Virus record (IMG/VR): IMGVR_UViG_3300026512_000014
Location: 1 to 60,996 of that record
Direction: 5' to 3' (one strand)
DNA from: a virus
DNA: 60,996 nucleotides
Shown: piece after piece, positions 1 through 60,996 of the stretch
Numbering within the stretch: the first letter of the stretch is position 1
Layout of the letters: every line of letters starts with the position of its first letter
Made by a program: the position numbers and the translations under genes
The notes under the pieces: generated by a model
Databases searched by the model: none
What the model saw: only the letters and a program-made list of their open reading frames with translations
What the model was told of the DNA's origin: nothing

Positions 1-508
1 CTTTGTTATTGAACCATTGAAGCATCTCAAGATTTGACAATACAGAATTAAGTGTATTATCAAATCCATTATCTTCAAAGAACAATACTCTCTTCGCACC
101 TGACTTGGTGAAGAGAGGAATCATTCCATCTATTCTATTCTCTAAAGCATACTTATAAGCATACTTTAAAGAATTAATATCATTTAACTTCCCGTCTTCA
201 AAGTCAATAATCATATTGTCGGGAAGTATATTCTCCTCGGTTAAAGCATCAATAATATTAGGCCTATAAGCCTTTAATACTTTAACCATCTTATCAATAT
301 CCATTTGGTATTCATATACCTGCTTATTTGTAACTCTATACAAATAAGCCTTGCGAAGAAGTTTTATATACTTCTTCGCATAATTTTTGGTATCAATGCC
401 ATTTAAACGCATATGATACCAGTCAAGAATCACTCTCCATATTTTCTGGTTAGCGGTTACAATTTTCCCACTCAAAATTTCTTCTGCAATTTCCCTAAAA
501 TTCTTCAT
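1..508 (-). CDS. Unknown protein, N-terminal 169 residues (gene runs off the left edge)
   Basis: Reading leftwards from an ATG at 506-508, the frame is open to the window edge. The start is supported by GGAG a few bases upstream. The protein begins MKNFREIAEEILSGKIV and is mixed in charge, with many Lys, Tyr and Asn and no signal peptide or membrane segment. I recognise no domain. A promoter-like motif (TATGAATAGTC on the + strand, 559-569) lies about 50 bases upstream, as it does before the next gene, so both may share the same control. It is the last visible gene of the leftward arm; the function is unknown. Confidence 0.8.
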   Translation of the reverse strand, partial: MKNFREIAEEILSGKIVTANQKIWRVILDWYHMRLNGIDTKNYAKKYIKLLRKAYLYRVTNKQVYEYQMDIDKMVKVLKAYRPNIIDALTEENILPDNMIIDFEDGKLNDINSLKYAYKYALENRIDGMIPLFTKSGAKRVLFFEDNGFDNTLNSVLSNLEMLQWFNNK

Positions 509-558
509 ACTTACTCCTTTCTTTAATTTATTTTTTTAATAAGTAAAGAAGAACCTTG

Positions 559-569
559 TATGAATAGTC
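559..569 (-). promoter_or_regulatory. Candidate phage promoter motif, copy 1
   Basis: The + strand reads TATGAATAGTC (GACTATTCATA on the transcribed - strand), followed on the + side by CGAGCGG. The same motif recurs at 1277-1287, 1447-1457 and, weaker, near 2178-2187, always facing leftwards. This copy lies about 50 bases upstream of the ATG at 508. A promoter role is inferred from repetition and position. Confidence 0.45.
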
Positions 570-763
570 CGAGCGGGAAATAAATTGAAGAGTAGAATAA
601 AATTGGTGGCGCAGAAAAAGAGAAAGAAAAGAGAAAAAAGAAAAAAATCTGGCATTATATATTTATAAGCGTCAACCTTATATCAATACAGTCATCAACA
701 CTTACATTTTTATAACAACACACACTATAAAATAAATAGATACACTTCCTTATAAAAAAGAAA

Positions 764-790
764 AAAGAAAAGGGAAGACAAAGCCTTCCC
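764..790 (-). terminator. Rho-independent terminator after the gene ending at 816
   Basis: On the - strand GGGAAG pairs with CTTCCC (785-790 with 772-777), followed by a U-rich run. Confidence 0.75.
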
Positions 791-815
791 AACGGGACTG
801 ATAGAGTTACAACTA

Positions 816-1232
816 TTACGCCTTCTGCTTGGCTTTTTTCTTCAGCGAAACCTTGGCATCGGTTTTGACTTTCGGAACTGTTGCATTTACAGGAATACTT
901 TCGCCAAGCAGACTGGCTTTCAATTTGTTTCCAACTCTTCTGCGATACTCAAGCGTAGTTGGTTCTGCTTTGGTCACAGAAAGTTGATAAACGGTTTCTG
1001 AATACTCTTGGTTCTTTTCAGCAGGTTTGTTCCACGAATTCACTTCAATGGCAACATTATCCCATACTTGGCAAACCTGAACATTACCTTCAAACTTTGG
1101 CTTAAATTCATCAGTCAAGCCAAAAAGTTTGATAGGCTTGCCGATGGCAATAAGTTGGCCTTCGGCTTCAATTACCTGCTGAAAAGAAACCTTTGAAAGT
1201 TGAACAAGTTTAAAATTCGAATTAAGTATCAT
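816..1232 (-). CDS. Unknown 138-aa protein with lysine-rich tail
   Basis: The ATG at 1232 is preceded by AAGGAG. The body looks like a small beta-rich domain (many alternating hydrophobic residues, single Trp residues at about 57 and 67) and the last 20 residues are strongly basic (SLKKKAKQKA). Such a tail fits nucleic-acid binding, but no named family is recognised. A promoter-like motif lies 45 bases upstream and a hairpin terminator follows, so it is probably a single-gene unit. A single-stranded DNA or RNA binding protein is a guess only. Confidence 0.8.
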   Translation of the reverse strand: MILNSNFKLVQLSKVSFQQVIEAEGQLIAIGKPIKLFGLTDEFKPKFEGNVQVCQVWDNVAIEVNSWNKPAEKNQEYSETVYQLSVTKAEPTTLEYRRRVGNKLKASLLGESIPVNATVPKVKTDAKVSLKKKAKQKA

Positions 1233-1276
1233 AGGACACTCCTTAAAGTTTATTTAGCGCCGAAATCGACGCCATA

Positions 1277-1287
1277 TATGAGTAGTC
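1277..1287 (-). promoter_or_regulatory. Candidate phage promoter motif, copy 2
   Basis: TATGAGTAGTC on the + strand, 45 bases upstream of the ATG at 1232. It differs from copy 1 at one position. Confidence 0.45.
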
Positions 1288-1344
1288 AATATTAAAATAA
1301 AGTTATAAATTGTGCAGATATATATTAAAGAAACCTGAATAAGT

Positions 1345-1446
1345 TTAAAAAAAAGAAAAGACGAAGGCGGGGATTTGTGAATACTCTCATATAGCAATCC
1401 CCGAACTATATGAGAGATGAGGATAAAGGGAAGGAAAGCCTTCATT
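1345..1446 (-). ncRNA. Candidate small RNA with an H-type pseudoknot
   Basis: Read on the - strand, an outer 6-bp stem (GAAGGC at 1443-1438 with GCCTTC at 1368-1363) encloses an 11-bp perfect hairpin (1416-1406 with 1394-1384). The loop of that hairpin contains GGGGATT (1402-1396), which pairs perfectly with AATCCCC downstream (1375-1369), giving an H-type pseudoknot. A promoter-like motif (1447-1457) sits immediately upstream and a U-rich run (TCTTTTCTTTTTTTT) follows the closing stem, like a terminator. Expression and function are inferred; the pairings are read directly from the sequence. A 63-aa frame crosses it but has no ribosome site. Confidence 0.55.
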
Positions 1447-1457
1447 TATGAATAGTC
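1447..1457 (-). promoter_or_regulatory. Candidate phage promoter motif, copy 3
   Basis: TATGAATAGTC on the + strand, identical to copy 1, directly upstream of the pseudoknot RNA candidate and far from any coding start. Confidence 0.45.
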
Positions 1458-1768
1458 AAGTATAAAACATAATTATAAGAAAACAAAAGAGTTATAAAAA
1501 AACGGGATTATATATATTCTTAATTCCATAATAATAACTATATTAATACCATATAATAATTAATAACACTATAAATAAAACTGCTATATTATTAAAACTA
1601 AACAACAAATATCTATCTCTAACATATAAAAGGACTTACACAAAAGCGGCTCTATTAATCTTTTATTCTTAATACTATTTTTCCTTACCAAATATATATA
1701 TAAATATAAAACAAAACTATATAAACACTATATAAATAATACACAACATTATAAAGTATCACATATAG

Positions 1769-1893
1769 CCATATACAACTATACAGTATCATACACAATC
1801 ATATACATACCATATACAATCATATATAGTGTCATATACAATCATATACAGTCATATACGGTCATATACATACTATATACAGTGTCATATACA
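1769..1893. repeat. Iteron-like array of 10-bp repeats
   Basis: Copies of CATATACAAT, CATATACAGT and CATATACGGT start at 1811, 1821 (variant), 1833, 1843, 1853 and 1863, with degenerate copies on both sides. The exact 10-base step puts each copy on the same face of the helix. It could be a replication-initiator or regulator binding array. It is too short and lacks the spacers of a CRISPR. Confidence 0.55.
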
Positions 1894-2177
1894 GGTGGTC
1901 ACACACGCCGCTAACGCTCAAGAAGGGACACATAAGAGAGAAACAACCAAATCAAAAACGGCATTATATACCAAACCACACACAATTACACACAACCACA
2001 CAGACAGCAACTCTCTGGTACCAAATATCTTTGGCCAACGGGCAAAAAGAAAGAAGAAAGAGAAAGGATACAAAGAGAAAGAAGAAAGAAAGACATATAC
2101 ACTCACACATACACTCGTATACACACATACTCACACAAACACAACCAACTGCAAACACGGCACACAATTTCATTTGT

Positions 2178-2187
2178 AATATAGTCC
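2178..2187 (-). promoter_or_regulatory. Weak promoter-like motif, copy 4
   Basis: AATATAGTCC followed by GTGAGCGG resembles copy 1 (TGAATAGTCC followed by GAGCGG). No gene follows to the left for 950 bases, so any transcript would be non-coding. Confidence 0.25.
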
Positions 2188-2410
2188 GTGAGCGGTATGC
2201 ATACAAATGAAATACAAATAATTATCTAATAATATGTATACATACATTCATATATACAGTTTTATCTATATATATCAACGTATATATACACTATAATGTA
2301 TAATATTTAAACATATAGTAATTAATAACAAAAAAATATCACAAAAATGCTTATTTTTATAACTATATTTAAAATCAATCACTTAGTTTTTTATTTCCTA
2401 TATAGAAAAT

Positions 2411-2444
2411 AAAAAGACACGGTGTACAATATATATACACCGTG
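2411..2444 (-). terminator. Rho-independent terminator of the RNA polymerase gene
   Basis: CACGGTGTA (2418-2426) pairs with TACACCGTG (2436-2444), and on the - strand the stem is followed by UCUUUUUA. It lies just past the stop codon at 2472. Confidence 0.85.
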
Positions 2445-2471
2445 CCCTAAACTTAAAAAGTTAATAACTAA

Positions 2472-2876
2472 TTAAGACTCAAGATTGTCCTTAATAAGCC
2501 CCATAACCCGCTTACAATACTTGTCAGCCAGGTTATCTTTCCTTGGAATCTTAATTATGTCTATGTCAATGCGTTCATTAAGTGCATTAACAGTAGACAC
2601 ATAATGTTTAGTGATATCATTTTTGGCCTGCCATTCACCGGTAAGCCACTTGATAAGACCTTCATAGTCTACATAACAAGTGACTTTATCATAACCGTTA
2701 TCAATAGCAAACTTAATTGCCTCAATAACGGCCTGGCACTCACCAGCAACCTGTCTTGTATCAGAATCAACCTGTCCAAAATTAATATGGATAGTATCTT
2801 CCGATACATATGCCCAAAATGATTTACCGGGAATCTTATCAGTATAAGACCCGTCGCAATACATCTTTAACTCCAT
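2472..2876 (-). CDS. Possible separately translated RNase H (in-frame internal start)
   Basis: Within the polymerase gene, GGAGGT (2881-2886 on the + strand as ACCTCC) lies four bases before an in-frame ATG at 2876. Translation from there would give 134 aa, exactly the RNase HI domain: CDGS with D8, GECQAVIEA with E46, YVDYEG with D70, and ADKYCK with D118. The full-length frame is open across this point, so the domain may exist both fused and free. Alternatively, the sequence is chance within codons for Leu-Glu-Val-Asn. RNase H cleaves the RNA strand of RNA:DNA hybrids, so it could remove R-loops or primers. Confidence 0.5.
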   Translation of the reverse strand: MELKMYCDGSYTDKIPGKSFWAYVSEDTIHINFGQVDSDTRQVAGECQAVIEAIKFAIDNGYDKVTCYVDYEGLIKWLTGEWQAKNDITKHYVSTVNALNERIDIDIIKIPRKDNLADKYCKRVMGLIKDNLES

Positions 2877-5747
2877 GTTTACCTCCAAATTAGAAAACTG
2901 GTAGGCCACATCATGCAGCCTACCATTTTCATTAAGGTTATTAAAATGCTCCACGAATATATTAACTATATTCTTTGGAGCAATACTAAAGAACGCACTA
3001 TCAGAAACCTTTGATGAGAGGAATGCCCAACAGACTTCCTCTTTAATACCAAGTTGCTTGGACAAGTTTCTGATATATCTATGGGTTTCTACACCAAGAG
3101 TATATATAGCCACGTTAACCAGCGATAATATCTCTTCTTCTCTATCAGATTCCACTCTTTTAACATAAGAAACCATCGACATGAAGAGATTGAACATCTG
3201 ACCAACAAGATAAAAACGTGGCCAATACTCTTTATTATTGGATAACTTGTTATACTGCTTTACAAGGCCGTTGGTATAAATCCAATCCTGATATATATAT
3301 CTATATGAGAAACCAACAACCTTGGAAGTCCATCTTGTGAATTTACCTCTGATGTCTTGTATATGAACTTCAGCAGTACCAAAGTCTTCATCAGACTTTA
3401 CAAGTTCTCCAAACCTTGTACACCACTTATGCAGAACAGACATATAATGTGCAAATAATTTATGAATCTGTTCCGTACCAGTAAATGCACTATACACACA
3501 AGAAAGTCTCCTCAAAGCAGAGATACTAATACCACGAAACTCCTTCAGTACAGCCCTAAATGTATCAACTTTCACAAATATTTTAGAGTTTTCAACATAA
3601 TAAATCTTCCTCACGAAAGCATCCACTCTGGCCTGTATCTCTGCCGGTGTAAGCAGACCCTCAATGTTCTTCTTCTGTGCATTAATAACCCCTTGTTGTT
3701 GAGCAAAGAGGAACTCAATGAGTTCATATGCTTCTTTAATCAACTTAGGGTTACGAAGAGGTTTAATGGGAATAACTCTGTCGCCTATTTGTACCTCTCC
3801 AGCACCAGTAAGAAAAGCATGTATCTGGTCTGCAAATCTTTCAACCATACCGATATGCGCATCATATTGTAAAGCAATAAACAAATGCAAATCGGATACG
3901 GTTTTAATGTAAGCAGGAACCTCAGGTAGTTTCACATGTGCAAGTGGCGCCACAGGACAACTCCTCAAGCACTTCAAAAACTCACCACTAAACAGGGTTA
4001 TATCATCACCATCAAAATCATGTCCACTCAACACCCTATGTGGCGCATTCATATGCATAAATGCAAAACTACCAAGGCCTTCATCATTAATAACAACATA
4101 CTCAGCAGGACAGTCTCCAGTGAAGGTAACTGGATTCTTATATACTCCTACCTTATATGCCCCATCTGCAACAGATGGTAAATCAAGACCGCTTACATTG
4201 GCAATGATGATTCTATCAATAGGATATAACTTCCTGCCAATATATACCCTTGCACCCTTGGTAATAAAACCAAGACCATGGATATATGCTTTAAAAGCAT
4301 CCATAGGCAAGGATGTAGCGGTACAAGTTGTACCTTTCTTTGTTGCAGACAAGTCGACAGTGAAGAGCCTGCGCACATAACCTTTAATAATAGTAGCAGC
4401 GTTGTCTTTGCGCAATACCTTTAAATTACCAGGCAATCCCATTTTAACTGCAACGCCATAAGGTGTAGAAATGCTGGCATTCTTTACAAGCAGGTCTATA
4501 TTGAATTTCGTATTGTCTCTCAACACCTCAACTGCTTTAGCATTATCGAAATTCCAATGATAGAACACGAACTGCTGCGACAACTGTGCACCTGCTTTAT
4601 AATCGGTATCAGTTTTCATCACCAGAAATTCATCTGGTGTGAAACTAAGCCCTTCCATATCCCCAACCAATGCATCTTGGTTGAGAATAATATCTGTCTT
4701 CTTCACCCATTTAGGACCAAGTCCCTCTGCAAGTTTCTCCCATACGGGTTCAGAAACTTCAACAAAAGTACCTTTGGCCCACAACTTGTTAGAAAAACTA
4801 ACAAGTGTGCCTTGAAAAGCAGTAAATGTATTAAACTTCGATGCTTTAGATAATCTCTTCAAGACACCTGGACGAAACCAAGCAACTACGCCGTCTGCTT
4901 CAGGAACACTGATAGCAGCGGCTTTAAGTTTTCTGTTCCCAACAAGAGGCATACCTTGCCTAAGCAAAAGTACACCAATCTTTGAGAACACCTTAAAATT
5001 TAAACTGCTGTTAATATAGTTGTCATTAACATAAGATATAATACCCATAACAGCAGCAACCTCACGAACCAAATCTTCAAGACGCATTTTCTTTGTTGTA
5101 TATATAATTCTGGATGCACCAGACTTGGGAGCAAATAATACTACTTGCTCAAGGTTTGTGTTATTAACAATTTTAAGTCCCTTTTCGGGTTTACCGCCAG
5201 ACAATACGTCAAGAACATTCCTGACTAAATCACGTCTGGTCAATAAATCCTTGTCAAGAGACTCATCATCCACCGCAATCTCAAAAGACAAGGTGTCAAG
5301 CATTAAATGCTTGAACTTATCATAATGCATATCCAAGACAGTTGGTCTATCCCAGATGTACCTTGTCTCTTCCGTGAGAGTATACTCCACATCATTTGTC
5401 CTCTCAATGACAATGAATCTTCTTTCGAAGATATCAAAGCCTTGAGAAGCAAACTTACGGATTGCTCTCTTGGAAAACCTCTGCCCTGCGATGAACGCAT
5501 ATGCCTGTTGTTGCAAATTAATATTTGTTATAACCTCAGGCAATGTTGCAGCGTTACACACTCTTGCGAGTTGTGCCGCTACTGCGAACCTCGCATAAGA
5601 GAAACGATTGATGAACCTGACCAATGTTGTTACAACCATCTTTGTAAGACGGCTGTTCTCTTCCTCTTTAGCAGAGTCGAGGAATGCGATAAACTTCCTT
5701 GCGAACTTGTTCATCGTATGGATTACAGAATCAATAAGATTCAACAT
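2472..5747 (-). CDS. Single-chain DNA-dependent RNA polymerase (double-psi beta-barrel type) with C-terminal RNase H domain
   Basis: This 1091-aa protein carries HDFDGDD with the three Asp at 577, 579 and 581, the metal-binding signature of the beta'-like barrel of cellular-type polymerases. About 40 residues upstream is KNP (537-539), where cellular enzymes have NRxP. The layout resembles YonO and crAss-like phage polymerases, in which one chain does the work of beta and beta'. Residues 958-1091 form an RNase HI domain with all four acidic residues (D965, E1003, D1027, D1075). I place the start at 5747, not the in-frame ATG at 5783, because AGGAGG sits six bases before it. It lies in the leftward arm away from virion genes, so is probably made after infection. 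An internal ribosome site precedes the RNase H domain. The polymerase call is firm; promoter specificity is unknown. Confidence 0.88.
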   Translation of the reverse strand: MLNLIDSVIHTMNKFARKFIAFLDSAKEEENSRLTKMVVTTLVRFINRFSYARFAVAAQLARVCNAATLPEVITNINLQQQAYAFIAGQRFSKRAIRKFASQGFDIFERRFIVIERTNDVEYTLTEETRYIWDRPTVLDMHYDKFKHLMLDTLSFEIAVDDESLDKDLLTRRDLVRNVLDVLSGGKPEKGLKIVNNTNLEQVVLFAPKSGASRIIYTTKKMRLEDLVREVAAVMGIISYVNDNYINSSLNFKVFSKIGVLLLRQGMPLVGNRKLKAAAISVPEADGVVAWFRPGVLKRLSKASKFNTFTAFQGTLVSFSNKLWAKGTFVEVSEPVWEKLAEGLGPKWVKKTDIILNQDALVGDMEGLSFTPDEFLVMKTDTDYKAGAQLSQQFVFYHWNFDNAKAVEVLRDNTKFNIDLLVKNASISTPYGVAVKMGLPGNLKVLRKDNAATIIKGYVRRLFTVDLSATKKGTTCTATSLPMDAFKAYIHGLGFITKGARVYIGRKLYPIDRIIIANVSGLDLPSVADGAYKVGVYKNPVTFTGDCPAEYVVINDEGLGSFAFMHMNAPHRVLSGHDFDGDDITLFSGEFLKCLRSCPVAPLAHVKLPEVPAYIKTVSDLHLFIALQYDAHIGMVERFADQIHAFLTGAGEVQIGDRVIPIKPLRNPKLIKEAYELIEFLFAQQQGVINAQKKNIEGLLTPAEIQARVDAFVRKIYYVENSKIFVKVDTFRAVLKEFRGISISALRRLSCVYSAFTGTEQIHKLFAHYMSVLHKWCTRFGELVKSDEDFGTAEVHIQDIRGKFTRWTSKVVGFSYRYIYQDWIYTNGLVKQYNKLSNNKEYWPRFYLVGQMFNLFMSMVSYVKRVESDREEEILSLVNVAIYTLGVETHRYIRNLSKQLGIKEEVCWAFLSSKVSDSAFFSIAPKNIVNIFVEHFNNLNENGRLHDVAYQFSNLEVNMELKMYCDGSYTDKIPGKSFWAYVSEDTIHINFGQVDSDTRQVAGECQAVIEAIKFAIDNGYDKVTCYVDYEGLIKWLTGEWQAKNDITKHYVSTVNALNERIDIDIIKIPRKDNLADKYCKRVMGLIKDNLES

Positions 5748-5827
5748 TCCATACCTCCTTTCCTTCCCTCCGTTAATTACCATGACGCATAAGCGTCAAC
5801 CAACAACGCACAGTTGTTTTGTTCTCT

Positions 5828-5841
5828 ATATCACCTCCTTT
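5828..5841 (-). promoter_or_regulatory. Orphan extended Shine-Dalgarno in the polymerase leader
   Basis: On the - strand AAAGGAGGTGATAT lies about 80 bases upstream of the real start at 5747, with no start codon at normal spacing. The same sequence recurs in four other leaders of this arm (7087-7100, 8411-8424, 9147-9160, 9892-9905). A small GACGC/GCGTC hairpin lies between it and the gene. Confidence 0.6.
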
Positions 5842-5855
5842 CAATAGAAATATTA

Positions 5856-5897
5856 GAGTTATATATAACTCCACTATGTACTGCAATAACAGTACAT
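5856..5897 (-). promoter_or_regulatory. Upstream region of the polymerase gene: palindrome and operator-like dyad
   Basis: 5856-5871 is the perfect palindrome GAGTTATATATAACTC, also found two bases longer at 8627-8644. 5876-5897 is a dyad ATGTACTG-6 bases-CAGTACAT, matched in form by ATGTATTA-7 bases-TAATACAT at 9190-9212. Both lie between the preceding terminator and the polymerase leader, where promoter and operator are expected. No clear host -35/-10 pair was assigned. Confidence 0.45.
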
Positions 5898-5912
5898 AAC
5901 AGAATCATATAT

Positions 5913-5936
5913 AAAAAAGGGGGCACAAAGCCCCCA
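5913..5936 (-). terminator. Rho-independent terminator
   Basis: The - strand reads GGGGGC-TTTGT-GCCCCC followed by six T. It ends the unit 7010-5942. Confidence 0.9.
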
Positions 5937-5941
5937 TCTAA

Positions 5942-6067
5942 TTAATCTAAATCAAATACATAACAAAGGTCATCGTAATAATCAGAAAGGTAAAGTAAAT
6001 TATTAAAATACGTATAAGACACACAAGTTTCCTGCAAATAATTAATTCTCTCCGAATTCCTTTTCAT
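5942..6067 (-). CDS. Small 41-aa acidic/aromatic protein
   Basis: The ATG at 6067 has GGAGG eight bases upstream, and the frame ends at TAA 5942-5944. The product begins MKRNSERINYLQ and ends in an acidic, Tyr-rich stretch (YLSDYYDDLCYVFDLD). It has two Cys and no membrane segment. It is the last gene of a three-gene unit ending in a strong terminator. No family is recognised; the good ribosome site and position support a real gene. Confidence 0.65.
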   Translation of the reverse strand: MKRNSERINYLQETCVSYTYFNNLLYLSDYYDDLCYVFDLD

Positions 6068-6084
6068 CCTTTCCTCCTTTTTAA

Positions 6085-6432
6085 TTAATCTAACCCTAAT
6101 AACATTTCGACAACAGAGTCACAAGGAACTCTATGCCTTTTACCACTAAAAATCCTCTCAAGAAACTGGCCTAATTTATGAATACCAATTCCTCCTAACT
6201 CCTCGGAACAGATATTAATCATATCTGCTCCTTCACGTACAATAGTTAATACACAATCAACATCATTGCTGTATAATACGCAATGACTATCATACTGCTC
6301 AACATGATTTCTAAATTCTTTATCGGTACCAATAAAATAATTGACACCATTATAAACCTGAAAATCAATGAGGTCCCCATTGGGAACCTCTTCTGTCAAC
6401 TCATACCTGTACACAAAAATCTTTTCAATCAT
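6085..6432 (-). CDS. Small unknown protein of a phage paralogue family (115 aa)
   Basis: The ATG at 6432 has GGAGG upstream. The N-terminal pattern (KIFVYRYELTEEVPNGDLID, then YFIGTDKEFRNHV) closely follows that of the 109-aa protein at 8742-9071 (KIFVFYVEDWITEVDENGDV, then WFIGTKEEFEAYV). The C-terminal region (IHKLGQFLERIFSGK...VVEMLLGLD) matches the ends of the proteins at 6453-7010 and 8742-9071. So at least three neighbouring genes share an ancestor. It is cytosolic, with no motif pointing to an enzyme. Confidence 0.75.
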   Translation of the reverse strand: MIEKIFVYRYELTEEVPNGDLIDFQVYNGVNYFIGTDKEFRNHVEQYDSHCVLYSNDVDCVLTIVREGADMINICSEELGGIGIHKLGQFLERIFSGKRHRVPCDSVVEMLLGLD

Positions 6433-6452
6433 AATTACCTCCTTTTAATTGA

Positions 6453-7010
6453 TTAATAAATAAACTCTTCTTTATGTACCCCTAATGCATCCGCAATTAA
6501 ATAATCAAGATTATACTCATATGCTTTATCGCTAAAAATGCGATACAAAACTTTCGCAATATCAGCAGCAGTTATATCATCAAGCCCATTATTATTAACC
6601 TTTTCCAATGCCTCTTTAACTGAAATTTGGAAAACAACTCTAAAATTTTCTTCAGGTATATCATTGACACTATCAACAATATACCAGCCCACTGCTACAA
6701 ATTCCTCTATATCACCATTGAAATGAGTCATCACACAATCCTGCTCAACAATAAAAATATTCTTAAATATAACAGACTCTTCTTCCACACTAACAAGTTC
6801 ATAAATATCATTCCCCAAGTCTTCAACCTCAACAATAGCGCTTGTATCTCTGTTACTATATGAAATTGTATCCTTAAAATCACAAACCACTCCAAGACAG
6901 TTAAATCCAAACTTAACTGAAAAAACAAATATTTTGTATTCATTATTCCCAAGTGGTACTGCAAAATATACGTCTCCTTCTTCAATCCATCCATTAAATT
7001 TCTTTTTCAT
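6453..7010 (-). CDS. Unknown 185-aa protein, related at its C terminus to neighbouring small proteins
   Basis: The ATG at 7010 is preceded by AAAAAAGGAG. The C-terminal 45 residues (ITAADIAKVLYRIFSDKAYEYN, then DYLIADALGVHKE) match the end of the small proteins at 6085-6432 and 8742-9071 and the gene remnant at 7319-7462, suggesting a shared helical domain. The N-terminal 100 residues are beta-rich and acidic. It is the first gene of the unit 7010-5942, about 90 bases downstream of a structured leader (7099-7264), which may control it. Function unknown. Confidence 0.75.
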   Translation of the reverse strand: MKKKFNGWIEEGDVYFAVPLGNNEYKIFVFSVKFGFNCLGVVCDFKDTISYSNRDTSAIVEVEDLGNDIYELVSVEEESVIFKNIFIVEQDCVMTHFNGDIEEFVAVGWYIVDSVNDIPEENFRVVFQISVKEALEKVNNNGLDDITAADIAKVLYRIFSDKAYEYNLDYLIADALGVHKEEFIY

Positions 7011-7037
7011 AACATACTCCTTTTTTAGTTTTTCAAT

Positions 7038-7073
7038 TTAATTAGTTAATAACAAATCATCAACTCGCACCAT
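7038..7073 (-). CDS. Possible leader peptide (11 aa) MVRVDDLLLTN
   Basis: ATG at 7073, stop at 7038-7040. The upstream GGAGG is 18 bases away, too far for efficient initiation, so translation is uncertain. Its place between the orphan Shine-Dalgarno and the first gene corresponds to the Met-Cys-Gly frames in the other leaders, and its DNA (ATGGTGCG...TTATTAAC) resembles theirs. Confidence 0.25.
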   Translation of the reverse strand: MVRVDDLLLTN

Positions 7074-7086
7074 TAATTCTTATTCC

Positions 7087-7100
7087 TATTACCTCCTTCC
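7087..7100 (-). promoter_or_regulatory. Orphan extended Shine-Dalgarno, leader B
   Basis: GGAAGGAGGTAATA on the - strand, about 80 bases upstream of the start at 7010, without a start codon at usual distance. It directly follows the structured leader. Confidence 0.55.
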
Positions 7101-7264
7101 ATAAGTGCCACCTGACACGTGTTCATACACATGCACACATCAGTGTCAACTTATAATCGTACGTGTACGTGTACGTTATCTTCATAATGCAATGCTTACG
7201 TGTACTTAACAAATAACTTAAACATTGCAATCCTCTCAAAAACGAGGTAACGTACACGTCATAG
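7099..7264 (-). ncRNA. Structured leader RNA, copy B
   Basis: On the - strand a perfect 12-bp outer stem (7259-7248 with 7178-7167) encloses a CCTC/GAGG hairpin (7247-7232) and a stem TGCAATG/CATTGCA (7229-7223 with 7194-7188). Downstream, ATAAGTTGACAC (about 7155-7144) pairs with GTGTCA and ACTTAT nearer the orphan ribosome site (7087-7100). The element is related in sequence and pairing to copy A (8424-8626), with changes in the stems mostly keeping pairing, as expected for a conserved RNA structure. Role as a cis-acting regulator or stabiliser is inferred. Confidence 0.6.
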
Positions 7265-7273
7265 AATTATAGA

Positions 7274-7297
7274 TAAAAAGGGGTCCCGAAGGGCCCA
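7274..7297 (-). terminator. Rho-independent terminator
   Basis: The - strand reads GGGCCC-TTC-GGGACCC (one bulged A) followed by CTTTTT. It follows the gene remnant at 7319-7462. Confidence 0.75.
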
Positions 7298-7318
7298 ACA
7301 GAAAATGCAAATTAATTA

Positions 7319-7462
7319 TTATTCTTCATGAAGTCCTAATGCTACTGCGACCAAATAGTCATAATAGCATTGATACCCATTGGAAAACATGTGCTCAAGC
7401 GCAATCACTATATTGGTCGCACTTGCTTCTTTCAAAGACTTTTCATCTTCTCTATATATCAC
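7319..7462 (-). pseudogene. Truncated remnant of the small paralogue family
   Basis: The 47-codon frame, open from a GTG at 7462, ends EASATNIVIALEHMF...DYLVAVALGLHEE. This aligns with the C terminus of the 185-aa protein at 6453-7010 (ITAADIAKVLYRIF...DYLIADALGVHKEE). A TAG lies just upstream in frame, there is no ribosome site, and the N-terminal domain is absent. It still has its own terminator, so it looks like a gene that lost its 5' part. Confidence 0.6.
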
Positions 7463-7507
7463 TACTATCTATATATAATAATAATGATACACAAATAAGA
7501 TATTAAA

Positions 7508-7533
7508 CAAAAAAAGGGGAGCAAACGCTCCCC
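7508..7533 (-). terminator. Rho-independent terminator
   Basis: The - strand reads GGGGAGC-GTTT-GCTCCCC followed by seven T. It closes the four-gene unit 8346-7539. Confidence 0.9.
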
Positions 7534-7538
7534 AAAAC

Positions 7539-7751
7539 TCAAATTCTTGTTACGGTTATGTCCACATGTTGCTCCTTGGCAACAGTGCAGACATAATTAA
7601 CAACATTAGTAAACATAAACTTGTCCAACTTATTGGACAAGTTATAAACAGAAACCACCTCAATTCCAATCTTTGAGGCCAACTTCTCGTTGACCTCAAC
7701 AACGGCCATCGTTCCCTTGATGACCGTAACATGACAATAATTATACTTCAT
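7539..7751 (-). CDS. Small unknown protein (70 aa)
   Basis: The ATG at 7751 is preceded by AGGAGG, which overlaps the stop of the gene before it, so translation is probably coupled. The sequence (MKYNYCHVTVIKGTMAVVEV) is a short alternating hydrophobic, likely alpha/beta fold with no known motif. It is the last gene of the unit 8346-7539. Confidence 0.7.
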   Translation of the reverse strand: MKYNYCHVTVIKGTMAVVEVNEKLASKIGIEVVSVYNLSNKLDKFMFTNVVNYVCTVAKEQHVDITVTRI

Positions 7752-7760
7752 AATAACCTC

Positions 7761-7931
7761 CTATAAAAATAATGCCGTCATTATGACGGCCATAATAATA
7801 ATTTCACGAAGCCCAAGTTCGGGCTCCTCAGGACCTGTTAATATCATGTTATTAACAACCTTGGCGGCCAATAAGGCCACCAAGAAAAACGCACAAAAAA
7901 TAAACAGATAAAATAAAATAACCGTTAACAT
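7761..7931 (-). CDS. Small membrane protein (56 aa)
   Basis: The ATG at 7931 overlaps the stop of the upstream gene (TAATG) and follows GGAGGTGATG at good spacing. Residues 2-25 (TVILFYLFIFCAFFLVALLA) form one strong transmembrane helix, and a second hydrophobic stretch ends the protein (IIIMAVIMTALFL). The middle is short and acidic (GPEEPE). It probably sits in the host membrane; the role is unknown. Small membrane proteins in early phage operons often act in host takeover or superinfection exclusion, but nothing here proves that. Confidence 0.7.
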   Translation of the reverse strand: MLTVILFYLFIFCAFFLVALLAAKVVNNMILTGPEEPELGLREIIIMAVIMTALFL

Positions 7932-8131
7932 TACATCACCTCCTTTAAAAACTCTACGGCAGCAATATCACCGTAGAGTTTTTTAAGTTTTCTAACAGCA
8001 TCGACACGGTCATGTGCCGATACTACTGAGATGAATTCTGGTTCATCCCAGTTTACCCTAACCGCCACCACAAAAGTAATAGGAGTCAATAACAACTTCC
8101 TCATAACTTTGTCAATTAAAACATCTAACAT
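7931..8131 (-). CDS. Small unknown protein (66 aa)
   Basis: The ATG at 8131 has GAGG upstream. It starts with an amphipathic helix (MLDVLIDKVMRKLL), continues with a beta strand (PITFVVAVRVN) and ends in a charged helical half (VDAVRKLKKLYGDIAAVEFL). Second gene of the unit 8346-7539, with a one-base overlap to the membrane-protein gene. No family recognised. Confidence 0.7.
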   Translation of the reverse strand: MLDVLIDKVMRKLLLTPITFVVAVRVNWDEPEFISVVSAHDRVDAVRKLKKLYGDIAAVEFLKEVM

Positions 8132-8142
8132 AATACCTCCTC

Positions 8143-8346
8143 TTATAACTCTCTTACCAGGAAACCTCTCCTGGCAAGAGAATTTTTAATGGTTAATAAA
8201 TCACCACGCTCTTTCCTTATAACCCCTTTTCTGGGGTCATAAAGAGTCGCATACCCGTTAGCAACATTAAGAACAAGCAGCACCTTCAATTGGTGCTGCA
8301 AGTGTTTTGGAACCAAATCGGTCCAATGAATCTTTTTTTCACACAT
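8143..8346 (-). CDS. Small unknown basic protein (67 aa)
   Basis: I choose the ATG at 8346 (MCEKKIHWTDLVPK) because AGGAGG lies five bases before it; the GTG six bases earlier overlaps that site. The protein is basic with a Lys/Arg-rich second half (DPRKGVIRKERGDLLTIKNS). It is the first gene of the unit, downstream of structured leader A. A nucleic-acid binding role is possible but unsupported. Confidence 0.7.
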   Translation of the reverse strand: MCEKKIHWTDLVPKHLQHQLKVLLVLNVANGYATLYDPRKGVIRKERGDLLTIKNSLARRGFLVREL

Positions 8347-8399
8347 AGACACCTCCTAAAACTTAATAGGTTAATAAAACTAATTCCCTTACCGCACAT
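8286..8399 (-). CDS. Possible leader reading frame beginning Met-Cys-Gly (37 aa)
   Basis: ATGTGCGGT at 8399 starts a frame that overlaps the next gene and stops at 8286-8288. In two other leaders ATGTGCGG opens a very short frame with its own stop (9136-9098, 9879-9826). The good extended Shine-Dalgarno is 16 bases away. Translation would run across the start of the downstream gene and might control it. Low confidence that the peptide itself matters. Confidence 0.25.
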   Translation of the reverse strand: MCGKGISFINLLSFRRCLCVKKRFIGPIWFQNTCSTN

Positions 8400-8410
8400 C
8401 CTTTTTTCTT

Positions 8411-8424
8411 TATCACCTCCTTTC
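8411..8424 (-). promoter_or_regulatory. Orphan extended Shine-Dalgarno, leader A
   Basis: GAAAGGAGGTGATA on the - strand, about 65 bases upstream of the start at 8346 and directly after the structured leader. Confidence 0.6.
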
Positions 8425-8626
8425 ATAAGCGTCATCTGAGACACACTCATGCACACGCACACATCAGTGTTAACTTATAGTCATACGTGCACGTGCACGT
8501 TGTCTCCGTGATGCAATGCTTGCGTATACTTAAACAACTTGGGCATTGCAATCCCCTCAAAAACGGGGTTATTTTAATAAGCCCAATACGCAATCCTCTC
8601 ATAAACGAGGTAAACGTACACGCCAA
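8424..8626 (-). ncRNA. Structured leader RNA, copy A
   Basis: On the - strand GCGTGTACGTT (8623-8613) pairs with AACGTGCACGT (8501-8491), allowing two G-U pairs. Inside are a CCTC/GAGG hairpin (8610-8595), a second CCCC/GGGG hairpin (8568-8553) with a near-identical loop, and long-range stems TTGCGTA/TACGCAA (8593-8587 with 8526-8520) and TGCAATGC/GCATTGCA (8550-8543 with 8519-8512). Compared with copy B it has one extra hairpin module. The change of CCTC/GAGG to CCCC/GGGG keeps pairing. It precedes the four-gene unit 8346-7539. Confidence 0.6.
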
Positions 8627-8644
8627 GAGTTATATATATAACTC
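8627..8644. promoter_or_regulatory. Perfect 18-bp AT-rich palindrome
   Basis: GAGTTATATATATAACTC, preceded on the - strand by ATAGTG as at 5856-5871. It sits between the terminator 8702-8722 and structured leader A, at the expected promoter/operator place. Confidence 0.45.
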
Positions 8645-8701
8645 CACTATATATCACCATATCAATTAAGATATAATGATACATAATGGAACTATATAAA
8701 T

Positions 8702-8722
8702 AAAAAGGGGGCCGAAGCCCCC
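8702..8722 (-). terminator. Rho-independent terminator with UUCG loop
   Basis: The - strand reads GGGGGC-TTCG-GCCCCC followed by five T, ending the gene at 8742-9071. Confidence 0.9.
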
Positions 8723-8741
8723 AACAAAAAACACAAATTAA

Positions 8742-9071
8742 TTATGCACCTAAAACACCCAAAACATCATAAACATAAGGAGACATAATGTTTTGGTTCC
8801 ACGAGTTGCAAATAGCAATTGCAACTTGTGTCGCAGAAAAACCACTTGTTCTACTATTGTTATTAATTAACTCCATAACACTATCAACTCCTTTTTCAAA
8901 AACAATATTAAGAAGCGCATCATGTTCCTTATCAACATACGCTTCAAATTCTTCTTTTGTTCCTATAAACCAATCATAGGAACAAAAAGTATCTGTAATA
9001 ATAACATCACCATTCTCATCAACTTCGGTAATCCAATCTTCTACATAAAAAACAAAAATTTTCTTTTTCAT
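8742..9071 (-). CDS. Small unknown protein of the paralogue family (109 aa)
   Basis: The ATG at 9071 follows AAGGAG. Its N-terminal half matches the 115-aa protein at 6085-6432 (IFVFYVEDW..., then YDWFIGTKEEFEAYV). Its end (FSATQVAIAICNSW...VYDVLGVLGA) matches the shared C-terminal helical domain. It is acidic and soluble, a single-gene unit with its own leader and terminator. Function unknown. Confidence 0.75.
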   Translation of the reverse strand: MKKKIFVFYVEDWITEVDENGDVIITDTFCSYDWFIGTKEEFEAYVDKEHDALLNIVFEKGVDSVMELINNNSRTSGFSATQVAIAICNSWNQNIMSPYVYDVLGVLGA

Positions 9072-9097
9072 AATAAATCTCCTTTTCCTCTTTTAAT

Positions 9098-9136
9098 TTA
9101 TTCTGTTAATAAACCAAAAAACCAATAACCGCACAT
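9098..9136 (-). CDS. Possible leader peptide MCGYWFFGLLTE (12 aa)
   Basis: ATGTGCGGT at 9136 opens a 12-codon frame ending in TAA at 9098-9100. The orphan GGAGGTGATA is 15 bases upstream. It is placed like the other Met-Cys-Gly frames between that element and the first gene. Translation unproven. Confidence 0.3.
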   Translation of the reverse strand: MCGYWFFGLLTE

Positions 9137-9146
9137 AATTAATATC

Positions 9147-9160
9147 TATCACCTCCCTTC
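9147..9160 (-). promoter_or_regulatory. Orphan extended Shine-Dalgarno, leader of the 109-aa gene
   Basis: GAAGGGAGGTGATA on the - strand, about 75 bases upstream of the start at 9071. Confidence 0.55.
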
Positions 9161-9189
9161 TATATAAATATTTACTTAATATCTTAATT

Positions 9190-9212
9190 ATGTATTACCA
9201 AAAATAATACAT
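9190..9212. promoter_or_regulatory. Operator-like dyad
   Basis: ATGTATTA, seven bases, TAATACAT: a perfect 8-bp inverted repeat upstream of the 109-aa gene, similar in arms and spacing to 5876-5897. It is a candidate binding site for a dimeric regulator. Confidence 0.4.
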
Positions 9213-9226
9213 AACTAAAACATTAA

Positions 9227-9250
9227 ATAAAAAAGGGCCCCGAAGGGCCC
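9227..9250 (-). terminator. Rho-independent terminator with UUCG loop
   Basis: The - strand reads GGGCCC-TTCG-GGGCCC followed by a T run, ending the gene at 9278-9778. Confidence 0.9.
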
Positions 9251-9277
9251 AACGGAAATACTAATGTTAATAAAAAA

Positions 9278-9778
9278 TTATCTTAATTTTGCTGAATTTG
9301 CACCGCAAAATAAAGAAAGATGATTAATAACATACTTCTCATCGAGAACATCATAATGCTCCGATACACTGTGAATGAATTCACATTCACCTAAAAATTG
9401 TGCCCAATAAGTAGTTCCTCCGCTTTTACATTTTACATAGAGTCTGTTATCATCCTCAATCTTAATATCGTTCTCAATTCTTTGGATAAACTTATCATAT
9501 CTAACCGCAAATTTTGGGATAGTATGTCCAGGACTCCAAAGGTCTCCAGAAATTCTTTCCGAAATAATCACATACTCTCCCGTAGGGTCATATCCTACTG
9601 TACCATTACCAATTTCTCTGCAATCAATGTTTGACAAGCACATTATTTCGTGCTTGTTTGCGTCTTCAATTTTAATCTCGTCAGTCTGAGACAAATCTAT
9701 AAGATTTGTCCTGAAAATATTCTTCAACATTTTCTCTACTTTACCCGCATACTTTTCAATATAAAACACGCTTAACAT
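9278..9778 (-). CDS. Unknown 166-aa protein
   Basis: The ATG at 9778 has AAAGGAG upstream. The product (MLSVFYIEKYAGKVEKMLK) is soluble, with mixed charge and a beta-rich middle (GYDPTGEYVIISERI), five Cys scattered without a zinc pattern, and no recognised family. It is the first gene of the leftward arm next to the divergent control region, with a leader that includes the Met-Cys-Gly frame and a pseudoknot-like structure. Confidence 0.75.
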   Translation of the reverse strand: MLSVFYIEKYAGKVEKMLKNIFRTNLIDLSQTDEIKIEDANKHEIMCLSNIDCREIGNGTVGYDPTGEYVIISERISGDLWSPGHTIPKFAVRYDKFIQRIENDIKIEDDNRLYVKCKSGGTTYWAQFLGECEFIHSVSEHYDVLDEKYVINHLSLFCGANSAKLR

Positions 9779-9825
9779 AATAATCTCCTTTTTTTATTTT
9801 TTAGTATAAATATTTATATACCGCC

Positions 9826-9879
9826 TTATACCAGAGCGGTTAATAATAAAGTTAATATAAACAACCCCATGCCGCACAT
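9826..9879 (-). CDS. Possible leader peptide MCGMGLFILTLLLTALV (17 aa)
   Basis: ATGTGCGGC at 9879, stop at 9826-9828. The peptide is hydrophobic. Its last codons lie inside a hairpin ACCGC/GCGGT (9820-9840), the kind of arrangement seen in translation-coupled attenuators. The extended Shine-Dalgarno is 17 bases upstream, which is long. Expression is uncertain. Confidence 0.35.
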   Translation of the reverse strand: MCGMGLFILTLLLTALV

Positions 9880-9891
9880 CTTTCTCTTTCT

Positions 9892-9905
9892 TATCACCTC
9901 CTTTC
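9892..9905 (-). promoter_or_regulatory. Orphan extended Shine-Dalgarno, leader of the 166-aa gene
   Basis: GAAAGGAGGTGATA on the - strand, about 115 bases before the start at 9778, immediately downstream of a pseudoknot-like fold. Confidence 0.6.
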
Positions 9906-9909
9906 TTTC

Positions 9910-9977
9910 TGCCCATTTGGTTAATAACACAGGGGGGGTGGGCAAATCCCCCTGGGACTCCACCTTTTGACGAGTCC
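9910..9977 (-). ncRNA. Leader fold with likely pseudoknot
   Basis: On the - strand a hairpin GGACTC/GAGTCC (9977-9955) is followed by AGGGGG pairing with CCCCCT (9953-9948 with 9936-9931). The loop of the latter contains TGCCCA (9944-9939), complementary to TGGGCA (9915-9910) just before the ribosome-site element. Six pairs make the pseudoknot plausible, not certain. Confidence 0.4.
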
Positions 9978-10260
9978 TACACATATACCTCTGCTTCTGT
10001 TTGTGTATTCTTATATTTACACACATACTCCTATCTCTGCTTATGTTCACACATATACCTCTGCCTATATTTGCATACACCTCTATATCTTTGTGTTTTA
10101 TATTTTTATATTTTTTAAAAAAGAGTGCGGCATTTCCCTATATCCCCTTTCTTTTTTCCTTAAAAGTTGGTTTTAATATATTTCTCTTTGGTACCAAATA
10201 TAAACTTATATATAAAACATTTCCCCAAAGAAAAAAGGTTATAGAAAAAAGAAACATATG

Positions 10261-10291
10261 TTAATATATATATGTTGGTTATATATATTAA
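10261..10291. promoter_or_regulatory. Long AT hairpin upstream of the rightward operon
   Basis: TTAATATATATA, seven bases, TATATATATTAA, 38 bases upstream of the first rightward start codon. It may be an operator or an RNA hairpin in the late leader. Confidence 0.35.
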
Positions 10292-10328
10292 CTGATTTAT
10301 TTTAAAAAAACATTCCACGGAGGTATTA

Positions 10329-10727
10329 ATGGTTAATTTAGAAGAAGTAAGGGACAATATTGTTATGGTACAGGTACTGGGTGGGCAGCCTATTATTGGT
10401 GTACTTGAAGACAGCAATGGTGTATATAATAATATGGATGCGATAGTGTTAAAATATGCTGTTATGTTTCAAACTCATATAGGTGAAGACAAACAAATGA
10501 GTTTTGTACCTGTTAAGTTAAGTAGTTTATGTAAAGAGGATGCTGAATATTTTATTAACAAAAGTCATATTATATTTATTACCGGTGATTTGGATGATGA
10601 AATTATTGATTACTATATTGATATGTTTAAGATATTAACAGGTGAATCAAGTTCGTCTTATGATGCTGATACTGCAGAAGAAGTTAAGGAAGATGATAAT
10701 ATTATTAAACTTAACAGTGAGAAATAA
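10329..10727 (+). CDS. Unknown 132-aa protein, possibly a small beta-barrel
   Basis: The ATG at 10329 follows CGGAGG. The first 90 residues look like a small beta barrel (NIVMVQVLGGQPIIGVLED, then VLKYAVMFQTHI...INKSHIIFITG), a pattern resembling Sm-like folds, and the tail is acidic. It is the first gene of the rightward virion module. The Sm resemblance is by eye only. It could be a virion component or a regulator of the operon. Confidence 0.75.
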   Translation: MVNLEEVRDNIVMVQVLGGQPIIGVLEDSNGVYNNMDAIVLKYAVMFQTHIGEDKQMSFVPVKLSSLCKEDAEYFINKSHIIFITGDLDDEIIDYYIDMFKILTGESSSSYDADTAEEVKEDDNIIKLNSEK

Positions 10728-10771
10728 TTATAATATATAGTTGAAAATGATTATGAGGAGTATATATATTA

Positions 10772-11392
10772 ATGGATAGATTCACGCCTGCAATAAATAA
10801 TCAAGGGATAACTGATAAGAATTACACTATATATAAATTCGGCACTGATGCCAAAATGTATATTGACGGGTTTTATATTAAAGAAGCAAATGCTATTATG
10901 TATAGAGAACATATAGACAGATTGCCTTACTTTGGTTATGACAGTCAATACTTTGATTATATATTAGAAGGCAGAAGTTATGTTTCAGGAACTATCGGAT
11001 TTAATGTATATACTCCTCAAGTATTTTATAAGATATTAAAAGCGCTTGGATATGATTATTATGTTTATAAAGAAAATAGCAAAGATAAAAGTCAATTAGA
11101 TGTATATTTTGATTCACAAGGTGAAGAAGAAATTATTGACATAATATTAAGTCAGGATTATAGTAAACCCAATGATGACTACGAAGATTTTACTTTACCG
11201 CCTAAATATTTTGATATTAGATTAGTAATACAAAATGAATTTGAAGAAATAGAACACGTGTTACTTATTAAAGATGTATATATATTAGGAATGCAAACTG
11301 CTTATAGTAAAGATGACCAGGTTATAGAGTTTTATAATTTTATTGCTAAAAGAATAAGTTCAACTGTTTATAAGGAGGGCGAATGGATATAG
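10772..11392 (+). CDS. Unknown 206-aa protein
   Basis: The ATG at 10772 follows GAGGAG at about 11 bases. The protein is rich in Tyr and Asp (for example YDYYVYKENSKDKSQL) and contains a likely beta sandwich. No family recognised. Its end overlaps the start of the protease gene by ten bases, so the two are co-translated. Being at the head of the packaging genes, a structural or head-assembly role is likely but unproven. Confidence 0.75.
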   Translation: MDRFTPAINNQGITDKNYTIYKFGTDAKMYIDGFYIKEANAIMYREHIDRLPYFGYDSQYFDYILEGRSYVSGTIGFNVYTPQVFYKILKALGYDYYVYKENSKDKSQLDVYFDSQGEEEIIDIILSQDYSKPNDDYEDFTLPPKYFDIRLVIQNEFEEIEHVLLIKDVYILGMQTAYSKDDQVIEFYNFIAKRISSTVYKEGEWI

Positions 11393-12105
11393 TTCAAAAA
11401 GATATTTATGAAGAAATGATATTGAAAAGCAGAAGCATATATATTACAAATAATATTACAATGGAAAATATGATTGAAGCAAAATTATTATTTGATAGGT
11501 ATAGAATGTTAAGCAATAAAGCGCCTATTCATATATATATTAATAGTCCTGGTGGAGAAGTTAATGCCGCATTTATGCTTGTTAATGATATTGTCTTACA
11601 TGATGTTCCTGTAATCACATATAACATAGGAGAAGCGGATAGTGCAGCGTCATTTATATTTATAAGCGGTAATACAAGAATTATGTATCCTCATAGTTCT
11701 ATTATGATGCATTCAGTAAGGGCAAACCCATATGGCACCACTACTAATATTAAACAATATACAAGTTTTCTTCATAAACTTGATGAATATATAATTAAGT
11801 TTATTAAAACACATACATTGCTTGATGATGAAACCATACATGATATAGTTGTTAATAATAAGGAACATTATTGGGTTGGTGATGAAGCAATAGAATATGG
11901 TCTTGCAGACCAACTATATCTTGGAACTGATTTTGTAGAACCCATATGTTCTGATAGGTCTGAATTTCATTTTGCATATTTAATAGATGAAGAAAAAGAA
12001 AGTGGAGATAATAATAGAGCAAACAAATTAAGAGAGGAATATTATAATGTCTCAATTAAAAGACATAGCAAAATTAAAAAAAGAAATACTAAAAAAGACA
12101 AATAA
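11383..12105 (+). CDS. ClpP-like serine protease
   Basis: 240 aa with a clear ClpP fold. IYINSPGGEV (51-60) is the oxyanion glycine strand, S87 in GEADSAASF aligns with the catalytic Ser, and H110 in PHSSIMMHSV with the catalytic His. GDEAIEYGLAD is the usual helix after the third active-site residue, where the expected Asp seems replaced by Glu in NKEHYWVG. Residues after about 205 form a basic extra tail. ClpP-like proteases in other phages cut head proteins during capsid maturation. Here a second, different protease is fused to the scaffold (22801-24126), so this enzyme may process other virion or cargo proteins. Confidence 0.88.
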   Translation: MDIVQKDIYEEMILKSRSIYITNNITMENMIEAKLLFDRYRMLSNKAPIHIYINSPGGEVNAAFMLVNDIVLHDVPVITYNIGEADSAASFIFISGNTRIMYPHSSIMMHSVRANPYGTTTNIKQYTSFLHKLDEYIIKFIKTHTLLDDETIHDIVVNNKEHYWVGDEAIEYGLADQLYLGTDFVEPICSDRSEFHFAYLIDEEKESGDNNRANKLREEYYNVSIKRHSKIKKRNTKKDK

Positions 12106-12796
12106 ATTTAATGCAAAAGAGGCTCTTTCAAATCTTGATAAGATAACGGAAGAGCCGTCTTTCCTTGATATAACAGAAGAAGAAAAAAATAATATTAAAA
12201 GAAAATTTGCAAGAATAAAACATGGCGCAAGTGTTAATACAATATTAATATGTCCAGGCAATGATAAATGTCCTCATTGGGAATCATGCCCATATAAAAA
12301 CATAAATGATTTTCACAAAATAATAGGACAGAAATGTCCTGTTGAAACTGAACTATTTGTTGAAATTGTTAAAAAAATGACAGAAGAATATGGGGTTGAA
12401 TCAACGGATTATATTGTATATAACCTTATATTGGAATATGCAGAACTTGAAATATTAGACATGAGAGTTAGTAATTATCTTGCTGACGCTAATAAAGGGA
12501 AACTTATTAAAAGAGAAATTACAGGTATGTCAGAACAAGGACCTATATTTGCAGATGAAATTAATAAGGCTCTTGATATTAAGAATAGTTTAAGTAATAG
12601 AAAAAAGAAAATACTTGATGAGATAATATTAACACCTAAGGGGAAAATTAAAGCAAGAAGTATAACCAAAGGTGTTGATAATGAATTGCAGAAGTATAAG
12701 GAATTCATTAAAACAATGGCTTCTAAATTTGTTGATACAAGCGAATCGCTTGAACTTAATGAAGTTATTGATGCAGAGATAATAGATGAAGAATGA
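12047..12796 (+). CDS. Cys-rich 249-aa protein, possible metal or Fe-S binding packaging-module protein
   Basis: The ATG at 12047 overlaps the protease gene by 59 bases and follows GAGAGGAAT. Four Cys, three of them in CP pairs (C69, C75, C81, C97: CPGNDKCPHWESCPYKN, then QKCPVE), suggest a bound zinc or iron-sulfur cluster. The rest is helical and charged, ending in an acidic tail. Its position a few genes before the large terminase makes a small-terminase or DNA-binding packaging role plausible, but I cannot name the family. Confidence 0.75.
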   Translation: MSQLKDIAKLKKEILKKTNKFNAKEALSNLDKITEEPSFLDITEEEKNNIKRKFARIKHGASVNTILICPGNDKCPHWESCPYKNINDFHKIIGQKCPVETELFVEIVKKMTEEYGVESTDYIVYNLILEYAELEILDMRVSNYLADANKGKLIKREITGMSEQGPIFADEINKALDIKNSLSNRKKKILDEIILTPKGKIKARSITKGVDNELQKYKEFIKTMASKFVDTSESLELNEVIDAEIIDEE

Positions 12797-14960
12797 TTTA
12801 TGGAAAAGGCTATTAGAATTTATTAATGAAATAAGCCGTGAAGGATACGATGTAAATAATATTGTGTCAAAAGCGGTTTCATTTGACTATGAAATTGTAA
12901 TTAAAGATATTAAAGAGTTAAACAAAACACATATTGCTGTTTCATTCGGTATGTCTAAAAGTACAGGTGAAAATGTACGTATATTGACACCTCAAATGCT
13001 TCTTGACACTGACAAGGGAATAAATGCATTATATAGAGAACAAAAGTTAGAAGAAATGTCTTTGTCAAGAGAAGATATTATTGTTAAGAGACGTATTAGA
13101 AAAACATTGTCTGAAAGATTTGATTATATGGTTAAAAAGAGTCGGTTAGATAATATAGATGAAATTGAAAAAATTTTGAAAGGTAAAGGGAAATATAATA
13201 TAGAAGAAATACATAAAGATGTTAAAGATATATTAAATTATTTTGATGAATCTGATTTTGCAAGAAAAATGTCACATGATGTTACATCTGATTTCGGTAT
13301 TGCTTATAGAAATATTAAAGAACTTGATGAACTTATCCAAGAATTTAAAGAAACTAAAAGTAGCGATGTAGCAAAACAAATTGCTAAAAGATTTAGTGTG
13401 TTTAATACAACAGAAGAACATGTTAATGCAATACTTGACATGTTTAATAACCAAATTATATCTGCACATAATATTAACTTTGATGCTAATTACTTATTTA
13501 ATATAGTAGAAAGTTATATTGAAATGCATGGACTTGATGAAACAAGTGATGTGGTCAAGAAATATAATAAAATGAAAGAGATATTTAAGAGGTCTCATAT
13601 TCCTGACATAGGTGATAAAATATTTACATCAGATATAAGTTATTATAAACCTATACTTGAAAAACAAATAGAATTACTTAAGGCAGCAAAAGGCGGAGAA
13701 CCTGTTGTAATAGATACACTTACATTTATGAGAAGTTTAATATCGTATTATACAAAAGGGGAAGTTGATGCATTAAGCGCAGGTTTTAAACTTGAAGATA
13801 TTGCAAGTATATTTTTTAATAAACAGGTTAAAGTGGATGCATTGCATAATGCAACTGTTGACGCAGAATTAACAGCAATGTTAACTGATTTATTCGTTGA
13901 TGAATTTGGCAGTAAAGAAATAAACACAGCAGAAGAAATGATTGAAGCAATTAAGGCAAATCCAAAACTTAATAGATTATTTTTACGTTTTATAGAAAAT
14001 ACAAAAACAATAAGCAATATTAATGCACTTATCAAATTATTTGATACAAGTGTTATATCAAATCCACAAGTGCTTAAAGCAATGGATTTATATATTACTG
14101 ATGTATCAAAAAGTACAATTACTGGATGGGAATTTGTTGCTGAAAAAATTAAAGGCAATAAAGAAGCAGAAGATATTATTAAAAATATACTTAACCAGGA
14201 AGGGTATAAAATAAATATAAAAAATATCCCCGAAGAATTAATGAATGAAATATATAAACAAAAACTTTACGAAATATTAAGACTTGACACAACCTCACCA
14301 GAGAAAATTGAAGAATGGATTAAAACAATTTCACAAATGGTTGGTGGTGAATATAATGTTAAAGTGTATGATACATTTCATATGGATATAAAGCGATTTC
14401 AGGAATGGCTTAAACAAAACAAAAAAATTTCATTTCATGAATTTATGTTAAATACAGAAAAGGAAGCAAGAGATACTGTTATAAGAGATTTTATTAAACA
14501 GGAAACAAATGCAAAAGTTGGTGGATTTGTAGATAAATCTGTCTATTCAATGAAAGAAATAGGAAAATTGCTTAAAGAAAACCCAGGGAAAACAGCACTT
14601 GCCGTTATGACAGTTGCACTGCTTGGGAGTGCATATTATACTATAACAAAAGATGAAGACGAAGTTGTAGCAGGTGAAGAAGAAGATAAATTATCATTTG
14701 TTGAAAAAAAGATTATAGAAAATAGAAATGAAAAATTTGATAAAGATTTATATAAACTTAAAAAAGAAGAAGAAAAAAATGCTGAATTATACGAGTTTTT
14801 AAGAACAGGCAAAGTGCAAGGCAACCCAGATGTTTTCTTTTATAAAATAAGACCAAGTGCAACATACTTAAAAACTCATAAGAAATATGCACGTATTGAC
14901 CCGATTAAAATATATAGAAAAAGAAATAGACATAAGTTTGTATACCCGGAGGAAATATAA
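12786..14960 (+). CDS. DnaQ/RNase T-like exonuclease-fold virion-module protein with membrane-like C-terminal segment
   Basis: In this 724-aa protein, SAHNINFDANYLF (226-238) matches Exo II and HNATVDAELTAML (H354, D359) matches Exo III of DEDDh exonucleases. DTLTFMRSL and DALSAGFKLEDIASIFF between them are typical of the fold. The first motif (D-x-E), expected near residues 130-180, is not evident, so the domain may be inactive or diverged. Around 587-605 is a hydrophobic helix (GKTALAVMTVALLGSAYY), followed by a basic tail, a layout also seen in other proteins of the module. It may be a packaged, injected protein. It overlaps the previous gene by 11 bases. Confidence 0.7.
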   Translation: MKNDLWKRLLEFINEISREGYDVNNIVSKAVSFDYEIVIKDIKELNKTHIAVSFGMSKSTGENVRILTPQMLLDTDKGINALYREQKLEEMSLSREDIIVKRRIRKTLSERFDYMVKKSRLDNIDEIEKILKGKGKYNIEEIHKDVKDILNYFDESDFARKMSHDVTSDFGIAYRNIKELDELIQEFKETKSSDVAKQIAKRFSVFNTTEEHVNAILDMFNNQIISAHNINFDANYLFNIVESYIEMHGLDETSDVVKKYNKMKEIFKRSHIPDIGDKIFTSDISYYKPILEKQIELLKAAKGGEPVVIDTLTFMRSLISYYTKGEVDALSAGFKLEDIASIFFNKQVKVDALHNATVDAELTAMLTDLFVDEFGSKEINTAEEMIEAIKANPKLNRLFLRFIENTKTISNINALIKLFDTSVISNPQVLKAMDLYITDVSKSTITGWEFVAEKIKGNKEAEDIIKNILNQEGYKINIKNIPEELMNEIYKQKLYEILRLDTTSPEKIEEWIKTISQMVGGEYNVKVYDTFHMDIKRFQEWLKQNKKISFHEFMLNTEKEARDTVIRDFIKQETNAKVGGFVDKSVYSMKEIGKLLKENPGKTALAVMTVALLGSAYYTITKDEDEVVAGEEEDKLSFVEKKIIENRNEKFDKDLYKLKKEEEKNAELYEFLRTGKVQGNPDVFFYKIRPSATYLKTHKKYARIDPIKIYRKRNRHKFVYPEEI

Positions 14961-16037
14961 ATGTTTGGCCAAGATTTTAAACAAAAAGCAAAGGCAAAGG
15001 CAAAAGACTGGACAACAAAAAGTGTTGATTATACATATAATAAAATTAGAAATATACCAAATGCATCTTTAAAACTTATAGGAAGACCAATTAGTATAAA
15101 AAATTATAATAAATTTATAACAGATTTAAACAAAACTGCACCTCATTTATCATTTACAGAAAAGTTTGACGATGTTATTAAAAATCAAGATAAAATATTA
15201 GAAGAAGTTAGAAAAAATGAAAATTTCAAAAAAGCAGGTGTTACTGCAGAAAAAGTTAAAGATTATATATCATATGCCGAAAGACTAAAAGAACATGGAT
15301 TTGATATATCAAAACCGTTTACAAGAGAATACCTCGGTTATCATGTTGGAACGGGAATTTATCAAATAGGCAAAAGAACTGTTGAGTATACAACAGGTGG
15401 ATTATATGGAATGCCAAAAATTAATTATCAACAATTAACATCCCAAGATTTAAAGAAGTTGCCATTAATAAGTAGAAAATTATCACAATGGTTAGGTAAA
15501 AAAACTGTTATAGATGAAGGTGAAAAAGTTATTGAGTATTCACTTGATAAACCATGGAAACGTGGTATTGTAAAAGGTTCAAGAATTCTATCATCAAAAT
15601 TATTACCATTTGCATTTGCAGGTCTCGAAACATATTTAGCAAAAAAAGAAAAAAAGATAGATACATCTCATACATTACCATATTTATTTACAAAAACAGC
15701 ACATAGTGCATTGTCATTTGCTGCATTTGAAATAGCAGCGGCGGCTGCCCCATTTACAGGTGGTCTTTCACTTGCAGTTGGTATTGCCGCTGGTGTTGCA
15801 ATAGATTCTGTATTAGACTTGGCATTCACACCAATAGAAAAAACTCTTGAATATGATTCTTTTGCAGTATCAAAATATAATCAATTAAGAATGTATAACT
15901 TTGCTATGCCTATTATGGATAATCAAGATATGGCAACAATGAGACAAAGGTCATTACAAGCAATACAAAGGTCTCATATGAGTGCAAGACAATTTGTTCT
16001 TGGTAATGAGGCAAATTTGTTAGCGCATAGTTTATAA
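14961..16037 (+). CDS. Putative cargo/virion protein with hydrophobic C-terminal segment (358 aa)
   Basis: It begins one base after the preceding stop, with GGAGG ahead. The N terminus is basic (FKQKAKAKAKDWTTK). Residues about 250-290 are strongly hydrophobic (FAAFEIAAAAAPFTGGLSL, AVGIAAGVAIDSVL), long enough for one or two membrane passes. The C terminus is MRQRSLQAIQRSHMSARQF and ends with GNEANLLAHS. No catalytic motif. Placement beside the exonuclease-like protein and size fit an internal protein ejected with DNA; that is inference. Confidence 0.75.
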   Translation: MFGQDFKQKAKAKAKDWTTKSVDYTYNKIRNIPNASLKLIGRPISIKNYNKFITDLNKTAPHLSFTEKFDDVIKNQDKILEEVRKNENFKKAGVTAEKVKDYISYAERLKEHGFDISKPFTREYLGYHVGTGIYQIGKRTVEYTTGGLYGMPKINYQQLTSQDLKKLPLISRKLSQWLGKKTVIDEGEKVIEYSLDKPWKRGIVKGSRILSSKLLPFAFAGLETYLAKKEKKIDTSHTLPYLFTKTAHSALSFAAFEIAAAAAPFTGGLSLAVGIAAGVAIDSVLDLAFTPIEKTLEYDSFAVSKYNQLRMYNFAMPIMDNQDMATMRQRSLQAIQRSHMSARQFVLGNEANLLAHSL

Positions 16038-16066
16038 TATATAATATATGAGAAGGGAGATTTATT

Positions 16067-16444
16067 ATGATATCAACATCTCAATTATACAAATCATATG
16101 AATGGGCCAAAAGAAACAGCACAGAAATGTGGCAAAATATTATGCAAAAAAGAATGGGAATGGCAGGGGCACTTGGTTCATCAAATAAATTTGCTGCATT
16201 AACAGCAGGATTTATAGGTGGCGGAACACCAATAAACACTTCTAAAGTTGCTTCAGAATTCGTTAACACTGGATTGGTTAAAACAGGTTCAACTGAATTG
16301 GCATTGTTAGAAAAAGCAAGCAATACAGGATTATTAAAGAAAGGTGCATTTATTGCTGCAAGCGCAGCGGCAGTTGCAATTGGTGCAGCGATATTATCAA
16401 AAGTGCATGAAGATAGACAAAGATATACTAATAGAATGAGATAG
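16067..16444 (+). CDS. Small hydrophobic virion-module protein (125 aa)
   Basis: The ATG at 16067 follows AAGGGAG. After an amphipathic N-terminal part it has a strong hydrophobic helix at about 95-112 (AFIAASAAAVAIGAAILS) and a short charged tail (KVHEDRQRYTNRMR). The same helix-plus-basic-tail ending occurs in neighbours. A membrane or holin role is conceivable, but a single late helix inside the head module fits a cargo protein better. Confidence 0.7.
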   Translation: MISTSQLYKSYEWAKRNSTEMWQNIMQKRMGMAGALGSSNKFAALTAGFIGGGTPINTSKVASEFVNTGLVKTGSTELALLEKASNTGLLKKGAFIAASAAAVAIGAAILSKVHEDRQRYTNRMR

Positions 16445-16452
16445 GAGATATA

Positions 16453-18300
16453 ATGGGCAAAAAACTGCCTAAGCAATTTACACATCCTGCGTGTAAAGAA
16501 TGCATTAAGCAACAAATTAAAAAATATGGGAAAATAACCATAAGATGTAATGGTTATAGACATGCGGATTATATTATCACAGATGAAGTTAAGCGACACA
16601 TGTCTGAAAATGAAATAAAAGAATTAAGAGCATTATATGACCCGGTAGAATGGGCATATAATAATATAGAAGTTAAACCAGGACAACCATGGGTGCCAAG
16701 AGTAAGTAGAGATGGGATAGAGTATCAAGCAAATTTATTAAGATGTTCTGCATACAGAGAAATATATAGATTGGGTAGAAGAGCAGGTAAGTCAGAAAGT
16801 TTAGCAATATTAATAATGTGGTATTCATTAACTAATAATAGTTGTGAAATACTTGTTATTGCACCATTTCAGTCACAGTTAGATGAAATATTTGAAAGAG
16901 TGACATCATATATAGAATCATCACCTAAAATTAAAATAATGTTTGAAAAATTTACAAAAACACCACATATTAAATTGTCATGGAAAAACGGGTCAGTTGT
17001 AAAAGCCTTGCCAATAGGCAAAACTGGAACCACTGTTAGGTCGAAATCTGCTGATATTATAATTGTTGATGAGGCGGATTATGTTGATGAAAGAACCTGG
17101 TCCGCCTTTCTTCCTATTTTAAACGATACACCAAATACAAGAATGATGCTTGCCTCAACTCCATCTGGAAGAAAATCAAGATTTTATTTGTTTGCACATT
17201 CTCCAACATATAAAGAATGGCATTATCCATCAACAATTCTTCCACACTGGAATGACCAGATGGAAGCAGAAATGAGAGCAGAACTTACAAATGTTGGATA
17301 CCAACATGAAGTGTTGGCAGAATGGGGTGATTCAGAATTACTTGCTGTACAAAATAAATATATAGAGCAATCTAAAGCAGATTATATATATGAAATAAAA
17401 TTAAATCCTGGATGGGTATATTCTATGGGAGTTGACTGGAACTCACATAGAAATGGTACAAGAATAATTATAACAGGTCATGATGTTGCACATCAAAGAT
17501 GGAAAATTGTGTATAAAGAAATTATTGATAGCAAAGAATGGACTCAAACCAAATCTATTGAAAAAATATTAGAACTTATTGAACTATATCAAATTTCATA
17601 TGTTTTTCTTGATGATGGATATGGTGCAACAAATCTTGAAGTAATAAGAAAATATGCAGATATGGCAAATCCTGATTCACGTATATATAAAATTAAAGAT
17701 TATATTAAAGCAATCAACTTTAGTTCTATGCTTGAGGTTAAAGACCCGATAACAAATAAAAAAGTATTAAAACCTGCAAAACCATTTATGGTTGAAAACA
17801 TGGTTAGATTTTTTGAAAAGAACATTATTAATATTTCTAAATATGATGAAGATTTAGTTAGACAATTAGAAAATTATGGTGTTATAGGGTTTAGAAAAGA
17901 TAATGGTATACCTATATATGGAACGTTTGATAATGATATAGGTGACCATGATGTTGATGCATTAATGTTATCATTATTGCCATTTACCTTGTATAGCACT
18001 TTATTTGAGCAAACACATTTATCAGGCGGTCTTATTGCAGAATCAAGCGCAATAACACCAATTGTAAGTTCACAAAAACAAGAAGAGGATGATGATGACG
18101 ATGACGAAATAGAAATTATAGATTATCAAAAAGAACCGCATAAATTATCAGACGTAGAAACACAGTCATTTAAAGGCATGTCAGTTGCACAATATTTTAT
18201 GCTTAAAGAAAGACAAAAAAACAGTGCAATTAATCAATCAAGATTTTCAAGAAAAAACATAAGAAACAACCCATTGCCCAGAAAAAGAACTTGGAGGTAA
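16453..18300 (+). CDS. terL: Terminase large subunit
   Basis: The 615-aa packaging motor has Walker A GRRAGKS (108-114), Walker B IIIVDEAD (202-209) and coupling motif STPSG (235-239). The RNase H-like nuclease domain has D328 in GVDWN, a second acidic site in FLDDGYG and a third in GDHDVDALML. It pumps DNA into the prohead through the portal and cuts concatemers. The N terminus has Cys14, Cys17 and Cys32 (PACKECIKQ, RCNGY), possibly a small zinc site. The C-terminal 90 residues include a six-Asp run and a basic end, probably outside the nuclease core. No intron or intein. Confidence 0.95.
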   Translation: MGKKLPKQFTHPACKECIKQQIKKYGKITIRCNGYRHADYIITDEVKRHMSENEIKELRALYDPVEWAYNNIEVKPGQPWVPRVSRDGIEYQANLLRCSAYREIYRLGRRAGKSESLAILIMWYSLTNNSCEILVIAPFQSQLDEIFERVTSYIESSPKIKIMFEKFTKTPHIKLSWKNGSVVKALPIGKTGTTVRSKSADIIIVDEADYVDERTWSAFLPILNDTPNTRMMLASTPSGRKSRFYLFAHSPTYKEWHYPSTILPHWNDQMEAEMRAELTNVGYQHEVLAEWGDSELLAVQNKYIEQSKADYIYEIKLNPGWVYSMGVDWNSHRNGTRIIITGHDVAHQRWKIVYKEIIDSKEWTQTKSIEKILELIELYQISYVFLDDGYGATNLEVIRKYADMANPDSRIYKIKDYIKAINFSSMLEVKDPITNKKVLKPAKPFMVENMVRFFEKNIINISKYDEDLVRQLENYGVIGFRKDNGIPIYGTFDNDIGDHDVDALMLSLLPFTLYSTLFEQTHLSGGLIAESSAITPIVSSQKQEEDDDDDDEIEIIDYQKEPHKLSDVETQSFKGMSVAQYFMLKERQKNSAINQSRFSRKNIRNNPLPRKRTWR

Positions 18301-18303
18301 TAA

Positions 18304-18741
18304 ATGTTAAAATTATATCAAGAGTTAACTGACCAAACAATTAAAGAAATTTCAGATGAATCAAGTAACACATTATCACCTATATTTTGTAGAATAGACT
18401 CGGTAGAAGGTGCAACATTATTAATTAAAAACATATTAGCAAACGAAGATGAAGACATTAGATACAAAAATATAACAATATCAATTGATGATAATGCAGA
18501 TTCATTACCAAGTGAATTAATGATTAAACTTATGGTAAAAGAAACATCACCAACATTAGATGAACTTAATACCGTACCAAATAAAAACAGTGTCTTTATA
18601 GATAAAATAGAGCCGCAATCATATCTTAATGTATGGTTGTACATCAATTATCCAGGTGCAACATCATTAGGTCTTTTAAATGCATTACAGCATGTATATA
18701 ATATTAGACTTGTAGTAGAAAGTGATGAGGAAGCAATATGA
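18304..18741 (+). CDS. Unknown 145-aa acidic protein
   Basis: The ATG at 18304 follows GGAGG directly after the terminase stop. It is acidic, with a likely alpha/beta fold (NITISIDDNADSLPSELMIK) and no motif. Its end overlaps the next start (ATGA). It lies between terminase and portal together with three other unknown genes, so is probably an assembly or minor virion protein. Confidence 0.75.
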   Translation: MLKLYQELTDQTIKEISDESSNTLSPIFCRIDSVEGATLLIKNILANEDEDIRYKNITISIDDNADSLPSELMIKLMVKETSPTLDELNTVPNKNSVFIDKIEPQSYLNVWLYINYPGATSLGLLNALQHVYNIRLVVESDEEAI

Positions 18742-19184
18742 CAACGACAAGATATCATTTAATTATTGATATTAAAACTATTGAAAAAGTAAAAGATAAA
18801 AAAAAGCAACTTACATCATTTGATATTAACTTGAATATATCAAGGCCAAAGAAAGAGGTCAAACAATCTACTTATAAAGAAGAAACACAAGAACAAGAGC
18901 AGATAGATGTATATAACCTTGCGAAAACAACAATAAATGGATATAGATTATTATCAAACAAGTATGATGAAATGATTGATTTTCTCGTAGAAAAAAATAA
19001 AGACAAAAAAATAACCATAGATAAAAATAATGTTAAGTTACAGGAAGCAATATATAAATTATTTGGAGAATTACGAACAGAAATAACATTTAAAGAATAT
19101 ATTGAATTATTAAAGTTATCTCACATATATGCAAAAGAACTCGGCAAAAGACAATCGGAGGGCGTAATTGCTTCAGGATATTAA
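18738..19184 (+). CDS. Unknown 148-aa charged protein
   Basis: It starts in a four-base overlap with the preceding stop. It is Lys/Glu-rich and mostly helical (YNLAKTTINGYRLLSNKY), with a possible coiled coil at the C terminus. No domain recognised. The end overlaps the start of the next gene by 17 bases. Confidence 0.75.
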   Translation: MTTTRYHLIIDIKTIEKVKDKKKQLTSFDINLNISRPKKEVKQSTYKEETQEQEQIDVYNLAKTTINGYRLLSNKYDEMIDFLVEKNKDKKITIDKNNVKLQEAIYKLFGELRTEITFKEYIELLKLSHIYAKELGKRQSEGVIASGY

Positions 19185-19608
19185 TGTTACAAATACAGCA
19201 ATAGCAAATATATTTGAACCACTTGCTGCACCGCTAAAATTAAAAGGTGTAGATTATACTACATCTGCCTTTACATTTGATAATATATGGAGATTATATG
19301 CACGTTTGTATCCTCTTATGATGTTAGATTTTGTTCATCAAAAAGATTATAATACGTTTGTAAAGTTTGTTAAAGCACATAAACACAAGGTTGTTGCACA
19401 TAAAATTGCTTTGCCATCTGGGCAACTTGCAGCGTTTCATCCATTAACTTTAATGATTCTCGCTGCAACTGTTTCTCCAGAGCCTTGGAGCGGATTACCT
19501 GCTAAAAATATACCAGGAGGTTTATTAATGAATCCTATGTATAATGCGTTAAGAACATTATCAAAAACAACTCTTGAAATAGATAAAAAGAAAAAGGAAT
19601 ATTTATGA
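19168..19608 (+). CDS. Unknown 146-aa protein with TTG start
   Basis: The start is TTG at 19168, chosen because GGAGGG lies five bases before it and no ATG fits. It is moderately hydrophobic (RLYARLYPLMMLDFVHQ; AFHPLTLMILAATVSPEPW) and ends with a Lys-rich helix. Unlike its neighbours it has few acidic residues. Function unknown; probably co-translated with the gene after it through a four-base overlap. Confidence 0.75.
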   Translation: MLQDINVTNTAIANIFEPLAAPLKLKGVDYTTSAFTFDNIWRLYARLYPLMMLDFVHQKDYNTFVKFVKAHKHKVVAHKIALPSGQLAAFHPLTLMILAATVSPEPWSGLPAKNIPGGLLMNPMYNALRTLSKTTLEIDKKKKEYL

Positions 19609-21149
19609 TTAATGATGAAGTTAATGTAAACCAAGATGATATAGGTTATAACAATGTTCTCGAAGAACAACAAAATGAAGTTGTCATTAATGATGTTTCT
19701 GAAGTCCCTGATATAACAATTAATGACTTGATATCATCAATAGGAACAGTAACATCAGAGGCAGAAAAAACAATGGCACAAGAAGACCCAGAGTTAGCAA
19801 GAGATGCAGTTGTGGCAAAAACAGTAATTAATAATAAGGCAATTGCAGATGAAAACGGAAATGCGACAGAAACTATATCAAAAATGTTACCCAGAGATAA
19901 TTCTGGTATAAATAATTTTGGCGATAGCAATTCTATCCCAGGGCTTGACAAGCCGCTTGATTTTAAAGACCAACAAAGTATAATAGAAGAATGTTTCCCA
20001 TGTCTTGATAGACCAGAAATATCAAGTGGATTTAAATCGGCAGTTTCTCAAATATTTTCAATGTATTTTCAAATGTTTGATATGATTGCATCATTGCCAA
20101 AACTTGTATCTGCTATAAGTGCACCTGCAAATGCTTATTCATTTGTATGTAGTTTACTTAATGCGTTTAGAGCAATATGTATTCCAGATTTAGAAAGAAT
20201 GTTAACATTAATAGAATATTATTTAAGTAGACTATTTTTATATCAATTGAGAAAGTTCACATTTATTCTTGATATAAATATGGATATAGTTTTTATACCA
20301 TTTTATGCAGGTTTAATGAAATTAATAACAGTTGTTATAGATGAAATATTAAAACCTGTGCAATGTATTATATATTCATTTGACACACAAGCAAAAAAAA
20401 TACCAGGTGCATATGAAGAAATACAAAAACTTAAAGGTTCTAATAAATTTGATAACCCTTTTGCCGCATTGACATATATATCTGAAAAATTACAAGAAGC
20501 ACTTAATGATGCTACAATGAATTTATATACAGCAATTCACGATTGGCAAGCATATATGTGTAAAATAGGATTGCAAATAAAACAGGTTTTATATCTTATA
20601 GAACAGATAGATGAATTTTTACAAATGTATTCTGTTATCAAGGCATTGATAAATATAAAACAAACATCAGAAAGATGTGATGACCCAAATGCACCAAATA
20701 AATATGCTACATCAATTTTAAAAGACGTGTTTAATGTAGAAGTTAATGACAACGGTGATATATATGAAAAACCCCCAATAATATTAGATAACAAAGAAGA
20801 TGAAATATTAGATGATATTATAACAACATTTGATAAAGTTCATAAAGAAGACACAACGGTTAGAATGCCATCAGGAAACATAGTTTCATATACACATATA
20901 AAAAATATGATAACAAACATGTATAACAATAACGACAATATAACACAGGGCATAGCAAATATTGGTTCAACTGTTACATTGTCATATAATGAATCTATAA
21001 AAAATATAGACACACTAAATGAATTTAAACAAAAATATAATGTAAACAACTTATACACTGGAAATGTTAACAATAATGACAGTTTAGATTATAATATACA
21101 AAATGGATATGTTATAATAGGTAATGTATCCGCTAATTGTAGGGAGTGA
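19605..21149 (+). CDS. Unknown 514-aa virion-module protein preceding the portal
   Basis: Starts in an ATGA overlap. Residues 1-110 are acidic and disordered-looking. From about 140 to 330 there are long hydrophobic helices (FQMFDMIASLPKLVSAI; DIVFIPFYAGLMKLITVV) with several Cys. The C terminus is polar and Asn-rich. It may be membrane- or head-associated. It directly precedes the portal gene, which suggests a minor head or internal protein. No named family. Confidence 0.75.
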   Translation: MINDEVNVNQDDIGYNNVLEEQQNEVVINDVSEVPDITINDLISSIGTVTSEAEKTMAQEDPELARDAVVAKTVINNKAIADENGNATETISKMLPRDNSGINNFGDSNSIPGLDKPLDFKDQQSIIEECFPCLDRPEISSGFKSAVSQIFSMYFQMFDMIASLPKLVSAISAPANAYSFVCSLLNAFRAICIPDLERMLTLIEYYLSRLFLYQLRKFTFILDINMDIVFIPFYAGLMKLITVVIDEILKPVQCIIYSFDTQAKKIPGAYEEIQKLKGSNKFDNPFAALTYISEKLQEALNDATMNLYTAIHDWQAYMCKIGLQIKQVLYLIEQIDEFLQMYSVIKALINIKQTSERCDDPNAPNKYATSILKDVFNVEVNDNGDIYEKPPIILDNKEDEILDDIITTFDKVHKEDTTVRMPSGNIVSYTHIKNMITNMYNNNDNITQGIANIGSTVTLSYNESIKNIDTLNEFKQKYNVNNLYTGNVNNNDSLDYNIQNGYVIIGNVSANCRE

Positions 21150-21152
21150 TAA

Positions 21153-22820
21153 ATGAATGAACAAAATATGAACACAAAAATCACCAACACAAATAATGAA
21201 AATAATAATTCTATAACACATACCAAAGATAAAATTAATCCAAAGTGGCAACAACTTAAACCAATTTCATATAGCGCAATAAGCCAGCCAAGAACCGTTA
21301 CACCAAAGGCAAAAAATATATATTTGCCAGAATATAATTTTGTAGAAATTACACAACTGCTTGATATTGAATCTTATTTTTCAAGGTCTATTATCAAAAA
21401 AATGAATGTTATATTTAAAGAAGGATATGAACTATATTCAGAAAATAGTAGAATTTTAAAAAAGGTTAAAGAAAGATTATATGAATTTGAATATGTAACA
21501 ACAACACCGTTTGATTTATTGTTATATAATATTGTTAGAGAATTATTAATATATTCAAATGTATTTATAGCAAAAATTAGAGACAAAAAATCAACATCAG
21601 CAAAAGGCGCAAAAATTGGTAAAAAGAAAATGGTGCCAATTGCAGGATTTAAAATATTACCAACACCATATGTTGTAATAGGTACAGATGACCAAGGTGT
21701 TATTACTAATTATTATGTATCAATAAATAACACAACAATAGAAGAATATGCACCAGAAGATATTATTCATATACACAAAGATAAGAAACCTGGATTTTTA
21801 TATGGAACACCAGAGGTTGTGCCGGTTATAGAAGATATCTTCGAGTTAAGACGTATAGAAGAAAATGTCACACAAACAATATATAGAACAGCGACTCCAT
21901 TGTTAATAGTTACAGTTGGCACAGAAGAGCATCCAGCAAAAGTTTTGTCAGATGGTAAAACAGAACTTGATATAGCAAAACAAATTATTGAAAATGCAGA
22001 ACCAGGCTCGGCATTAATTTTCCCAGAAAGACACAAAATAGAATTTGTTGGTCCAAAATCTGCGACACTTAATGTTAAAGATTATTTAGCGCATTTTAAA
22101 AAGAGAGTATTTGCTGGATTATCAATGTCCGCTTATGACTTTGGAGAAACAGATTCTGCAAACAGAGGGTCTGCCACTGGACTTTCTAAAGATTTTATTA
22201 ATTATTGTAAGGGTATACAACAATATATTAATATTTTTATAAAGCAAATGTTTAGAGAAATAGTTGCTGAACACACAACTCTTGCAAACGCATATACTCA
22301 AAAATATGAAATAACAATTAAGTGGGGTGAAATTGATACAGAAAGAGTATATAAACATGAAAACGCAACTGCACAATTGTTTTTATCTGGAATTATTACA
22401 ATAGATGAGGCAAGAAAACGTCTTAATTTACCAGAAGATGTTGAATTAGAAAAATTATTCTTTTATATATCAAAAAGTGCAGAAGGCGCAGATGATAATG
22501 TATATAATGAAGAATCAGCAAAAGAACAAACAAAATCTGTAAACAGTCCTACAAACCAACACGTATCAAATATGTTAGAAAAATTTGCATTTGACAAACC
22601 AAAATATAAATATAATAGTTTAAAAGATGAACATAAAAGACGAATAATAATATCAGATATTTCTAATACTTATAATATAGACTATGTAATGGCAAAGATG
22701 TATGTAGAATTATCTGAACAATTAGCAGAAACACATGACACAACACAGAGAGATGTATATTTTAATATATATTTAAAAAGTTTTTTACAAGGAGAACCAA
22801 ATGCCAGTCAAGATAAGTGA
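21153..22820 (+). CDS. Portal protein
   Basis: The 555-aa protein lies after the terminase and just before the protease/scaffold. It has the expected portal layout: an N-terminal wing (LDIESYFSRSIIKKMNVIF), a clip with NYYVSINNTTIEEYAPEDII and IHIHKDKKP, and a central stem with FAGLSMSAYDFG and SATGLSKDFINYC near 320-350, then a helical crown and a charged tail. Portals form the dodecameric ring at one capsid vertex through which DNA passes. Overlap of 20 bases with the next gene. Confidence 0.88.
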   Translation: MNEQNMNTKITNTNNENNNSITHTKDKINPKWQQLKPISYSAISQPRTVTPKAKNIYLPEYNFVEITQLLDIESYFSRSIIKKMNVIFKEGYELYSENSRILKKVKERLYEFEYVTTTPFDLLLYNIVRELLIYSNVFIAKIRDKKSTSAKGAKIGKKKMVPIAGFKILPTPYVVIGTDDQGVITNYYVSINNTTIEEYAPEDIIHIHKDKKPGFLYGTPEVVPVIEDIFELRRIEENVTQTIYRTATPLLIVTVGTEEHPAKVLSDGKTELDIAKQIIENAEPGSALIFPERHKIEFVGPKSATLNVKDYLAHFKKRVFAGLSMSAYDFGETDSANRGSATGLSKDFINYCKGIQQYINIFIKQMFREIVAEHTTLANAYTQKYEITIKWGEIDTERVYKHENATAQLFLSGIITIDEARKRLNLPEDVELEKLFFYISKSAEGADDNVYNEESAKEQTKSVNSPTNQHVSNMLEKFAFDKPKYKYNSLKDEHKRRIIISDISNTYNIDYVMAKMYVELSEQLAETHDTTQRDVYFNIYLKSFLQGEPNASQDK

Positions 22821-24126
22821 TGCAAGTTCAGATACATTAAGACAATATATAACAAATAATTCTTTGTATGTTGGTATTAATGTTAGTCATGCAGGCTTTA
22901 TTAATAAAAATAATTTTTATTATATTCCAGAATTAATGAGAGATAGTGTTGGAACATTTATAGAACCATATGAAAAGCCATTTATAAAACATCATGATTT
23001 ACATGCAGAACCAATTGGTAGAGTAATTTATAGTGAATTTAGATATACAAATGACGAATATAAAATGTTTGAAAATAACACATATGATTATAAAATATTA
23101 GTTCAAGACACAATAAGAAGATTAAAAACATTTAAAACAGATTTAAAAGATGTTAATTCTTCTATTGGTTATATTTATACAATCGTTAAAATTTCTGATA
23201 AAGATGCAATAGATAAAATTTTAAGCGGTTTATATAAAACTGTTTCAGTATCAGCAAGCACCAATCATTCTGTATGCTCAATCTGCGGTACAGATTGGTC
23301 AACAGGTGAATCTTGCGAACACGAACCATTTAGAGGAGGTGTTGATGACGAAGGCAACCCAGTGTGTTTCATTGCCGGTCTATTTGACTATGAAGAAATT
23401 AGTATTGTAAATGTTCCTGCTGACCCATATGCCGTTATAGAGGACATATGGTCAGAGGAAGAAGTAATGGCATATATAAACAAAAAGACAGGAGGAGTTA
23501 AGATGTCTGATAAATCAAAAAACACAAATATTCAAGATAGCGCAAAAGATGACGCTACAAAAGTTAAAGACCTTGAGAAAGAACTTGAAACATTAAAAGA
23601 AAAACTCAAGGAAATGGAAGACCTTAATAAGGCCAAAGATGAAGAAATTAAAACACTCAATGATGCTAACAAAACGCTTATTGATGAGTTGAGAGAAATC
23701 TATCTTACAAAACTTAAAGATACGCTCGTTGCTCTTGGTAAAAAAGAAGAAGAAGTTACTAAACTTATTGACCAGTATAAAGACAAAACTATTGAACAAC
23801 TTAAAGATTATATCTCTTTAGTATCAATTATGACCGTTAAAGATGAAGAAGACAAAGAAGATAAAAAAGAAGATACAAAAGTAGAAGATAAAGACAAAAA
23901 AGAAGATAAAAAAGATGAAGATGAAGAAAAACCTAATATTGATAATCTTGAAGATACTAAACAAGAATTCGACAAAAACAATAAAACAATGATTACAGAT
24001 GATGCAAAGAATAAACATGAGATTGATAAACTTTCTAAAATGGCAAGTTATTATGCAAAAATCGGAGACACTATAAGAAGAGACGAATGTATCGCTAAAA
24101 TCAAAGCATTAAAGAATATTAAGTAA
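22801..24126 (+). CDS. Prohead protease fused to scaffold
   Basis: This 441-aa protein has N-terminal features of the herpes/HK97/T4-type prohead protease: KHHDLHAEPIGRV (H64, H65, H68), a candidate serine strand TVSVSASTNHS (147-157) and EEISIVNVPADP (198-209). A zinc-finger-like insert has CSIC, then CEH (C159, C162, C172, H174). Residues 235-441 are a highly charged coiled coil typical of scaffolds. An internal ribosome site in front of M235 could make free scaffold, as lambda Nu3 is made within gene C. It follows the portal and precedes the capsid genes, the usual place. Confidence 0.82.
   Translation: MPVKISDASSDTLRQYITNNSLYVGINVSHAGFINKNNFYYIPELMRDSVGTFIEPYEKPFIKHHDLHAEPIGRVIYSEFRYTNDEYKMFENNTYDYKILVQDTIRRLKTFKTDLKDVNSSIGYIYTIVKISDKDAIDKILSGLYKTVSVSASTNHSVCSICGTDWSTGESCEHEPFRGGVDDEGNPVCFIAGLFDYEEISIVNVPADPYAVIEDIWSEEEVMAYINKKTGGVKMSDKSKNTNIQDSAKDDATKVKDLEKELETLKEKLKEMEDLNKAKDEEIKTLNDANKTLIDELREIYLTKLKDTLVALGKKEEEVTKLIDQYKDKTIEQLKDYISLVSIMTVKDEEDKEDKKEDTKVEDKDKKEDKKDEDEEKPNIDNLEDTKQEFDKNNKTMITDDAKNKHEIDKLSKMASYYAKIGDTIRRDECIAKIKALKNIK
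23503..24126 (+). CDS. Nested scaffold protein (in-frame internal start)
   Basis: GGAGGA (23491-23496) lies at optimal distance before an in-frame ATG at 23503, giving a 207-aa protein MSDKSKNTNIQDS that consists of the Lys/Glu-rich coiled coil (KDLEKELETLKEKLKEME, and later) without the protease. The preceding codons Thr-Gly-Gly-Val-Lys are the coincident coding sequence. Internal production of scaffold in excess over protease is established in other phages, so this is a strong inference. Confidence 0.7.
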   Translation: MSDKSKNTNIQDSAKDDATKVKDLEKELETLKEKLKEMEDLNKAKDEEIKTLNDANKTLIDELREIYLTKLKDTLVALGKKEEEVTKLIDQYKDKTIEQLKDYISLVSIMTVKDEEDKEDKKEDTKVEDKDKKEDKKDEDEEKPNIDNLEDTKQEFDKNNKTMITDDAKNKHEIDKLSKMASYYAKIGDTIRRDECIAKIKALKNIK

Positions 24127-24145
24127 TATAGATTGGAGGTGATAA

Positions 24146-25252
24146 GTGACTGCTAAATTTAAAGTCCCCTTTATAACAGGCGACAGAAACACACCATTAG
24201 TATTCCATAATAGGGATACTTGTCCGTATGGGGACTACAAGAAAGCACCATTCTTACCATTGGTAAGATTTAACGAAGTAAAAGAAACGTGGGTTACAAT
24301 ATCCGCAGGTAAGCCTGTATCATTGTTAATCCCTAATTATCCAAAAGATTTAAATACCATGTTTATGGAGCCTGACAAATCTGTATCAAGCAATGTATTT
24401 ATTGTACCTGCTGGATTATATTATCAGTTAAAATACTTAAAAGAAAACGGATTACTTGATGAAACAACAGGTGGCTGCGGTGGACGACTTGATGATTTAA
24501 GACAAGCACTTGAAGATATTGGCGGTACAAAATATACAATTATAGATGTTGATGAGGGTGTAAAGAACTTCCTTGGACAACCTGTTACAGCGGGAGAATT
24601 TGTATTAGAGTCTATGATAAATTATTTTTATGCGACAAACAGGTGTACAGCAAGGCCGTTGGTTACCATTACACCACCCATTGGATTAAATATGTATGAT
24701 ATGTTTATGGCAGGACATGATACAATATTTGATACAGCAACGAAAAAGTATATGAATTTTGAACCACAAGAAAGAGGTGCTTTTGCAAGAAAGGCATATA
24801 TAGAAATACCTGTATTATCTGACCAAGACTTTGTAGAACCATATGGCGGATTTATTTTACCAGGGCTAACATGTCTTGTCACATCAAGTTACGATAATAT
24901 AGATGATTATGCACATAATGAAAGTAATTTTAAGGGTAAATTCTTTAGACCGATTACTATTAGGTCTGATTCAAATTTCTCATTTATTAATGCAGATGAG
25001 AAAAGTGATAGTGACCCTGAACTTTCATTTGGAAGAGTATTGTATTATGCTGATATATTTGAAATGCCATTTAATTTAACAGACTATGTTAAAACAGTAC
25101 CCAATGTAAATAGTATAGATGAATGGGCAAAAGTAACCTCTAATGCAACTGGCGGTCTTGATGAAGCATTGTTTTTAACAAGATGGGCTATCGGTAAGGC
25201 TTATATAGAAGTTGATTTTTCAACTATAAAAGCAGAACCCGTAGGTATATAA
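24146..25252 (+). CDS. Capsid-module structural protein, paralogue 1 (368 aa)
   Basis: The start is GTG at 24146, with TTGGAGGTGATAA before it; no ATG is closer. The protein (TAKFKVPFITGDRNTPLVF) is clearly related to the next gene product: TGDRNTP, PFLPLVR, NLTDYVKT and VTSNATGGLDE occur in both at the same places. It is soluble and beta-rich. Two tandem copies directly before the major capsid gene suggest head decoration or vertex proteins. Family name unknown. Confidence 0.8.
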   Translation: MTAKFKVPFITGDRNTPLVFHNRDTCPYGDYKKAPFLPLVRFNEVKETWVTISAGKPVSLLIPNYPKDLNTMFMEPDKSVSSNVFIVPAGLYYQLKYLKENGLLDETTGGCGGRLDDLRQALEDIGGTKYTIIDVDEGVKNFLGQPVTAGEFVLESMINYFYATNRCTARPLVTITPPIGLNMYDMFMAGHDTIFDTATKKYMNFEPQERGAFARKAYIEIPVLSDQDFVEPYGGFILPGLTCLVTSSYDNIDDYAHNESNFKGKFFRPITIRSDSNFSFINADEKSDSDPELSFGRVLYYADIFEMPFNLTDYVKTVPNVNSIDEWAKVTSNATGGLDEALFLTRWAIGKAYIEVDFSTIKAEPVGI

Positions 25253-25280
25253 TTATAAATTTTAATAAAGGAGAAAACAC

Positions 25281-26252
25281 ATGACTGAATTTAAAATCCC
25301 ATTTGATACTGGTGATAGGAATACTCCTATTGTAGTTACCTCAAGAGAACAAGGTGTTGACGGAAGTTTTTATATTGCGCCTTTCTTACCATTGGTAAGA
25401 GCAACTAAGGCGCATCAAACTTACATTGTTCTCAATGCCGGTAAAGTAGTATCATTTTTAACATCAACTGAACATCCTGATATGAAGGTTGTTGTTCCTG
25501 CCGGTCTTAAAAAAGATCTTGAGGAATTTATTACCGCTGTACAAGGTGGTGCCACTGATGAAGCAACAGCATCTGCAAACTGTAAAAATAAGTACACCGT
25601 TATTGATGTTCAAGAAGGCGTTCATAATTATGCAGGAAATTTAGTAATAGAAGGCGAAGCAGTTGTTGCTTCTATGGTTGATGCTGATTATTCAGCACAT
25701 ACAGCAACTGCAAAAGTAGTAATATCTGACCCCGTTGGTGTTCTTTCATATAATGCACTTAGAAGTGCTTATAAAACATTGTATAGTTTATCTGAAGCAA
25801 ATATGGGCAATACTGTATATATGAATTTTAGGCCACAAGATGGCATTGCTTTCAGTAAAGTTGCAAGAATGGAACTTCCTATTGTTAAATCTGACACAAA
25901 GAATTCATTTAAAATGAGAGGTCTTACTTGTCTTGCCGTTGAACCAACATGGACAAGAGTTGATACAACCAAGGTAATGGGCGCATATTTAACATATGAT
26001 GCCGATTCAGACTTAGTACTTGCAGATATGTCTTCAGTAAAATGGTATGAAATTGTTGGTAGAGTATATTTTGTAGAAAACGTAGGAACAGAACTTCCTG
26101 CTAACTTAACAGACTATGTAAAGACAACACCAAATCCGAATTCATTACCAGAGCAGTTTAGAGTTACTTCTAATGCCACAGGCGGTTTAGATGAGTCACT
26201 TTATCTTACAGATGCACTTGGTAAAGCACGTGTAAATGTGTTTGTATTATAA
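25281..26252 (+). CDS. Capsid-module structural protein, paralogue 2 (323 aa)
   Basis: ATG at 25281 after AAAGGAG. It aligns with the preceding protein from residue 2 (TEFKIPFDTGDRNTPIVV) to the C terminus (NATGGLDESLYLT), but lacks about 45 residues in loops. Codon use is richer in GC-ending codons, as in other abundant proteins here (capsid, sheath, tube), so it may be made in large amounts. A decoration protein is the likeliest role. Confidence 0.8.
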   Translation: MTEFKIPFDTGDRNTPIVVTSREQGVDGSFYIAPFLPLVRATKAHQTYIVLNAGKVVSFLTSTEHPDMKVVVPAGLKKDLEEFITAVQGGATDEATASANCKNKYTVIDVQEGVHNYAGNLVIEGEAVVASMVDADYSAHTATAKVVISDPVGVLSYNALRSAYKTLYSLSEANMGNTVYMNFRPQDGIAFSKVARMELPIVKSDTKNSFKMRGLTCLAVEPTWTRVDTTKVMGAYLTYDADSDLVLADMSSVKWYEIVGRVYFVENVGTELPANLTDYVKTTPNPNSLPEQFRVTSNATGGLDESLYLTDALGKARVNVFVL

Positions 26253-26284
26253 TATAGGATAAAATAAATATAAGGAGACATATA

Positions 26285-27523
26285 ATGGCGATTAGATTTA
26301 AAGATAACAAATTGCAAATCGAAACAATTGAAGATGCGAAAACCATATTTAATAATGGCGGCATTGTGGTAACTGACGAGGGAGACCTTGTAAGAGTTAA
26401 AATTAAGGATATGATTGAAAAATATGACAGTGCTGCTTGGTTAACAAAAACTGTTGAAACAATTGTTAGAGAAGCGTTTCAGCCAAAACTTATTATTAAA
26501 AGCCTTTTCCAGAGGATTAACACTGATGCTAATGTAAAGGTTACAATCGTAAAACAGAAATCTGCTGCTGATATTGGTTCATTAGACGTAGCCGAAGGTC
26601 AGGAATACCCAACCTTAAAACTTGATGAAGCAGGCGGATACGTAACTGTTAACACCACTAAAAGTGGTATTCAGTTTATTATTACTGACGAAATGAAAGA
26701 GGCTTCACAATACGATATTATTAAAATGCATATTGAGCAAGCAACTTATGTTCTTGCAAGACACCTTGAAAAAAAAGCATTAGATTTATTATTATCAATG
26801 GGTACTGTAACCCATGATAACGATACTCCTGCTAACTCATTGTTCGGAACCACAACTGGTAGAGACATCAATGGTAACCCAAATGGAACAGTAACTGTTG
26901 ATGACATTGTTGAAGCATATTCAGCATTAATGACTGCTGGTTATACACCTGATATTATTATTGTATCACCTCTCACATGGGCAATGTGGATGAAAGACCC
27001 TGTGCTTAAATATTTTGCCCTCACAGCAAGAGGTCCTATGTATAATCTTCCGTCTGGAAGTGTATCACCAATGTGGGAAGGTGGAATGGGACCAACTGGG
27101 TACGGAGACCCTGGTAATCCTCCTGCAACAGGAAAAGATTTATTACCTGGATTTGAATTATCACCAAATATTCCATCTTACTTCCCGTTCCCAATTAGAG
27201 TGCTTGTGACTCCATTTATGCCAATTAATGTCGCTGGAACAAGAAAGGTTACAGATATTGTTGTTGCTGATAGTAGACATATCGGAGCCAATGTTGTTGA
27301 AAAAGATGTTAGAATTGACCAACATGTTGATTGGAAAATCGATTCAACAGTTGTTAAAATTTACACAAAACAGGGCTTTGCTATTTATGATGAAGGTAAA
27401 GGTATTGCGGTTATTAAGAACGTTGTTCTTGCTGACAACGCATACACTGTATCTCCATTGCTTCAGCCTACAAAAGAGATAAGCGGTAATATTGAGATTG
27501 ACAGAACAACAGAAATCTTTTAA
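26285..27523 (+). CDS. Major capsid protein (HK97 fold)
   Basis: 412 aa, following protease/scaffold and accessory head genes. Features of the HK97 family include an early helix, an extended E-loop region (VTIVKQKSAADIGSLDVAEG, then EYPTLKLDEAGGYVTV), the central spine-helix pattern ASQYDIIKMHIEQATYVLA with ARHLEKKALDLLLSMG, and a P-domain VDDIVEAYSALMTAGYTPDI followed by SPLTWAMW. The C-terminal A-domain strand is rich in hydrophobics. It is followed by a hairpin that may set the level of transcription downstream. Confidence 0.88.
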   Translation: MAIRFKDNKLQIETIEDAKTIFNNGGIVVTDEGDLVRVKIKDMIEKYDSAAWLTKTVETIVREAFQPKLIIKSLFQRINTDANVKVTIVKQKSAADIGSLDVAEGQEYPTLKLDEAGGYVTVNTTKSGIQFIITDEMKEASQYDIIKMHIEQATYVLARHLEKKALDLLLSMGTVTHDNDTPANSLFGTTTGRDINGNPNGTVTVDDIVEAYSALMTAGYTPDIIIVSPLTWAMWMKDPVLKYFALTARGPMYNLPSGSVSPMWEGGMGPTGYGDPGNPPATGKDLLPGFELSPNIPSYFPFPIRVLVTPFMPINVAGTRKVTDIVVADSRHIGANVVEKDVRIDQHVDWKIDSTVVKIYTKQGFAIYDEGKGIAVIKNVVLADNAYTVSPLLQPTKEISGNIEIDRTTEIF

Positions 27524-27537
27524 TAATTAATTAATAT

Positions 27538-27563
27538 GGGGGAGCATGTCTCCCCCCAAATAC
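27538..27563 (+). terminator. Hairpin after the capsid gene, likely partial terminator
   Basis: GGGGGAG (27538-27544) pairs with CTCCCCC (27550-27556), then CAAATACTTTTT. The T run is short and displaced, so it may stop only part of the transcripts or protect their 3' ends. Confidence 0.65.
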
Positions 27564-27579
27564 TTTTTATGGAGGGTAC

Positions 27580-27774
27580 ATGGCAAATTTCACTGTGTAT
27601 AGACGTGATTATGACACAGATGAGTCACTTATAAGACGATTTAAAAAAATGACAAAGAAAATGAAAATTATAAAAAGAGTAAGAGATAAACAATTTTATA
27701 TAAAACCATCTGAAAAAAGACATAGAGAAAAAATGATAGAAAAATTAAGACACCAGAAAAGGGAGGTATTATGA
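27580..27774 (+). CDS. Small very basic protein (64 aa)
   Basis: ATG at 27580 after GGAGGG. Almost half of the residues are Lys or Arg (MTKKMKIIKRVRDKQFY). It could bind nucleic acid or act as a head-tail connector peptide; no family recognised. Overlaps the next gene by four bases (ATGA). Confidence 0.7.
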   Translation: MANFTVYRRDYDTDESLIRRFKKMTKKMKIIKRVRDKQFYIKPSEKRHREKMIEKLRHQKREVL

Positions 27775-28325
27775 TTACTAAAGACACAGAATTCACATTT
27801 ATAATAGATATTAATAAAATGCCATTTGTTACAATACACAAAGATATAGACAATAGAAAAAGCATTTTATTTACATTAAATATTAAAAACCCAAAAGTTA
27901 CTATTAAGGCAGGTGATTTAAGCGTATATGCAATTGAATTAATTTATGGATATATTGAGTCTGGAGTTTTATCAGTTACTAACAAAGAAGAATGGGATGA
28001 ATTTATTGAGTATATTAAAACGAAAACAATTAAGAAAAAAGAGAATGAAGAAAATAATACAAAACATGTTATAGAAAATTCACCAACAGAAACAAAAGAA
28101 GACAAAAATAAAAAGAAAACAACAAGTGTTGTAGACATTACAGTTGATGAATTGTTAAAACTTAATGTTAATAAAATTAAAGCAAAATTAAAAGAACTCA
28201 AAAGTTCATTATCATTGGAAGATTTTAATGAATTTATTAACAATGTGGAAGAACAAGAAAATAAATCAGAATCACCAAGAATATCCTTATTAAAATATAT
28301 AACAGAATTAAGAGAGAAAGAATAA
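27771..28325 (+). CDS. Unknown 184-aa protein
   Basis: It starts in an overlap with the preceding stop after GGGAGG. The N-terminal 85 residues form a beta-rich domain (FTFIIDINKMPFVTIHK). The rest is charged and helical, with KKENEENNTKHVIE and a coiled-coil-like end. It lies between capsid and neck genes, so a head completion role is plausible. Confidence 0.7.
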   Translation: MITKDTEFTFIIDINKMPFVTIHKDIDNRKSILFTLNIKNPKVTIKAGDLSVYAIELIYGYIESGVLSVTNKEEWDEFIEYIKTKTIKKKENEENNTKHVIENSPTETKEDKNKKKTTSVVDITVDELLKLNVNKIKAKLKELKSSLSLEDFNEFINNVEEQENKSESPRISLLKYITELREKE

Positions 28326-28326
28326 A

Positions 28327-29685
28327 ATGATTATTACGGGGATTAATCCTGCAAATGATACAACTGGTGTAGCATTAAAATCTCCAATTAGAATTATATT
28401 TGATGCAGTTGTTGATGAAACAACAATAGAAAATAGTATTACTATAACACAAATGGCATATGTATCAGAAGATACATTAGGCAGTATACAACCATTTACA
28501 GAATCTAAAAAAATGGAATATGAATATTCTGTTGATAATACTAACGGATATTCTATTTTAACTCTTGTACCAAAAGATTTATTTGATAAATCAAGAAGGG
28601 TTAGAGTTATTATAATGAACACATTATTAGATGAGAACGGAGACCCATTAGATAAAAATTATATATCTTATTTTGTTACTACATCACAGGATATTATTAA
28701 TCCCCCAGAAGAACCAAGTACAACAATAGGTGTATTACCAGATTTGAATGATATATTTGAGTCAATTGATACATCAAATGATGTTTCTCAATTATTTGTA
28801 ACAAACACATACCCAGAAGATGAAACTTGGGGATATGATAATGTTGATACTATAACATTCACATTTAATGAAAATATAGATATAAGTAATTATGTAATTC
28901 AATTTGCTACATTAAATCTTGACACACTTGAGAGGAAAACATTAGAAGAAAATGTAGATTTCATTACAGAAGTTCTTGGACAAAATTTAATTATTACATT
29001 ATTCACACCTATATCAGAAGATAACACAAAAATATTAATTAAATTAAAAAATATAGTTAGTACAGATGATAGCACTCATGTTTTAAAATCATATAGTTAT
29101 GAATTTGTTACAAATTTTAATCCTATTTATACCGATGTATCAATAGCATTGTCTGAAGCAGCAGCATTGTCAACTAATGATAGTTATTACTTAATGCATA
29201 TTATATTCTATGCATCAAAAGAAGCACAATTACTTACATCAACATGTACAGAATCTGATAAATTAACATATTATAAACAGAAATGGGTTCTTGCAAAAGT
29301 TATCAAAGATTTATTATCAAAAGCAATATTAAATATAGGCGGACTATTTACATCAGAAAAAACTATTGCATATGTAACAATACAAAGAAAAATGTCTGAC
29401 AGTCTTGTTCCAGAAGCATTAAAAATAGCAAATGATGATTTAAAAAGATATGAATTGCCGCTATTAACCTGTGGCGAAGCATTTCCCGACGCTCATCTTG
29501 CTGGAACAAGCGCATTAATATATGCAAATAGTAAAAACGTAATGCAGTCTGGTAGACTTAAGGCAGATAACAACACATCACTTGCTGCAAACACGTTAGA
29601 ACATGCAGAAGGTAATACAACTGATTACTTCGTAAAAACGTATGTAAGAAATAAACAAACATTTACATCTGATAGGAATCAATAA
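28327..29685 (+). CDS. Neck/virion protein with two bacterial Ig-like domains
   Basis: 452 aa. Residues 1-115 read as an SbsA-type Ig-like domain (ITGINPANDTTGVALKSPIR, IIFDAVVD, VTTSQD). A second similar domain runs about 155-270 (ETWGYDNVDTITFTFNENID). The last 170 residues are helical (SIALSEAAALSTNDSYYLM, KWVLAKVIKDLLSKAI) and may be the connector part. Ig-like domains on phage virions often bind weakly to surfaces. Position next to the neck genes suggests a head-tail joining or head-surface protein. Confidence 0.75.
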   Translation: MIITGINPANDTTGVALKSPIRIIFDAVVDETTIENSITITQMAYVSEDTLGSIQPFTESKKMEYEYSVDNTNGYSILTLVPKDLFDKSRRVRVIIMNTLLDENGDPLDKNYISYFVTTSQDIINPPEEPSTTIGVLPDLNDIFESIDTSNDVSQLFVTNTYPEDETWGYDNVDTITFTFNENIDISNYVIQFATLNLDTLERKTLEENVDFITEVLGQNLIITLFTPISEDNTKILIKLKNIVSTDDSTHVLKSYSYEFVTNFNPIYTDVSIALSEAAALSTNDSYYLMHIIFYASKEAQLLTSTCTESDKLTYYKQKWVLAKVIKDLLSKAILNIGGLFTSEKTIAYVTIQRKMSDSLVPEALKIANDDLKRYELPLLTCGEAFPDAHLAGTSALIYANSKNVMQSGRLKADNNTSLAANTLEHAEGNTTDYFVKTYVRNKQTFTSDRNQ

Positions 29686-30209
29686 TGCCAGGTAATATAG
29701 ATTTAAGACAAGAAATATACAAAATATTCAGAGGCGGAGATGGAATCAAAGGGATAGGTCAATTAATTATCCACAGAAAAGTTAGAATGGATGATAATGG
29801 CGACTATATCAGATGCATCTGTTATGATAAAGTATCTGGAGACCATGGCATTGATAATTGTCCATACTGTCATGGTCTTGGATATCTTTTTGATGAACGA
29901 CTTGTGATAGGATATATAACTGATAAAATCCCTACAATTAATGATAAATTATTATTTAATATACTGCCTGGGGAAACAGGACAAGGAAAACATTATGCTA
30001 TTCTTGAATATTGGGTAGAACCATCTGAAAAAGATATGTTGTTAGAACCAATATATAATACAAATGTATCAGGAACGCAAAATGTAAAAATATATAGAAA
30101 ATGGTATATAACATCTGCTGCACCAATACGTGGCGATTATGGCAGAACTGAATATTGGGTATGTACAATAGAATATTACAATAAAAAAATAAGAGGCAAT
30201 TATGACTGA
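29685..30209 (+). CDS. Neck-module protein with zinc-ribbon-like Cys pairs (174 aa)
   Basis: It begins in a one-base overlap with the previous stop (TAATG). CIC (C44, C46) and CPYCHGLGYL (C59, C62) form a probable zinc-binding loop, followed by a beta-rich body. Similar proteins with a Cys-rich loop occur among head completion and tail-connector proteins, but I cannot assign the exact family. Its place between the Ig-domain protein and sheath supports a neck role. Confidence 0.7.
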   Translation: MPGNIDLRQEIYKIFRGGDGIKGIGQLIIHRKVRMDDNGDYIRCICYDKVSGDHGIDNCPYCHGLGYLFDERLVIGYITDKIPTINDKLLFNILPGETGQGKHYAILEYWVEPSEKDMLLEPIYNTNVSGTQNVKIYRKWYITSAAPIRGDYGRTEYWVCTIEYYNKKIRGNYD

Positions 30210-30933
30210 TTTAAGACCAGAATTTGACCCAACTTTGGTTCATATAAAAACACAAATATTAGAATCAAATGCATCTACTAATTTAACAATAGAAAGTGAA
30301 AAAAAATTATATACGCCACTTTCTTATTATGAATTCATAGATGTAATTGGAAAACTCTTTAAAGAGGCTGGGATATCAGCGCCATTATATGAAGAATATA
30401 ATGAATCATTTGATGAAATGCCAATTATAGTATATTCTCTTGTCCAAAAACGTCCAGGTGTATTTAGTAGTGCATCATACAAAAATGTACAAGATGATAA
30501 ATCAAGTTATACAAGAATATTAAAACCAATAGCAACATATAAACTTAAAGATATAAATAATCCAGGGAAAATTAAAATCATAGAATCATTCCCAAGAGAT
30601 TATATAATTAGATTTACACCATACTCTACATCTGTAAAAGAGTCTAATGAACTGGCATTTCAAATAGAAGACATATTAGTTAAATATAGGAAATTAATAC
30701 GTTTTCAAGGAATTCAAGATATTATATATTTAGGGAGTGATAAGAAGATGGTTATACAAAAAAACACAGGAACAAATTTCATAGGAACTCCCGTTGATGT
30801 TTTTGTGCGATTAGTACAAAAATATGAATTATATGAATACGAACTTGATAATATATTAGTTAGTGTTGGTATCCGTACCAATTATGATATAAATATAGAT
30901 ATTAACAATACTGAAGAGGAGAAAGTATTATGA
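30202..30933 (+). CDS. Putative tail completion/terminator protein (243 aa)
   Basis: Overlaps both neighbours by a few bases. An alpha/beta protein (YYEFIDVIGKLFKEAGI; RDYIIRFTPYSTSVKESNEL; FQIEDILVKYRKLI) in the position directly before the sheath, where tail-terminator genes normally lie. The pattern of a helix, a long strand pair and a helix fits, but there is no diagnostic motif. Confidence 0.6.
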   Translation: MTDLRPEFDPTLVHIKTQILESNASTNLTIESEKKLYTPLSYYEFIDVIGKLFKEAGISAPLYEEYNESFDEMPIIVYSLVQKRPGVFSSASYKNVQDDKSSYTRILKPIATYKLKDINNPGKIKIIESFPRDYIIRFTPYSTSVKESNELAFQIEDILVKYRKLIRFQGIQDIIYLGSDKKMVIQKNTGTNFIGTPVDVFVRLVQKYELYEYELDNILVSVGIRTNYDINIDINNTEEEKVL

Positions 30934-33386
30934 GAACATTATATCCAAACCTCCCTGGCGTCTTTATTGAAGATGTCGACGGAAGACTTGTTATTACTCC
31001 TGAAGGTAAAAACCATGTTATAGGCGTTTTCGGTACTACCGAATCTGGACCTGCATATTTACCTTCTGTTGTAACTGACTTCCAGTCAACAACACAGTTG
31101 TTTGGCGCTTACGGAACTGCAATTCAAGGTATTTTTGAAGCAATGCAAGGAAACCCTGAAACAATATCTGTTACAAGAATTGGCGGAGTTCAAACTCAAC
31201 TTATTCTTGGTAATGGATTATTAAAAATGACATTAAGAGAACCCGGTCCTAATTTCGCAAAATATTATGGTATAGCAATTTTTGTTGACCATGATGGAGC
31301 CAATTATTTACCAGATTCTTCTGCAAACTATTACAGAGTATATGACCTTACAAAAACAGATGAAAACGGAAATTACATTTTAGTATATAGTTCAAAAATT
31401 GAAGAACAGGACCAGTTTATCGGAAAAACAGATGTTTTTGTTGAAGTAGATGACTGGGTAGCGTTTTTTACTGCTGCTGCTAACTCTGGCATACTTGATG
31501 CAACGACACATACATTCGGAACAGAATCTGCGCCTGTATCTATTAAAGAAATTTATGATACACATATGCATAATAATACATTCTTCTTTGTTGCTCTTGG
31601 CAAAAATGGCGCAACAGATATGAAATTAACAGCAATGAAACTTATGGAAAGTATGCTTAAAGGATTTAATGCCGCTATGTCTTCTAATATGGACCAAGTT
31701 TTTGTACCTGGTGCATATCTTGACAATCCAAACATTGCTGATGACGAAAGATTACATACTGTATATATCTATAATGATGGAACAGCCGTAACAGTTGAGG
31801 GTGGTGACACATTTAAGGTAGTTATTGATGCAGATAATCAGTGGGAAATAACAGTTACAACTGAAACAACTATTTCAGAAGTATATAATACAATGGCTCA
31901 ATTAATTGACGGGACCGCAATGTTTGAAGCAACAACAGGAACTGATACAATTGGTTCTTTTACTGGACCATATTTAAAAATTACAGCAGCATCAAAAGGT
32001 ATTGGGTTTAATACCCCTGTTGCTACTTATAATGATGTTAGCGCTCCTTCTACAACAACATTTACATCATATGTAGCAGAAAGTATTCTTGACAACCAAT
32101 ATGTTTCAAAAACAACTGCTGTGTCAACTCCTGTTATTGAAACTGTCCCTGGCAATGCTCCCACTTCAACTGTATGGTATATTAATGACCCATATTATAT
32201 ACCTGGTTCTGAAGTATTATATTGGACAAGTGCACCAAACGTAATAATCCCTGAAGATGATTATGAAGTGATTGTAAACGGTGATATTGTATACTTTATG
32301 TTAAAATCTTCTGTTGTATCTGCTGTTGCTGATGATACACTTGCAGTTGAATATGTAAGAACAGTAAAAGACGCATTACCATACTTCAATTGGAAAGAAG
32401 AAGAGGGTGATATTGTAGTTGAATGGAGTTATTCAAAAGGATTGTCTGGTGAATATCATGAAGCAAATTTTGCCTATGAAATAGCAAGATTCTGTCATGA
32501 AGCATCTGTGAATGACCACGAAGTACTTGGTGTAGTTGGCGTTATGCCTCCAAAATCAACATCTCCAAGAGATATCGCAAGATGGATTGGAATTGCACCA
32601 ACATATGACCAATATGGTAGGATGACTGCCAATGGAACAGGGTTGCTTGGTAACAAACATATGGTAGGAACAATTGAATATGCTCCTGGATTTTATTACA
32701 CACAATCAAGATATATGGATGGTATCCCTGTTAATGACATAGATGGTAATCCAATTGACCTTGGTAAATACATCTCTGTTGTTGTTGGTTGGGGGTTAAT
32801 GAAAAATAATTACAAAGGTAAAGTATATGGATACTTCTCTTCATGTGAAGGTGTATTCGCTGCTGTTGACGAAATGTTGCCGCCTAAAATATCTCCAACA
32901 AATAAAGTATTACCATTAGTTGTTATCCCATATGTTGTATCAAAAACATTTGCTGATAAACTTACAAAATATGGCTATACAGTAGTTGCTTATGATAGAA
33001 AAATTGATTCTGCTTACGTAATCGATGCACCAACCGCTTGCAATGTTAACTCTGACTATAAGAGAAGACAAACAATGAAAATTGTTAAATTTCTTAATAG
33101 TTCATTAAGAGAATTGCTTAAACCATTTATTGGCGGACCAATGAATACAGCAATATTTGAATCGGTTAAAGGTAATATAGAATCAATGTTTAAATCTGCC
33201 ATGGCAGATGGAATGATTAATTACTATAACTTCAACTTGAAAGCAACACCAAGAATGCAAATTCAAAATTACGCAGAAGTTCATTACACAATCGTACCTG
33301 CTTTTGAATTAAAACAGGTATATGCTTATGCTGCGCTTAAAATACCAACTCAAACTCTTGGTGGAACTGGAACTTCACAAGGTTAA
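30930..33386 (+). CDS. Contractile tail sheath protein
   Basis: 818 aa, with the sheath pattern: N-terminal PGVFIEDVDG and VIGVFGTTESGPA, a central region that includes variable beta domains, and a C-terminal domain from about 660 to 815 with the typical LNSSLRELLKPFIGGP, then GMINYYNFNL and a closing beta strand AEVHYTIVPAFELK. Sheath subunits stack around the tube and contract on infection, so the phage is a myovirus. Codon use is biased to GC-ending codons, consistent with high expression. It is longer than many sheaths because of inserted domains near residues 280-500. Confidence 0.9.
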   Translation: MRTLYPNLPGVFIEDVDGRLVITPEGKNHVIGVFGTTESGPAYLPSVVTDFQSTTQLFGAYGTAIQGIFEAMQGNPETISVTRIGGVQTQLILGNGLLKMTLREPGPNFAKYYGIAIFVDHDGANYLPDSSANYYRVYDLTKTDENGNYILVYSSKIEEQDQFIGKTDVFVEVDDWVAFFTAAANSGILDATTHTFGTESAPVSIKEIYDTHMHNNTFFFVALGKNGATDMKLTAMKLMESMLKGFNAAMSSNMDQVFVPGAYLDNPNIADDERLHTVYIYNDGTAVTVEGGDTFKVVIDADNQWEITVTTETTISEVYNTMAQLIDGTAMFEATTGTDTIGSFTGPYLKITAASKGIGFNTPVATYNDVSAPSTTTFTSYVAESILDNQYVSKTTAVSTPVIETVPGNAPTSTVWYINDPYYIPGSEVLYWTSAPNVIIPEDDYEVIVNGDIVYFMLKSSVVSAVADDTLAVEYVRTVKDALPYFNWKEEEGDIVVEWSYSKGLSGEYHEANFAYEIARFCHEASVNDHEVLGVVGVMPPKSTSPRDIARWIGIAPTYDQYGRMTANGTGLLGNKHMVGTIEYAPGFYYTQSRYMDGIPVNDIDGNPIDLGKYISVVVGWGLMKNNYKGKVYGYFSSCEGVFAAVDEMLPPKISPTNKVLPLVVIPYVVSKTFADKLTKYGYTVVAYDRKIDSAYVIDAPTACNVNSDYKRRQTMKIVKFLNSSLRELLKPFIGGPMNTAIFESVKGNIESMFKSAMADGMINYYNFNLKATPRMQIQNYAEVHYTIVPAFELKQVYAYAALKIPTQTLGGTGTSQG

Positions 33387-33408
33387 TAAAAATTAAAGGA
33401 GATATATA

Positions 33409-34128
33409 ATGGCATATAATGCAACAAATCTCAATCCCACTGCTACAAGTTATACTTTTAGCAGTGTATCTGGGGTTGATATTAAAATGGTATTCCACGG
33501 AAGAGTAATTGGTGAAGTCCAGTCTTTTTCTTACAGATTGCAGAGACAAATTGTACCGGTTTATACACTTGGAACACAATATGCAAGGTCTTTTGGCTAT
33601 GGTACAACTGCAATCGCTGGGCAAATGTCATTTATTTTGACAAACAGAAATGCTCTTCTTTATGGAATCAGAGAGATTATGGCCGCTGGCCACTCATTAG
33701 AAAAACCATGGCTTGACAGAGAAGATGCTAAGCCTGACATGTTTGGCCCGAATGATGTCGCTGCTCCAATTGTTAATGCTAATGATACTAATTTTACAAC
33801 AGTTGGTGTAAGAAGAAATGATAATATCGTGGCAAGTCCGGTAAGTGAAACTGACCCTTATGTATACGTTGGTGAAGATAATTTAAACACTTCTCTTATA
33901 GAAGACCAAATTCAAATGCTTCCCAACCACGTTGGTGAAATTCCTCCATTTACTGTAACAATAGTGTCATCAAATGAAATGGGTCAAAGTTCAGTTATGA
34001 AAGTTCATGGCGTTAAATTACTTGCAGAAAGTTATGCAATTTCAATTGACCACATTACATCAGACCTTGTATTTGATTTCATTGCATTGTCAATTGACCC
34101 ATGGACACCAATTAATAGACAACAATAA
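33409..34128 (+). CDS. Tail tube protein
   Basis: 239 aa directly after the sheath. Beta-rich, with FHGRVIGEVQSFSYRLQRQ and GTTAIAGQMSFILTN, the strand pattern of the tube fold, and ending in HGVKLLAESYAISIDHITS. A terminator follows. Related to the next gene product, which shares SYxI/L-R, VYTLGT/IYSLGN and IAGS/Q. A loop insertion of about 60 residues (DAKPDMFGPNDVAAPIV) is specific to this copy. Tubes form the inner channel for DNA. Confidence 0.82.
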   Translation: MAYNATNLNPTATSYTFSSVSGVDIKMVFHGRVIGEVQSFSYRLQRQIVPVYTLGTQYARSFGYGTTAIAGQMSFILTNRNALLYGIREIMAAGHSLEKPWLDREDAKPDMFGPNDVAAPIVNANDTNFTTVGVRRNDNIVASPVSETDPYVYVGEDNLNTSLIEDQIQMLPNHVGEIPPFTVTIVSSNEMGQSSVMKVHGVKLLAESYAISIDHITSDLVFDFIALSIDPWTPINRQQ

Positions 34129-34147
34129 TGAAAAGATATTAATCTTT

Positions 34148-34173
34148 TGCCCCTCTTTTGAGGGGCTTTTTTA
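34148..34173 (+). terminator. Rho-independent terminator after the tube gene
   Basis: GCCCCT, six bases, AGGGGC, followed by six T. It separates the highly expressed sheath-tube genes from the rest of the tail. Confidence 0.9.
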
Positions 34174-34222
34174 TTTTTGTATGTTAACATTTATGTTATA
34201 TAATATATAACAGGAGGATGTA

Positions 34223-34888
34223 ATGAGTATATTTGATACACCACAATTTGCACAAGATTATAAAGAATTTGAAAATGAACATAAGGCATTCCAAACATTT
34301 TCAGGTGCCGACATACATGCATATATTCCATATTATGATGGTAGCAATGTAAGAATTATTAAATTTTCAGAAATACAAACAATAACGTATTCAATACACA
34401 GAGCAACAAAAAATATTTATTCACTTGGCAATCCATTACCTGTTGGTGTTGTTCAAGGTAGCAGAACAATTGCAGGTTCTTTAATTATGTATAAATTTGA
34501 TATGGATGCAATGTCCGAAATATTTAAAATATCATCAAATAATGCTATTATGCTTGACCAGTTACCACCATTTAATATATTAATAGATGTAGCAAATGAA
34601 ATGGGAATAAGAAGATATGTAGGAATATATGGTGTTAAAATAATAACAGAAGGACTTGTTATGTCTATACTTGACTTGTCAACAGAAGTAACATGCCAAT
34701 ATACAGCAATGGATATTGAACCATTAAGAGAATATAAAGAATTTGAAGCAAGAATATTACAATCAAATTATCCTACAATGGCTATTGATTTTCAAGAAAT
34801 TATAGATAATGAAACAGGTAGAGCACAATTTAGAAATAATCCTGTAAAACAAAGTAACGATATCTTAAACGATATAACAAATAGATAA
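34223..34888 (+). CDS. Tail tube-like protein, second copy (221 aa)
   Basis: ATG at 34223 after AGGAGG. Aligns with the preceding tube protein over most of its length (DIHAYIPYYDGSNVRIIKFS; ITYSIHRATKNIYSLGN; SRTIAGSLIMYKFD; YGVKIITEG). It lacks the inserted loop and has an extra C-terminal tail. It probably caps the tube or initiates it at the baseplate. It lies after the terminator, so may be less expressed. Confidence 0.78.
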   Translation: MSIFDTPQFAQDYKEFENEHKAFQTFSGADIHAYIPYYDGSNVRIIKFSEIQTITYSIHRATKNIYSLGNPLPVGVVQGSRTIAGSLIMYKFDMDAMSEIFKISSNNAIMLDQLPPFNILIDVANEMGIRRYVGIYGVKIITEGLVMSILDLSTEVTCQYTAMDIEPLREYKEFEARILQSNYPTMAIDFQEIIDNETGRAQFRNNPVKQSNDILNDITNR

Positions 34889-34911
34889 TACTAAAATTAT
34901 TGGAGGTTTTT

Positions 34912-35478
34912 ATGGCTGTAAAAAAGATTAATAACAACATGGAAGAAAAACAAAAAGAGACAAAAACAAAAGAAAAAGAAGTTGAACTTAATATCCAAAA
35001 CCCAGAAGACGCATATAACCCAGAAGAATTTTGTCCTACATGTGGTGCACATGTTAGTGAAGGTTGTGTACATATGCAAAAAGCAGAAGAAGAAGTACAA
35101 GAAGCAGTAAACAAAGAAGTTGGAGAAGATGCAGACCCCGTACTCCAAGCATTTAAAAATATAAAGAACAAACCATCTGATGAACAAATAAATGAATTAA
35201 AAGAAAAATTTAACAAAATTTATGTAACCGTTCTTGATGATAACCAGGCTTATATTTATAGAGCATTAAAAAGAAGTGAATGGATTGCATTGCAAGCGCA
35301 AGATTTAAAACCACATATGCTTGATGAACAAATTTTTAGAAGATGTGTAATTTGGCCAAAAGACATGACATTAAATATATATGATGCAGGTGTTGTTCCA
35401 ACTGTTGTTGCAATGATTATGAGAGTGTCTAAATTTATTTCAGAAGAGGAAGCAGTATATTATACACGTGAACTTTAA
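34912..35478 (+). CDS. Tail assembly chaperone-like protein, copy 1 (188 aa)
   Basis: Start ATG at 34912 with GGAGG before it; an in-frame TTG at 34900 overlaps that site and is rejected. After a charged N terminus come CPTCGAHVSEGCVHM (possible zinc loop) and a domain YIYRALKRSEWIALQAQDL, then FRRCVIWPKDM and DAGVVPTVVAMIM. The next protein shows the same order (IIIFRRLTVSELEFV, NYIWDKIVLHY, DAGLPTTICNLAL), so the two are paralogues. Such pairs just before the tape measure are usually tail assembly chaperones. Confidence 0.7.
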   Translation: MAVKKINNNMEEKQKETKTKEKEVELNIQNPEDAYNPEEFCPTCGAHVSEGCVHMQKAEEEVQEAVNKEVGEDADPVLQAFKNIKNKPSDEQINELKEKFNKIYVTVLDDNQAYIYRALKRSEWIALQAQDLKPHMLDEQIFRRCVIWPKDMTLNIYDAGVVPTVVAMIMRVSKFISEEEAVYYTREL

Positions 35479-35480
35479 TC

Positions 35481-36074
35481 GTGGCTTATATAATAGATAA
35501 TATATTTAATTACAACCAAATATTTGATGCGCTCATAAAATATGGGCGCCTTTTTGTGTTTCTAAATGAAAAAGATAACGATATTATTATATTCAGACGC
35601 TTAACTGTATCTGAACTTGAATTTGTTATAGATAGAATTTTTAATGCTAACCAATTTCAAAAGATTATACTTGAAAATTATATATGGGATAAAATTGTAC
35701 TACATTATAATAAAAAACTTGATATAAATGAGATAGACGCAGGGCTACCAACAACAATATGCAATCTCGCATTAAGCAAAAGTGCAATATATGATATAGA
35801 TAAAGTTGTTGATGCAATTGAAGAAAAGAAAAAAGAACTTGGACATATTATCTCATTGCCAAAACTAATGGCATTAAAATTTAAACCAGATATTGATTTT
35901 GATAATATATCATATGAAGAGTTATTAACTTATGCTGCAATGTGGGATTCGCAGCAAGAATCATCATTAAAAGAAAGATATGAAGAAGCAAAACGTGAAG
36001 CAAAATTAAGAGAAGCAGAAGCAAAAAGCAAAGGCGCAATAGATGTTACCAAACAAAATATCCCAGGAATATAA
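35481..36074 (+). CDS. Tail assembly chaperone-like protein, copy 2 (197 aa)
   Basis: Starts at GTG 35481, two bases after the previous stop, with no strong ribosome site, suggesting translational coupling. The core domain matches copy 1. A charged helical tail (SSLKERYEEAKREAKLREAE) is added. In lambda-like phages the second chaperone form arises by frameshift; here the two are separate genes. It binds the tape measure in other systems; inference here. Confidence 0.65.
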   Translation: MAYIIDNIFNYNQIFDALIKYGRLFVFLNEKDNDIIIFRRLTVSELEFVIDRIFNANQFQKIILENYIWDKIVLHYNKKLDINEIDAGLPTTICNLALSKSAIYDIDKVVDAIEEKKKELGHIISLPKLMALKFKPDIDFDNISYEELLTYAAMWDSQQESSLKERYEEAKREAKLREAEAKSKGAIDVTKQNIPGI

Positions 36075-39000
36075 AGATAGACCACCAAAACAAGTTGGTC
36101 CGTTACATTATTTAAGAAGTAGAGTTAGAAATCCAAACAATATTCGTGTATCCCCTTCTGTTGCTGCTTATAAAAAAGCAAGAGATGATAACGAAAGATT
36201 ACTTAATTATGTGTCTCCATTAACAACCGCTGCATTAAAAACAACTGTTCCTTTATATTTTTTATCACAAATTAAAGACATAGATATAACTTCACAAACA
36301 ATAAGAAATTGGTATTTATCGCAGCCATTCAATAATATATACAAAAATTATCCATTTCCGACAGAAGCAGAAGCAAGAAATGCAACTATAAAAGTTGGTG
36401 ATGTAATACATCAATTATTTGTTAATCTCGAATCATTCGCATCACCAATATCTTGGCTTCAACCTTCTTCTTCGTTGTCACCATTTTTGATACCCACATC
36501 AAATAAATCACTTGTAATATCACCACAGCAAATTAAAAAAGACATAAAATATTGGAAAGAAGTAATTGATAAGGCAAATTATCCTGGGTTCTTTGATTCT
36601 ATTAAAACCGAGTTATTAGAAAGTGGTATTATAGTTGAAAATGGCGTACCAAAAATTAATAATGCATTAAGAACAGTCGTAGCCCCAAGAGCAAAATTTG
36701 TACAAAAAATATTAGAACTTAATACAAGAAGACAAGTTTCACAGACTTGGCTTGCTTATAGAGTTAAAAATAAAGCGGGCTATCATCCTGGGTCATATAG
36801 GGAATCATTTAATATATTGCTTGGTAAATCAACTGCTGATATATATTACAAATGGTTTAAAGCACAAGTTAGAGCATATTCATTAAGATATTTTAGATTA
36901 CTTGATGACCCTCTTGAATTCTTGTCATCATTTATCGGATTTGAAACAGGTGTAGAAAGAACTGCACTATATAAATCGTTTAAGAACAAATTTGGTGTTG
37001 GCGGTGCTAAATATTATGGTGAAAGTTTATATAAACTTTGGTTAAGACATATTGGGCTTGTTGGTAAAAATATTATTTTGCCATTAATAGCAGCAAAATA
37101 TACACATGAAAAATTAAAAGATATACATATAGAAAGCGGGATATTTACGCCAATAGCATATACTGGGGCAACATTAGATATTGGTAGAAGTATATATGGC
37201 AAACCATTTAAAGCAATAGCAGATGTTGGTGATAAATTTGTCCCAGGAATGTCAAGTCTTGGTGTTGCATTTGGCAATATAATGATGGCTGGTATTAATA
37301 CATATATTGGTGCCAGACTATTTCAATCTATAAGAACATCAGAAACATATGAAGCATTTTATAATATAGCAAACACATTTACTCCTTTAAATAAAAAAGG
37401 TCTTGAATGGTTAAGACCATTGTCAAAAATACAGCAAAAAGCATATTTAAGAGAAAAAGTTAAATATGAAATCCCAGAATTATTAAAAAAATTTATGCCA
37501 AGTAAACTTGGTGAATTTATAGAAAAAAGAATTGGTTCTGTTTCTCATATGGGCAAGGCTGCTCGTACTGCAATGATAATTGCTGGCATATTGTCAATTC
37601 CAAATGTAATATTTGGAACAGCAAGATTATTAGGTGGAGAGAAAGATACAAGCACTTTAATTCAAGAATATACAGGCCATAAAAATGTTCCTGTTTATCA
37701 ATCTCATGATTGGCTCTTTGGGCAACAGTACCGTGGTGGTGAATTTGCCGCATATATGGGACCAAATTGGTTTCAAAGAATGATACATGATTATAGAGGT
37801 AAAACATTATGGCGCAACAACGAAAGTGCAGAATTTAGAACATTAAAATCAATACCAATAATACAGGATATAATAAAACCATACTATCTTGAAGAAACAA
37901 ATTTTAAACATCAGCCATACCCAATTACAGGGCCTACGACATCTTTTCTTGGACCGATAGGTCCATTATATGGTGCAACACTTGGACAATTGTTTAAACC
38001 TACAAAATATATGTTTCCTGAACAATGGGCATTAACACAAAAAGATGCGCTTAAAAAATATGAACAAGAAAAAATTCCAACAGCAATATATCAACAAACA
38101 GTGGCACCAATACAACCCCACCAACAATCTGTAATGCAAGAAGTATATGGGACACCATTAAACGAACCTTTCATATTTGATGTTACAAAACCAGCAAGAG
38201 GGAAAGGGATAGAACCTTTAATAAGCCCATATTCTGCACCAATATTAACAGCACAAGCAATATCTGCATGGCAAGAAACAATAGGTCTTCCTGGTTATAT
38301 ATCAAGATTATTAGTAACAAATCCCGAAGAATGGTATTCGCAATATAATGTATTGCCATCTGCTTCTGAAATAAATTCATTATCAGAACAATATTATTAC
38401 ATGAATCTTGGTGACTATGGACAAACAGAAGCATGGAGACGTATAGTTATATTACAAAATGCAGCAAGAAAAGAATATAATATGATACAAAATGACCAAC
38501 CAGAGTGGATGCCAGACGAAGGTTTCTATATAAAATTTAGGCATGGAGACCCATACAGACAAATTTATAGAGGATATGAAAGAATACCAGGCCCTGGACT
38601 TACAGAAAGAAAAGAATTTGCTAATTTAAAAGGCGTTGAATATAAAAATTATCCATTATCAGCAAGACTATTAATTCTTGGCGACATAGCAATGACATCA
38701 GACCATTTTAAACAAACATATATGGTTGTTGATAAACTTGTAAAAGAAGGTAAAGCAACAAAAGATGAAGAGGCAGCACTAAAACGTGTAAGGTCTGAAT
38801 TTATACAAAAAATTTCATCAAGAAAATTTTTACCATATAGCAATAAAGAAGATTTATTACAGTGGTCATCATTAAATCCTATTAAAGGTGTGTTTAGATT
38901 AGCCCAAACATTAGAAGAATTAATTGTACATGCATCATCACCATTATCAGAATTATTGCCAGTTGCACCAAAAGAGAAATTCAGCATACATGAAACACCC

Positions 39001-39960
39001 ATTGAAGCATATAAACATAAAGTTATACAAGGTAATGAGTCTGCTATATGGGGACATCCTTGGCGTGATTTTATAAGGCCATTTGTGGGGAGAATAGCGG
39101 GCTTATTTACAGATAAAGTTATGCCATGGGTAAAAAAACATAGACGTAATGAAATGTATCTTGATTATCTTAAATATGTAAAATATAGTAAAGCAGCAGA
39201 AATGTCTATGTACAGTGGCGATATACAAAATGCTTATAAATTCAAACAAATAGCATCAACAACAGCGGTTGCGGTAAACCCATATAAATCATTAATGGAA
39301 GTTTATCCTACACTTCCAAAAGAAGAACGTCCATATTTTATACACTTTGCAAAAGAAACAGATAAAGAAAGACGTAAAAAAATATTAGAAATGACATCAC
39401 CAATAATGAAACGTATATATAAAGCAAGATGGGAGTTATTAGATTATGCAAAAGCAAAAGAGGAATATGAAAAAGGAAAACTATCAGAAGAAGAATTCAA
39501 AAAGTTTAAAGAAAAAGTAAAACAACATATTGCACATGCAGAAGAAAGAGAAGAAGAATTATTTAGCCCAGAAATATTAAGTGAAGTAAAACAACTCCCT
39601 GAAACATATGGCAATGAATATACTGTTCCATTAACACAATGGGAAGGATATAGTCCACGTGTATCAATGACAGAATTAAAAGTTGGATTTCTTGAGTCAA
39701 TTGGCGAAGACCCAATAGATTACCGTATTCCTAAAAAAGAAATATTAAGATTAAACCATAAAGAACCAGAAGAATATTTTAGCAATATATCAATGTTTGA
39801 TAAAATTGATATGGGAATATATAATATGGGATTCAGTAATTTAAAACATAGATTAAAAAATATAATATATAATCGCAATGGGAGTGATAATTTACAACAA
39901 CATGTTTATACAATCGAATATAGACCAAAAATTAAATACGCATTTGAGAGGCATAATTAA
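36043..39960 (+). CDS. Tape-measure or injected virion protein candidate (1305 aa)
   Basis: The frame opens at an ATG at 36043, 32 bases inside the previous gene, with a weak ribosome site. It lies where a tape measure is expected, directly after the chaperone pair. Two hydrophobic segments are visible near residues 400-430 (SLGVAFGNIMMAGINTYIG) and 505-530 (TAMIIAGILSIPNVIFG). The C-terminal third is charged and helical (EEYEKGKLSEEEFKKFKEK), and the middle is Pro- and Tyr-rich. No peptidase or lysozyme motif seen. Alternatively, it is a cargo protein that accompanies the polymerase encoded next. Confidence 0.6.
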   Translation: MLPNKISQEYKDRPPKQVGPLHYLRSRVRNPNNIRVSPSVAAYKKARDDNERLLNYVSPLTTAALKTTVPLYFLSQIKDIDITSQTIRNWYLSQPFNNIYKNYPFPTEAEARNATIKVGDVIHQLFVNLESFASPISWLQPSSSLSPFLIPTSNKSLVISPQQIKKDIKYWKEVIDKANYPGFFDSIKTELLESGIIVENGVPKINNALRTVVAPRAKFVQKILELNTRRQVSQTWLAYRVKNKAGYHPGSYRESFNILLGKSTADIYYKWFKAQVRAYSLRYFRLLDDPLEFLSSFIGFETGVERTALYKSFKNKFGVGGAKYYGESLYKLWLRHIGLVGKNIILPLIAAKYTHEKLKDIHIESGIFTPIAYTGATLDIGRSIYGKPFKAIADVGDKFVPGMSSLGVAFGNIMMAGINTYIGARLFQSIRTSETYEAFYNIANTFTPLNKKGLEWLRPLSKIQQKAYLREKVKYEIPELLKKFMPSKLGEFIEKRIGSVSHMGKAARTAMIIAGILSIPNVIFGTARLLGGEKDTSTLIQEYTGHKNVPVYQSHDWLFGQQYRGGEFAAYMGPNWFQRMIHDYRGKTLWRNNESAEFRTLKSIPIIQDIIKPYYLEETNFKHQPYPITGPTTSFLGPIGPLYGATLGQLFKPTKYMFPEQWALTQKDALKKYEQEKIPTAIYQQTVAPIQPHQQSVMQEVYGTPLNEPFIFDVTKPARGKGIEPLISPYSAPILTAQAISAWQETIGLPGYISRLLVTNPEEWYSQYNVLPSASEINSLSEQYYYMNLGDYGQTEAWRRIVILQNAARKEYNMIQNDQPEWMPDEGFYIKFRHGDPYRQIYRGYERIPGPGLTERKEFANLKGVEYKNYPLSARLLILGDIAMTSDHFKQTYMVVDKLVKEGKATKDEEAALKRVRSEFIQKISSRKFLPYSNKEDLLQWSSLNPIKGVFRLAQTLEELIVHASSPLSELLPVAPKEKFSIHETPIEAYKHKVIQGNESAIWGHPWRDFIRPFVGRIAGLFTDKVMPWVKKHRRNEMYLDYLKYVKYSKAAEMSMYSGDIQNAYKFKQIASTTAVAVNPYKSLMEVYPTLPKEERPYFIHFAKETDKERRKKILEMTSPIMKRIYKARWELLDYAKAKEEYEKGKLSEEEFKKFKEKVKQHIAHAEEREEELFSPEILSEVKQLPETYGNEYTVPLTQWEGYSPRVSMTELKVGFLESIGEDPIDYRIPKKEILRLNHKEPEEYFSNISMFDKIDMGIYNMGFSNLKHRLKNIIYNRNGSDNLQQHVYTIEYRPKIKYAFERHN

Positions 39961-42900
39961 TGGCTAAAGATTTTTGGGATTATTTAGGTGAAACAATATC
40001 AACTGTCGGATTTGGATATGCAGCAGTTAGTTCTGCAAAAAACGTATATAAATCAAAAGAGTTTAAAGAAGCACTAAATAATTTTCAACACTATGTGTCT
40101 GGAGATAAAAAACAAGTAGTTGAAACCATTATAGAAGAGCCAGTAACACAAACTGTTACAAACAAAGCAACAACTAAATCAGCAGAAGATGTCGCTTCTG
40201 TATCAAAGAAAATGATAAATCAACAAAAAGAAATACAAGAAAAATTTATAAGTTTATATGATGACATAGCACGTAGTATGCATAAAGTTAACAGAACGTC
40301 TATGAATATTTTTAAAGAATATATTCCAGAAGACAAAATGCTTATAGAAGAAGAACTACCATATATTAAAAAGTTTCATGAAAAATTTAATGCAAAAGTA
40401 AATGAAAATATACAATCTCTTATTGAAACTAATTTAGAAAGAATAACACTTAATTTAAACTTAACAGAAGACCAAAGGAAAATTATTAAAAAAACAAGTG
40501 ATATTAGAAAAGAAATGTCTCTTATGCAAAAAGGATATTTCATAAAAGATATATATGGAGATGAAGAAGCGGGAAAAGCATTAATTAAACAAGCAGAATC
40601 ATTATTAAAAAAGAAAATAGTAGAAAGTTATAAACTAATTGATATAAAAAATATTGATGATGTTGAAATGTTATCGTCTCAAATACACAAGTCGTTATCA
40701 AATCTTGCAGGGTTATTAAAACCATTATCAGAAGATGATTCGCTTGTTTTTAGAGGTTTGTCAAAAACAAAACTTACAGAAACATTTGACAACATACCTG
40801 AAGTTATATCAAATGTGACAAGAGAAGAAGAACTTAACAAGTTATTTGAAGAAAGACATAATGTTACATTTGCAAACAGAGAACGGTTTAGTAATATAGA
40901 AAATATAATAAGCAAGCGTATTAATTTAAAAAAGATTGAAAAAGACATACAAAAAGGCAAAATGCCAATTAATTATATAGAAAAACAAAAAAAGAAAATG
41001 CTTAAAGATATAAATCAAGAAGTAATAGATATGTATAAGGGTATGTATAACAAAGCCATTGGCAGGCAGCAAAAGGCTTCTGAATATTATAATGCATTAA
41101 TTAAAGGAATTGAAGAAACCTCGTCTCCAGATTTTTCTTTTCAAGTAATCAATAAAGATGATACAAAATTATATATAGAAGATATTAATACATTCCTCGA
41201 TAAATTAAAAGAAAAAACAAAAGTAAGTAAAGATGTTCAAATACAAATAAACAAAGCAAAATCAACTATAAATTATTTTAATGAAATGTATAGAAATACT
41301 AATATAGAAGTTGTACCAGAATTATATTTTGAAACAGAAAAAGGAATTGAATCAATTGCTGGTACCATTAAGTTAAAACAAAAAGGTAAAAACAAGATAT
41401 TTGGCGAAATTGATATTGACATTGCAAACAACAAAGGATTATTAAGACGTGGCGATTCAATATATGTAGAACATCCACTTGCTAAACTATATACAGATGA
41501 TAAAGGAAGAAGAATATATGAAACAGTTTCAAAAGAAGAAGCAATAACACAAAAATTTCAAAGAACTGTAAGTGATTTAATGAGACAGGGTTATACACAG
41601 CAAGAAGCAATCAAAGTCGCATCAGAAGAAGTTAATAAATTTTCTATGTCTACATTAGAATGGATTGCGCCAAGAAGTATATATGATTATTACAAAGATA
41701 TTGAAACACCCGCCGTTAAGATAGCAAAAAGTAATTATAAAATACTTAATCCGGTAACATATGAGCCATATAATTTTTTCAATACAGAACAAATGTATAG
41801 CGAAGAAGGTGTTATTTTAAGAAAGCAAATTGGCTGGAAAAATGGGAAAAAGATATTCAAAGAGATGCCAATTGATTTTGAAAAAGTATATATATCAACA
41901 CCAAGCCAATTATATAAAAGTCTTGTTCCATTAGAAGGAATATACAATGAAACATATGGGTTATATTATAATCCAAACGAATTAAAGATATACAGGAATA
42001 CAGCAGTTGTTAAAAACTTATTATTTGAAGAAGAAAAAGGGTTGTTTAAACCAAAAGTATTCTTTGGTGATTATAATATCAAAACAGAAACAGGCGAAAT
42101 TAATTTATTATCAAAATTACAAGAAACAGCGTCAAAAATAAACGAAGAACAATTTGATAAAGAAACAAGAGAATTTATCAAAAGATTAAGAAAATTGCCC
42201 ATAATATCTGAAGACCAGTCAGCAATATTAAATAAAAATTTAGAAGATATGATTATAGGCAATTATGTATCAATGAAAGATGTTACATTAGAATCATTAA
42301 ATCTTAAGAAGGTATCAACACCAGAAGCACTTGAACTTGGATTTAAAGAAGAATTATTTAAATTATCAAAAGGTGAAAGAATTATAGTCAATAATAAGCC
42401 CTATAAATTGCCATCTGATTTATTTGTTACAAAAGCAATATATGAAGATGTACAAAAAGGTGTAAGAAATAAAATAACAACTGGTGTTTTAGAAGGAATG
42501 TTTGTTACAAATCTTGAAGAAGCATTACCAAAGTTTTTTGGTGTTGGTGGCTACAAGGTGTTAACTCCATTTAAAGTTGACACGGACATAGCAACATTAC
42601 TAATGAAACTTGGTTCAAACTCTGATGCAAGAAAATTTGTAGAAGATTATTTAGCAAAAAATCCAAATGATTTTGAAGGTCTTATAAAAGCAATATCACA
42701 AAATAGACAAATATTATTTGATTTTTCTTCTTATGTTGAAGATATGCCACATATTTTTTCTACTACTAAATCTGTCAAAAGTAATTTAAGAGGTGTTGGA
42801 ACACTATTTGATATATTAAAAAATAGCACAACACCAGAACAAAGAAAAACATTTGAACAATGGATGCAATCATTAGATATTAATGCAGGAACAAAAGCAG

Positions 42901-45530
42901 AATACTATGTCCAGGTGTTAGACAAGATGTTTAAAGATGAGTCTATGATTAAAAATGCACCAAAAATATTTGGACAAAAACTTGGTAATAGAATAGTAGA
43001 ACTTGCAAAAGAATATAAGAATCCAGACGGTGTCAAGAATATTGATTATGTTATGAGTATGACAAGAAAACTTCTTGCCGGTCAATCTGGGACATTAACA
43101 TCAGGTATATTAAACCAGGATATTCTTGTCGGAGACCTCGGAACATTTAACAGAGATGTATTTAGATATCTTGAAGAAAAAGCAAAACTTAATAATAAAT
43201 TTTATGGTAAATTTTTAGATACTCTTGAATCTTCACGTATCATAAACAGAACAAGAAGTCTTCAAACAATACAAGCATTTGCAGATGTTATAAAACAAAA
43301 AGATGCGGCAAATGCGGTTACATTAGATTTGCTTGAAAACAGAATATTATCACCACAAGGTGAAGTAATTGCAAAAGGACAAGCCGTTACAGATATTATA
43401 GAAGGATTGAAAAATTCAAAAAAAGCAGAAGAAAATCTAAAAGCACATAAAGACTTATATAATCTTTTAGAAGAAAAAGGATTTAACACATCTGTATTTA
43501 AAATAAAGAACACAAAAGAAACAAAATTAATGCCAATTCTTGCAGATGAGTTTAACTATCTAAAAGATATATTACAAAAAGGTAAAACAGAAATAGAAAT
43601 AGCAGGTGAAGTTGTATCAGAAGAAAATATAGTTTCAATTGTATCAAAAATTAGGTCATCATCGGCAAGATTTATTAGAGGATTTGCATCAAACAAAAAA
43701 GAATCAGAACAATTATATAATACATTTATACAAAACTTACGTGAATCATTTACATCTAAAAATAATTTAAGTAAGTTAATGTTTGAAGCAAGACCATTGG
43801 AGTCAATGCATGCAACAGCAGTATATGCACCACATTTAAAAACATCTGAATATGTAGAAAAACAAGTAAACAGGCTTGTCGAGACCATACAAAAAAGTGA
43901 CAATGCAGAAGAAATAATAAAACTCGCAGAAGAAGAGGGGTTAAGTTTAAAAGAATTTATAAAATCAAAAGCAGTTGTTGTTAATGCTGACCAATTAGAA
44001 CATGCAATAAGAAAAATACCTAAAGTTGAAAAACCAGACTTTATATTTAGTTTAATGACAAGATATCCAGTAGGTTCACCACAATCATTACAAACACACT
44101 TTGTTATAGGTGCACCAAAAGATATTATAGAAGAAGGAAGAGTTGCATTTTTGTCAAGAGCATCAATGAGTGCAGCATATGGTGATTATGATGGAGACAC
44201 ATTGCATTTTGTATTCACCAATATATCAAAAAATGAAGCAGAAAAAGGCGCATTAAATGATGCTGTTAAGTCATTAATAGACGAACATGTATTAAATAAA
44301 TCATTTGAAAAAGTACAAGAAAAAGTTAACAAAGGTATATCTGATGTCTTGGCAATGAAAGTTGCAGATGGTGGAACTATAACTGATGTTACAAAAGTAT
44401 TAAACGAACAGAAAATAACAGAAAAGGTATTAATAGGAAATATAACAAATATCATTAATAGAATATTTATAGCATCATCATATGGTACCAAAGATGCATC
44501 TCCATATGTTACGTCACAAATATTACATACTATTATGGAAAGAATTATTAAATCTAAAAAGAATATTTCAAATACAGAACAAATAGGTGAAATAACTAAA
44601 AATCTTTATCAAGTTCTTGATAAAATGTTAAGCGAAGGCACTTCTCCCGAACTACAAGATTCATTGTACAAGAACTTATCAAAATTTTTTGAGATGGCTG
44701 AATTTAAAAACACAACAAGCAAAGAAAACACAGAGTTAATGAGTGCATTTATAAATAGTTTAAAAGATTTAACAAAAACACAAGCACTCAATGACGACAT
44801 GTTAAATTATGTTAATAATCTTATAGGCGAACTTGAAAATGCAAAAACAGGAAGCGCAGATTATGTTGCAAAATTGTTAACAGAACATATATCAAATAAT
44901 ATAGACAAATCAAGAGAAGATATACAAAATTATATAAATATGTCAACCAAAAGAGTTCCAGAAACACCATTAGACCCAGCGGGTGTAAGAGCCCAAAAAG
45001 AAAGAATTAATGCAGAAAAGAGAGCGGCCGCTGCAAACATGTCAAATGATGCAGCAAGAGCAGCAGAGGAGGCAGCAGAAACAACAAAGAATACAGCAAA
45101 ACAAGCAACAAGAGTTGCTGAAGAAGCAAAAACAACACAAAGAGTAGTTGAGCAATCTTATAAACTCGGTGAAGATGTTATGAAACCATTATATAAGGCA
45201 ATATCTAAATCTGGATTTCTTAAAAAATCAATGTATGTTGGCCTTGGGATACTCGGCTATGAGGTTGCCAAAAATGTTATGACCGGTTGGGGACAAGATA
45301 AATTTGAAATACCAATTGCTGCAAAATCTGCATCTGAAATTGACCCATCATTAACAGATAATTATGATGTTATACATGTTGGTAATCCAACATTTGATAT
45401 TCATCTTGATAGTATCATAGATACAATATCATCTAAACGTGGTATAATGAAATTCGTGAATGGATTAACCGGTGAAGATTCTGTAAAAGTTACATTATAT
45501 GATAAACGTAATAATAGGAGATATATTTAA
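39960..45530 (+). CDS. Virion-module RNA polymerase (double-psi beta-barrel type, 1856 aa)
   Basis: GDYDGDTLHF has the three catalytic Asp at 1409, 1411 and 1413. About 40 residues upstream RYPVG (R1368, P1370) aligns with the NRxP motif of cellular beta', and the segment between (THFVIGAPKD, then VAFLSRASMSAAY) fits the barrel. The same arrangement occurs in crAss-like virion polymerases. The N-terminal 1200 residues are mostly helical without a clear match. The C terminus has an Ala-rich coiled coil, then a hydrophobic segment near 1755-1770 (MYVGLGILGYEVAK) and a basic end. It sits among tail genes, so is probably packaged and injected to transcribe early genes. Distinct from the polymerase at 2472-5747. 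Confidence 0.8.
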   Translation: MAKDFWDYLGETISTVGFGYAAVSSAKNVYKSKEFKEALNNFQHYVSGDKKQVVETIIEEPVTQTVTNKATTKSAEDVASVSKKMINQQKEIQEKFISLYDDIARSMHKVNRTSMNIFKEYIPEDKMLIEEELPYIKKFHEKFNAKVNENIQSLIETNLERITLNLNLTEDQRKIIKKTSDIRKEMSLMQKGYFIKDIYGDEEAGKALIKQAESLLKKKIVESYKLIDIKNIDDVEMLSSQIHKSLSNLAGLLKPLSEDDSLVFRGLSKTKLTETFDNIPEVISNVTREEELNKLFEERHNVTFANRERFSNIENIISKRINLKKIEKDIQKGKMPINYIEKQKKKMLKDINQEVIDMYKGMYNKAIGRQQKASEYYNALIKGIEETSSPDFSFQVINKDDTKLYIEDINTFLDKLKEKTKVSKDVQIQINKAKSTINYFNEMYRNTNIEVVPELYFETEKGIESIAGTIKLKQKGKNKIFGEIDIDIANNKGLLRRGDSIYVEHPLAKLYTDDKGRRIYETVSKEEAITQKFQRTVSDLMRQGYTQQEAIKVASEEVNKFSMSTLEWIAPRSIYDYYKDIETPAVKIAKSNYKILNPVTYEPYNFFNTEQMYSEEGVILRKQIGWKNGKKIFKEMPIDFEKVYISTPSQLYKSLVPLEGIYNETYGLYYNPNELKIYRNTAVVKNLLFEEEKGLFKPKVFFGDYNIKTETGEINLLSKLQETASKINEEQFDKETREFIKRLRKLPIISEDQSAILNKNLEDMIIGNYVSMKDVTLESLNLKKVSTPEALELGFKEELFKLSKGERIIVNNKPYKLPSDLFVTKAIYEDVQKGVRNKITTGVLEGMFVTNLEEALPKFFGVGGYKVLTPFKVDTDIATLLMKLGSNSDARKFVEDYLAKNPNDFEGLIKAISQNRQILFDFSSYVEDMPHIFSTTKSVKSNLRGVGTLFDILKNSTTPEQRKTFEQWMQSLDINAGTKAEYYVQVLDKMFKDESMIKNAPKIFGQKLGNRIVELAKEYKNPDGVKNIDYVMSMTRKLLAGQSGTLTSGILNQDILVGDLGTFNRDVFRYLEEKAKLNNKFYGKFLDTLESSRIINRTRSLQTIQAFADVIKQKDAANAVTLDLLENRILSPQGEVIAKGQAVTDIIEGLKNSKKAEENLKAHKDLYNLLEEKGFNTSVFKIKNTKETKLMPILADEFNYLKDILQKGKTEIEIAGEVVSEENIVSIVSKIRSSSARFIRGFASNKKESEQLYNTFIQNLRESFTSKNNLSKLMFEARPLESMHATAVYAPHLKTSEYVEKQVNRLVETIQKSDNAEEIIKLAEEEGLSLKEFIKSKAVVVNADQLEHAIRKIPKVEKPDFIFSLMTRYPVGSPQSLQTHFVIGAPKDIIEEGRVAFLSRASMSAAYGDYDGDTLHFVFTNISKNEAEKGALNDAVKSLIDEHVLNKSFEKVQEKVNKGISDVLAMKVADGGTITDVTKVLNEQKITEKVLIGNITNIINRIFIASSYGTKDASPYVTSQILHTIMERIIKSKKNISNTEQIGEITKNLYQVLDKMLSEGTSPELQDSLYKNLSKFFEMAEFKNTTSKENTELMSAFINSLKDLTKTQALNDDMLNYVNNLIGELENAKTGSADYVAKLLTEHISNNIDKSREDIQNYINMSTKRVPETPLDPAGVRAQKERINAEKRAAAANMSNDAARAAEEAAETTKNTAKQATRVAEEAKTTQRVVEQSYKLGEDVMKPLYKAISKSGFLKKSMYVGLGILGYEVAKNVMTGWGQDKFEIPIAAKSASEIDPSLTDNYDVIHVGNPTFDIHLDSIIDTISSKRGIMKFVNGLTGEDSVKVTLYDKRNNRRYI

Positions 45531-48500
45531 TGTATTTACAAATTAATAATATAAAACTAAATTTACCGCCAGAGGCAATTGCAATACAAGACCATTCTGA
45601 TATAGATATAAAACCATCTTTATTTAAATTGCCAAATATATCTCAAGCAGGGACAGTTAAAAAGAAAATCATTATCACAACTAAAATAGGCCCCTCATTA
45701 TCAGAAGCACATGGGAGGCATCAATTTCAACAATTATTTAACATGCTTGCTACAATGCCGTTTGTATATATACAAAATGAATATATAGCAAAAACAATAG
45801 ATGTTAATAACCCAAACATGTTTTATTTATGCGGTGTTGACGATGTAAATTTTGTATTTGAGAATAATTATGTAGAAGTTTCAATGACATTCACATTAAT
45901 ACATAGTAAGTTTTATTATAATTTTGATGATACTGATTTATATAAATTTATAGACAAAGATGGTAATTATACTCCTGTACCATTTAATGTTGATTATTAT
46001 CCGTTCCACGGCAATAGATATTTCGGAAAATACAATGAAGAAAATTATTTAACAAAAATACATATACCATATGATGTAAACATAATATATGAAACAATTA
46101 CAAATGACACAAAAGTAGATGAATTATTGGATAAACTTAAAAAAGAACACCCAGCGTTATATTCTGTACTTAAAAAATATAGAGAAACAGTAATAGAAGA
46201 AGACACAGAAGATATTGAAAAAGTAAACAAGACATACACATATAAAACAAAAAACAAAACATATAAATTAAAAACACCTGCTGAATTATTTATAGAAAAA
46301 TTTTATTCATTAAAAAAATATCTCGGACAGTTAACAAAGCCAATTTATAAAATTAAAACATTTACATTTGGCAACGATATAATTAAAAGATATGACAAAG
46401 TAAATTCAATAGTAATAAGAATACATCATAATAACATTTATCATAGAATATCAGGATTAACCACCCCTATATTACAAAATATGGGAGAGCCAGAAATTAC
46501 TGTACAAATGAATATTATGTTAACACAAGATGAAGAACATAATATATCTAATATAAATCTCACTTCATATATAGATAAATATATTGCATTATACAATTCA
46601 AAAGAAACAATAAACAAAAAAAGATTATTATCAATTGATAATAAAATACTTGACGCAATTAATTTAAAGTCATTTGTTGTTTTAGATTATATAACATCTA
46701 CAACTAATTCTCCACATTCAAGATTATTAAAACTTAATTTATTATATCAAAGAGAAGAAGATGACATGTTTCTGAAATACGAAGGTGAGGGATTAAACAG
46801 GCCCACATATAAAGACTGGCAAGAAGAAGTTTTTAATGATATAATACAATCATTAAGTGACATAGCAAGAGGTAAGAAGAAGTCAAAAGTTTTGACATCA
46901 AATGAAGCAATAAGTATATTTACAGCATGGACAAAAACAAAATTTATAAATATTATGTTATCTGAAATGTTTTTTCTTGATTATAATGAAAAGGAACAGT
47001 TATTAAGAGAATTGTATAAAAGAAAAGTACCAATACAAGAATTAATTGACAACGAAGATTTAACAAAAGATATAAGACCAATAGCAAACTCACCAATAAG
47101 ACCTGACATTATGCTCGGCGCACCATTGAAATCTCCGAATTATTATCTTAATATGGAACATAATATTTTACCTAAATTGTCAAAAAGACTCGAGACATAT
47201 GTACAATCATTAAATGACTATTTTGGTGGATATTATAAAGCATTTAGCGATTTTACATTTAATCAAATAGATAAATTTATTGATGTTGTAGACACCTCTA
47301 TTCAAAACAAGGGTGTGGTTAAAAATATATATAAAAAACAAATGTCTGATGCATTAAAATTAAATCAATCAATAAACAACATAAGAGAAATAACACACAC
47401 AATGCCATCAAAACATAATACCACTATAAAAAAGAACGTACATAACGAAGAAGAAAATCAAAAATATGTTGTAAAACCATCAAAAGAAAATCAAAATGCA
47501 CTTGATAAAAAAGCAATAAATGATATAGCAATGAAAACAATTAAAGACTATTTGTATAAATCGTTTCAACTTGGTAACAATAAATTTTATCCAGGTGTTA
47601 AAGTCTTTTTTATAGAAGATAATTCAAGAACATTTATGGGAGATATTAATCCTGTTAGTGGTAGAAGTGAATTTGCTGATGCAGATAGATACTTTTCAAG
47701 TTATAGGGTTCTTGGAGTGTCTGTTCATAAAGATAAATATAAACCTGATGATAATGCAATTATCTATTTTTATAATCCAGCGGTATACACACAGGCATAT
47801 AAAGATGATTCAAAACCTGCATATATAAACACAGAAGACAATATAGAACAGAAATTTCTTATTATGCCTGGTACCAAAGTTCAAATTTGGATGGGATATG
47901 GTAATAATCCTGATAATTATACTTTAATATTTAATGGAGTTATAACCGGTGCAGATGCGAATACAGCAGATGAAGTGATGGCACAAAATGGAATTAGAAG
48001 ATTATTAGCACAAGGTTATGGTAGAGAATTACTTAATCCTATAAACGAAGACATAGGCGAAGACTTAATAGCAACATTTGATACAGTATATGATTTACAA
48101 AAAGCAATATTATCATCACCAGATTGTCCACATCTTGGATATTATGATGTATATGGCTCATATACGTCAAGATATAAATGGGATTGGTTGCATGTTAAAA
48201 GATTACCAGCAGGTGCAGAAGATAATATATATTACACAAAAGAAGAATTAAAATTGTTAGACAGTTTTGGCTTGTTTAAATTTAGTACTGATGATACTGT
48301 TGATACATATGTTTACACTGGGCAAACAAAATGGGAAATGCTTGCTTCTATATTATATAGATTTCCATCAAAAGTACATGCTGTTTTACCATATGGAGAC
48401 AGGGCAACATATTATTTTGGCCCACGATTTGGTTATTATTTTTCAAGGCCACCAAAGAATAAATTAGAAGTTATTCTTAAAGAAGCCTTTAATAAAACAT

Positions 48501-49621
48501 ATAGTAGTAATATATTTGAATTTGGCCCAAAAACGTATGATGAAAAACATCAAGAAGGATGGTTTTTTGATAGAACGCCATTCTCATCAACAGAATATAT
48601 TACAATGTTTGCACAATATTCAGGATTTTCAGATGATATTATACAACCGTTTGCAAAAATGCATATTATAGATAGCAACATTAATTTAATAGCAAATGCG
48701 ATAACAATTGATGATAATCCTGTGTATACAAAGGTTAATATAAGATATGACGGGGAAGTTGACCCCAAAACAATGGTCGCAAAAACAGAAGAAAAGTTAA
48801 CAGTAAAATTACATGATGCAATCCCTGATGAATATATTCGTGTTGCAGATTTTCCTGCATATAATTGTAGAAGTGAATTTTATGCAAAAAGATTTGCGTC
48901 AAAATTCTTTATAGATAGTTTAAATAAAATGTATTCTGGCAAAGTGATAACAATAGGCGACCCAACAATAAAACCACATGATATAATCTTTTTATCAGAT
49001 GATAAAACAAATATGTACGGTTTCTTTGAGGTTAGAGAAGTTCTTCATATTATTGATGCAGAAATGGGATTTATAACTGTTATAACACCAGGATTTTTAA
49101 CAATGGCAAACGATTTTTATACCGGTGATGTAATAGGTGCAAATATAATATCATTTTTATTTGGCGTAGAAAATGCAAACTGGATTGCTAATTTAATTTT
49201 AGGATTTATGGGATTAACAGATAAATTTAAATCAATGTTCCCAAATCTTTCTGAAACAAAACTTGATGTAGACAGTGCCATTGCAAAGTTTTCTGGGATA
49301 GGCGCATTGCTTGATTTCTTTTCAAATGACTGGTTGTTTAATTTTAAAAGATATTATGATAAAACAGGATTCTCAAGATATCCATTTGCAACAACCATAA
49401 ATATAACAGGCATACCTATATTTATGATGCCATTATTTTATGATGGTACCCCATATTTATCAGGCGTACTTGGTCCTGCTGATTTTTATTTATGGTCTAC
49501 AATTGGTTCAAAAGAAATGCTTGATAATGTAACAAAATATAGATATACAAAGGAAACATCTGGAAGATTAACATTCTTTGAATGGTCACATGATGAATTA
49601 GAGGAGTTCTATAATGACTAA
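45530..49621 (+). CDS. Large baseplate/tail hub candidate (1363 aa)
   Basis: Follows the virion polymerase by a one-base overlap. The N-terminal 150 residues are a beta-rich domain (MYLQINNIKLNLPPEAIAIQ; KIGPSLSEAHGRHQFQQLF) like tail proteins that bind the tape measure. From about 690 there is a hub-like region (VKVFFIEDNSRTFMGDINP, IWMGYGNNPDNYTLIFNGVI, ITGADANTADEVM), and from 1080 more beta-rich sequence (NLIANAITIDDNPVYTKVNI). The gp27/VgrG-like resemblance is by pattern only. It probably forms the centre of the baseplate. Confidence 0.6.
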   Translation: MYLQINNIKLNLPPEAIAIQDHSDIDIKPSLFKLPNISQAGTVKKKIIITTKIGPSLSEAHGRHQFQQLFNMLATMPFVYIQNEYIAKTIDVNNPNMFYLCGVDDVNFVFENNYVEVSMTFTLIHSKFYYNFDDTDLYKFIDKDGNYTPVPFNVDYYPFHGNRYFGKYNEENYLTKIHIPYDVNIIYETITNDTKVDELLDKLKKEHPALYSVLKKYRETVIEEDTEDIEKVNKTYTYKTKNKTYKLKTPAELFIEKFYSLKKYLGQLTKPIYKIKTFTFGNDIIKRYDKVNSIVIRIHHNNIYHRISGLTTPILQNMGEPEITVQMNIMLTQDEEHNISNINLTSYIDKYIALYNSKETINKKRLLSIDNKILDAINLKSFVVLDYITSTTNSPHSRLLKLNLLYQREEDDMFLKYEGEGLNRPTYKDWQEEVFNDIIQSLSDIARGKKKSKVLTSNEAISIFTAWTKTKFINIMLSEMFFLDYNEKEQLLRELYKRKVPIQELIDNEDLTKDIRPIANSPIRPDIMLGAPLKSPNYYLNMEHNILPKLSKRLETYVQSLNDYFGGYYKAFSDFTFNQIDKFIDVVDTSIQNKGVVKNIYKKQMSDALKLNQSINNIREITHTMPSKHNTTIKKNVHNEEENQKYVVKPSKENQNALDKKAINDIAMKTIKDYLYKSFQLGNNKFYPGVKVFFIEDNSRTFMGDINPVSGRSEFADADRYFSSYRVLGVSVHKDKYKPDDNAIIYFYNPAVYTQAYKDDSKPAYINTEDNIEQKFLIMPGTKVQIWMGYGNNPDNYTLIFNGVITGADANTADEVMAQNGIRRLLAQGYGRELLNPINEDIGEDLIATFDTVYDLQKAILSSPDCPHLGYYDVYGSYTSRYKWDWLHVKRLPAGAEDNIYYTKEELKLLDSFGLFKFSTDDTVDTYVYTGQTKWEMLASILYRFPSKVHAVLPYGDRATYYFGPRFGYYFSRPPKNKLEVILKEAFNKTYSSNIFEFGPKTYDEKHQEGWFFDRTPFSSTEYITMFAQYSGFSDDIIQPFAKMHIIDSNINLIANAITIDDNPVYTKVNIRYDGEVDPKTMVAKTEEKLTVKLHDAIPDEYIRVADFPAYNCRSEFYAKRFASKFFIDSLNKMYSGKVITIGDPTIKPHDIIFLSDDKTNMYGFFEVREVLHIIDAEMGFITVITPGFLTMANDFYTGDVIGANIISFLFGVENANWIANLILGFMGLTDKFKSMFPNLSETKLDVDSAIAKFSGIGALLDFFSNDWLFNFKRYYDKTGFSRYPFATTINITGIPIFMMPLFYDGTPYLSGVLGPADFYLWSTIGSKEMLDNVTKYRYTKETSGRLTFFEWSHDELEEFYND

Positions 49622-50087
49622 AACCCTAAATGAACATATTAATGAAATAAAAAATGAACTCAAAGATGCGGTGTTAAGATTAAAACAAAATATAGAATCA
49701 ACACATAGTATAAAAATATATGGCACAGTTTGGAAGGTGATTATAGAGCAAGGACAACCAATTAGAGTACTCGTAGAAGTGACAGACCAATATAGACCAA
49801 ATACACTCCCTGAAGGTGTTACATATCTATTTGGTGCACCAATGGAAAAACCATTAAAAGGCGCAATTATAGAATTACTTGAAAGTCCTGAATATTTAAA
49901 TCATACGTTTGGGGCAAATTGGGAAGATATATTAGTTGGACACCCTGTATCAATATTTTATAAAAGAGGCAAAATTAATACAGCAAAAGCAAAACTTGAA
50001 CCAAAGCCTGGGACAATGATAGACTTAGGATGGGCATATAAACCAGAATCTTGTCCAAAGCAAATAGGCAAATATGGAGGATTTTAA
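49614..50087 (+). CDS. Baseplate-module protein (157 aa)
   Basis: Overlaps the hub gene by eight bases. A helical start (NEIKNELKDAVLRLKQNIES) is followed by a compact beta domain (YGTVWKVIIEQGQPIRVLVE), possibly an OB-like fold, and a Pro/Gly-rich end. Position between hub and the next baseplate genes suggests a hub-associated or spike-linked protein. Function not assigned. Confidence 0.65.
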   Translation: MTKTLNEHINEIKNELKDAVLRLKQNIESTHSIKIYGTVWKVIIEQGQPIRVLVEVTDQYRPNTLPEGVTYLFGAPMEKPLKGAIIELLESPEYLNHTFGANWEDILVGHPVSIFYKRGKINTAKAKLEPKPGTMIDLGWAYKPESCPKQIGKYGGF

Positions 50088-50482
50088 TGGCTGGTCATTA
50101 TACAGAAGAATTTAAAAAAGAATATGAAAAAAAACAAAATAAAAGAACTCAACCTGAAAAAGGGAAACTATTAAAATATTCTAATACGTCAAAAGCATAT
50201 ATTCTTGCAACAGATAATGCAGTTGAAGTTGTTGCAGATAATAATGGGTTATATATAACCCAAGATGCAGGAACAATATTCAGTGGACCAATAGGATATA
50301 CAGAACCATGGAATAGAATGAAATTTGCAGGTACATATAGAGGAAACCCAATGGTGCATTCTAATTTGCCAAGTACAATAAATACTCCAATCCCTTTATT
50401 TGTATGGGATTTTCCTTATGAAAATATAAAAGCACTTTATATTAACGAAATAGTAAAAACAGTTATTGGGGGATTATTATGA
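50087..50482 (+). CDS. Baseplate-module protein (131 aa)
   Basis: I place the start at ATG 50087, in the TAATG overlap with the preceding stop and after TGGAGG, rather than the upstream ATG at 50051. The product (MAGHYTEEFKKEYEKKQNK) has a basic helical N terminus and a beta body (VEVVADNNGLYITQDAGTIF). No family recognised; likely a small baseplate protein. Confidence 0.65.
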   Translation: MAGHYTEEFKKEYEKKQNKRTQPEKGKLLKYSNTSKAYILATDNAVEVVADNNGLYITQDAGTIFSGPIGYTEPWNRMKFAGTYRGNPMVHSNLPSTINTPIPLFVWDFPYENIKALYINEIVKTVIGGLL

Positions 50483-50877
50483 CAGATATTTATATAAATA
50501 ACACAGGTGATTTAAAGATATCTAACACGGGTGATATACAACTTGTTACAGATGAAAATGAGTTAATGCAACAATTATATATAGCAATAAATGAAGATAT
50601 AAAACATGCTCCTATTACAGTTTATGATACAAATCTTTCTATGTTTGAAGGCGAAATAATAGATGATAACATAATAGAATATATTAAAACAAAAATTACT
50701 AATGCTGTTAAAACAATTTCACGTAATTTTAAAACAGATATAACACATTTTATTTCAAATAATAATAATAATTTGTATTTAAATATATTAATTCAAGATA
50801 TATCAAAAAATAATAAACAGTACAAAATTCTTATAAGAATTACAAGTGATAATGTATATATCACTAATCAAACTTGA
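50479..50877 (+). CDS. Baseplate wedge protein of the gp25/XkdS-like type
   Basis: 132 aa in an ATGA overlap with its neighbour. The pattern (YINNTGDLKISNTGDIQLVT, then ELMQQLYIAINEDI, and a C-terminal alpha/beta half) is that of the small wedge protein encoded next to baseplate J in contractile phages. The link to that family rests on the combination of sequence pattern and position. Confidence 0.7.
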   Translation: MTDIYINNTGDLKISNTGDIQLVTDENELMQQLYIAINEDIKHAPITVYDTNLSMFEGEIIDDNIIEYIKTKITNAVKTISRNFKTDITHFISNNNNNLYLNILIQDISKNNKQYKILIRITSDNVYITNQT

Positions 50878-50901
50878 TAATATATTGACGAGGAGTTAAT
50901 T

Positions 50902-52101
50902 ATGTTAATAGAGAAAACACAACAAGAATATTTAGAAATAATAAAAAAAGCGATACTTGAAAATACAGAGATTAAAACATTATCACCTGCAAGTTTTATA
51001 TATAAATTAGCAAATGCTTTTGCAAATGTTGGTATTACAATTAGTGATATATGGAATAAATCTCTAATTAATTCTTTATTAAGTTATGCCACTGGTAATT
51101 ATTTAGACCTTATTGGTCAATCAATGAATATCACAAGACGTGGGACAGAATATGCACAAGTTTTTGAAACAGAAAATAATTTTTGTTTTTATGTTGATAC
51201 GGGAACATTTGGAAATATAAATAGTGGTAACAATATACTTGTTCCAGCAGGGACTATAATTTCAACAGAACCAGACATAAATGGTGAAAAAACAAAATTC
51301 ATTATTACAAGTGATATTATTCTTCTTGCATCGGAACAAAAACATTATTTTTCAGCAGAAGCAACAAAAGAAGGAGAAATCGTATTAGCACCACATACAG
51401 TTATTGAACATACTGTTGCATCATATGCAGATGCAATTAATAATACGCTTAAGGTTACAAATGAAAAACCCATTGCAGCAGGACAATACATAGAATCTGA
51501 TGATGAATATAGGTATAGAATATCTAATGCATTATTGTCATTTCAAGCAGGTAATAAGCAGGCAATATTGTCATCATTGACATCTGTGCCTGGAATAGCA
51601 GATATTAAAATAATTAACAATGAGAAAGGCCTTGGAACTGCAAATGTATATATAATGCCACAAATACCAGGACCAGACGAAAGTATAGTAAGGATAGCAA
51701 AAAATGTTATAGAACCAATTAAAACACTTGGTTCAGATATAGGAGTATATAATCCAAAATTTATAGGGATAGAACTTTCATGTACCCTTGTGTTTTCTGA
51801 AAATACACCAGAACATGAAAAACCACATATAAGAAAACAAGTTCAAGAGAATATAATAAAATACATAAATAATATACCAATAGGTGAACCATTAATTATT
51901 GCGCAATTAATAAAAGAGATTCTTAATACATCCGATTATATTATAAAATTGCACAATAATACATTTGATTCATTTTATGCTTATAAGCCAACTGTGTATA
52001 ACAATAGAATTAGACTTAATATCTATAAAGATATTTATGTACAAGAATATGAAAAAATATTAATAGAATATACAATAAAAAATCCAGTGGTGGTTAAATA
52101 A
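50902..52101 (+). CDS. Baseplate J-like wedge protein
   Basis: 399 aa; start ATG at 50902 after GAGGAG. NYLDLIGQSMNITRRGTEYA near the N terminus is a typical J-protein start, followed by a beta-rich domain (PAGTIISTEPDINGEKTKF) and the diagnostic-looking SDDEYRYRISNALLSFQAGN with ILSSLTSVPGIADIKI. Together with the preceding small protein it forms the baseplate wedge (gp6/gp25 in T4, XkdT/XkdS in PBSX). Confidence 0.85.
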   Translation: MLIEKTQQEYLEIIKKAILENTEIKTLSPASFIYKLANAFANVGITISDIWNKSLINSLLSYATGNYLDLIGQSMNITRRGTEYAQVFETENNFCFYVDTGTFGNINSGNNILVPAGTIISTEPDINGEKTKFIITSDIILLASEQKHYFSAEATKEGEIVLAPHTVIEHTVASYADAINNTLKVTNEKPIAAGQYIESDDEYRYRISNALLSFQAGNKQAILSSLTSVPGIADIKIINNEKGLGTANVYIMPQIPGPDESIVRIAKNVIEPIKTLGSDIGVYNPKFIGIELSCTLVFSENTPEHEKPHIRKQVQENIIKYINNIPIGEPLIIAQLIKEILNTSDYIIKLHNNTFDSFYAYKPTVYNNRIRLNIYKDIYVQEYEKILIEYTIKNPVVVK

Positions 52102-53858
52102 TGTATTATATACAAAGTTTTGTAGATTATTTAAGAATTACACCAAAAAACTTTTATACAAAATTAAATATTGAACGTAATCAAGAGTTATATAATACAT
52201 CAGTTATAGATTTCGCAAGTGATGTTATAAATCAATATTTAGATGATAGGTATGATATTACTCAAAAACCATTTGGCACAGGTAATAATTTAATTGACGC
52301 TTTTGCAAAACCAATAATTGATTTGTTTCACAATGCAGTTGAAACATCTGAAAATATGTTTCTTGAAATATATAATCCCAAAAAAGCAATTTATTATGAA
52401 GTCCCATTAAATTATAATTATGACAACAAAATAACATTGCCAACTGTTATATGCACAACTCCTAAATTTAAAAATAAAATATTTCATGGATTATATCCAA
52501 CCCCCTTAATAAATAAAAATACGATAGTTACTCTTAATAATTTATATCAAAATGATATAGATTATTTTGAACAAACAATTCCTAATAGAATAACAATATC
52601 TATGTATGATACATCAACATTATCTAATGATACAGATACAAATTACTTTACATCTCCAATAACAATTAACAACACACATTCATTTGTTGCTAACAACCCA
52701 TATCAATTAATCTATCCATCAAGATTATTTATTAAACTTGATGGTATTCAATATTTCTATAACGAAGATGCGCCAACTCAACTTGCTTACATCACTATAA
52801 AAGGCACAAGACAAAATGGCGCTATATATGAAGAAACAATAAAAGTTTTATCAAACACAACGGTAAGTACAGAGCATGAATATACTAATTTCATAGAAAT
52901 AAAAATAAATAATGTATATCCAATAAACGGGATTACTATCAATGTTATTCCTGCTTATTTAAATAATTCTGTTATTGATATAAAAGATAATTATTACTCA
53001 ACAAAATATGGTTATTATAAAAATATATGGGCGCAAATAGACACAGAAACAAATGGTACAGACAATTACAATGCTATAAGATTTTACTCATATTCAAATA
53101 TAAATAAAGAAGTTTTACTTGCTGGATTAACAGAACTTGATTTAAAATATGTTGCCGTACTAAATAATGAATATTCAAATATATTATCATTAGACACATT
53201 TGATAAAATATTAATTGACCAAGACAGAAGTAAAATATATGCTTTCAAAGACAATACTTTATATTTATATAACTTATATTTACCAATGCCGCCAAAAGAA
53301 ATGCTTGACATTATGAAAACTGAATATACAAATAGAATTAGATTAAGAAGCAATTTTACTTTTCCAGACATAAATGAAGAAGTTATAATTTATGTTGACC
53401 AACCTGATATTACAAAAAGAATAACATCATTAAAATTATACGTTCACACACTAACACCTGCTGGAACCATATTAAAAACACAACTTGAAGAAATTAATCT
53501 TGATGCGCCATCATATTTATTACCAAAAGACACAAAGTTTAAATATGAATTTGACGAACCAGGATTTTATTTATTTGAAGCAGAGGGATATTATGAAGAC
53601 CAAACACGTTCATCATATTTCTTACCATTATGGATTCCGGTATTAAAACCGTTAGTAAAATTTGATTTAACCGACAGTGAGGTTGCTGATAATATATCAT
53701 ATGACTATGGATTTGTATCGAGAGACGGAAAAATAATTTTAATGGACAATTTATTTACACAAATAACAGAAATAAGATTTAATAAAGATATATATTTTAT
53801 TGACATAAACAAACTTATATTGTATGAAAAATATGATAATATAGAAGTGGAGGTATAA
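52101..53858 (+). CDS. Baseplate/tail protein following baseplate J (585 aa)
   Basis: Starts in the last base of the J-gene stop. N-terminal 110 residues are helical, the expected place for a tail protein I or gp7-like wedge domain (RNQELYNTSVIDFASDVIN). The rest is beta-rich with many Asn, Tyr and Thr, and includes an Ig-like stretch (KFDLTDSEVADNISYDYGF). It probably connects wedge and fibres. No clear family beyond position. Confidence 0.65.
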   Translation: MYYIQSFVDYLRITPKNFYTKLNIERNQELYNTSVIDFASDVINQYLDDRYDITQKPFGTGNNLIDAFAKPIIDLFHNAVETSENMFLEIYNPKKAIYYEVPLNYNYDNKITLPTVICTTPKFKNKIFHGLYPTPLINKNTIVTLNNLYQNDIDYFEQTIPNRITISMYDTSTLSNDTDTNYFTSPITINNTHSFVANNPYQLIYPSRLFIKLDGIQYFYNEDAPTQLAYITIKGTRQNGAIYEETIKVLSNTTVSTEHEYTNFIEIKINNVYPINGITINVIPAYLNNSVIDIKDNYYSTKYGYYKNIWAQIDTETNGTDNYNAIRFYSYSNINKEVLLAGLTELDLKYVAVLNNEYSNILSLDTFDKILIDQDRSKIYAFKDNTLYLYNLYLPMPPKEMLDIMKTEYTNRIRLRSNFTFPDINEEVIIYVDQPDITKRITSLKLYVHTLTPAGTILKTQLEEINLDAPSYLLPKDTKFKYEFDEPGFYLFEAEGYYEDQTRSSYFLPLWIPVLKPLVKFDLTDSEVADNISYDYGFVSRDGKIILMDNLFTQITEIRFNKDIYFIDINKLILYEKYDNIEVEV

Positions 53859-53859
53859 A

Positions 53860-54285
53860 ATGAGTGGTATAACAAATAGAGGAGCAAAAATAGTTTTAGA
53901 TACATTTACGCAAGCACAATCTACTAATCAATATAAATTAGCATTATGCACTGCTACAACAATTCCTGATGCAACGACAAATACGTTATCGGAATTAACA
54001 GAAATAGCAGCAGGAAATGGATATATTGCAGGCGGCATTACCATTAATGCCCCAACCTCAATAGAAGATGATGCTAATAATAATGCAACTGTTACTTTCC
54101 CTGATGTAACATTTCAAGCAACTGGGGGAACAATTCCTGCGTCTGGTGATGGCATATCATATGCAGTGGTTGTTGACCAAAATCAAAATGTTATTGCATG
54201 GTATGAATTGGGCGGACCATACCAAATATTAGATGGTGGCAAATTAATAATAAAAGAAATGACATTTACAATATCAACGGTATAG
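53860..54285 (+). CDS. Tail-fibre-module beta-domain protein (141 aa)
   Basis: ATG at 53860 after GGAGG. It has a pattern familiar from phage fibre attachment proteins: GAKIVLDTFT, LALCTATTIPDATTNTLSEL, IAAGNGYIAGG and ITINAP, then FPDVTFQATG and KEMTFTIS. Rich in Thr and Ala, with codons more GC-ending than its neighbours. It may form a trimeric collar or adaptor for fibres. Role inferred. Confidence 0.7.
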   Translation: MSGITNRGAKIVLDTFTQAQSTNQYKLALCTATTIPDATTNTLSELTEIAAGNGYIAGGITINAPTSIEDDANNNATVTFPDVTFQATGGTIPASGDGISYAVVVDQNQNVIAWYELGGPYQILDGGKLIIKEMTFTISTV

Positions 54286-54295
54286 GGGAATATAA

Positions 54296-55591
54296 ATGGC
54301 ATATAAATCATATGTATGTAGGTCTGGTATCAATGTTAATACATTTATACAAGATTTAGAAAACTGGTTTAATGAAGCAGGATATACACTTGTAGATAGT
54401 GATGGAGATTATTCTTCTGGATATAAAGTATATACAAACAATGGGTCAGAAAACGGAGAATATTTACCATTTTATGTTATAATTTCTTATGGTTCGGCAA
54501 AACAATTTGGTACAATTGGAGACACATGTGATGCTAATAAGGTGTATATAAATCCATGTAGATATTGGGACAAAACAAGAAAAGAACCATATGGTATTAT
54601 AGGATATGCATCAAGTGTTAATGTAACTTCATCTGCTGGATATTTTTGGTGGATATATGGAAGTAGAAACAATTTATTTGTTATAACGAAAGTTGATACA
54701 TCATATTCTGGATTAACATATTTTTACCCTGATACATTGGCAATAAATGCAAATGCCAAGGTTACAACTGCAATAAATGCTGGTATAAATGTATGGGTTG
54801 AAGTTGATAATGTTGCAGATTTTTATAGAATTAACGAACCTGTCAACATAATAAAAGCAGACTTATCTGGTTCATTTTCTGCAAAATTATTAGATATAGA
54901 TATTACAAACAATAAATTATTATTATCACATATCCCAGATTTAGAAATTGGCGATATGATAGGTTTTCATCCATGCCCATTAATAAAAAGTAACAGTAAA
55001 TTGCTTGCACAGGGGTATAAATCTGAAGATTATTTAAATTTATTATATGGAATGTATTCGTCATTGTCAACAAATTCAAAAGAAATAGGCGATATTCAAA
55101 ACCAATTTATAAAAGATATTGCTCCAGCATATTTCCTTGACCAACACCAACTTGACCCTGATTTTTATACAAACAAATATGCATTTTCACCAATTATATT
55201 AAACTTGATAGCATTAAATGGTAAGAAAGTAACAGAACTTATTGGATATATGAATGATTTTATAATGTTTTCAACATCAAACCCTGGAGATGAAGCACTA
55301 ATGACATCTGATGCATTGGTTGACTCATATGCAACTGGTGGGACTTCAAATACACTTGTTGATACTAATCAATCATTTGATAATTATACAGATTATTATA
55401 TTGTTATTTATGCAGGCAAGGGATATGGACAGACAAGAAAAATACAATCAAATACATCTGATACAATAACAGTATATAAAGATTGGGACGAAGTCCCAGA
55501 TTCAACAAGTAAATATCAAATAGTAAAATATGTATATAGAAACTTTACATTCCCAGAACAAGACATTGTAATAAAAGAAAGTGTAGAATAA
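54296..55591 (+). CDS. Tail fibre-like protein, copy 1 (431 aa)
   Basis: ATG at 54296 after GGGGAATAT. N-terminal VCRSGINVNTFIQDLENWF, an Ig/beta body, and an end with GYGQTRKIQSNTSDTITVYK are shared with the next, longer protein, so the two are paralogues with different middle parts. Rich in Tyr and Ser. Likely a host-recognition fibre or its adaptor. Confidence 0.7.
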   Translation: MAYKSYVCRSGINVNTFIQDLENWFNEAGYTLVDSDGDYSSGYKVYTNNGSENGEYLPFYVIISYGSAKQFGTIGDTCDANKVYINPCRYWDKTRKEPYGIIGYASSVNVTSSAGYFWWIYGSRNNLFVITKVDTSYSGLTYFYPDTLAINANAKVTTAINAGINVWVEVDNVADFYRINEPVNIIKADLSGSFSAKLLDIDITNNKLLLSHIPDLEIGDMIGFHPCPLIKSNSKLLAQGYKSEDYLNLLYGMYSSLSTNSKEIGDIQNQFIKDIAPAYFLDQHQLDPDFYTNKYAFSPIILNLIALNGKKVTELIGYMNDFIMFSTSNPGDEALMTSDALVDSYATGGTSNTLVDTNQSFDNYTDYYIVIYAGKGYGQTRKIQSNTSDTITVYKDWDEVPDSTSKYQIVKYVYRNFTFPEQDIVIKESVE

Positions 55592-55601
55592 GGAGTTTAT
55601 T

Positions 55602-57761
55602 ATGGCATATATAACACATTTTAACATACCGCTAACCACATCAGGACAATTAATAACAAAATTAGATTCATATTTACAAGATATTGGATTTATTAGAGAA
55701 GACCATGATTATACACTTGACGTGAACAATGACCCTGCTGTTGGTTGGATTATATATTCAACACAAGGAGAATCATCACAAGAACCAAAGAATTATTTTA
55801 GAGTATATTTCGGTGGATATGACGGTTCAGATTCAACAAAAATTTATTTTGATGCATTTTATTATTGGGACACAGCAAGTCATGTTGGTATTGGTAAAAA
55901 TAAAAATGCCAAAACCATTAATATATCATCATCTATTCAATATTTTATGACAATAATTGGTAATAAAGATTTAGTATATATAGAAACAAATATTAACAAT
56001 TCGTTTACTGGATTATTTTTTGGACTTGTGTCTAATAAATTATATTATCCACAAACAACAACATCTGCAAATGTTAATGCGGGTTCTAATGTTCAAATTA
56101 CTGTAAATGATACATCTATATTTACATTAAATGAAAAATATAGTATATATGGACAGAACGGAGAAGGAAGAGAAACATTTTTGTGTACAAATATCGACAC
56201 ATCAACAAATACGATAACAGTTGATTCATTATCCATAAATTATCAATCAGGTGCTATTATTGGTAGAAACGTATACACAGGATTTGTAATGACATCTCCT
56301 TCATCTATTGGATTTCATACCATGGAACATGATGTTACTGGAACTAACAATGTCGGATATGAAGGTAATTTGTATAAAGATATTTTATATGGAGACTGGA
56401 ACAATATATTTAACAAAAGAATGCTTGGATATTTTGCATGTAATAAAAGATATCAAGTTTGCGGGTACTTTAATGATAATTTTAGATGTTCATATGATAA
56501 TGAATTAGAACATGGAGATTTTGTTTATAATAATAAAGCCATTGACTCGTACATAACCTCCGCAACAGCAAATACAATTAAGGATATATCAGGTGCAGTC
56601 ACATCTGTTGAACCATTAATAGATACATTAACTGAATTTGACCCAGTGACAATGACCGGCTCTGGTATCCAATATTGGCATCAAAATTATTATGACACAG
56701 TCACATTAAGTTCTGATACACCAAGTGGCTCTGGACAATCTGTATATACAAAATATATATACCAAATATTTGATTTATACAGTTATAAAACAAATATAGA
56801 TGCAGGTCTCGGGAAATTACAAATTGAGTTTATGAGAAAAAATAATTCAACAATTACTCTTGAAATATTATTTTATGGCCATGGCGCTCCACCATTATAT
56901 ACATATACAGAAGATTTTGCGGCTGCATCAACATGGACATCTACAACATCACAACAAATAATAATTCCCGAAACAACAAGGTTTATTATAATGAAGTTAA
57001 AATCAAACTATAATGTATATATAGATGATGTTATTGCAACATATACAGATGGGACAAATACAGACAATACATTAATTAAAAATGGAAGTTTTGAGGATAC
57101 ATGTAATAGATTATCAACGTCTGGTTATAAATATGACGGCATTATGCATAATTGGTTTGATAAATCTAAATATAGCCTAATCGGGTCAGGGACAGAGTTT
57201 TCTAAAACAGTTGATGTATCGGCACATTCAACAACAATAGACGCTGGTAATGCATATTTAAAATGTGACTATCATATAACAGGAGTTTGGTATAGTCAGC
57301 CAAGTGGTGGACATTTACATCATATTATGAATATTAATTTTTTAGATTCTTCTGGTAATATAATTTCTTCAACATCTCTTGATTCATTTTATGATTGTGT
57401 TGGTGCACATGATTTTATAGATTTAAAAAAAATAATAAATATTCCTGTTAATACAAGGTCTATTACATTTGTCAGAGGTGCTTGGATTTATATCAATCAC
57501 ATGAAAATAGATTATGCAGAAAAACAAGGTTCATCAACATATTCTGGGTTAAACTTAGTAGACAAATATATACTTATAACATTTGGAAAGGGAACTGGGC
57601 AAATGGCAAAAATTATTTCACACACAAGTGACACGTTGACACTTGATAGAGATTTTGATACAATACCTGACAACACATCGGCATATATTATTGTAGATAA
57701 TCTTTATTATGCAACAACAATGGAATATAGTTATACACCTGCATTAATTAAAATGGGATAA
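55602..57761 (+). CDS. Tail fibre-like protein, copy 2 (719 aa)
   Basis: ATG at 55602 after AAGGAG. The N terminus (FNIPLTTSGQLITKLDSYLQ, DIGFIREDHDYTLDVN) and the end (GTGQMAKIISHTSDTLTLDR) match the previous protein, with a long extra beta-rich middle (NVGYEGNLYKDILYGDWNNI; AASTWTSTTSQQIIIPETTR). The extra part may carry receptor-binding domains. No enzymatic motif seen. Confidence 0.7.
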   Translation: MAYITHFNIPLTTSGQLITKLDSYLQDIGFIREDHDYTLDVNNDPAVGWIIYSTQGESSQEPKNYFRVYFGGYDGSDSTKIYFDAFYYWDTASHVGIGKNKNAKTINISSSIQYFMTIIGNKDLVYIETNINNSFTGLFFGLVSNKLYYPQTTTSANVNAGSNVQITVNDTSIFTLNEKYSIYGQNGEGRETFLCTNIDTSTNTITVDSLSINYQSGAIIGRNVYTGFVMTSPSSIGFHTMEHDVTGTNNVGYEGNLYKDILYGDWNNIFNKRMLGYFACNKRYQVCGYFNDNFRCSYDNELEHGDFVYNNKAIDSYITSATANTIKDISGAVTSVEPLIDTLTEFDPVTMTGSGIQYWHQNYYDTVTLSSDTPSGSGQSVYTKYIYQIFDLYSYKTNIDAGLGKLQIEFMRKNNSTITLEILFYGHGAPPLYTYTEDFAAASTWTSTTSQQIIIPETTRFIIMKLKSNYNVYIDDVIATYTDGTNTDNTLIKNGSFEDTCNRLSTSGYKYDGIMHNWFDKSKYSLIGSGTEFSKTVDVSAHSTTIDAGNAYLKCDYHITGVWYSQPSGGHLHHIMNINFLDSSGNIISSTSLDSFYDCVGAHDFIDLKKIINIPVNTRSITFVRGAWIYINHMKIDYAEKQGSSTYSGLNLVDKYILITFGKGTGQMAKIISHTSDTLTLDRDFDTIPDNTSAYIIVDNLYYATTMEYSYTPALIKMG

Positions 57762-57762
57762 C

Positions 57763-58113
57763 ATGGCTATAAGAGAAGCAATTATAACTGATTATACAAT
57801 CAACAAAAATGTAATTAACAATGCGCAATATTATTTATATAAATGTTGCGCTGTGCTTACAAAAACATCAATTATACCATCATATAATGTTAACAAAACT
57901 ATTTTTTTAAATAATTGGAATACTGCTTATTGCCCAAATATAACAATTGTTACGAAAGATACAATTTCTACAAATTATATAATTGATAAAACGTTAATTA
58001 AATCAATATATCAATTCTCTAAAATATGCAATATACCAGGTATATATAATTCTATTATTAACAAATATATAAAATATCCAGAGATAAGGAAAATAGATGG
58101 CAGGAACAACTAA
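57763..58113 (+). CDS. Small fibre-module protein (116 aa)
   Basis: Starts two bases after the previous stop without a strong ribosome site. Rich in Ile, Asn, Tyr and Lys (IINKYIKYPEIRKIDGRNN), with no domain recognised. Overlaps the next gene by 17 bases, so coupling is likely. It could be a fibre chaperone or structural part. Confidence 0.6.
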   Translation: MAIREAIITDYTINKNVINNAQYYLYKCCAVLTKTSIIPSYNVNKTIFLNNWNTAYCPNITIVTKDTISTNYIIDKTLIKSIYQFSKICNIPGIYNSIINKYIKYPEIRKIDGRNN

Positions 58114-59512
58114 CTCATCTCAAACTACACAAGTATATGCTCTTATAACATTTAGAGACCTTGATGTTATAATAGATTTATCTAATGACCCCGTTGAAAT
58201 TAAATTAACAACAGAAATAAAATATAATATTGAAATTAATATAACATATAATGCTTTATATCATGCACAAATATTAAACAGTCCAATAGTAAATTTGATA
58301 GACCCACCTGCAGAGTCTAATATAGAACCTGTTGAATTAATACACCATGTGTTTACCGAAAAAGAAATATATCCAATTGTTAAATATAATGAACTTGATG
58401 AATTTGGCAACAGATATCAACTTAAAAGGAAAACAGAAGAAGATTATCTATATCAATTAAAACTTCTTGATGTATTCGCAAATAAATCTAATTCATCTTT
58501 TAATGGAATTATAAATTCTATAATAAGAGAACTTGATTTGTTTAAAGCAGATATTGGATATATACAATATAACTCAACAGTAAGCGAAAGTGATAAAATA
58601 AAATACAGTTTATATATAAACGATACACATTTATATATAATTAATAATGAAGACAATTCACGACTTGTGAATATTCCATTATATTATTCGTTACCAAATG
58701 TGTGGATACCGTCAACAGACTATAATAAATGGGATTTATTATTATTACCAACAGACACAAAATACGGATTACTTTGTTTGTCTGATGGTACAACAGATAT
58801 TACATTAACACTGCCAACAAATTGGAATGTTGGAGATACTTTTATAAATGGAACTGTTCAATTTAAAATAGTCGAATTAGGTGCTTATAGATTATTAACA
58901 GAAGTGGTTGATGAATTTAATGAAAAACAAGATGTATTTGATGTGGTTTTATATTCATATCTTGCTAATAGTTTTAATGATATATATGCGCCATTTATAT
59001 TACCAACAACAAATGTTAAATTAAAACAAAATATAAAGCCAAAGAATTTAGATAAATATATAATACCAAATACTGAAATCTTTAACACACAATTATTTAA
59101 AGTGAATGCGTCTCCATCGTATAATGAATATACAATTGACTATATTAATGGAATTATAACACTTGGAGAAGTAGAAGACGAAATTCTTGTATCCTATTTA
59201 TATAATCAAGAAAAAATAAAAATTACATACATGCCAGTTAAAATATTAAGATTGCAAGAAGAAGATTCTATAAATACATTTTTATATCCAATGTATAAAG
59301 AGAATAAAATTATTAACGAAATAGATTTAAATACATATGAAGAATTAACTCCTGCTTTTAATTACCCATATAAACAATTAAATGCTATAATTAACAAGAT
59401 GGAAGATAAATATCCTTTGCTCTGGTATAATGATACATATACATATAATACATTAGATACATTTGAAATGAATGATGATAATAATAAAACTGAATGTGAG
59501 GTTCAATTATGA
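58097..59512 (+). CDS. Unknown 471-aa tail/fibre-module protein
   Basis: ATG at 58097 preceded by AAGG. Beta-rich with acidic stretches (NDPVEIKLTTEIKYNIEINI; YQLKRKTEEDYLYQLKLLD). It ends in DDNNKTECEVQL and overlaps the next gene by four bases (ATGA). No recognised domain. Its place among fibre genes suggests a structural tail role. Confidence 0.65.
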   Translation: MAGTTNSSQTTQVYALITFRDLDVIIDLSNDPVEIKLTTEIKYNIEINITYNALYHAQILNSPIVNLIDPPAESNIEPVELIHHVFTEKEIYPIVKYNELDEFGNRYQLKRKTEEDYLYQLKLLDVFANKSNSSFNGIINSIIRELDLFKADIGYIQYNSTVSESDKIKYSLYINDTHLYIINNEDNSRLVNIPLYYSLPNVWIPSTDYNKWDLLLLPTDTKYGLLCLSDGTTDITLTLPTNWNVGDTFINGTVQFKIVELGAYRLLTEVVDEFNEKQDVFDVVLYSYLANSFNDIYAPFILPTTNVKLKQNIKPKNLDKYIIPNTEIFNTQLFKVNASPSYNEYTIDYINGIITLGEVEDEILVSYLYNQEKIKITYMPVKILRLQEEDSINTFLYPMYKENKIINEIDLNTYEELTPAFNYPYKQLNAIINKMEDKYPLLWYNDTYTYNTLDTFEMNDDNNKTECEVQL

Positions 59513-60996
59513 AATTAACGGATAGATATTTAAATGTTATTTATCCATCAAAGGCAATCCCAACAAGATATGACCAGCCACTTGATGATATAAATATACA
59601 TTATATAAAATCAGGGATTGGTAATAAAGATGATTGCAAAACATTAGATATAACAATATCTCATGGAATTTATTATATAGAGGCACATCCTGTCTTATAT
59701 CCTGGATATTTTTTAATTAAAAGCGCAGACCATTTTTTATTTCCGTCTGATTCTATACAAATATCTGAACCAACAAATGAAGATACCGCATTTTATTATT
59801 ACAAAATGCTTGACAACCCATATCCAGGAATGCCAATAATATTTAATATTTATAAAAGAAATAAAAATAAATATATAGAAGCATATATCAAGTTTAAATA
59901 TAGAGCAGAATTTACAAAAAAAGTTATTAATGGTGTAGAACAGTATTACCCAGAAGCATATGAATTTACAATAACACAAAATAATGAAATACAAGTATTA
60001 AAAAATTCTGTTAATTCAGTATCAAAAATGCCAACAGTATTTGACGCAAATGACATTAGGCAACATGGTGATTTTCTTGGACAAGGTCAGTTTAATTCAA
60101 ATATCATTACATTATCAACTGAATTTTTCCCAATAAAAAATGTTAGAATATTTACCATAGATAATAATGATAATATCAAAGAATGGCATGTAGTAAGAAG
60201 TTTTGAACAATTAGATTATTCAACATTAACAGAATATAATTATGTTCAGGTATCAACAGAATTTGGAATTGTTACATTCGGAAATGAATCAAATCAATTT
60301 GATATACCATCTGTGCATGAAAAAATATATGCATGTTATAATGTTGTTCCACATATAGAATATATCCCCGAATTTAGTTCATTAATAAATGTTCCGACAT
60401 ATTTAGATATTACTCCCGCCGCTACTGGTGTTAATCAAGGTATTGTACAAATATCAGCATCAGATGCAACCGATGTTTACTCATTAAAATTAAGAGCAAG
60501 TTATCATTTAGAAGACCAAAATGCGTTAATATATGGCCCCATAGAAGTCTTCACAGGTTCTTCTTTGTTAAAATGTACAGCATACAATATATATCAAGAA
60601 ACGGTTCCTGGTATTGAAATAACATGGCATATGGATATTGACATGGGTGAAATAAATAATATGCAATTTGATGAAACAATAAAAACGCAAACAAATGGCG
60701 GAGGATATTCTATTGCAACATATACAACTCCAAATAATGTACGAGCACTTGAACATATATTTTTCAGAAATGAAACTGATTATACCATTAATGGAAATGA
60801 TATAATTTTTAATAACATTGACAATATATACAAACTTGAATATTGTCAAATATTTACAAATCATAATACAGCGGCAGACTGCGCACCAAAAATATTACAA
60901 AATTATAGATTTAATTCTATGGGAAGAGCATTATCAAAATGTGTCATTGAAGATGATATTACACATGAAAAACACACGGTGCACCCATTTTATTTT
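59509..60996 (+). CDS. Unknown tail/fibre-module protein, N-terminal 496 residues (gene runs off the right edge)
   Basis: Starts at ATG 59509 in an ATGA overlap and stays open to the last base. It begins MKLTDRYLNVIYPSKAIPTR and is beta-rich, with Tyr, Asn and Ile prominent (YFLIKSADHFLFPSDSIQI; WHVVRSFEQLDYSTLTEYNY). A repeated strand pattern suggests a string of small beta domains as in fibre or baseplate decoration proteins. No motif seen. Confidence 0.75.
   Translation, partial: MKLTDRYLNVIYPSKAIPTRYDQPLDDINIHYIKSGIGNKDDCKTLDITISHGIYYIEAHPVLYPGYFLIKSADHFLFPSDSIQISEPTNEDTAFYYYKMLDNPYPGMPIIFNIYKRNKNKYIEAYIKFKYRAEFTKKVINGVEQYYPEAYEFTITQNNEIQVLKNSVNSVSKMPTVFDANDIRQHGDFLGQGQFNSNIITLSTEFFPIKNVRIFTIDNNDNIKEWHVVRSFEQLDYSTLTEYNYVQVSTEFGIVTFGNESNQFDIPSVHEKIYACYNVVPHIEYIPEFSSLINVPTYLDITPAATGVNQGIVQISASDATDVYSLKLRASYHLEDQNALIYGPIEVFTGSSLLKCTAYNIYQETVPGIEITWHMDIDMGEINNMQFDETIKTQTNGGGYSIATYTTPNNVRALEHIFFRNETDYTINGNDIIFNNIDNIYKLEYCQIFTNHNTAADCAPKILQNYRFNSMGRALSKCVIEDDITHEKHTVHPFYF

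What the first reader, a model, noticed from the sequence alone, without database searches (positions are those of the whole stretch)
2472..5747. Single-chain RNA polymerase carrying its own RNase H domain
One open frame holds a double-psi beta-barrel polymerase core (KNP, then HDFDGDD with Asp 577, 579, 581) and, at 958-1091, a complete RNase HI domain with all four acidic residues. Polymerase and RNase H activity on one chain would let the enzyme clear RNA:DNA hybrids it makes, or process primers. I know of no described family with this combination.
Basis: partly seen in the sequence, partly recalled or inferred. Interest (0 to 1): 0.88.

Follow-up and report, generated by a model that had tools for sequence, protein, structure and literature searches.

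The report
Phage RNA polymerase joined to RNase H
An uncultured large phage carries one long gene whose first part looks like a very divergent one-piece RNA polymerase and whose tail end is an RNase H enzyme that also has its own built-in start signal, so the cell may make both a joined protein and a free RNase H.

Summary
One uninterrupted minus-strand ORF (start 5747, stop 2472; 1091 aa) carries a polymerase-type motif (KNP, then HDFDGDD) and a C-terminal RNase HI domain. The RNase H is certain by profile. The polymerase assignment rests mainly on the catalytic motif plus two weaker anchors; no library, BLAST or AlphaFold run confirmed the two-barrel fold (both models pLDDT about 32). Two things change the picture. 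(1) The RNase H begins exactly at an internal ATG (2876) behind a perfect Shine-Dalgarno (GGAGGTAAACATG), and both other frames hold a TAA just upstream. Free 134-aa RNase HI is therefore probably made, the join may be recent, and a one-base error would separate the genes. (2) The same contig carries a second polymerase-like giant ORF (39960-45530, GDYDGD) in its tail module, resembling a structural protein of Bacillus phage KLEB27-3. This suggests a virion plus a non-virion RNA polymerase, as in Thermus phage P23-45. Single-chain two-barrel phage RNA polymerases are known; I found no description of one joined to RNase H. Verdict: probably a new variant of a known kind; tethered joint function is unproven.

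The parts
2472..5747 (-). ORF joining polymerase-like region (residues 1-957) and RNase HI (958-1091), 1091 aa
5753..5760 (-). Shine-Dalgarno AAGGAGGT of the long ORF
4767..4781 (-). WAKGT: candidate DPBB-B lysine anchor, 252 residues before the Asp triad
4131..4139 (-). KNP, candidate start of the catalytic barrel (DPBB-A)
4002..4022 (-). HDFDGDD, catalytic Asp triad (D577, D579, D581 of the 1091-aa protein)
2881..2886 (-). internal Shine-Dalgarno GGAGGT in front of the RNase H
2472..2876 (-). RNase HI: C-terminal domain of the long ORF and, from its own ATG at 2876, probably a free 134-aa protein
2890..2892 (-). TAA in another frame just upstream of the internal Shine-Dalgarno; would end the polymerase if one base were gained or lost
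39960..45530 (+). 1856-aa ORF with RYP...GDYDGDT (DYDGD at 44184-44198): candidate virion RNA polymerase
2..508 (-). 169-aa ORF cut by the contig end; KSGA.R motif shared with residues 208-213 of the 1091-aa protein; possible third polymerase, not significant

Best explanation
The ORF encodes the phage's own non-virion RNA polymerase: a very divergent single-chain two-barrel enzyme of the broad YonO / QDE-1 / P23-45 kind, in which the Asp triad of HDFDGDD binds the catalytic Mg2+ and a Lys from the other barrel holds the substrate (inferred). Translation runs on in frame into an RNase HI, so a 1091-aa polymerase-RNase H is made. A strong internal ribosome-binding site also gives free 134-aa RNase HI from the same message (inferred from sequence). 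The polymerase would transcribe phage genes after a virion polymerase (candidate 39960-45530) has started infection. The RNase H, tethered or free, would remove RNA from RNA:DNA hybrids, namely R-loops behind the polymerase and replication primers. Shown: the open frame, the RNase H homology, the Asp-triad motif, the internal start signal. Inferred: fold, activities, both products, division of labour.
For: RNase H. Polymerase: a core HMM from 15 other phage two-barrel candidates, window excluded, puts the window protein first of 1078 sequences (itself, 77 other window ORFs, 1000 shuffles), E=4.6e-4. The three-anchor layout ([RK].P, KG, DG at set distances) is present in the window protein, in 13 of 20 places I had labelled polymerase-like or unassigned, and in 0 of 35 other DxDGD places (27 ORFs). 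The closest single relative found, L230, aligns over the region before the motif (QGT..S...KGT..V..P), 16 of 1000 shuffles as good. Internal start: GGAGG-N4..10-ATG occurs 22 times on both strands, 17 at ordinary ORF starts; one is exactly at the RNase H start; chance in frame within 5 codons about 0.0014. Second polymerase: DYDGD ORF similar to KLEB27-3 gp034 'structural protein' over 106 aa around the motif, blastp E=0.007. Precedent for a vRNAP plus nvRNAP pair found through DxDxD: PMC10770324.
Against: With the DFDGDD motif masked the profile match falls to rank 35 of 1002, so the sequence signal is nearly all motif; profiles of family (a) alone and of YonO-like proteins alone gave weak or no signal. 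A DPBB-B-only profile does not find the window protein. Both AlphaFold runs failed. Eleven of twelve relatives show no alignment beyond shuffles upstream of the motif. The fourth RNase H acid is not aligned. The anchors were chosen after seeing the sequences. A KLEB27-3/G001 profile did not find the second polymerase candidate above shuffles.
Confidence: 0.55

Rival explanations
1. Two ordinary neighbouring genes, polymerase and free RNase HI. The join is an assembly or sequencing error, or a very recent loss of the stop in this one virus, without functional meaning.
For: Perfect own ribosome-binding site and ATG for the RNase H; a TAA in each of the other two frames 16 and 5 nt before that ATG, so one base gained or lost separates the genes; 0 of 9 RNase H relatives is joined to a polymerase; Moorella phage MTATph1, a terminase relative, has a free RNase H gene; no obvious linker before the RNase H start.
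Against: The assembled frame is open for the whole 1091 codons and nothing else I saw in the window suggested frame errors (not tested systematically); stops in other frames are common in AT-rich DNA; one-base errors in assembled contigs are rare (general knowledge).
Confidence: 0.22
2. One reading: one bifunctional enzyme made only as the joined chain, in which RNase H clears the hybrids or primers that the polymerase makes.
For: Continuous frame; RNase H profile; order polymerase then nuclease as in reverse transcriptases (recalled).
Against: The internal start signal predicts a free form too. YonO already frees its transcript from the template, which was RNase H-resistant (PMC5467207), so hybrid clearing is not an obvious need. 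Fourth acid uncertain.
Confidence: 0.13
3. The N-terminal part is not a polymerase; HDFDGDD is a calcium-binding-type or chance DxDxDG motif in an unrelated protein.
For: Many ORFs with G.DFDGDD in the scans look like proteins of other kinds; the signal vanishes when the motif is masked; no fold confirmed.
Against: The motif sits in a polymerase-type frame, KNP 40 residues before the triad and KG 252 before, and 0 of 35 other DxDGD places share KG plus [RK].P; rank 1 of 1078; the phage has a second such ORF.
Confidence: 0.1

Closest known systems
P23-45 gp64 (nvRNAP) and gp96 (tape-measure-fused vRNAP), Thermus phage
   Same: Single-chain two-barrel RNA polymerases; gp96 was recognised by DFDGD in otherwise unrecognisable sequence; a virion and a non-virion enzyme in one phage (PMC10770324, passages read). 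A profile containing the window touches PDB 8h2n 'Tape tail measure protein' at the motif only (E 0.79); that 8h2n is gp96 is my inference.
   Different: 'RNase H' occurs 0 times in that paper; no significant sequence match measured.
YonO of Bacillus phage SPbeta and YonO-like phage polymerases
   Same: Single polypeptide of similar size with Asp triad; downstream layout in register with weak profile support (p 0.028).
   Different: blastp and phmmer find no homology; YonO reads FDNDGD; no RNase H in the YonO-like proteins aligned.
Phage two-barrel candidates with helix-turn-helix domains (family a: L058, L085, L071, L024, L028, L034, L070, L084)
   Same: RLSGADFDGDD, KG anchor, [VI]IDA.KH after the barrel compared with the window's VINAQK; weak Pfam RdRP match in 2 of 3 members scanned (L028 2.2e-4, L034 0.0099, both below the curated cut-off).
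   Different: HTH instead of RNase H; 16-19% identity in the trimmed alignment.
RNase HI of Herelleviridae (PHROG 531) and other firmicute phages and plasmids
   Same: 35-37% identity, same N-terminal boundary.
   Different: Free proteins; their fourth acidic residue is clear.
Bacillus phage 0305phi8-36 orf99
   Same: Large phage with a single-gene RNA polymerase of the RNAi polymerase family (PMC2147016, passages).
   Different: Not compared by sequence here; no RNase H join mentioned in the passages read.

Membership tests
single-chain two-barrel (DPBB) RNA polymerase | Asp triad DxDxD in the catalytic barrel | tested here: met
   HDFDGDD at 576-582 of the 1091-aa protein; profile rank 1 of 1078. 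The motif is met; that it lies in a barrel is not shown.
single-chain two-barrel (DPBB) RNA polymerase | second barrel with conserved Lys in the same chain | tested here: inconclusive
   WAKGT at the expected distance; aligned to L230 with 16 of 1000 shuffles as good, but the DPBB-B profile does not find it
single-chain two-barrel (DPBB) RNA polymerase | two double-psi beta-barrels in the structure | tested here: inconclusive
   AlphaFold pLDDT 32.8 and 32.3
single-chain two-barrel (DPBB) RNA polymerase | bridge-helix segment after the catalytic barrel | tested here: inconclusive
   IG, about 55 aa, VINAQK, in register with YonO-like and family (a) segments; downstream alignments not better than shuffles
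single-chain two-barrel (DPBB) RNA polymerase | template-dependent RNA synthesis | not testable with these tools
   needs protein
YonO orthologue | detectable sequence homology to YonO | tested here: not met
   blastp best E 4.7, phmmer none
RNase HI | RNase H fold by profile | tested here: met
RNase HI | first three catalytic acids (Asp, Glu, Asp) | tested here: met
   D965, E1003, D1027
RNase HI | fourth catalytic Asp | tested here: inconclusive
   Met at that place when aligned through DKY; D1075 in NLAD nearby
RNase HI | cleaves RNA in RNA:DNA hybrids | not testable with these tools
   needs protein

The most novel reading that the evidence does not exclude
A phage two-barrel RNA polymerase that carries a working RNase HI on its own C-terminus and also makes RNase HI free from an internal start. 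It would be a transcriptase, and perhaps replication primase, able to remove its own hybrids or primers, with the ratio of tethered to free nuclease set by translation, working beside a separate virion polymerase.
Probability: 0.25. Interest if true: 0.78.

Novelty: new variant of a known kind. Interest (0 to 1): 0.55.

Why it matters
If the join is real and active it would be, as far as I could find, the first two-barrel polymerase with RNase H on the same chain. It would make testable how phage one-piece polymerases deal with RNA:DNA hybrids and whether such enzymes prime replication. Independently of the join, the contig adds a very divergent candidate pair of virion and non-virion single-chain RNA polymerases, a group held to bear on the origin of cellular RNA polymerases.

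Tried and rejected
Direct relatives: tblastn of the whole ORF in 50,697 phage records found 281 records, the 40 listed all at the RNase H end; the first 957 residues found only spurious argininosuccinate lyase matches at E about 1 or more in phages, and those plus two other weak matches in plasmids. The search for related loci with the protein found nothing in IMG/VR. HDFDGDD as a DNA pattern gave 12 stretches, none a relative. A KNP-gap-DGD pattern gave 2 chance hits.

AlphaFold: the single-sequence run and a 10-sequence alignment of residues 275-800 in 1103-aa numbering both failed; no fold search was run because low-confidence models give meaningless matches. In both hand-trimmed alignments the closest relative L230 was misaligned in the first barrel.

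Paralogy of the cut ORF 2-508: a KSGA.R motif is shared, but blastp E is 1.9 or worse, 137 of 500 shuffles are as good, and hhalign of it with YonO-like proteins gives nothing; kept as a hint only.

Moorella phage MTATph1 as carrier of a similar polymerase: its only DxDGD pattern match lies in a primase ORF.

Calcium-binding reading of DFDGDD: kept as a rival, disfavoured. L178, first noted as polymerase-like, was put in the other group after Pfam showed Ig domains.
Full report
What the window is. The window is a whole IMG/VR record of 60,996 bases: a fragment of a large contractile-tailed phage with terminase (16453-18300; PHROG 2 E=2.5e-32), portal, capsid and sheath (PHROG 16991). Rfam finds nothing and there are no tRNAs. 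Its terminase is about 31% identical to those of Moorella phage MTATph1 and Acinetobacter phage ME3 and 24.5% to Bacillus phage KLEB27-3, and 32% to an IMG/VR contig of 234 kb, here G001. Strong GGAGG ribosome sites fit a firmicute-like host (inference).

The ORF. The frame 2472-5783 is open for 1103 codons.

RNase H. Residues 958-1091 match RNase H in every library tried: PDB 2kq2 E=1.6e-10, Pfam RVT_3 7.8e-9, PHROG 531 5.3e-15, NCBIfam ribonuclease HI 1.6e-7, below that model's cut-off. Three Staphylococcus phage RNases H are 35-37% identical. Asp 965, Glu 1003 and Asp 1027 are conserved. At the fourth acidic place the relatives have DKYND..D.LAK and the window DKYCKRVMGLIK: a Met, unless Asp 1075 of NLAD takes over as in the PR..N..AD pattern of archaeal-type enzymes (recalled; the PDB 4e19 match stops just before it). 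From recall, the fourth acid is the least strict in E. coli RNase HI.

The internal start. The sequence at the junction is CAGTTTTCTAATTTGGAGGTAAACATGGAG: a full Shine-Dalgarno at normal distance from an ATG that is the first residue of the RNase H domain, matching the N-termini of free phage RNases H. GGAGG followed by ATG at 4-10 bases occurs 22 times on the two strands. Seventeen are ordinary ORF starts, three lead to fewer than 30 codons, and two lie in frame inside long ORFs: this one and 23503 in the head-protease ORF. A first-order Markov model of the gene gives 0.40 such signals per gene length and about 0.0014 in frame within five codons of a given point. In both other frames a TAA lies 16 or 5 nt before the ATG. 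So a free RNase HI is probably made, and the data do not exclude two separate genes joined by a one-base error or a recent mutation. None of 9 RNase H relatives (6 of the last viral scan, and 3 phage records) continues upstream into a polymerase; 3 of 9 have an N-terminal extension of another kind.

The polymerase part. Nothing credible matches residues 1-957 in Pfam, PHROGs, PDB, phages or plasmids. YonO shows no homology by blastp or phmmer. Among them are several polymerase-like phage families: family (a), eight ORFs reading mostly RLSGADFDGDDVLVIP with HTH domains, of which two of the three I scanned have a weak Pfam RdRP match; L075/L230 (723 aa); and others. G001 holds three different polymerase-like ORFs of 1239, 913 and 2275 aa.

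Tests of relationship. hhalign of family (a) with the window protein aligns only the motif (p 0.0038). With YonO-like proteins it aligns the motif and the stretch after it, 107 columns, in register (p 0.028). A first core profile gave rank 1 of 1078 but E=0.038. A core profile from 15 relatives, window excluded, ranks the window protein first of 1078 with E=4.6e-4; eight other compositions or lengths of the profile gave rank 1 in six cases and not in two. In a second run against 1002 sequences the same kind of profile gave E=0.0017, family (a) alone 0.13 and YonO-like alone rank 25, and with the motif masked the window protein fell to rank 35. The profile of the other barrel does not find it. 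Local alignment upstream of the motif is better than chance only for L230 (z 2.9, 16 of 1000 shuffles), the best of 12 relatives tried, so about one result as good in six such sets would be chance. Over the whole proteins 60 of 400 shuffles of L230 were as good. A layout test asks for [RK].P 30-75 residues before the triad, KG 165-300 before and DG 200-345 before. The window has all three; so do 13 of 20 places in ORFs I had labelled polymerase-like or left unassigned, and 0 of 35 other DxDGD places in 27 ORFs; for [RK].P alone 17 of 20 and 3 of 35, those three all in one repetitive ORF. Shorter ORFs, and motifs within 300 residues of the start or 100 of the end, were dropped before that count, duplicates were merged, and the labels and patterns were set after seeing the sequences. 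Structure prediction failed twice. I rate the polymerase assignment about 0.85. That only the region around DxDxD is recognisable is usual in this superfamily: P23-45 gp96 was found by DFDGD, the rest showing no detectable similarity to known RNA polymerases, and was then shown to be active (PMC10770324, passages).

A second polymerase. Scanning the window ORFs for D.D[GNAYES]D gave four hits, among them the finding and the 1856-aa ORF 39960-45530: RYP, 37 residues, GDYDGDTLHFVF. It is 22.6% identical over 106 aa around the motif to KLEB27-3 gp034, annotated 'structural protein' next to a putative baseplate protein (blastp E=0.007; phmmer 9e-4 against three sequences). The window ORF lies between ORFs of 1305 and 1363 aa, the latter with an endolysin-type domain. 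A KLEB27-3/G001 profile did not pick it above shuffles. I read it as a candidate virion RNA polymerase, which makes the finding's ORF the candidate non-virion one. A third candidate, the cut ORF 2-508, rests on one motif only.

How it most likely works. Inferred: the virion enzyme starts transcription on entry; the 1091-aa enzyme takes over other phage genes; RNase HI, joined or free, removes RNA from hybrids at R-loops and replication primers. A jumbo-phage survey notes RNase H1 for primer removal in phages whose multisubunit polymerase may prime replication (PMC7824862, passages), which makes primer handling plausible. Against a strict need for a tethered nuclease, YonO leaves its transcript RNase H-resistant, i.e. 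released from the template (PMC5467207, passages).

What is known. Single-chain two-barrel phage polymerases are known: YonO (PMC5467207), YonO-like enzymes in jumbo phages (PMC7824862, passages and section 15 part 1), 0305phi8-36 orf99 (PMC2147016, passages), P23-45 gp64/gp96 and the crAss-like phi14:2 gp66 (PMC10770324, passages). Fusions of phage polymerases of this superfamily to other domains are known (HD phosphohydrolase on a multisubunit group 1 subunit; tape measure). My searches for a join with RNase H (PMC open-access full text; listings and starts of abstracts seen) found none; subscription journals and preprints were not searched.

Verdict. Real ORF, real RNase H, probable polymerase, with a join that is probably genuine but may be recent and is likely accompanied by free RNase H. 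A new variant of a known kind; interest 0.55.

Noticed in passing
window 22801-24126, internal start 23503: The head-maturation-protease-like ORF (PHROG 18299) has a strong in-frame GGAGGAGTTAAG-ATG giving a 207-aa C-terminal product, as in protease/scaffold gene pairs (lambda C/Nu3, recalled).
   Followed up: partly
window 7087-7209 and 8411-8533; 7276-7319, 8702-8745, 9230-9273: Repeated non-coding blocks in the early region: a 123-nt block in two copies (81%) and a 44-nt GC-rich palindrome-like element in three copies that may be a terminator.
   Followed up: no
window 1233-2471, especially 1750-1860: A 1.2-kb apparently gene-poor stretch after the polymerase gene with degenerate TATATGAC/GTATATGA repeats; function unknown.
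   Followed up: no
window 2-508: ORF cut by the contig end with KSGAKRVLF resembling KSGASRIIY of the polymerase ORF and SSAGQIR of YonO; possible further polymerase.
   Followed up: partly
G001 (IMGVR_UViG_3300033153_007973): L225 611-4327 (-), L229 4001-6739 (+), L227 3446-10270 (+): One 234-kb phage contig with three different DFDGD polymerase-like ORFs, one of which (1239 aa) carries beta-subunit-like GDKLADHHGNK and the catalytic motif on one chain.
   Followed up: partly
L058, L085, L071, L024, L028, L034, L070, L084: A family of phage two-barrel candidates; the three members scanned have helix-turn-helix domains near the N-terminus and at the C-terminus.
   Followed up: partly
window 11383-12105: ClpP-like protease gene (Pfam CLP_protease 1.8e-28) upstream of the head genes.
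   Followed up: no

What the first reader, a model, noticed from the sequence alone, without database searches (positions are those of the whole stretch)
39960..45530. Second RNA polymerase inside the tail gene block
The 1856-aa protein has GDYDGD at 1409-1413 and an upstream RYPVG at the spacing of NRxP in cellular beta'. Located between the tape-measure candidate and the baseplate hub, it is probably a virion polymerase. Together with the polymerase at 2472-5747 it would give the phage two unrelated-looking single-chain enzymes of the same fold, one injected and one made later. In known jumbo phages this pair consists of multi-subunit enzymes, and crAss-like virion polymerases come from podoviral phages, so a myovirus with this set would be a new arrangement.
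Basis: partly seen in the sequence, partly recalled or inferred. Interest (0 to 1): 0.88.

Follow-up and report, generated by a model that had tools for sequence, protein, structure and literature searches.

The report
RNA polymerase built into phage tail
A large tail protein of this virus carries the catalytic barrel of cellular-type RNA polymerases, and the same barrel sits in the same tail gene in many related big contractile-tailed phages, so these phages probably inject a transcription enzyme along with their DNA.

Summary
In detail: the 1856-aa ORF (39960-45530) has RYP at 1368-1370 and DYDGD at 1409-1413. Alone it matches no library. Tail synteny led to some 25 relatives (ME3, KLEB27-3, IMG/VR contigs) whose gene before, or rarely near, the baseplate hub also carries DxDxD. 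RxP and the three aspartates are the only invariant residues of the active-site alignment. A profile built without the window ORF finds it, and finds an annotated phage RNAP beta' fragment (BpSp RpoC, i-E 4.6e-6). Pfam RNA_pol_Rpb1_2 hits four relatives there (E 1e-5 to 1e-4). The AlphaFold model of one relative retrieves RNAP beta' chains and QDE-1; the window's own model failed (pLDDT 44). The gene stands where 0305phi8-36 has orf146, the assigned tape measure, so this may be a tape-measure-borne virion polymerase like Thermus P23-45 gp96, here in a contractile-tail lineage. Not shown: second barrel, activity, virion presence. The claimed second polymerase (2472-5783) is only a motif, though two relatives do carry a separate YonO-like enzyme. 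Verdict: RNAP-type catalytic domain very likely, injected polymerase probable; new variant of a known kind.

The parts
39960..45530 (+). 1856-aa tail gene carrying the RNAP-type catalytic barrel; positional homologue of 0305phi8-36 orf146 (assigned tape measure), ME3 gp36, KLEB27-3 gp034
   Evidence: intact ORF; synteny with ME3/KLEB27-3; gene order of 0305phi8-36
43767..44234 (+). region of the double-psi beta-barrel of beta' type (DPBB-A), about aa 1270-1425; boundaries inferred
   Evidence: family profile without W matches 1362-1444; the same family region matches BpSp RpoC 215-396; fold hits of the relative L065
44061..44069 (+). RYP, counterpart of the NRxP motif of beta' (aa 1368-1370)
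   Evidence: R and P invariant in alignments of 15-17 family members
44181..44198 (+). GDYDGD, metal-binding catalytic triad DxDxD (D1409, D1411, D1413)
   Evidence: three Asp invariant in alignments of 15-17 family members
44544..44561 (+). IIKSKK (aa 1529-1534), aligned with a conserved downstream motif EQxPIS[AG]KH of relatives; possible bridge-helix/trigger-loop counterpart (speculative)
   Evidence: alignments (K nearly invariant in A11)
45222..45290 (+). C-terminal hydrophobic segment (about aa 1755-1777), shared in position with relatives
   Evidence: alignment; hydropathy of relatives (below the cut-off used for W itself)
45483..45515 (+). C-terminal VKVTLYDKRNN, aligned with the conserved end of relatives ([VI]N[VI]xIxDxR); likely assembly/docking tail
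   Evidence: alignment
   Evidence: synteny
45530..49621 (+). baseplate hub homologue (anchor used to find relatives)
   Evidence: tblastn to ME3, KLEB27-3 and MTATph1 hub proteins
2472..5783 (-). separate protein with GHDFDGDD and C-terminal RNase H; candidate non-virion polymerase, unconfirmed
   Evidence: no relatives found

Best explanation
The protein is a tail (probably tape-measure) protein with a built-in catalytic barrel of the two-barrel RNA polymerase superfamily, closest by sequence to the beta' subunit of jumbo-phage multisubunit RNAPs. Most likely it is packaged in the tail, passes into the host with or ahead of the DNA, and transcribes the first phage genes to enter, as P23-45 gp96 does. 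Shown by computation: the family, its invariant RxP and DxDxD residues, homology of the barrel to RNAP beta', and the conserved place in the tail gene cluster. Inferred: packaging, injection, catalytic activity, early-gene transcription, and that it is the tape measure itself.
For: Same position in KLEB27-3 (gp034, annotated 'structural protein'), ME3 and IMG/VR contigs, most carrying RxP...DxDxD. RxP and DxDxD are essentially the only invariant columns. Leave-one-out profile finds the window site. The same profile finds BpSp RpoC at i-E 4.6e-6; hhalign to BpSp RpoC E 1.3e-6 and to E. coli RpoC 422-470 E 0.015, against tail and virion decoys of 0.12 or more. Pfam PF00623 at this site in four relatives, E 1.3e-5 to 1.2e-4, with all 14 control genomes ringing. 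AlphaFold model of relative L065 (most active-site blocks pLDDT 72-89) retrieves RNAP beta' and QDE-1. Precedent: tape-fused vRNAP in P23-45 (PMC10770324).
Against: No direct family hit for the window protein itself; its link is through relatives at modest E-values. Its own AlphaFold model is poor and retrieves only helical bundles. The second barrel (beta type) was not found in the chain. TM-scores of the L065 fold matches are low (0.11-0.16), so only local fold is matched. Some relatives lack the domain (Moorella gp27, G005), so it is dispensable in the lineage. No virion proteomics for this virus.
Confidence: 0.72

Rival explanations
1. Split enzyme: the tail protein supplies only the beta'-type barrel, and the beta-type barrel comes from another virion protein, as in phiKZ-type multisubunit phage RNAPs.
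For: Closest sequence match is a jumbo-phage beta' fragment (BpSp RpoC); no beta-type barrel was detected upstream in the chain; several large undefined tail genes are nearby.
Against: The region upstream of the catalytic barrel is long and has its own conserved blocks, giving room for a diverged second barrel; no beta-like candidate was identified, though none was sought gene by gene. QDE-1, a single-chain enzyme, is among the L065 fold hits.
Confidence: 0.17
2. A tail structural protein that inherited an RNAP barrel but no longer transcribes (structural or DNA-binding role).
For: Surroundings are highly diverged; relatives exist without the domain; the residues between the aspartates vary widely.
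Against: The three aspartates and RxP are the invariant residues, the pattern expected of selection for catalysis, not of a relic.
Confidence: 0.08
3. Chance motif: GDYDGD and RYP are coincidental in the window protein.
For: D.DGD alone is not rare (18% of shuffled proteomes); the window protein has no direct database hit; a longer profile scores it only at E 0.022.
Against: Combined motif 0.1% in shuffles; the same motif at similar spacing in the same syntenic gene of relatives; leave-one-out profile match.
Confidence: 0.03

Closest known systems
Thermus phage P23-45 gp96 (tape-measure-fused virion RNAP) with gp64 non-virion RNAP
   Same: Two-barrel RNAP domain inside a giant tail (tape measure) protein; RNP...DFDGD motif with similar spacing; relatives exist that lack the domain; second single-chain RNAP in the same phage.
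   Different: P23-45 is a siphovirus with the RNAP at the N-terminus of a 5,002-aa protein; here the catalytic motif lies in the last quarter of the window protein, in contractile-tailed phages; no significant direct sequence match (aligns only at DFDGD).
Jumbo-phage multisubunit RNAPs (phiKZ, AR9/PBS2, BpSp RpoC)
   Same: beta' catalytic barrel; clearest profile match of the family (BpSp RpoC 215-396); large myoviruses; virion and non-virion enzymes.
   Different: Those enzymes are several separate proteins; here the barrel is embedded in one tail protein of about 1,400-3,300 residues.
crAss-like phage gp66 (phi14:2)
   Same: Virion RNAP in one very large polypeptide from the structural gene block, DxDxD catalytic site.
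   Different: Podoviral; family profile aligns at gp66 1313-1377 only at E 0.058.
YonO / QDE-1 / 0305phi8-36 gp99 (PF05183-like RNAPs)
   Same: Two-barrel superfamily; QDE-1 is among the top folds for L065. Relatives G006 and G008 carry such an enzyme elsewhere in addition to the tail one.
   Different: Separate genes, not the tail gene; no PF05183 match in the window.

Membership tests
Two-barrel (DPBB) RNA polymerase superfamily | DxDxD metal-binding triad in a beta'-type double-psi barrel | tested here: met
   DYDGD in window; invariant triad in family; profile match to phage beta' and Pfam RNA_pol_Rpb1_2 hits in relatives; fold of relative L065. For the window protein itself only through the family.
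Two-barrel (DPBB) RNA polymerase superfamily | Second barrel (DPBB-B) with basic residues | tested here: inconclusive
   No match of the upstream region to RpoB, gp66, gp96 or YonO; structure model of the window region too poor
Two-barrel (DPBB) RNA polymerase superfamily | NRxP-type motif about 35-43 residues before the triad | tested here: met
   RYP 41 residues before D1409; R and P invariant in family
Two-barrel (DPBB) RNA polymerase superfamily | Bridge helix and trigger loop after the barrel | tested here: inconclusive
   Conserved EQxPIS[AG]KH motif about 110 residues downstream in relatives, weakly kept in the window; assignment speculative
Virion RNA polymerase | Present in the virion and injected | not testable with these tools
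   Only position in the tail operon, and 'structural protein' annotation of KLEB27-3 gp034; the 0305phi8-36 paper calls orfs 143/144 the only non-structure genes near the tape measure
Virion RNA polymerase | RNA synthesis activity on phage early promoters | not testable with these tools
   No experiment
Tape-measure-fused RNAP (P23-45 type) | RNAP domain in the tape measure protein | tested here: inconclusive
   Position equals 0305phi8-36 orf146, assigned tape measure by length correlation; direct homology to orf146 could not be tested (record not held)
Multisubunit jumbo-phage RNAP | Catalytic beta' carried by separate short polypeptides | tested here: not met
   Barrel lies within one 1856-aa ORF of the tail block
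YonO/RdRP (PF05183) RNAP | PF05183 profile match | tested here: not met
   No PF05183 match anywhere in the window

The most novel reading that the evidence does not exclude
A widespread, previously unrecognised lineage of single-chain virion RNA polymerases built into the tape measure protein of large contractile-tailed phages, so that the tail ruler itself is delivered as the first transcription enzyme; together with P23-45 this would make tape-measure polymerases a general strategy across tail types, with the domain gained or lost as a module.
Probability: 0.45. Interest if true: 0.85.

Novelty: new variant of a known kind. Interest (0 to 1): 0.72.

Why it matters
If right, a gene listed as hypothetical or plain structural in isolated phages (ME3, KLEB27-3) and in metagenomic jumbo phages is an injected RNA polymerase. 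It would explain how this old phage lineage can start transcription without the host enzyme, extend tail-borne polymerases from one siphovirus group to contractile tails, and give cultivated test phages for how a polymerase, folded or unfolded, passes a tail tube.

Tried and rejected
Direct searches with the window protein in Pfam, PHROGs, PDB sequences and annotated phages found nothing; peptide-pattern scans of viral contigs with the window protein, its active-site stretch, the hub and KLEB27-3 gp034 found nothing. A DNA pattern for AYGD[YFS]D[GA]D returned one relative already known and two unrelated or unclear ORFs (L135, L136). hmmsearch of the core alignment against PDB gave only beta' hits outside the active site at E 0.38 and interleukin-4, treated as chance. 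A genome-contig scan gave no relatives and a second could not be run. The search for the second barrel by profile comparison failed. P0002 compared with known RNAPs: nothing significant. The window AlphaFold model (pLDDT 44) and its fold search are discarded as uninformative. The BFVD search with L065 gave no hit below E 0.001. 0305phi8-36 itself is not in the held collection.

Full report
What was checked. The window is a complete IMG/VR virus record of 60,996 bases, linear and probably a fragment. The ORF 39960-45530 encodes 1856 aa, with RYP at 1368-1370 and DYDGD at 1409-1413. Alone it matches nothing: Pfam, PHROGs, PDB sequences and 50,697 phage records are all empty. The motif pair is unlikely by chance (0.1% of shuffled proteomes) but D.DGD alone is not (18%), so the case has to rest on relatives.

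Finding relatives by synteny. The sheath, portal and hub of the window match three cultivated phages: Acinetobacter ME3, Moorella MTATph1 and Bacillus KLEB27-3. In ME3 and KLEB27-3 the gene directly before the hub is the counterpart of our ORF. KLEB27-3 gp034 (2434 aa, 'structural protein') contains NRYPTINQSTIQAM...LKADYDGD, and ME3 gp36 contains REPAQG...GGDHDQD. A portal scan and a hub scan of IMG/VR gave further contigs. Where the gene before the hub could be read, most carry R[YHWEFD]P, then a variable stretch, then DxDxD. In L070 the match lies in an earlier ORF than the one directly before the hub, and in L063 the RxP-to-DxDxD spacing is much larger. The domain is absent in MTATph1, where the locus is also interrupted by an IS21-like element, and in G005. 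Many more distant hub-bearing contigs gave no match to the active-site profile, so the domain is typical of part of the lineage, not all of it.

Statistical links. Across alignments of 15-17 members that include the window protein, the invariant columns are the R and P of RxP, the three aspartates, and one or two isolated P or G; in the active-site alignment they are the only invariant columns. A profile built without the window ORF finds it at E 5.5e-5. In a set of 2,977 ORFs from all loci held, the top of the list is family members, the window ORF (i-E 4.5e-4) and the annotated RpoC fragment of Bacillus jumbo phage BpSp (i-E 4.6e-6); E. coli RpoC appears at its DFDGD at i-E 0.56; the first ORF without DxDxD comes at i-E 3. 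hhalign of the family profile gives E 1.3e-6 for BpSp RpoC and 0.015 for E. coli RpoC at NRAPT...ADFDGD, against decoys of 0.12 or more. A longer profile still finds BpSp RpoC (215-396, i-E 3e-6) but scores the window ORF only E 0.022. Pfam RNA_pol_Rpb1_2 hits KLEB27-3 and three IMG/VR records at exactly this gene, E 1.3e-5 to 1.2e-4, all below the curated cut-off; the window itself is not hit.

Structure. The window core (aa 930-1760) with 16 relatives gave a poor model (pLDDT 44, pTM 0.24) whose fold matches are helical bundles and mean nothing. The equivalent core of relative L065 gave pLDDT 63, pTM 0.51, with most ten-residue blocks around the active site at 72-89. Foldseek against PDB returned RNAP beta' subunits, plus the single-chain RNAP QDE-1, as its top 50, best E 4.4e-4, probabilities mostly above 0.9, but with low TM-scores, so the match is of local fold. 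No second barrel was identified by sequence. Whether the enzyme is single-chain is therefore open.

Which tail protein is it? In 0305phi8-36 the order is chaperonins 143/144, orf145, orf146 (tape measure, assigned by correlation with tail length), orf147 (hub). ME3's own notes equate gp33, gp35 and gp37 with proteins YP_001429634, 636 and 638 of 0305phi8-36. By that count ME3 gp36, and our ORF, stand at orf146. This is positional inference; the 0305phi8-36 record is not held. The lengths in the family (about 1,430 to 3,260 aa) are compatible with a tape measure. If correct, the closest functional precedent is P23-45 gp96, a tape-measure-fused virion RNAP (PMC10770324).

The second polymerase. 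The ORF 2472-5783 has GHDFDGDD and a C-terminal RNase H. It has no relatives in the lineage and no profile match to known RNAPs, so it remains a candidate only. That such a pairing exists in this lineage is shown by G006 and G008, which have the tail-gene motif and a separate PF05183-type (YonO-like) enzyme.

Mechanism proposed. The protein is packed in the tail lumen, leaves with the DNA, and its barrel transcribes the first genes to enter. Packaging, injection and activity are inference from position, from the annotation of KLEB27-3 gp034, and from P23-45.

Verdict. RNAP-type catalytic domain about 0.9; functional injected virion RNAP 0.72; being the tape measure itself about 0.55. New variant of a known kind. 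Within the open-access papers searched I found no report of it for this lineage; subscription literature and the supplementary RNAP survey of PMC10770324 were not readable, so prior listing there cannot be excluded.

Noticed in passing
5856-5871 and 8627-8644: A 16-nt perfect palindrome GAGTTATATATAACTC next to hairpins and strong terminators upstream of the leftward genes (including the 2472-5783 gene), nearly repeated at 8627; 6 matches within 3 mismatches against 0.87 expected. Possible phage promoter or operator.
   Followed up: partly
7087-7209 and 8411-8533: 123-nt direct repeat, 81% identical, in the leftward early region, overlapping short ORFs.
   Followed up: no
L003:24539-26781 (Moorella phage MTATph1): IS21-like transposase and IstB-like ATPase genes interrupt the homologous tail gene region (gp27 / gp31), whose parts show no DxDxD.
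   Followed up: partly
L003:20513-24442 and L004:23004-30308: Moorella gp27 carries an RNase_T/DnaQ-like exonuclease domain (PF00929); KLEB27-3 gp034 has a matching segment near its N-terminus: a nuclease in the same tail protein family.
   Followed up: partly
L156, L157, L158 (records G006, G008, G007): PF05183-like (YonO/RdRP-type) RNA polymerases with GGAD[VYF]DGD in relatives of the window phage.
   Followed up: partly
33409-34128 and 34223-34888: Two adjacent paralogous genes of the same PHROG (9206); the equivalent KLEB27-3 genes are annotated tail tube proteins.
   Followed up: no
2472-5783: DFDGD-containing protein fused to a C-terminal RNase HI domain, without detectable relatives outside the RNase H part.
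   Followed up: partly
11383-12105: ClpP-like protease (PF00574, E 1.8e-28) in the block upstream of the terminase; possibly a prohead protease or a host-type Clp subunit.
   Followed up: no
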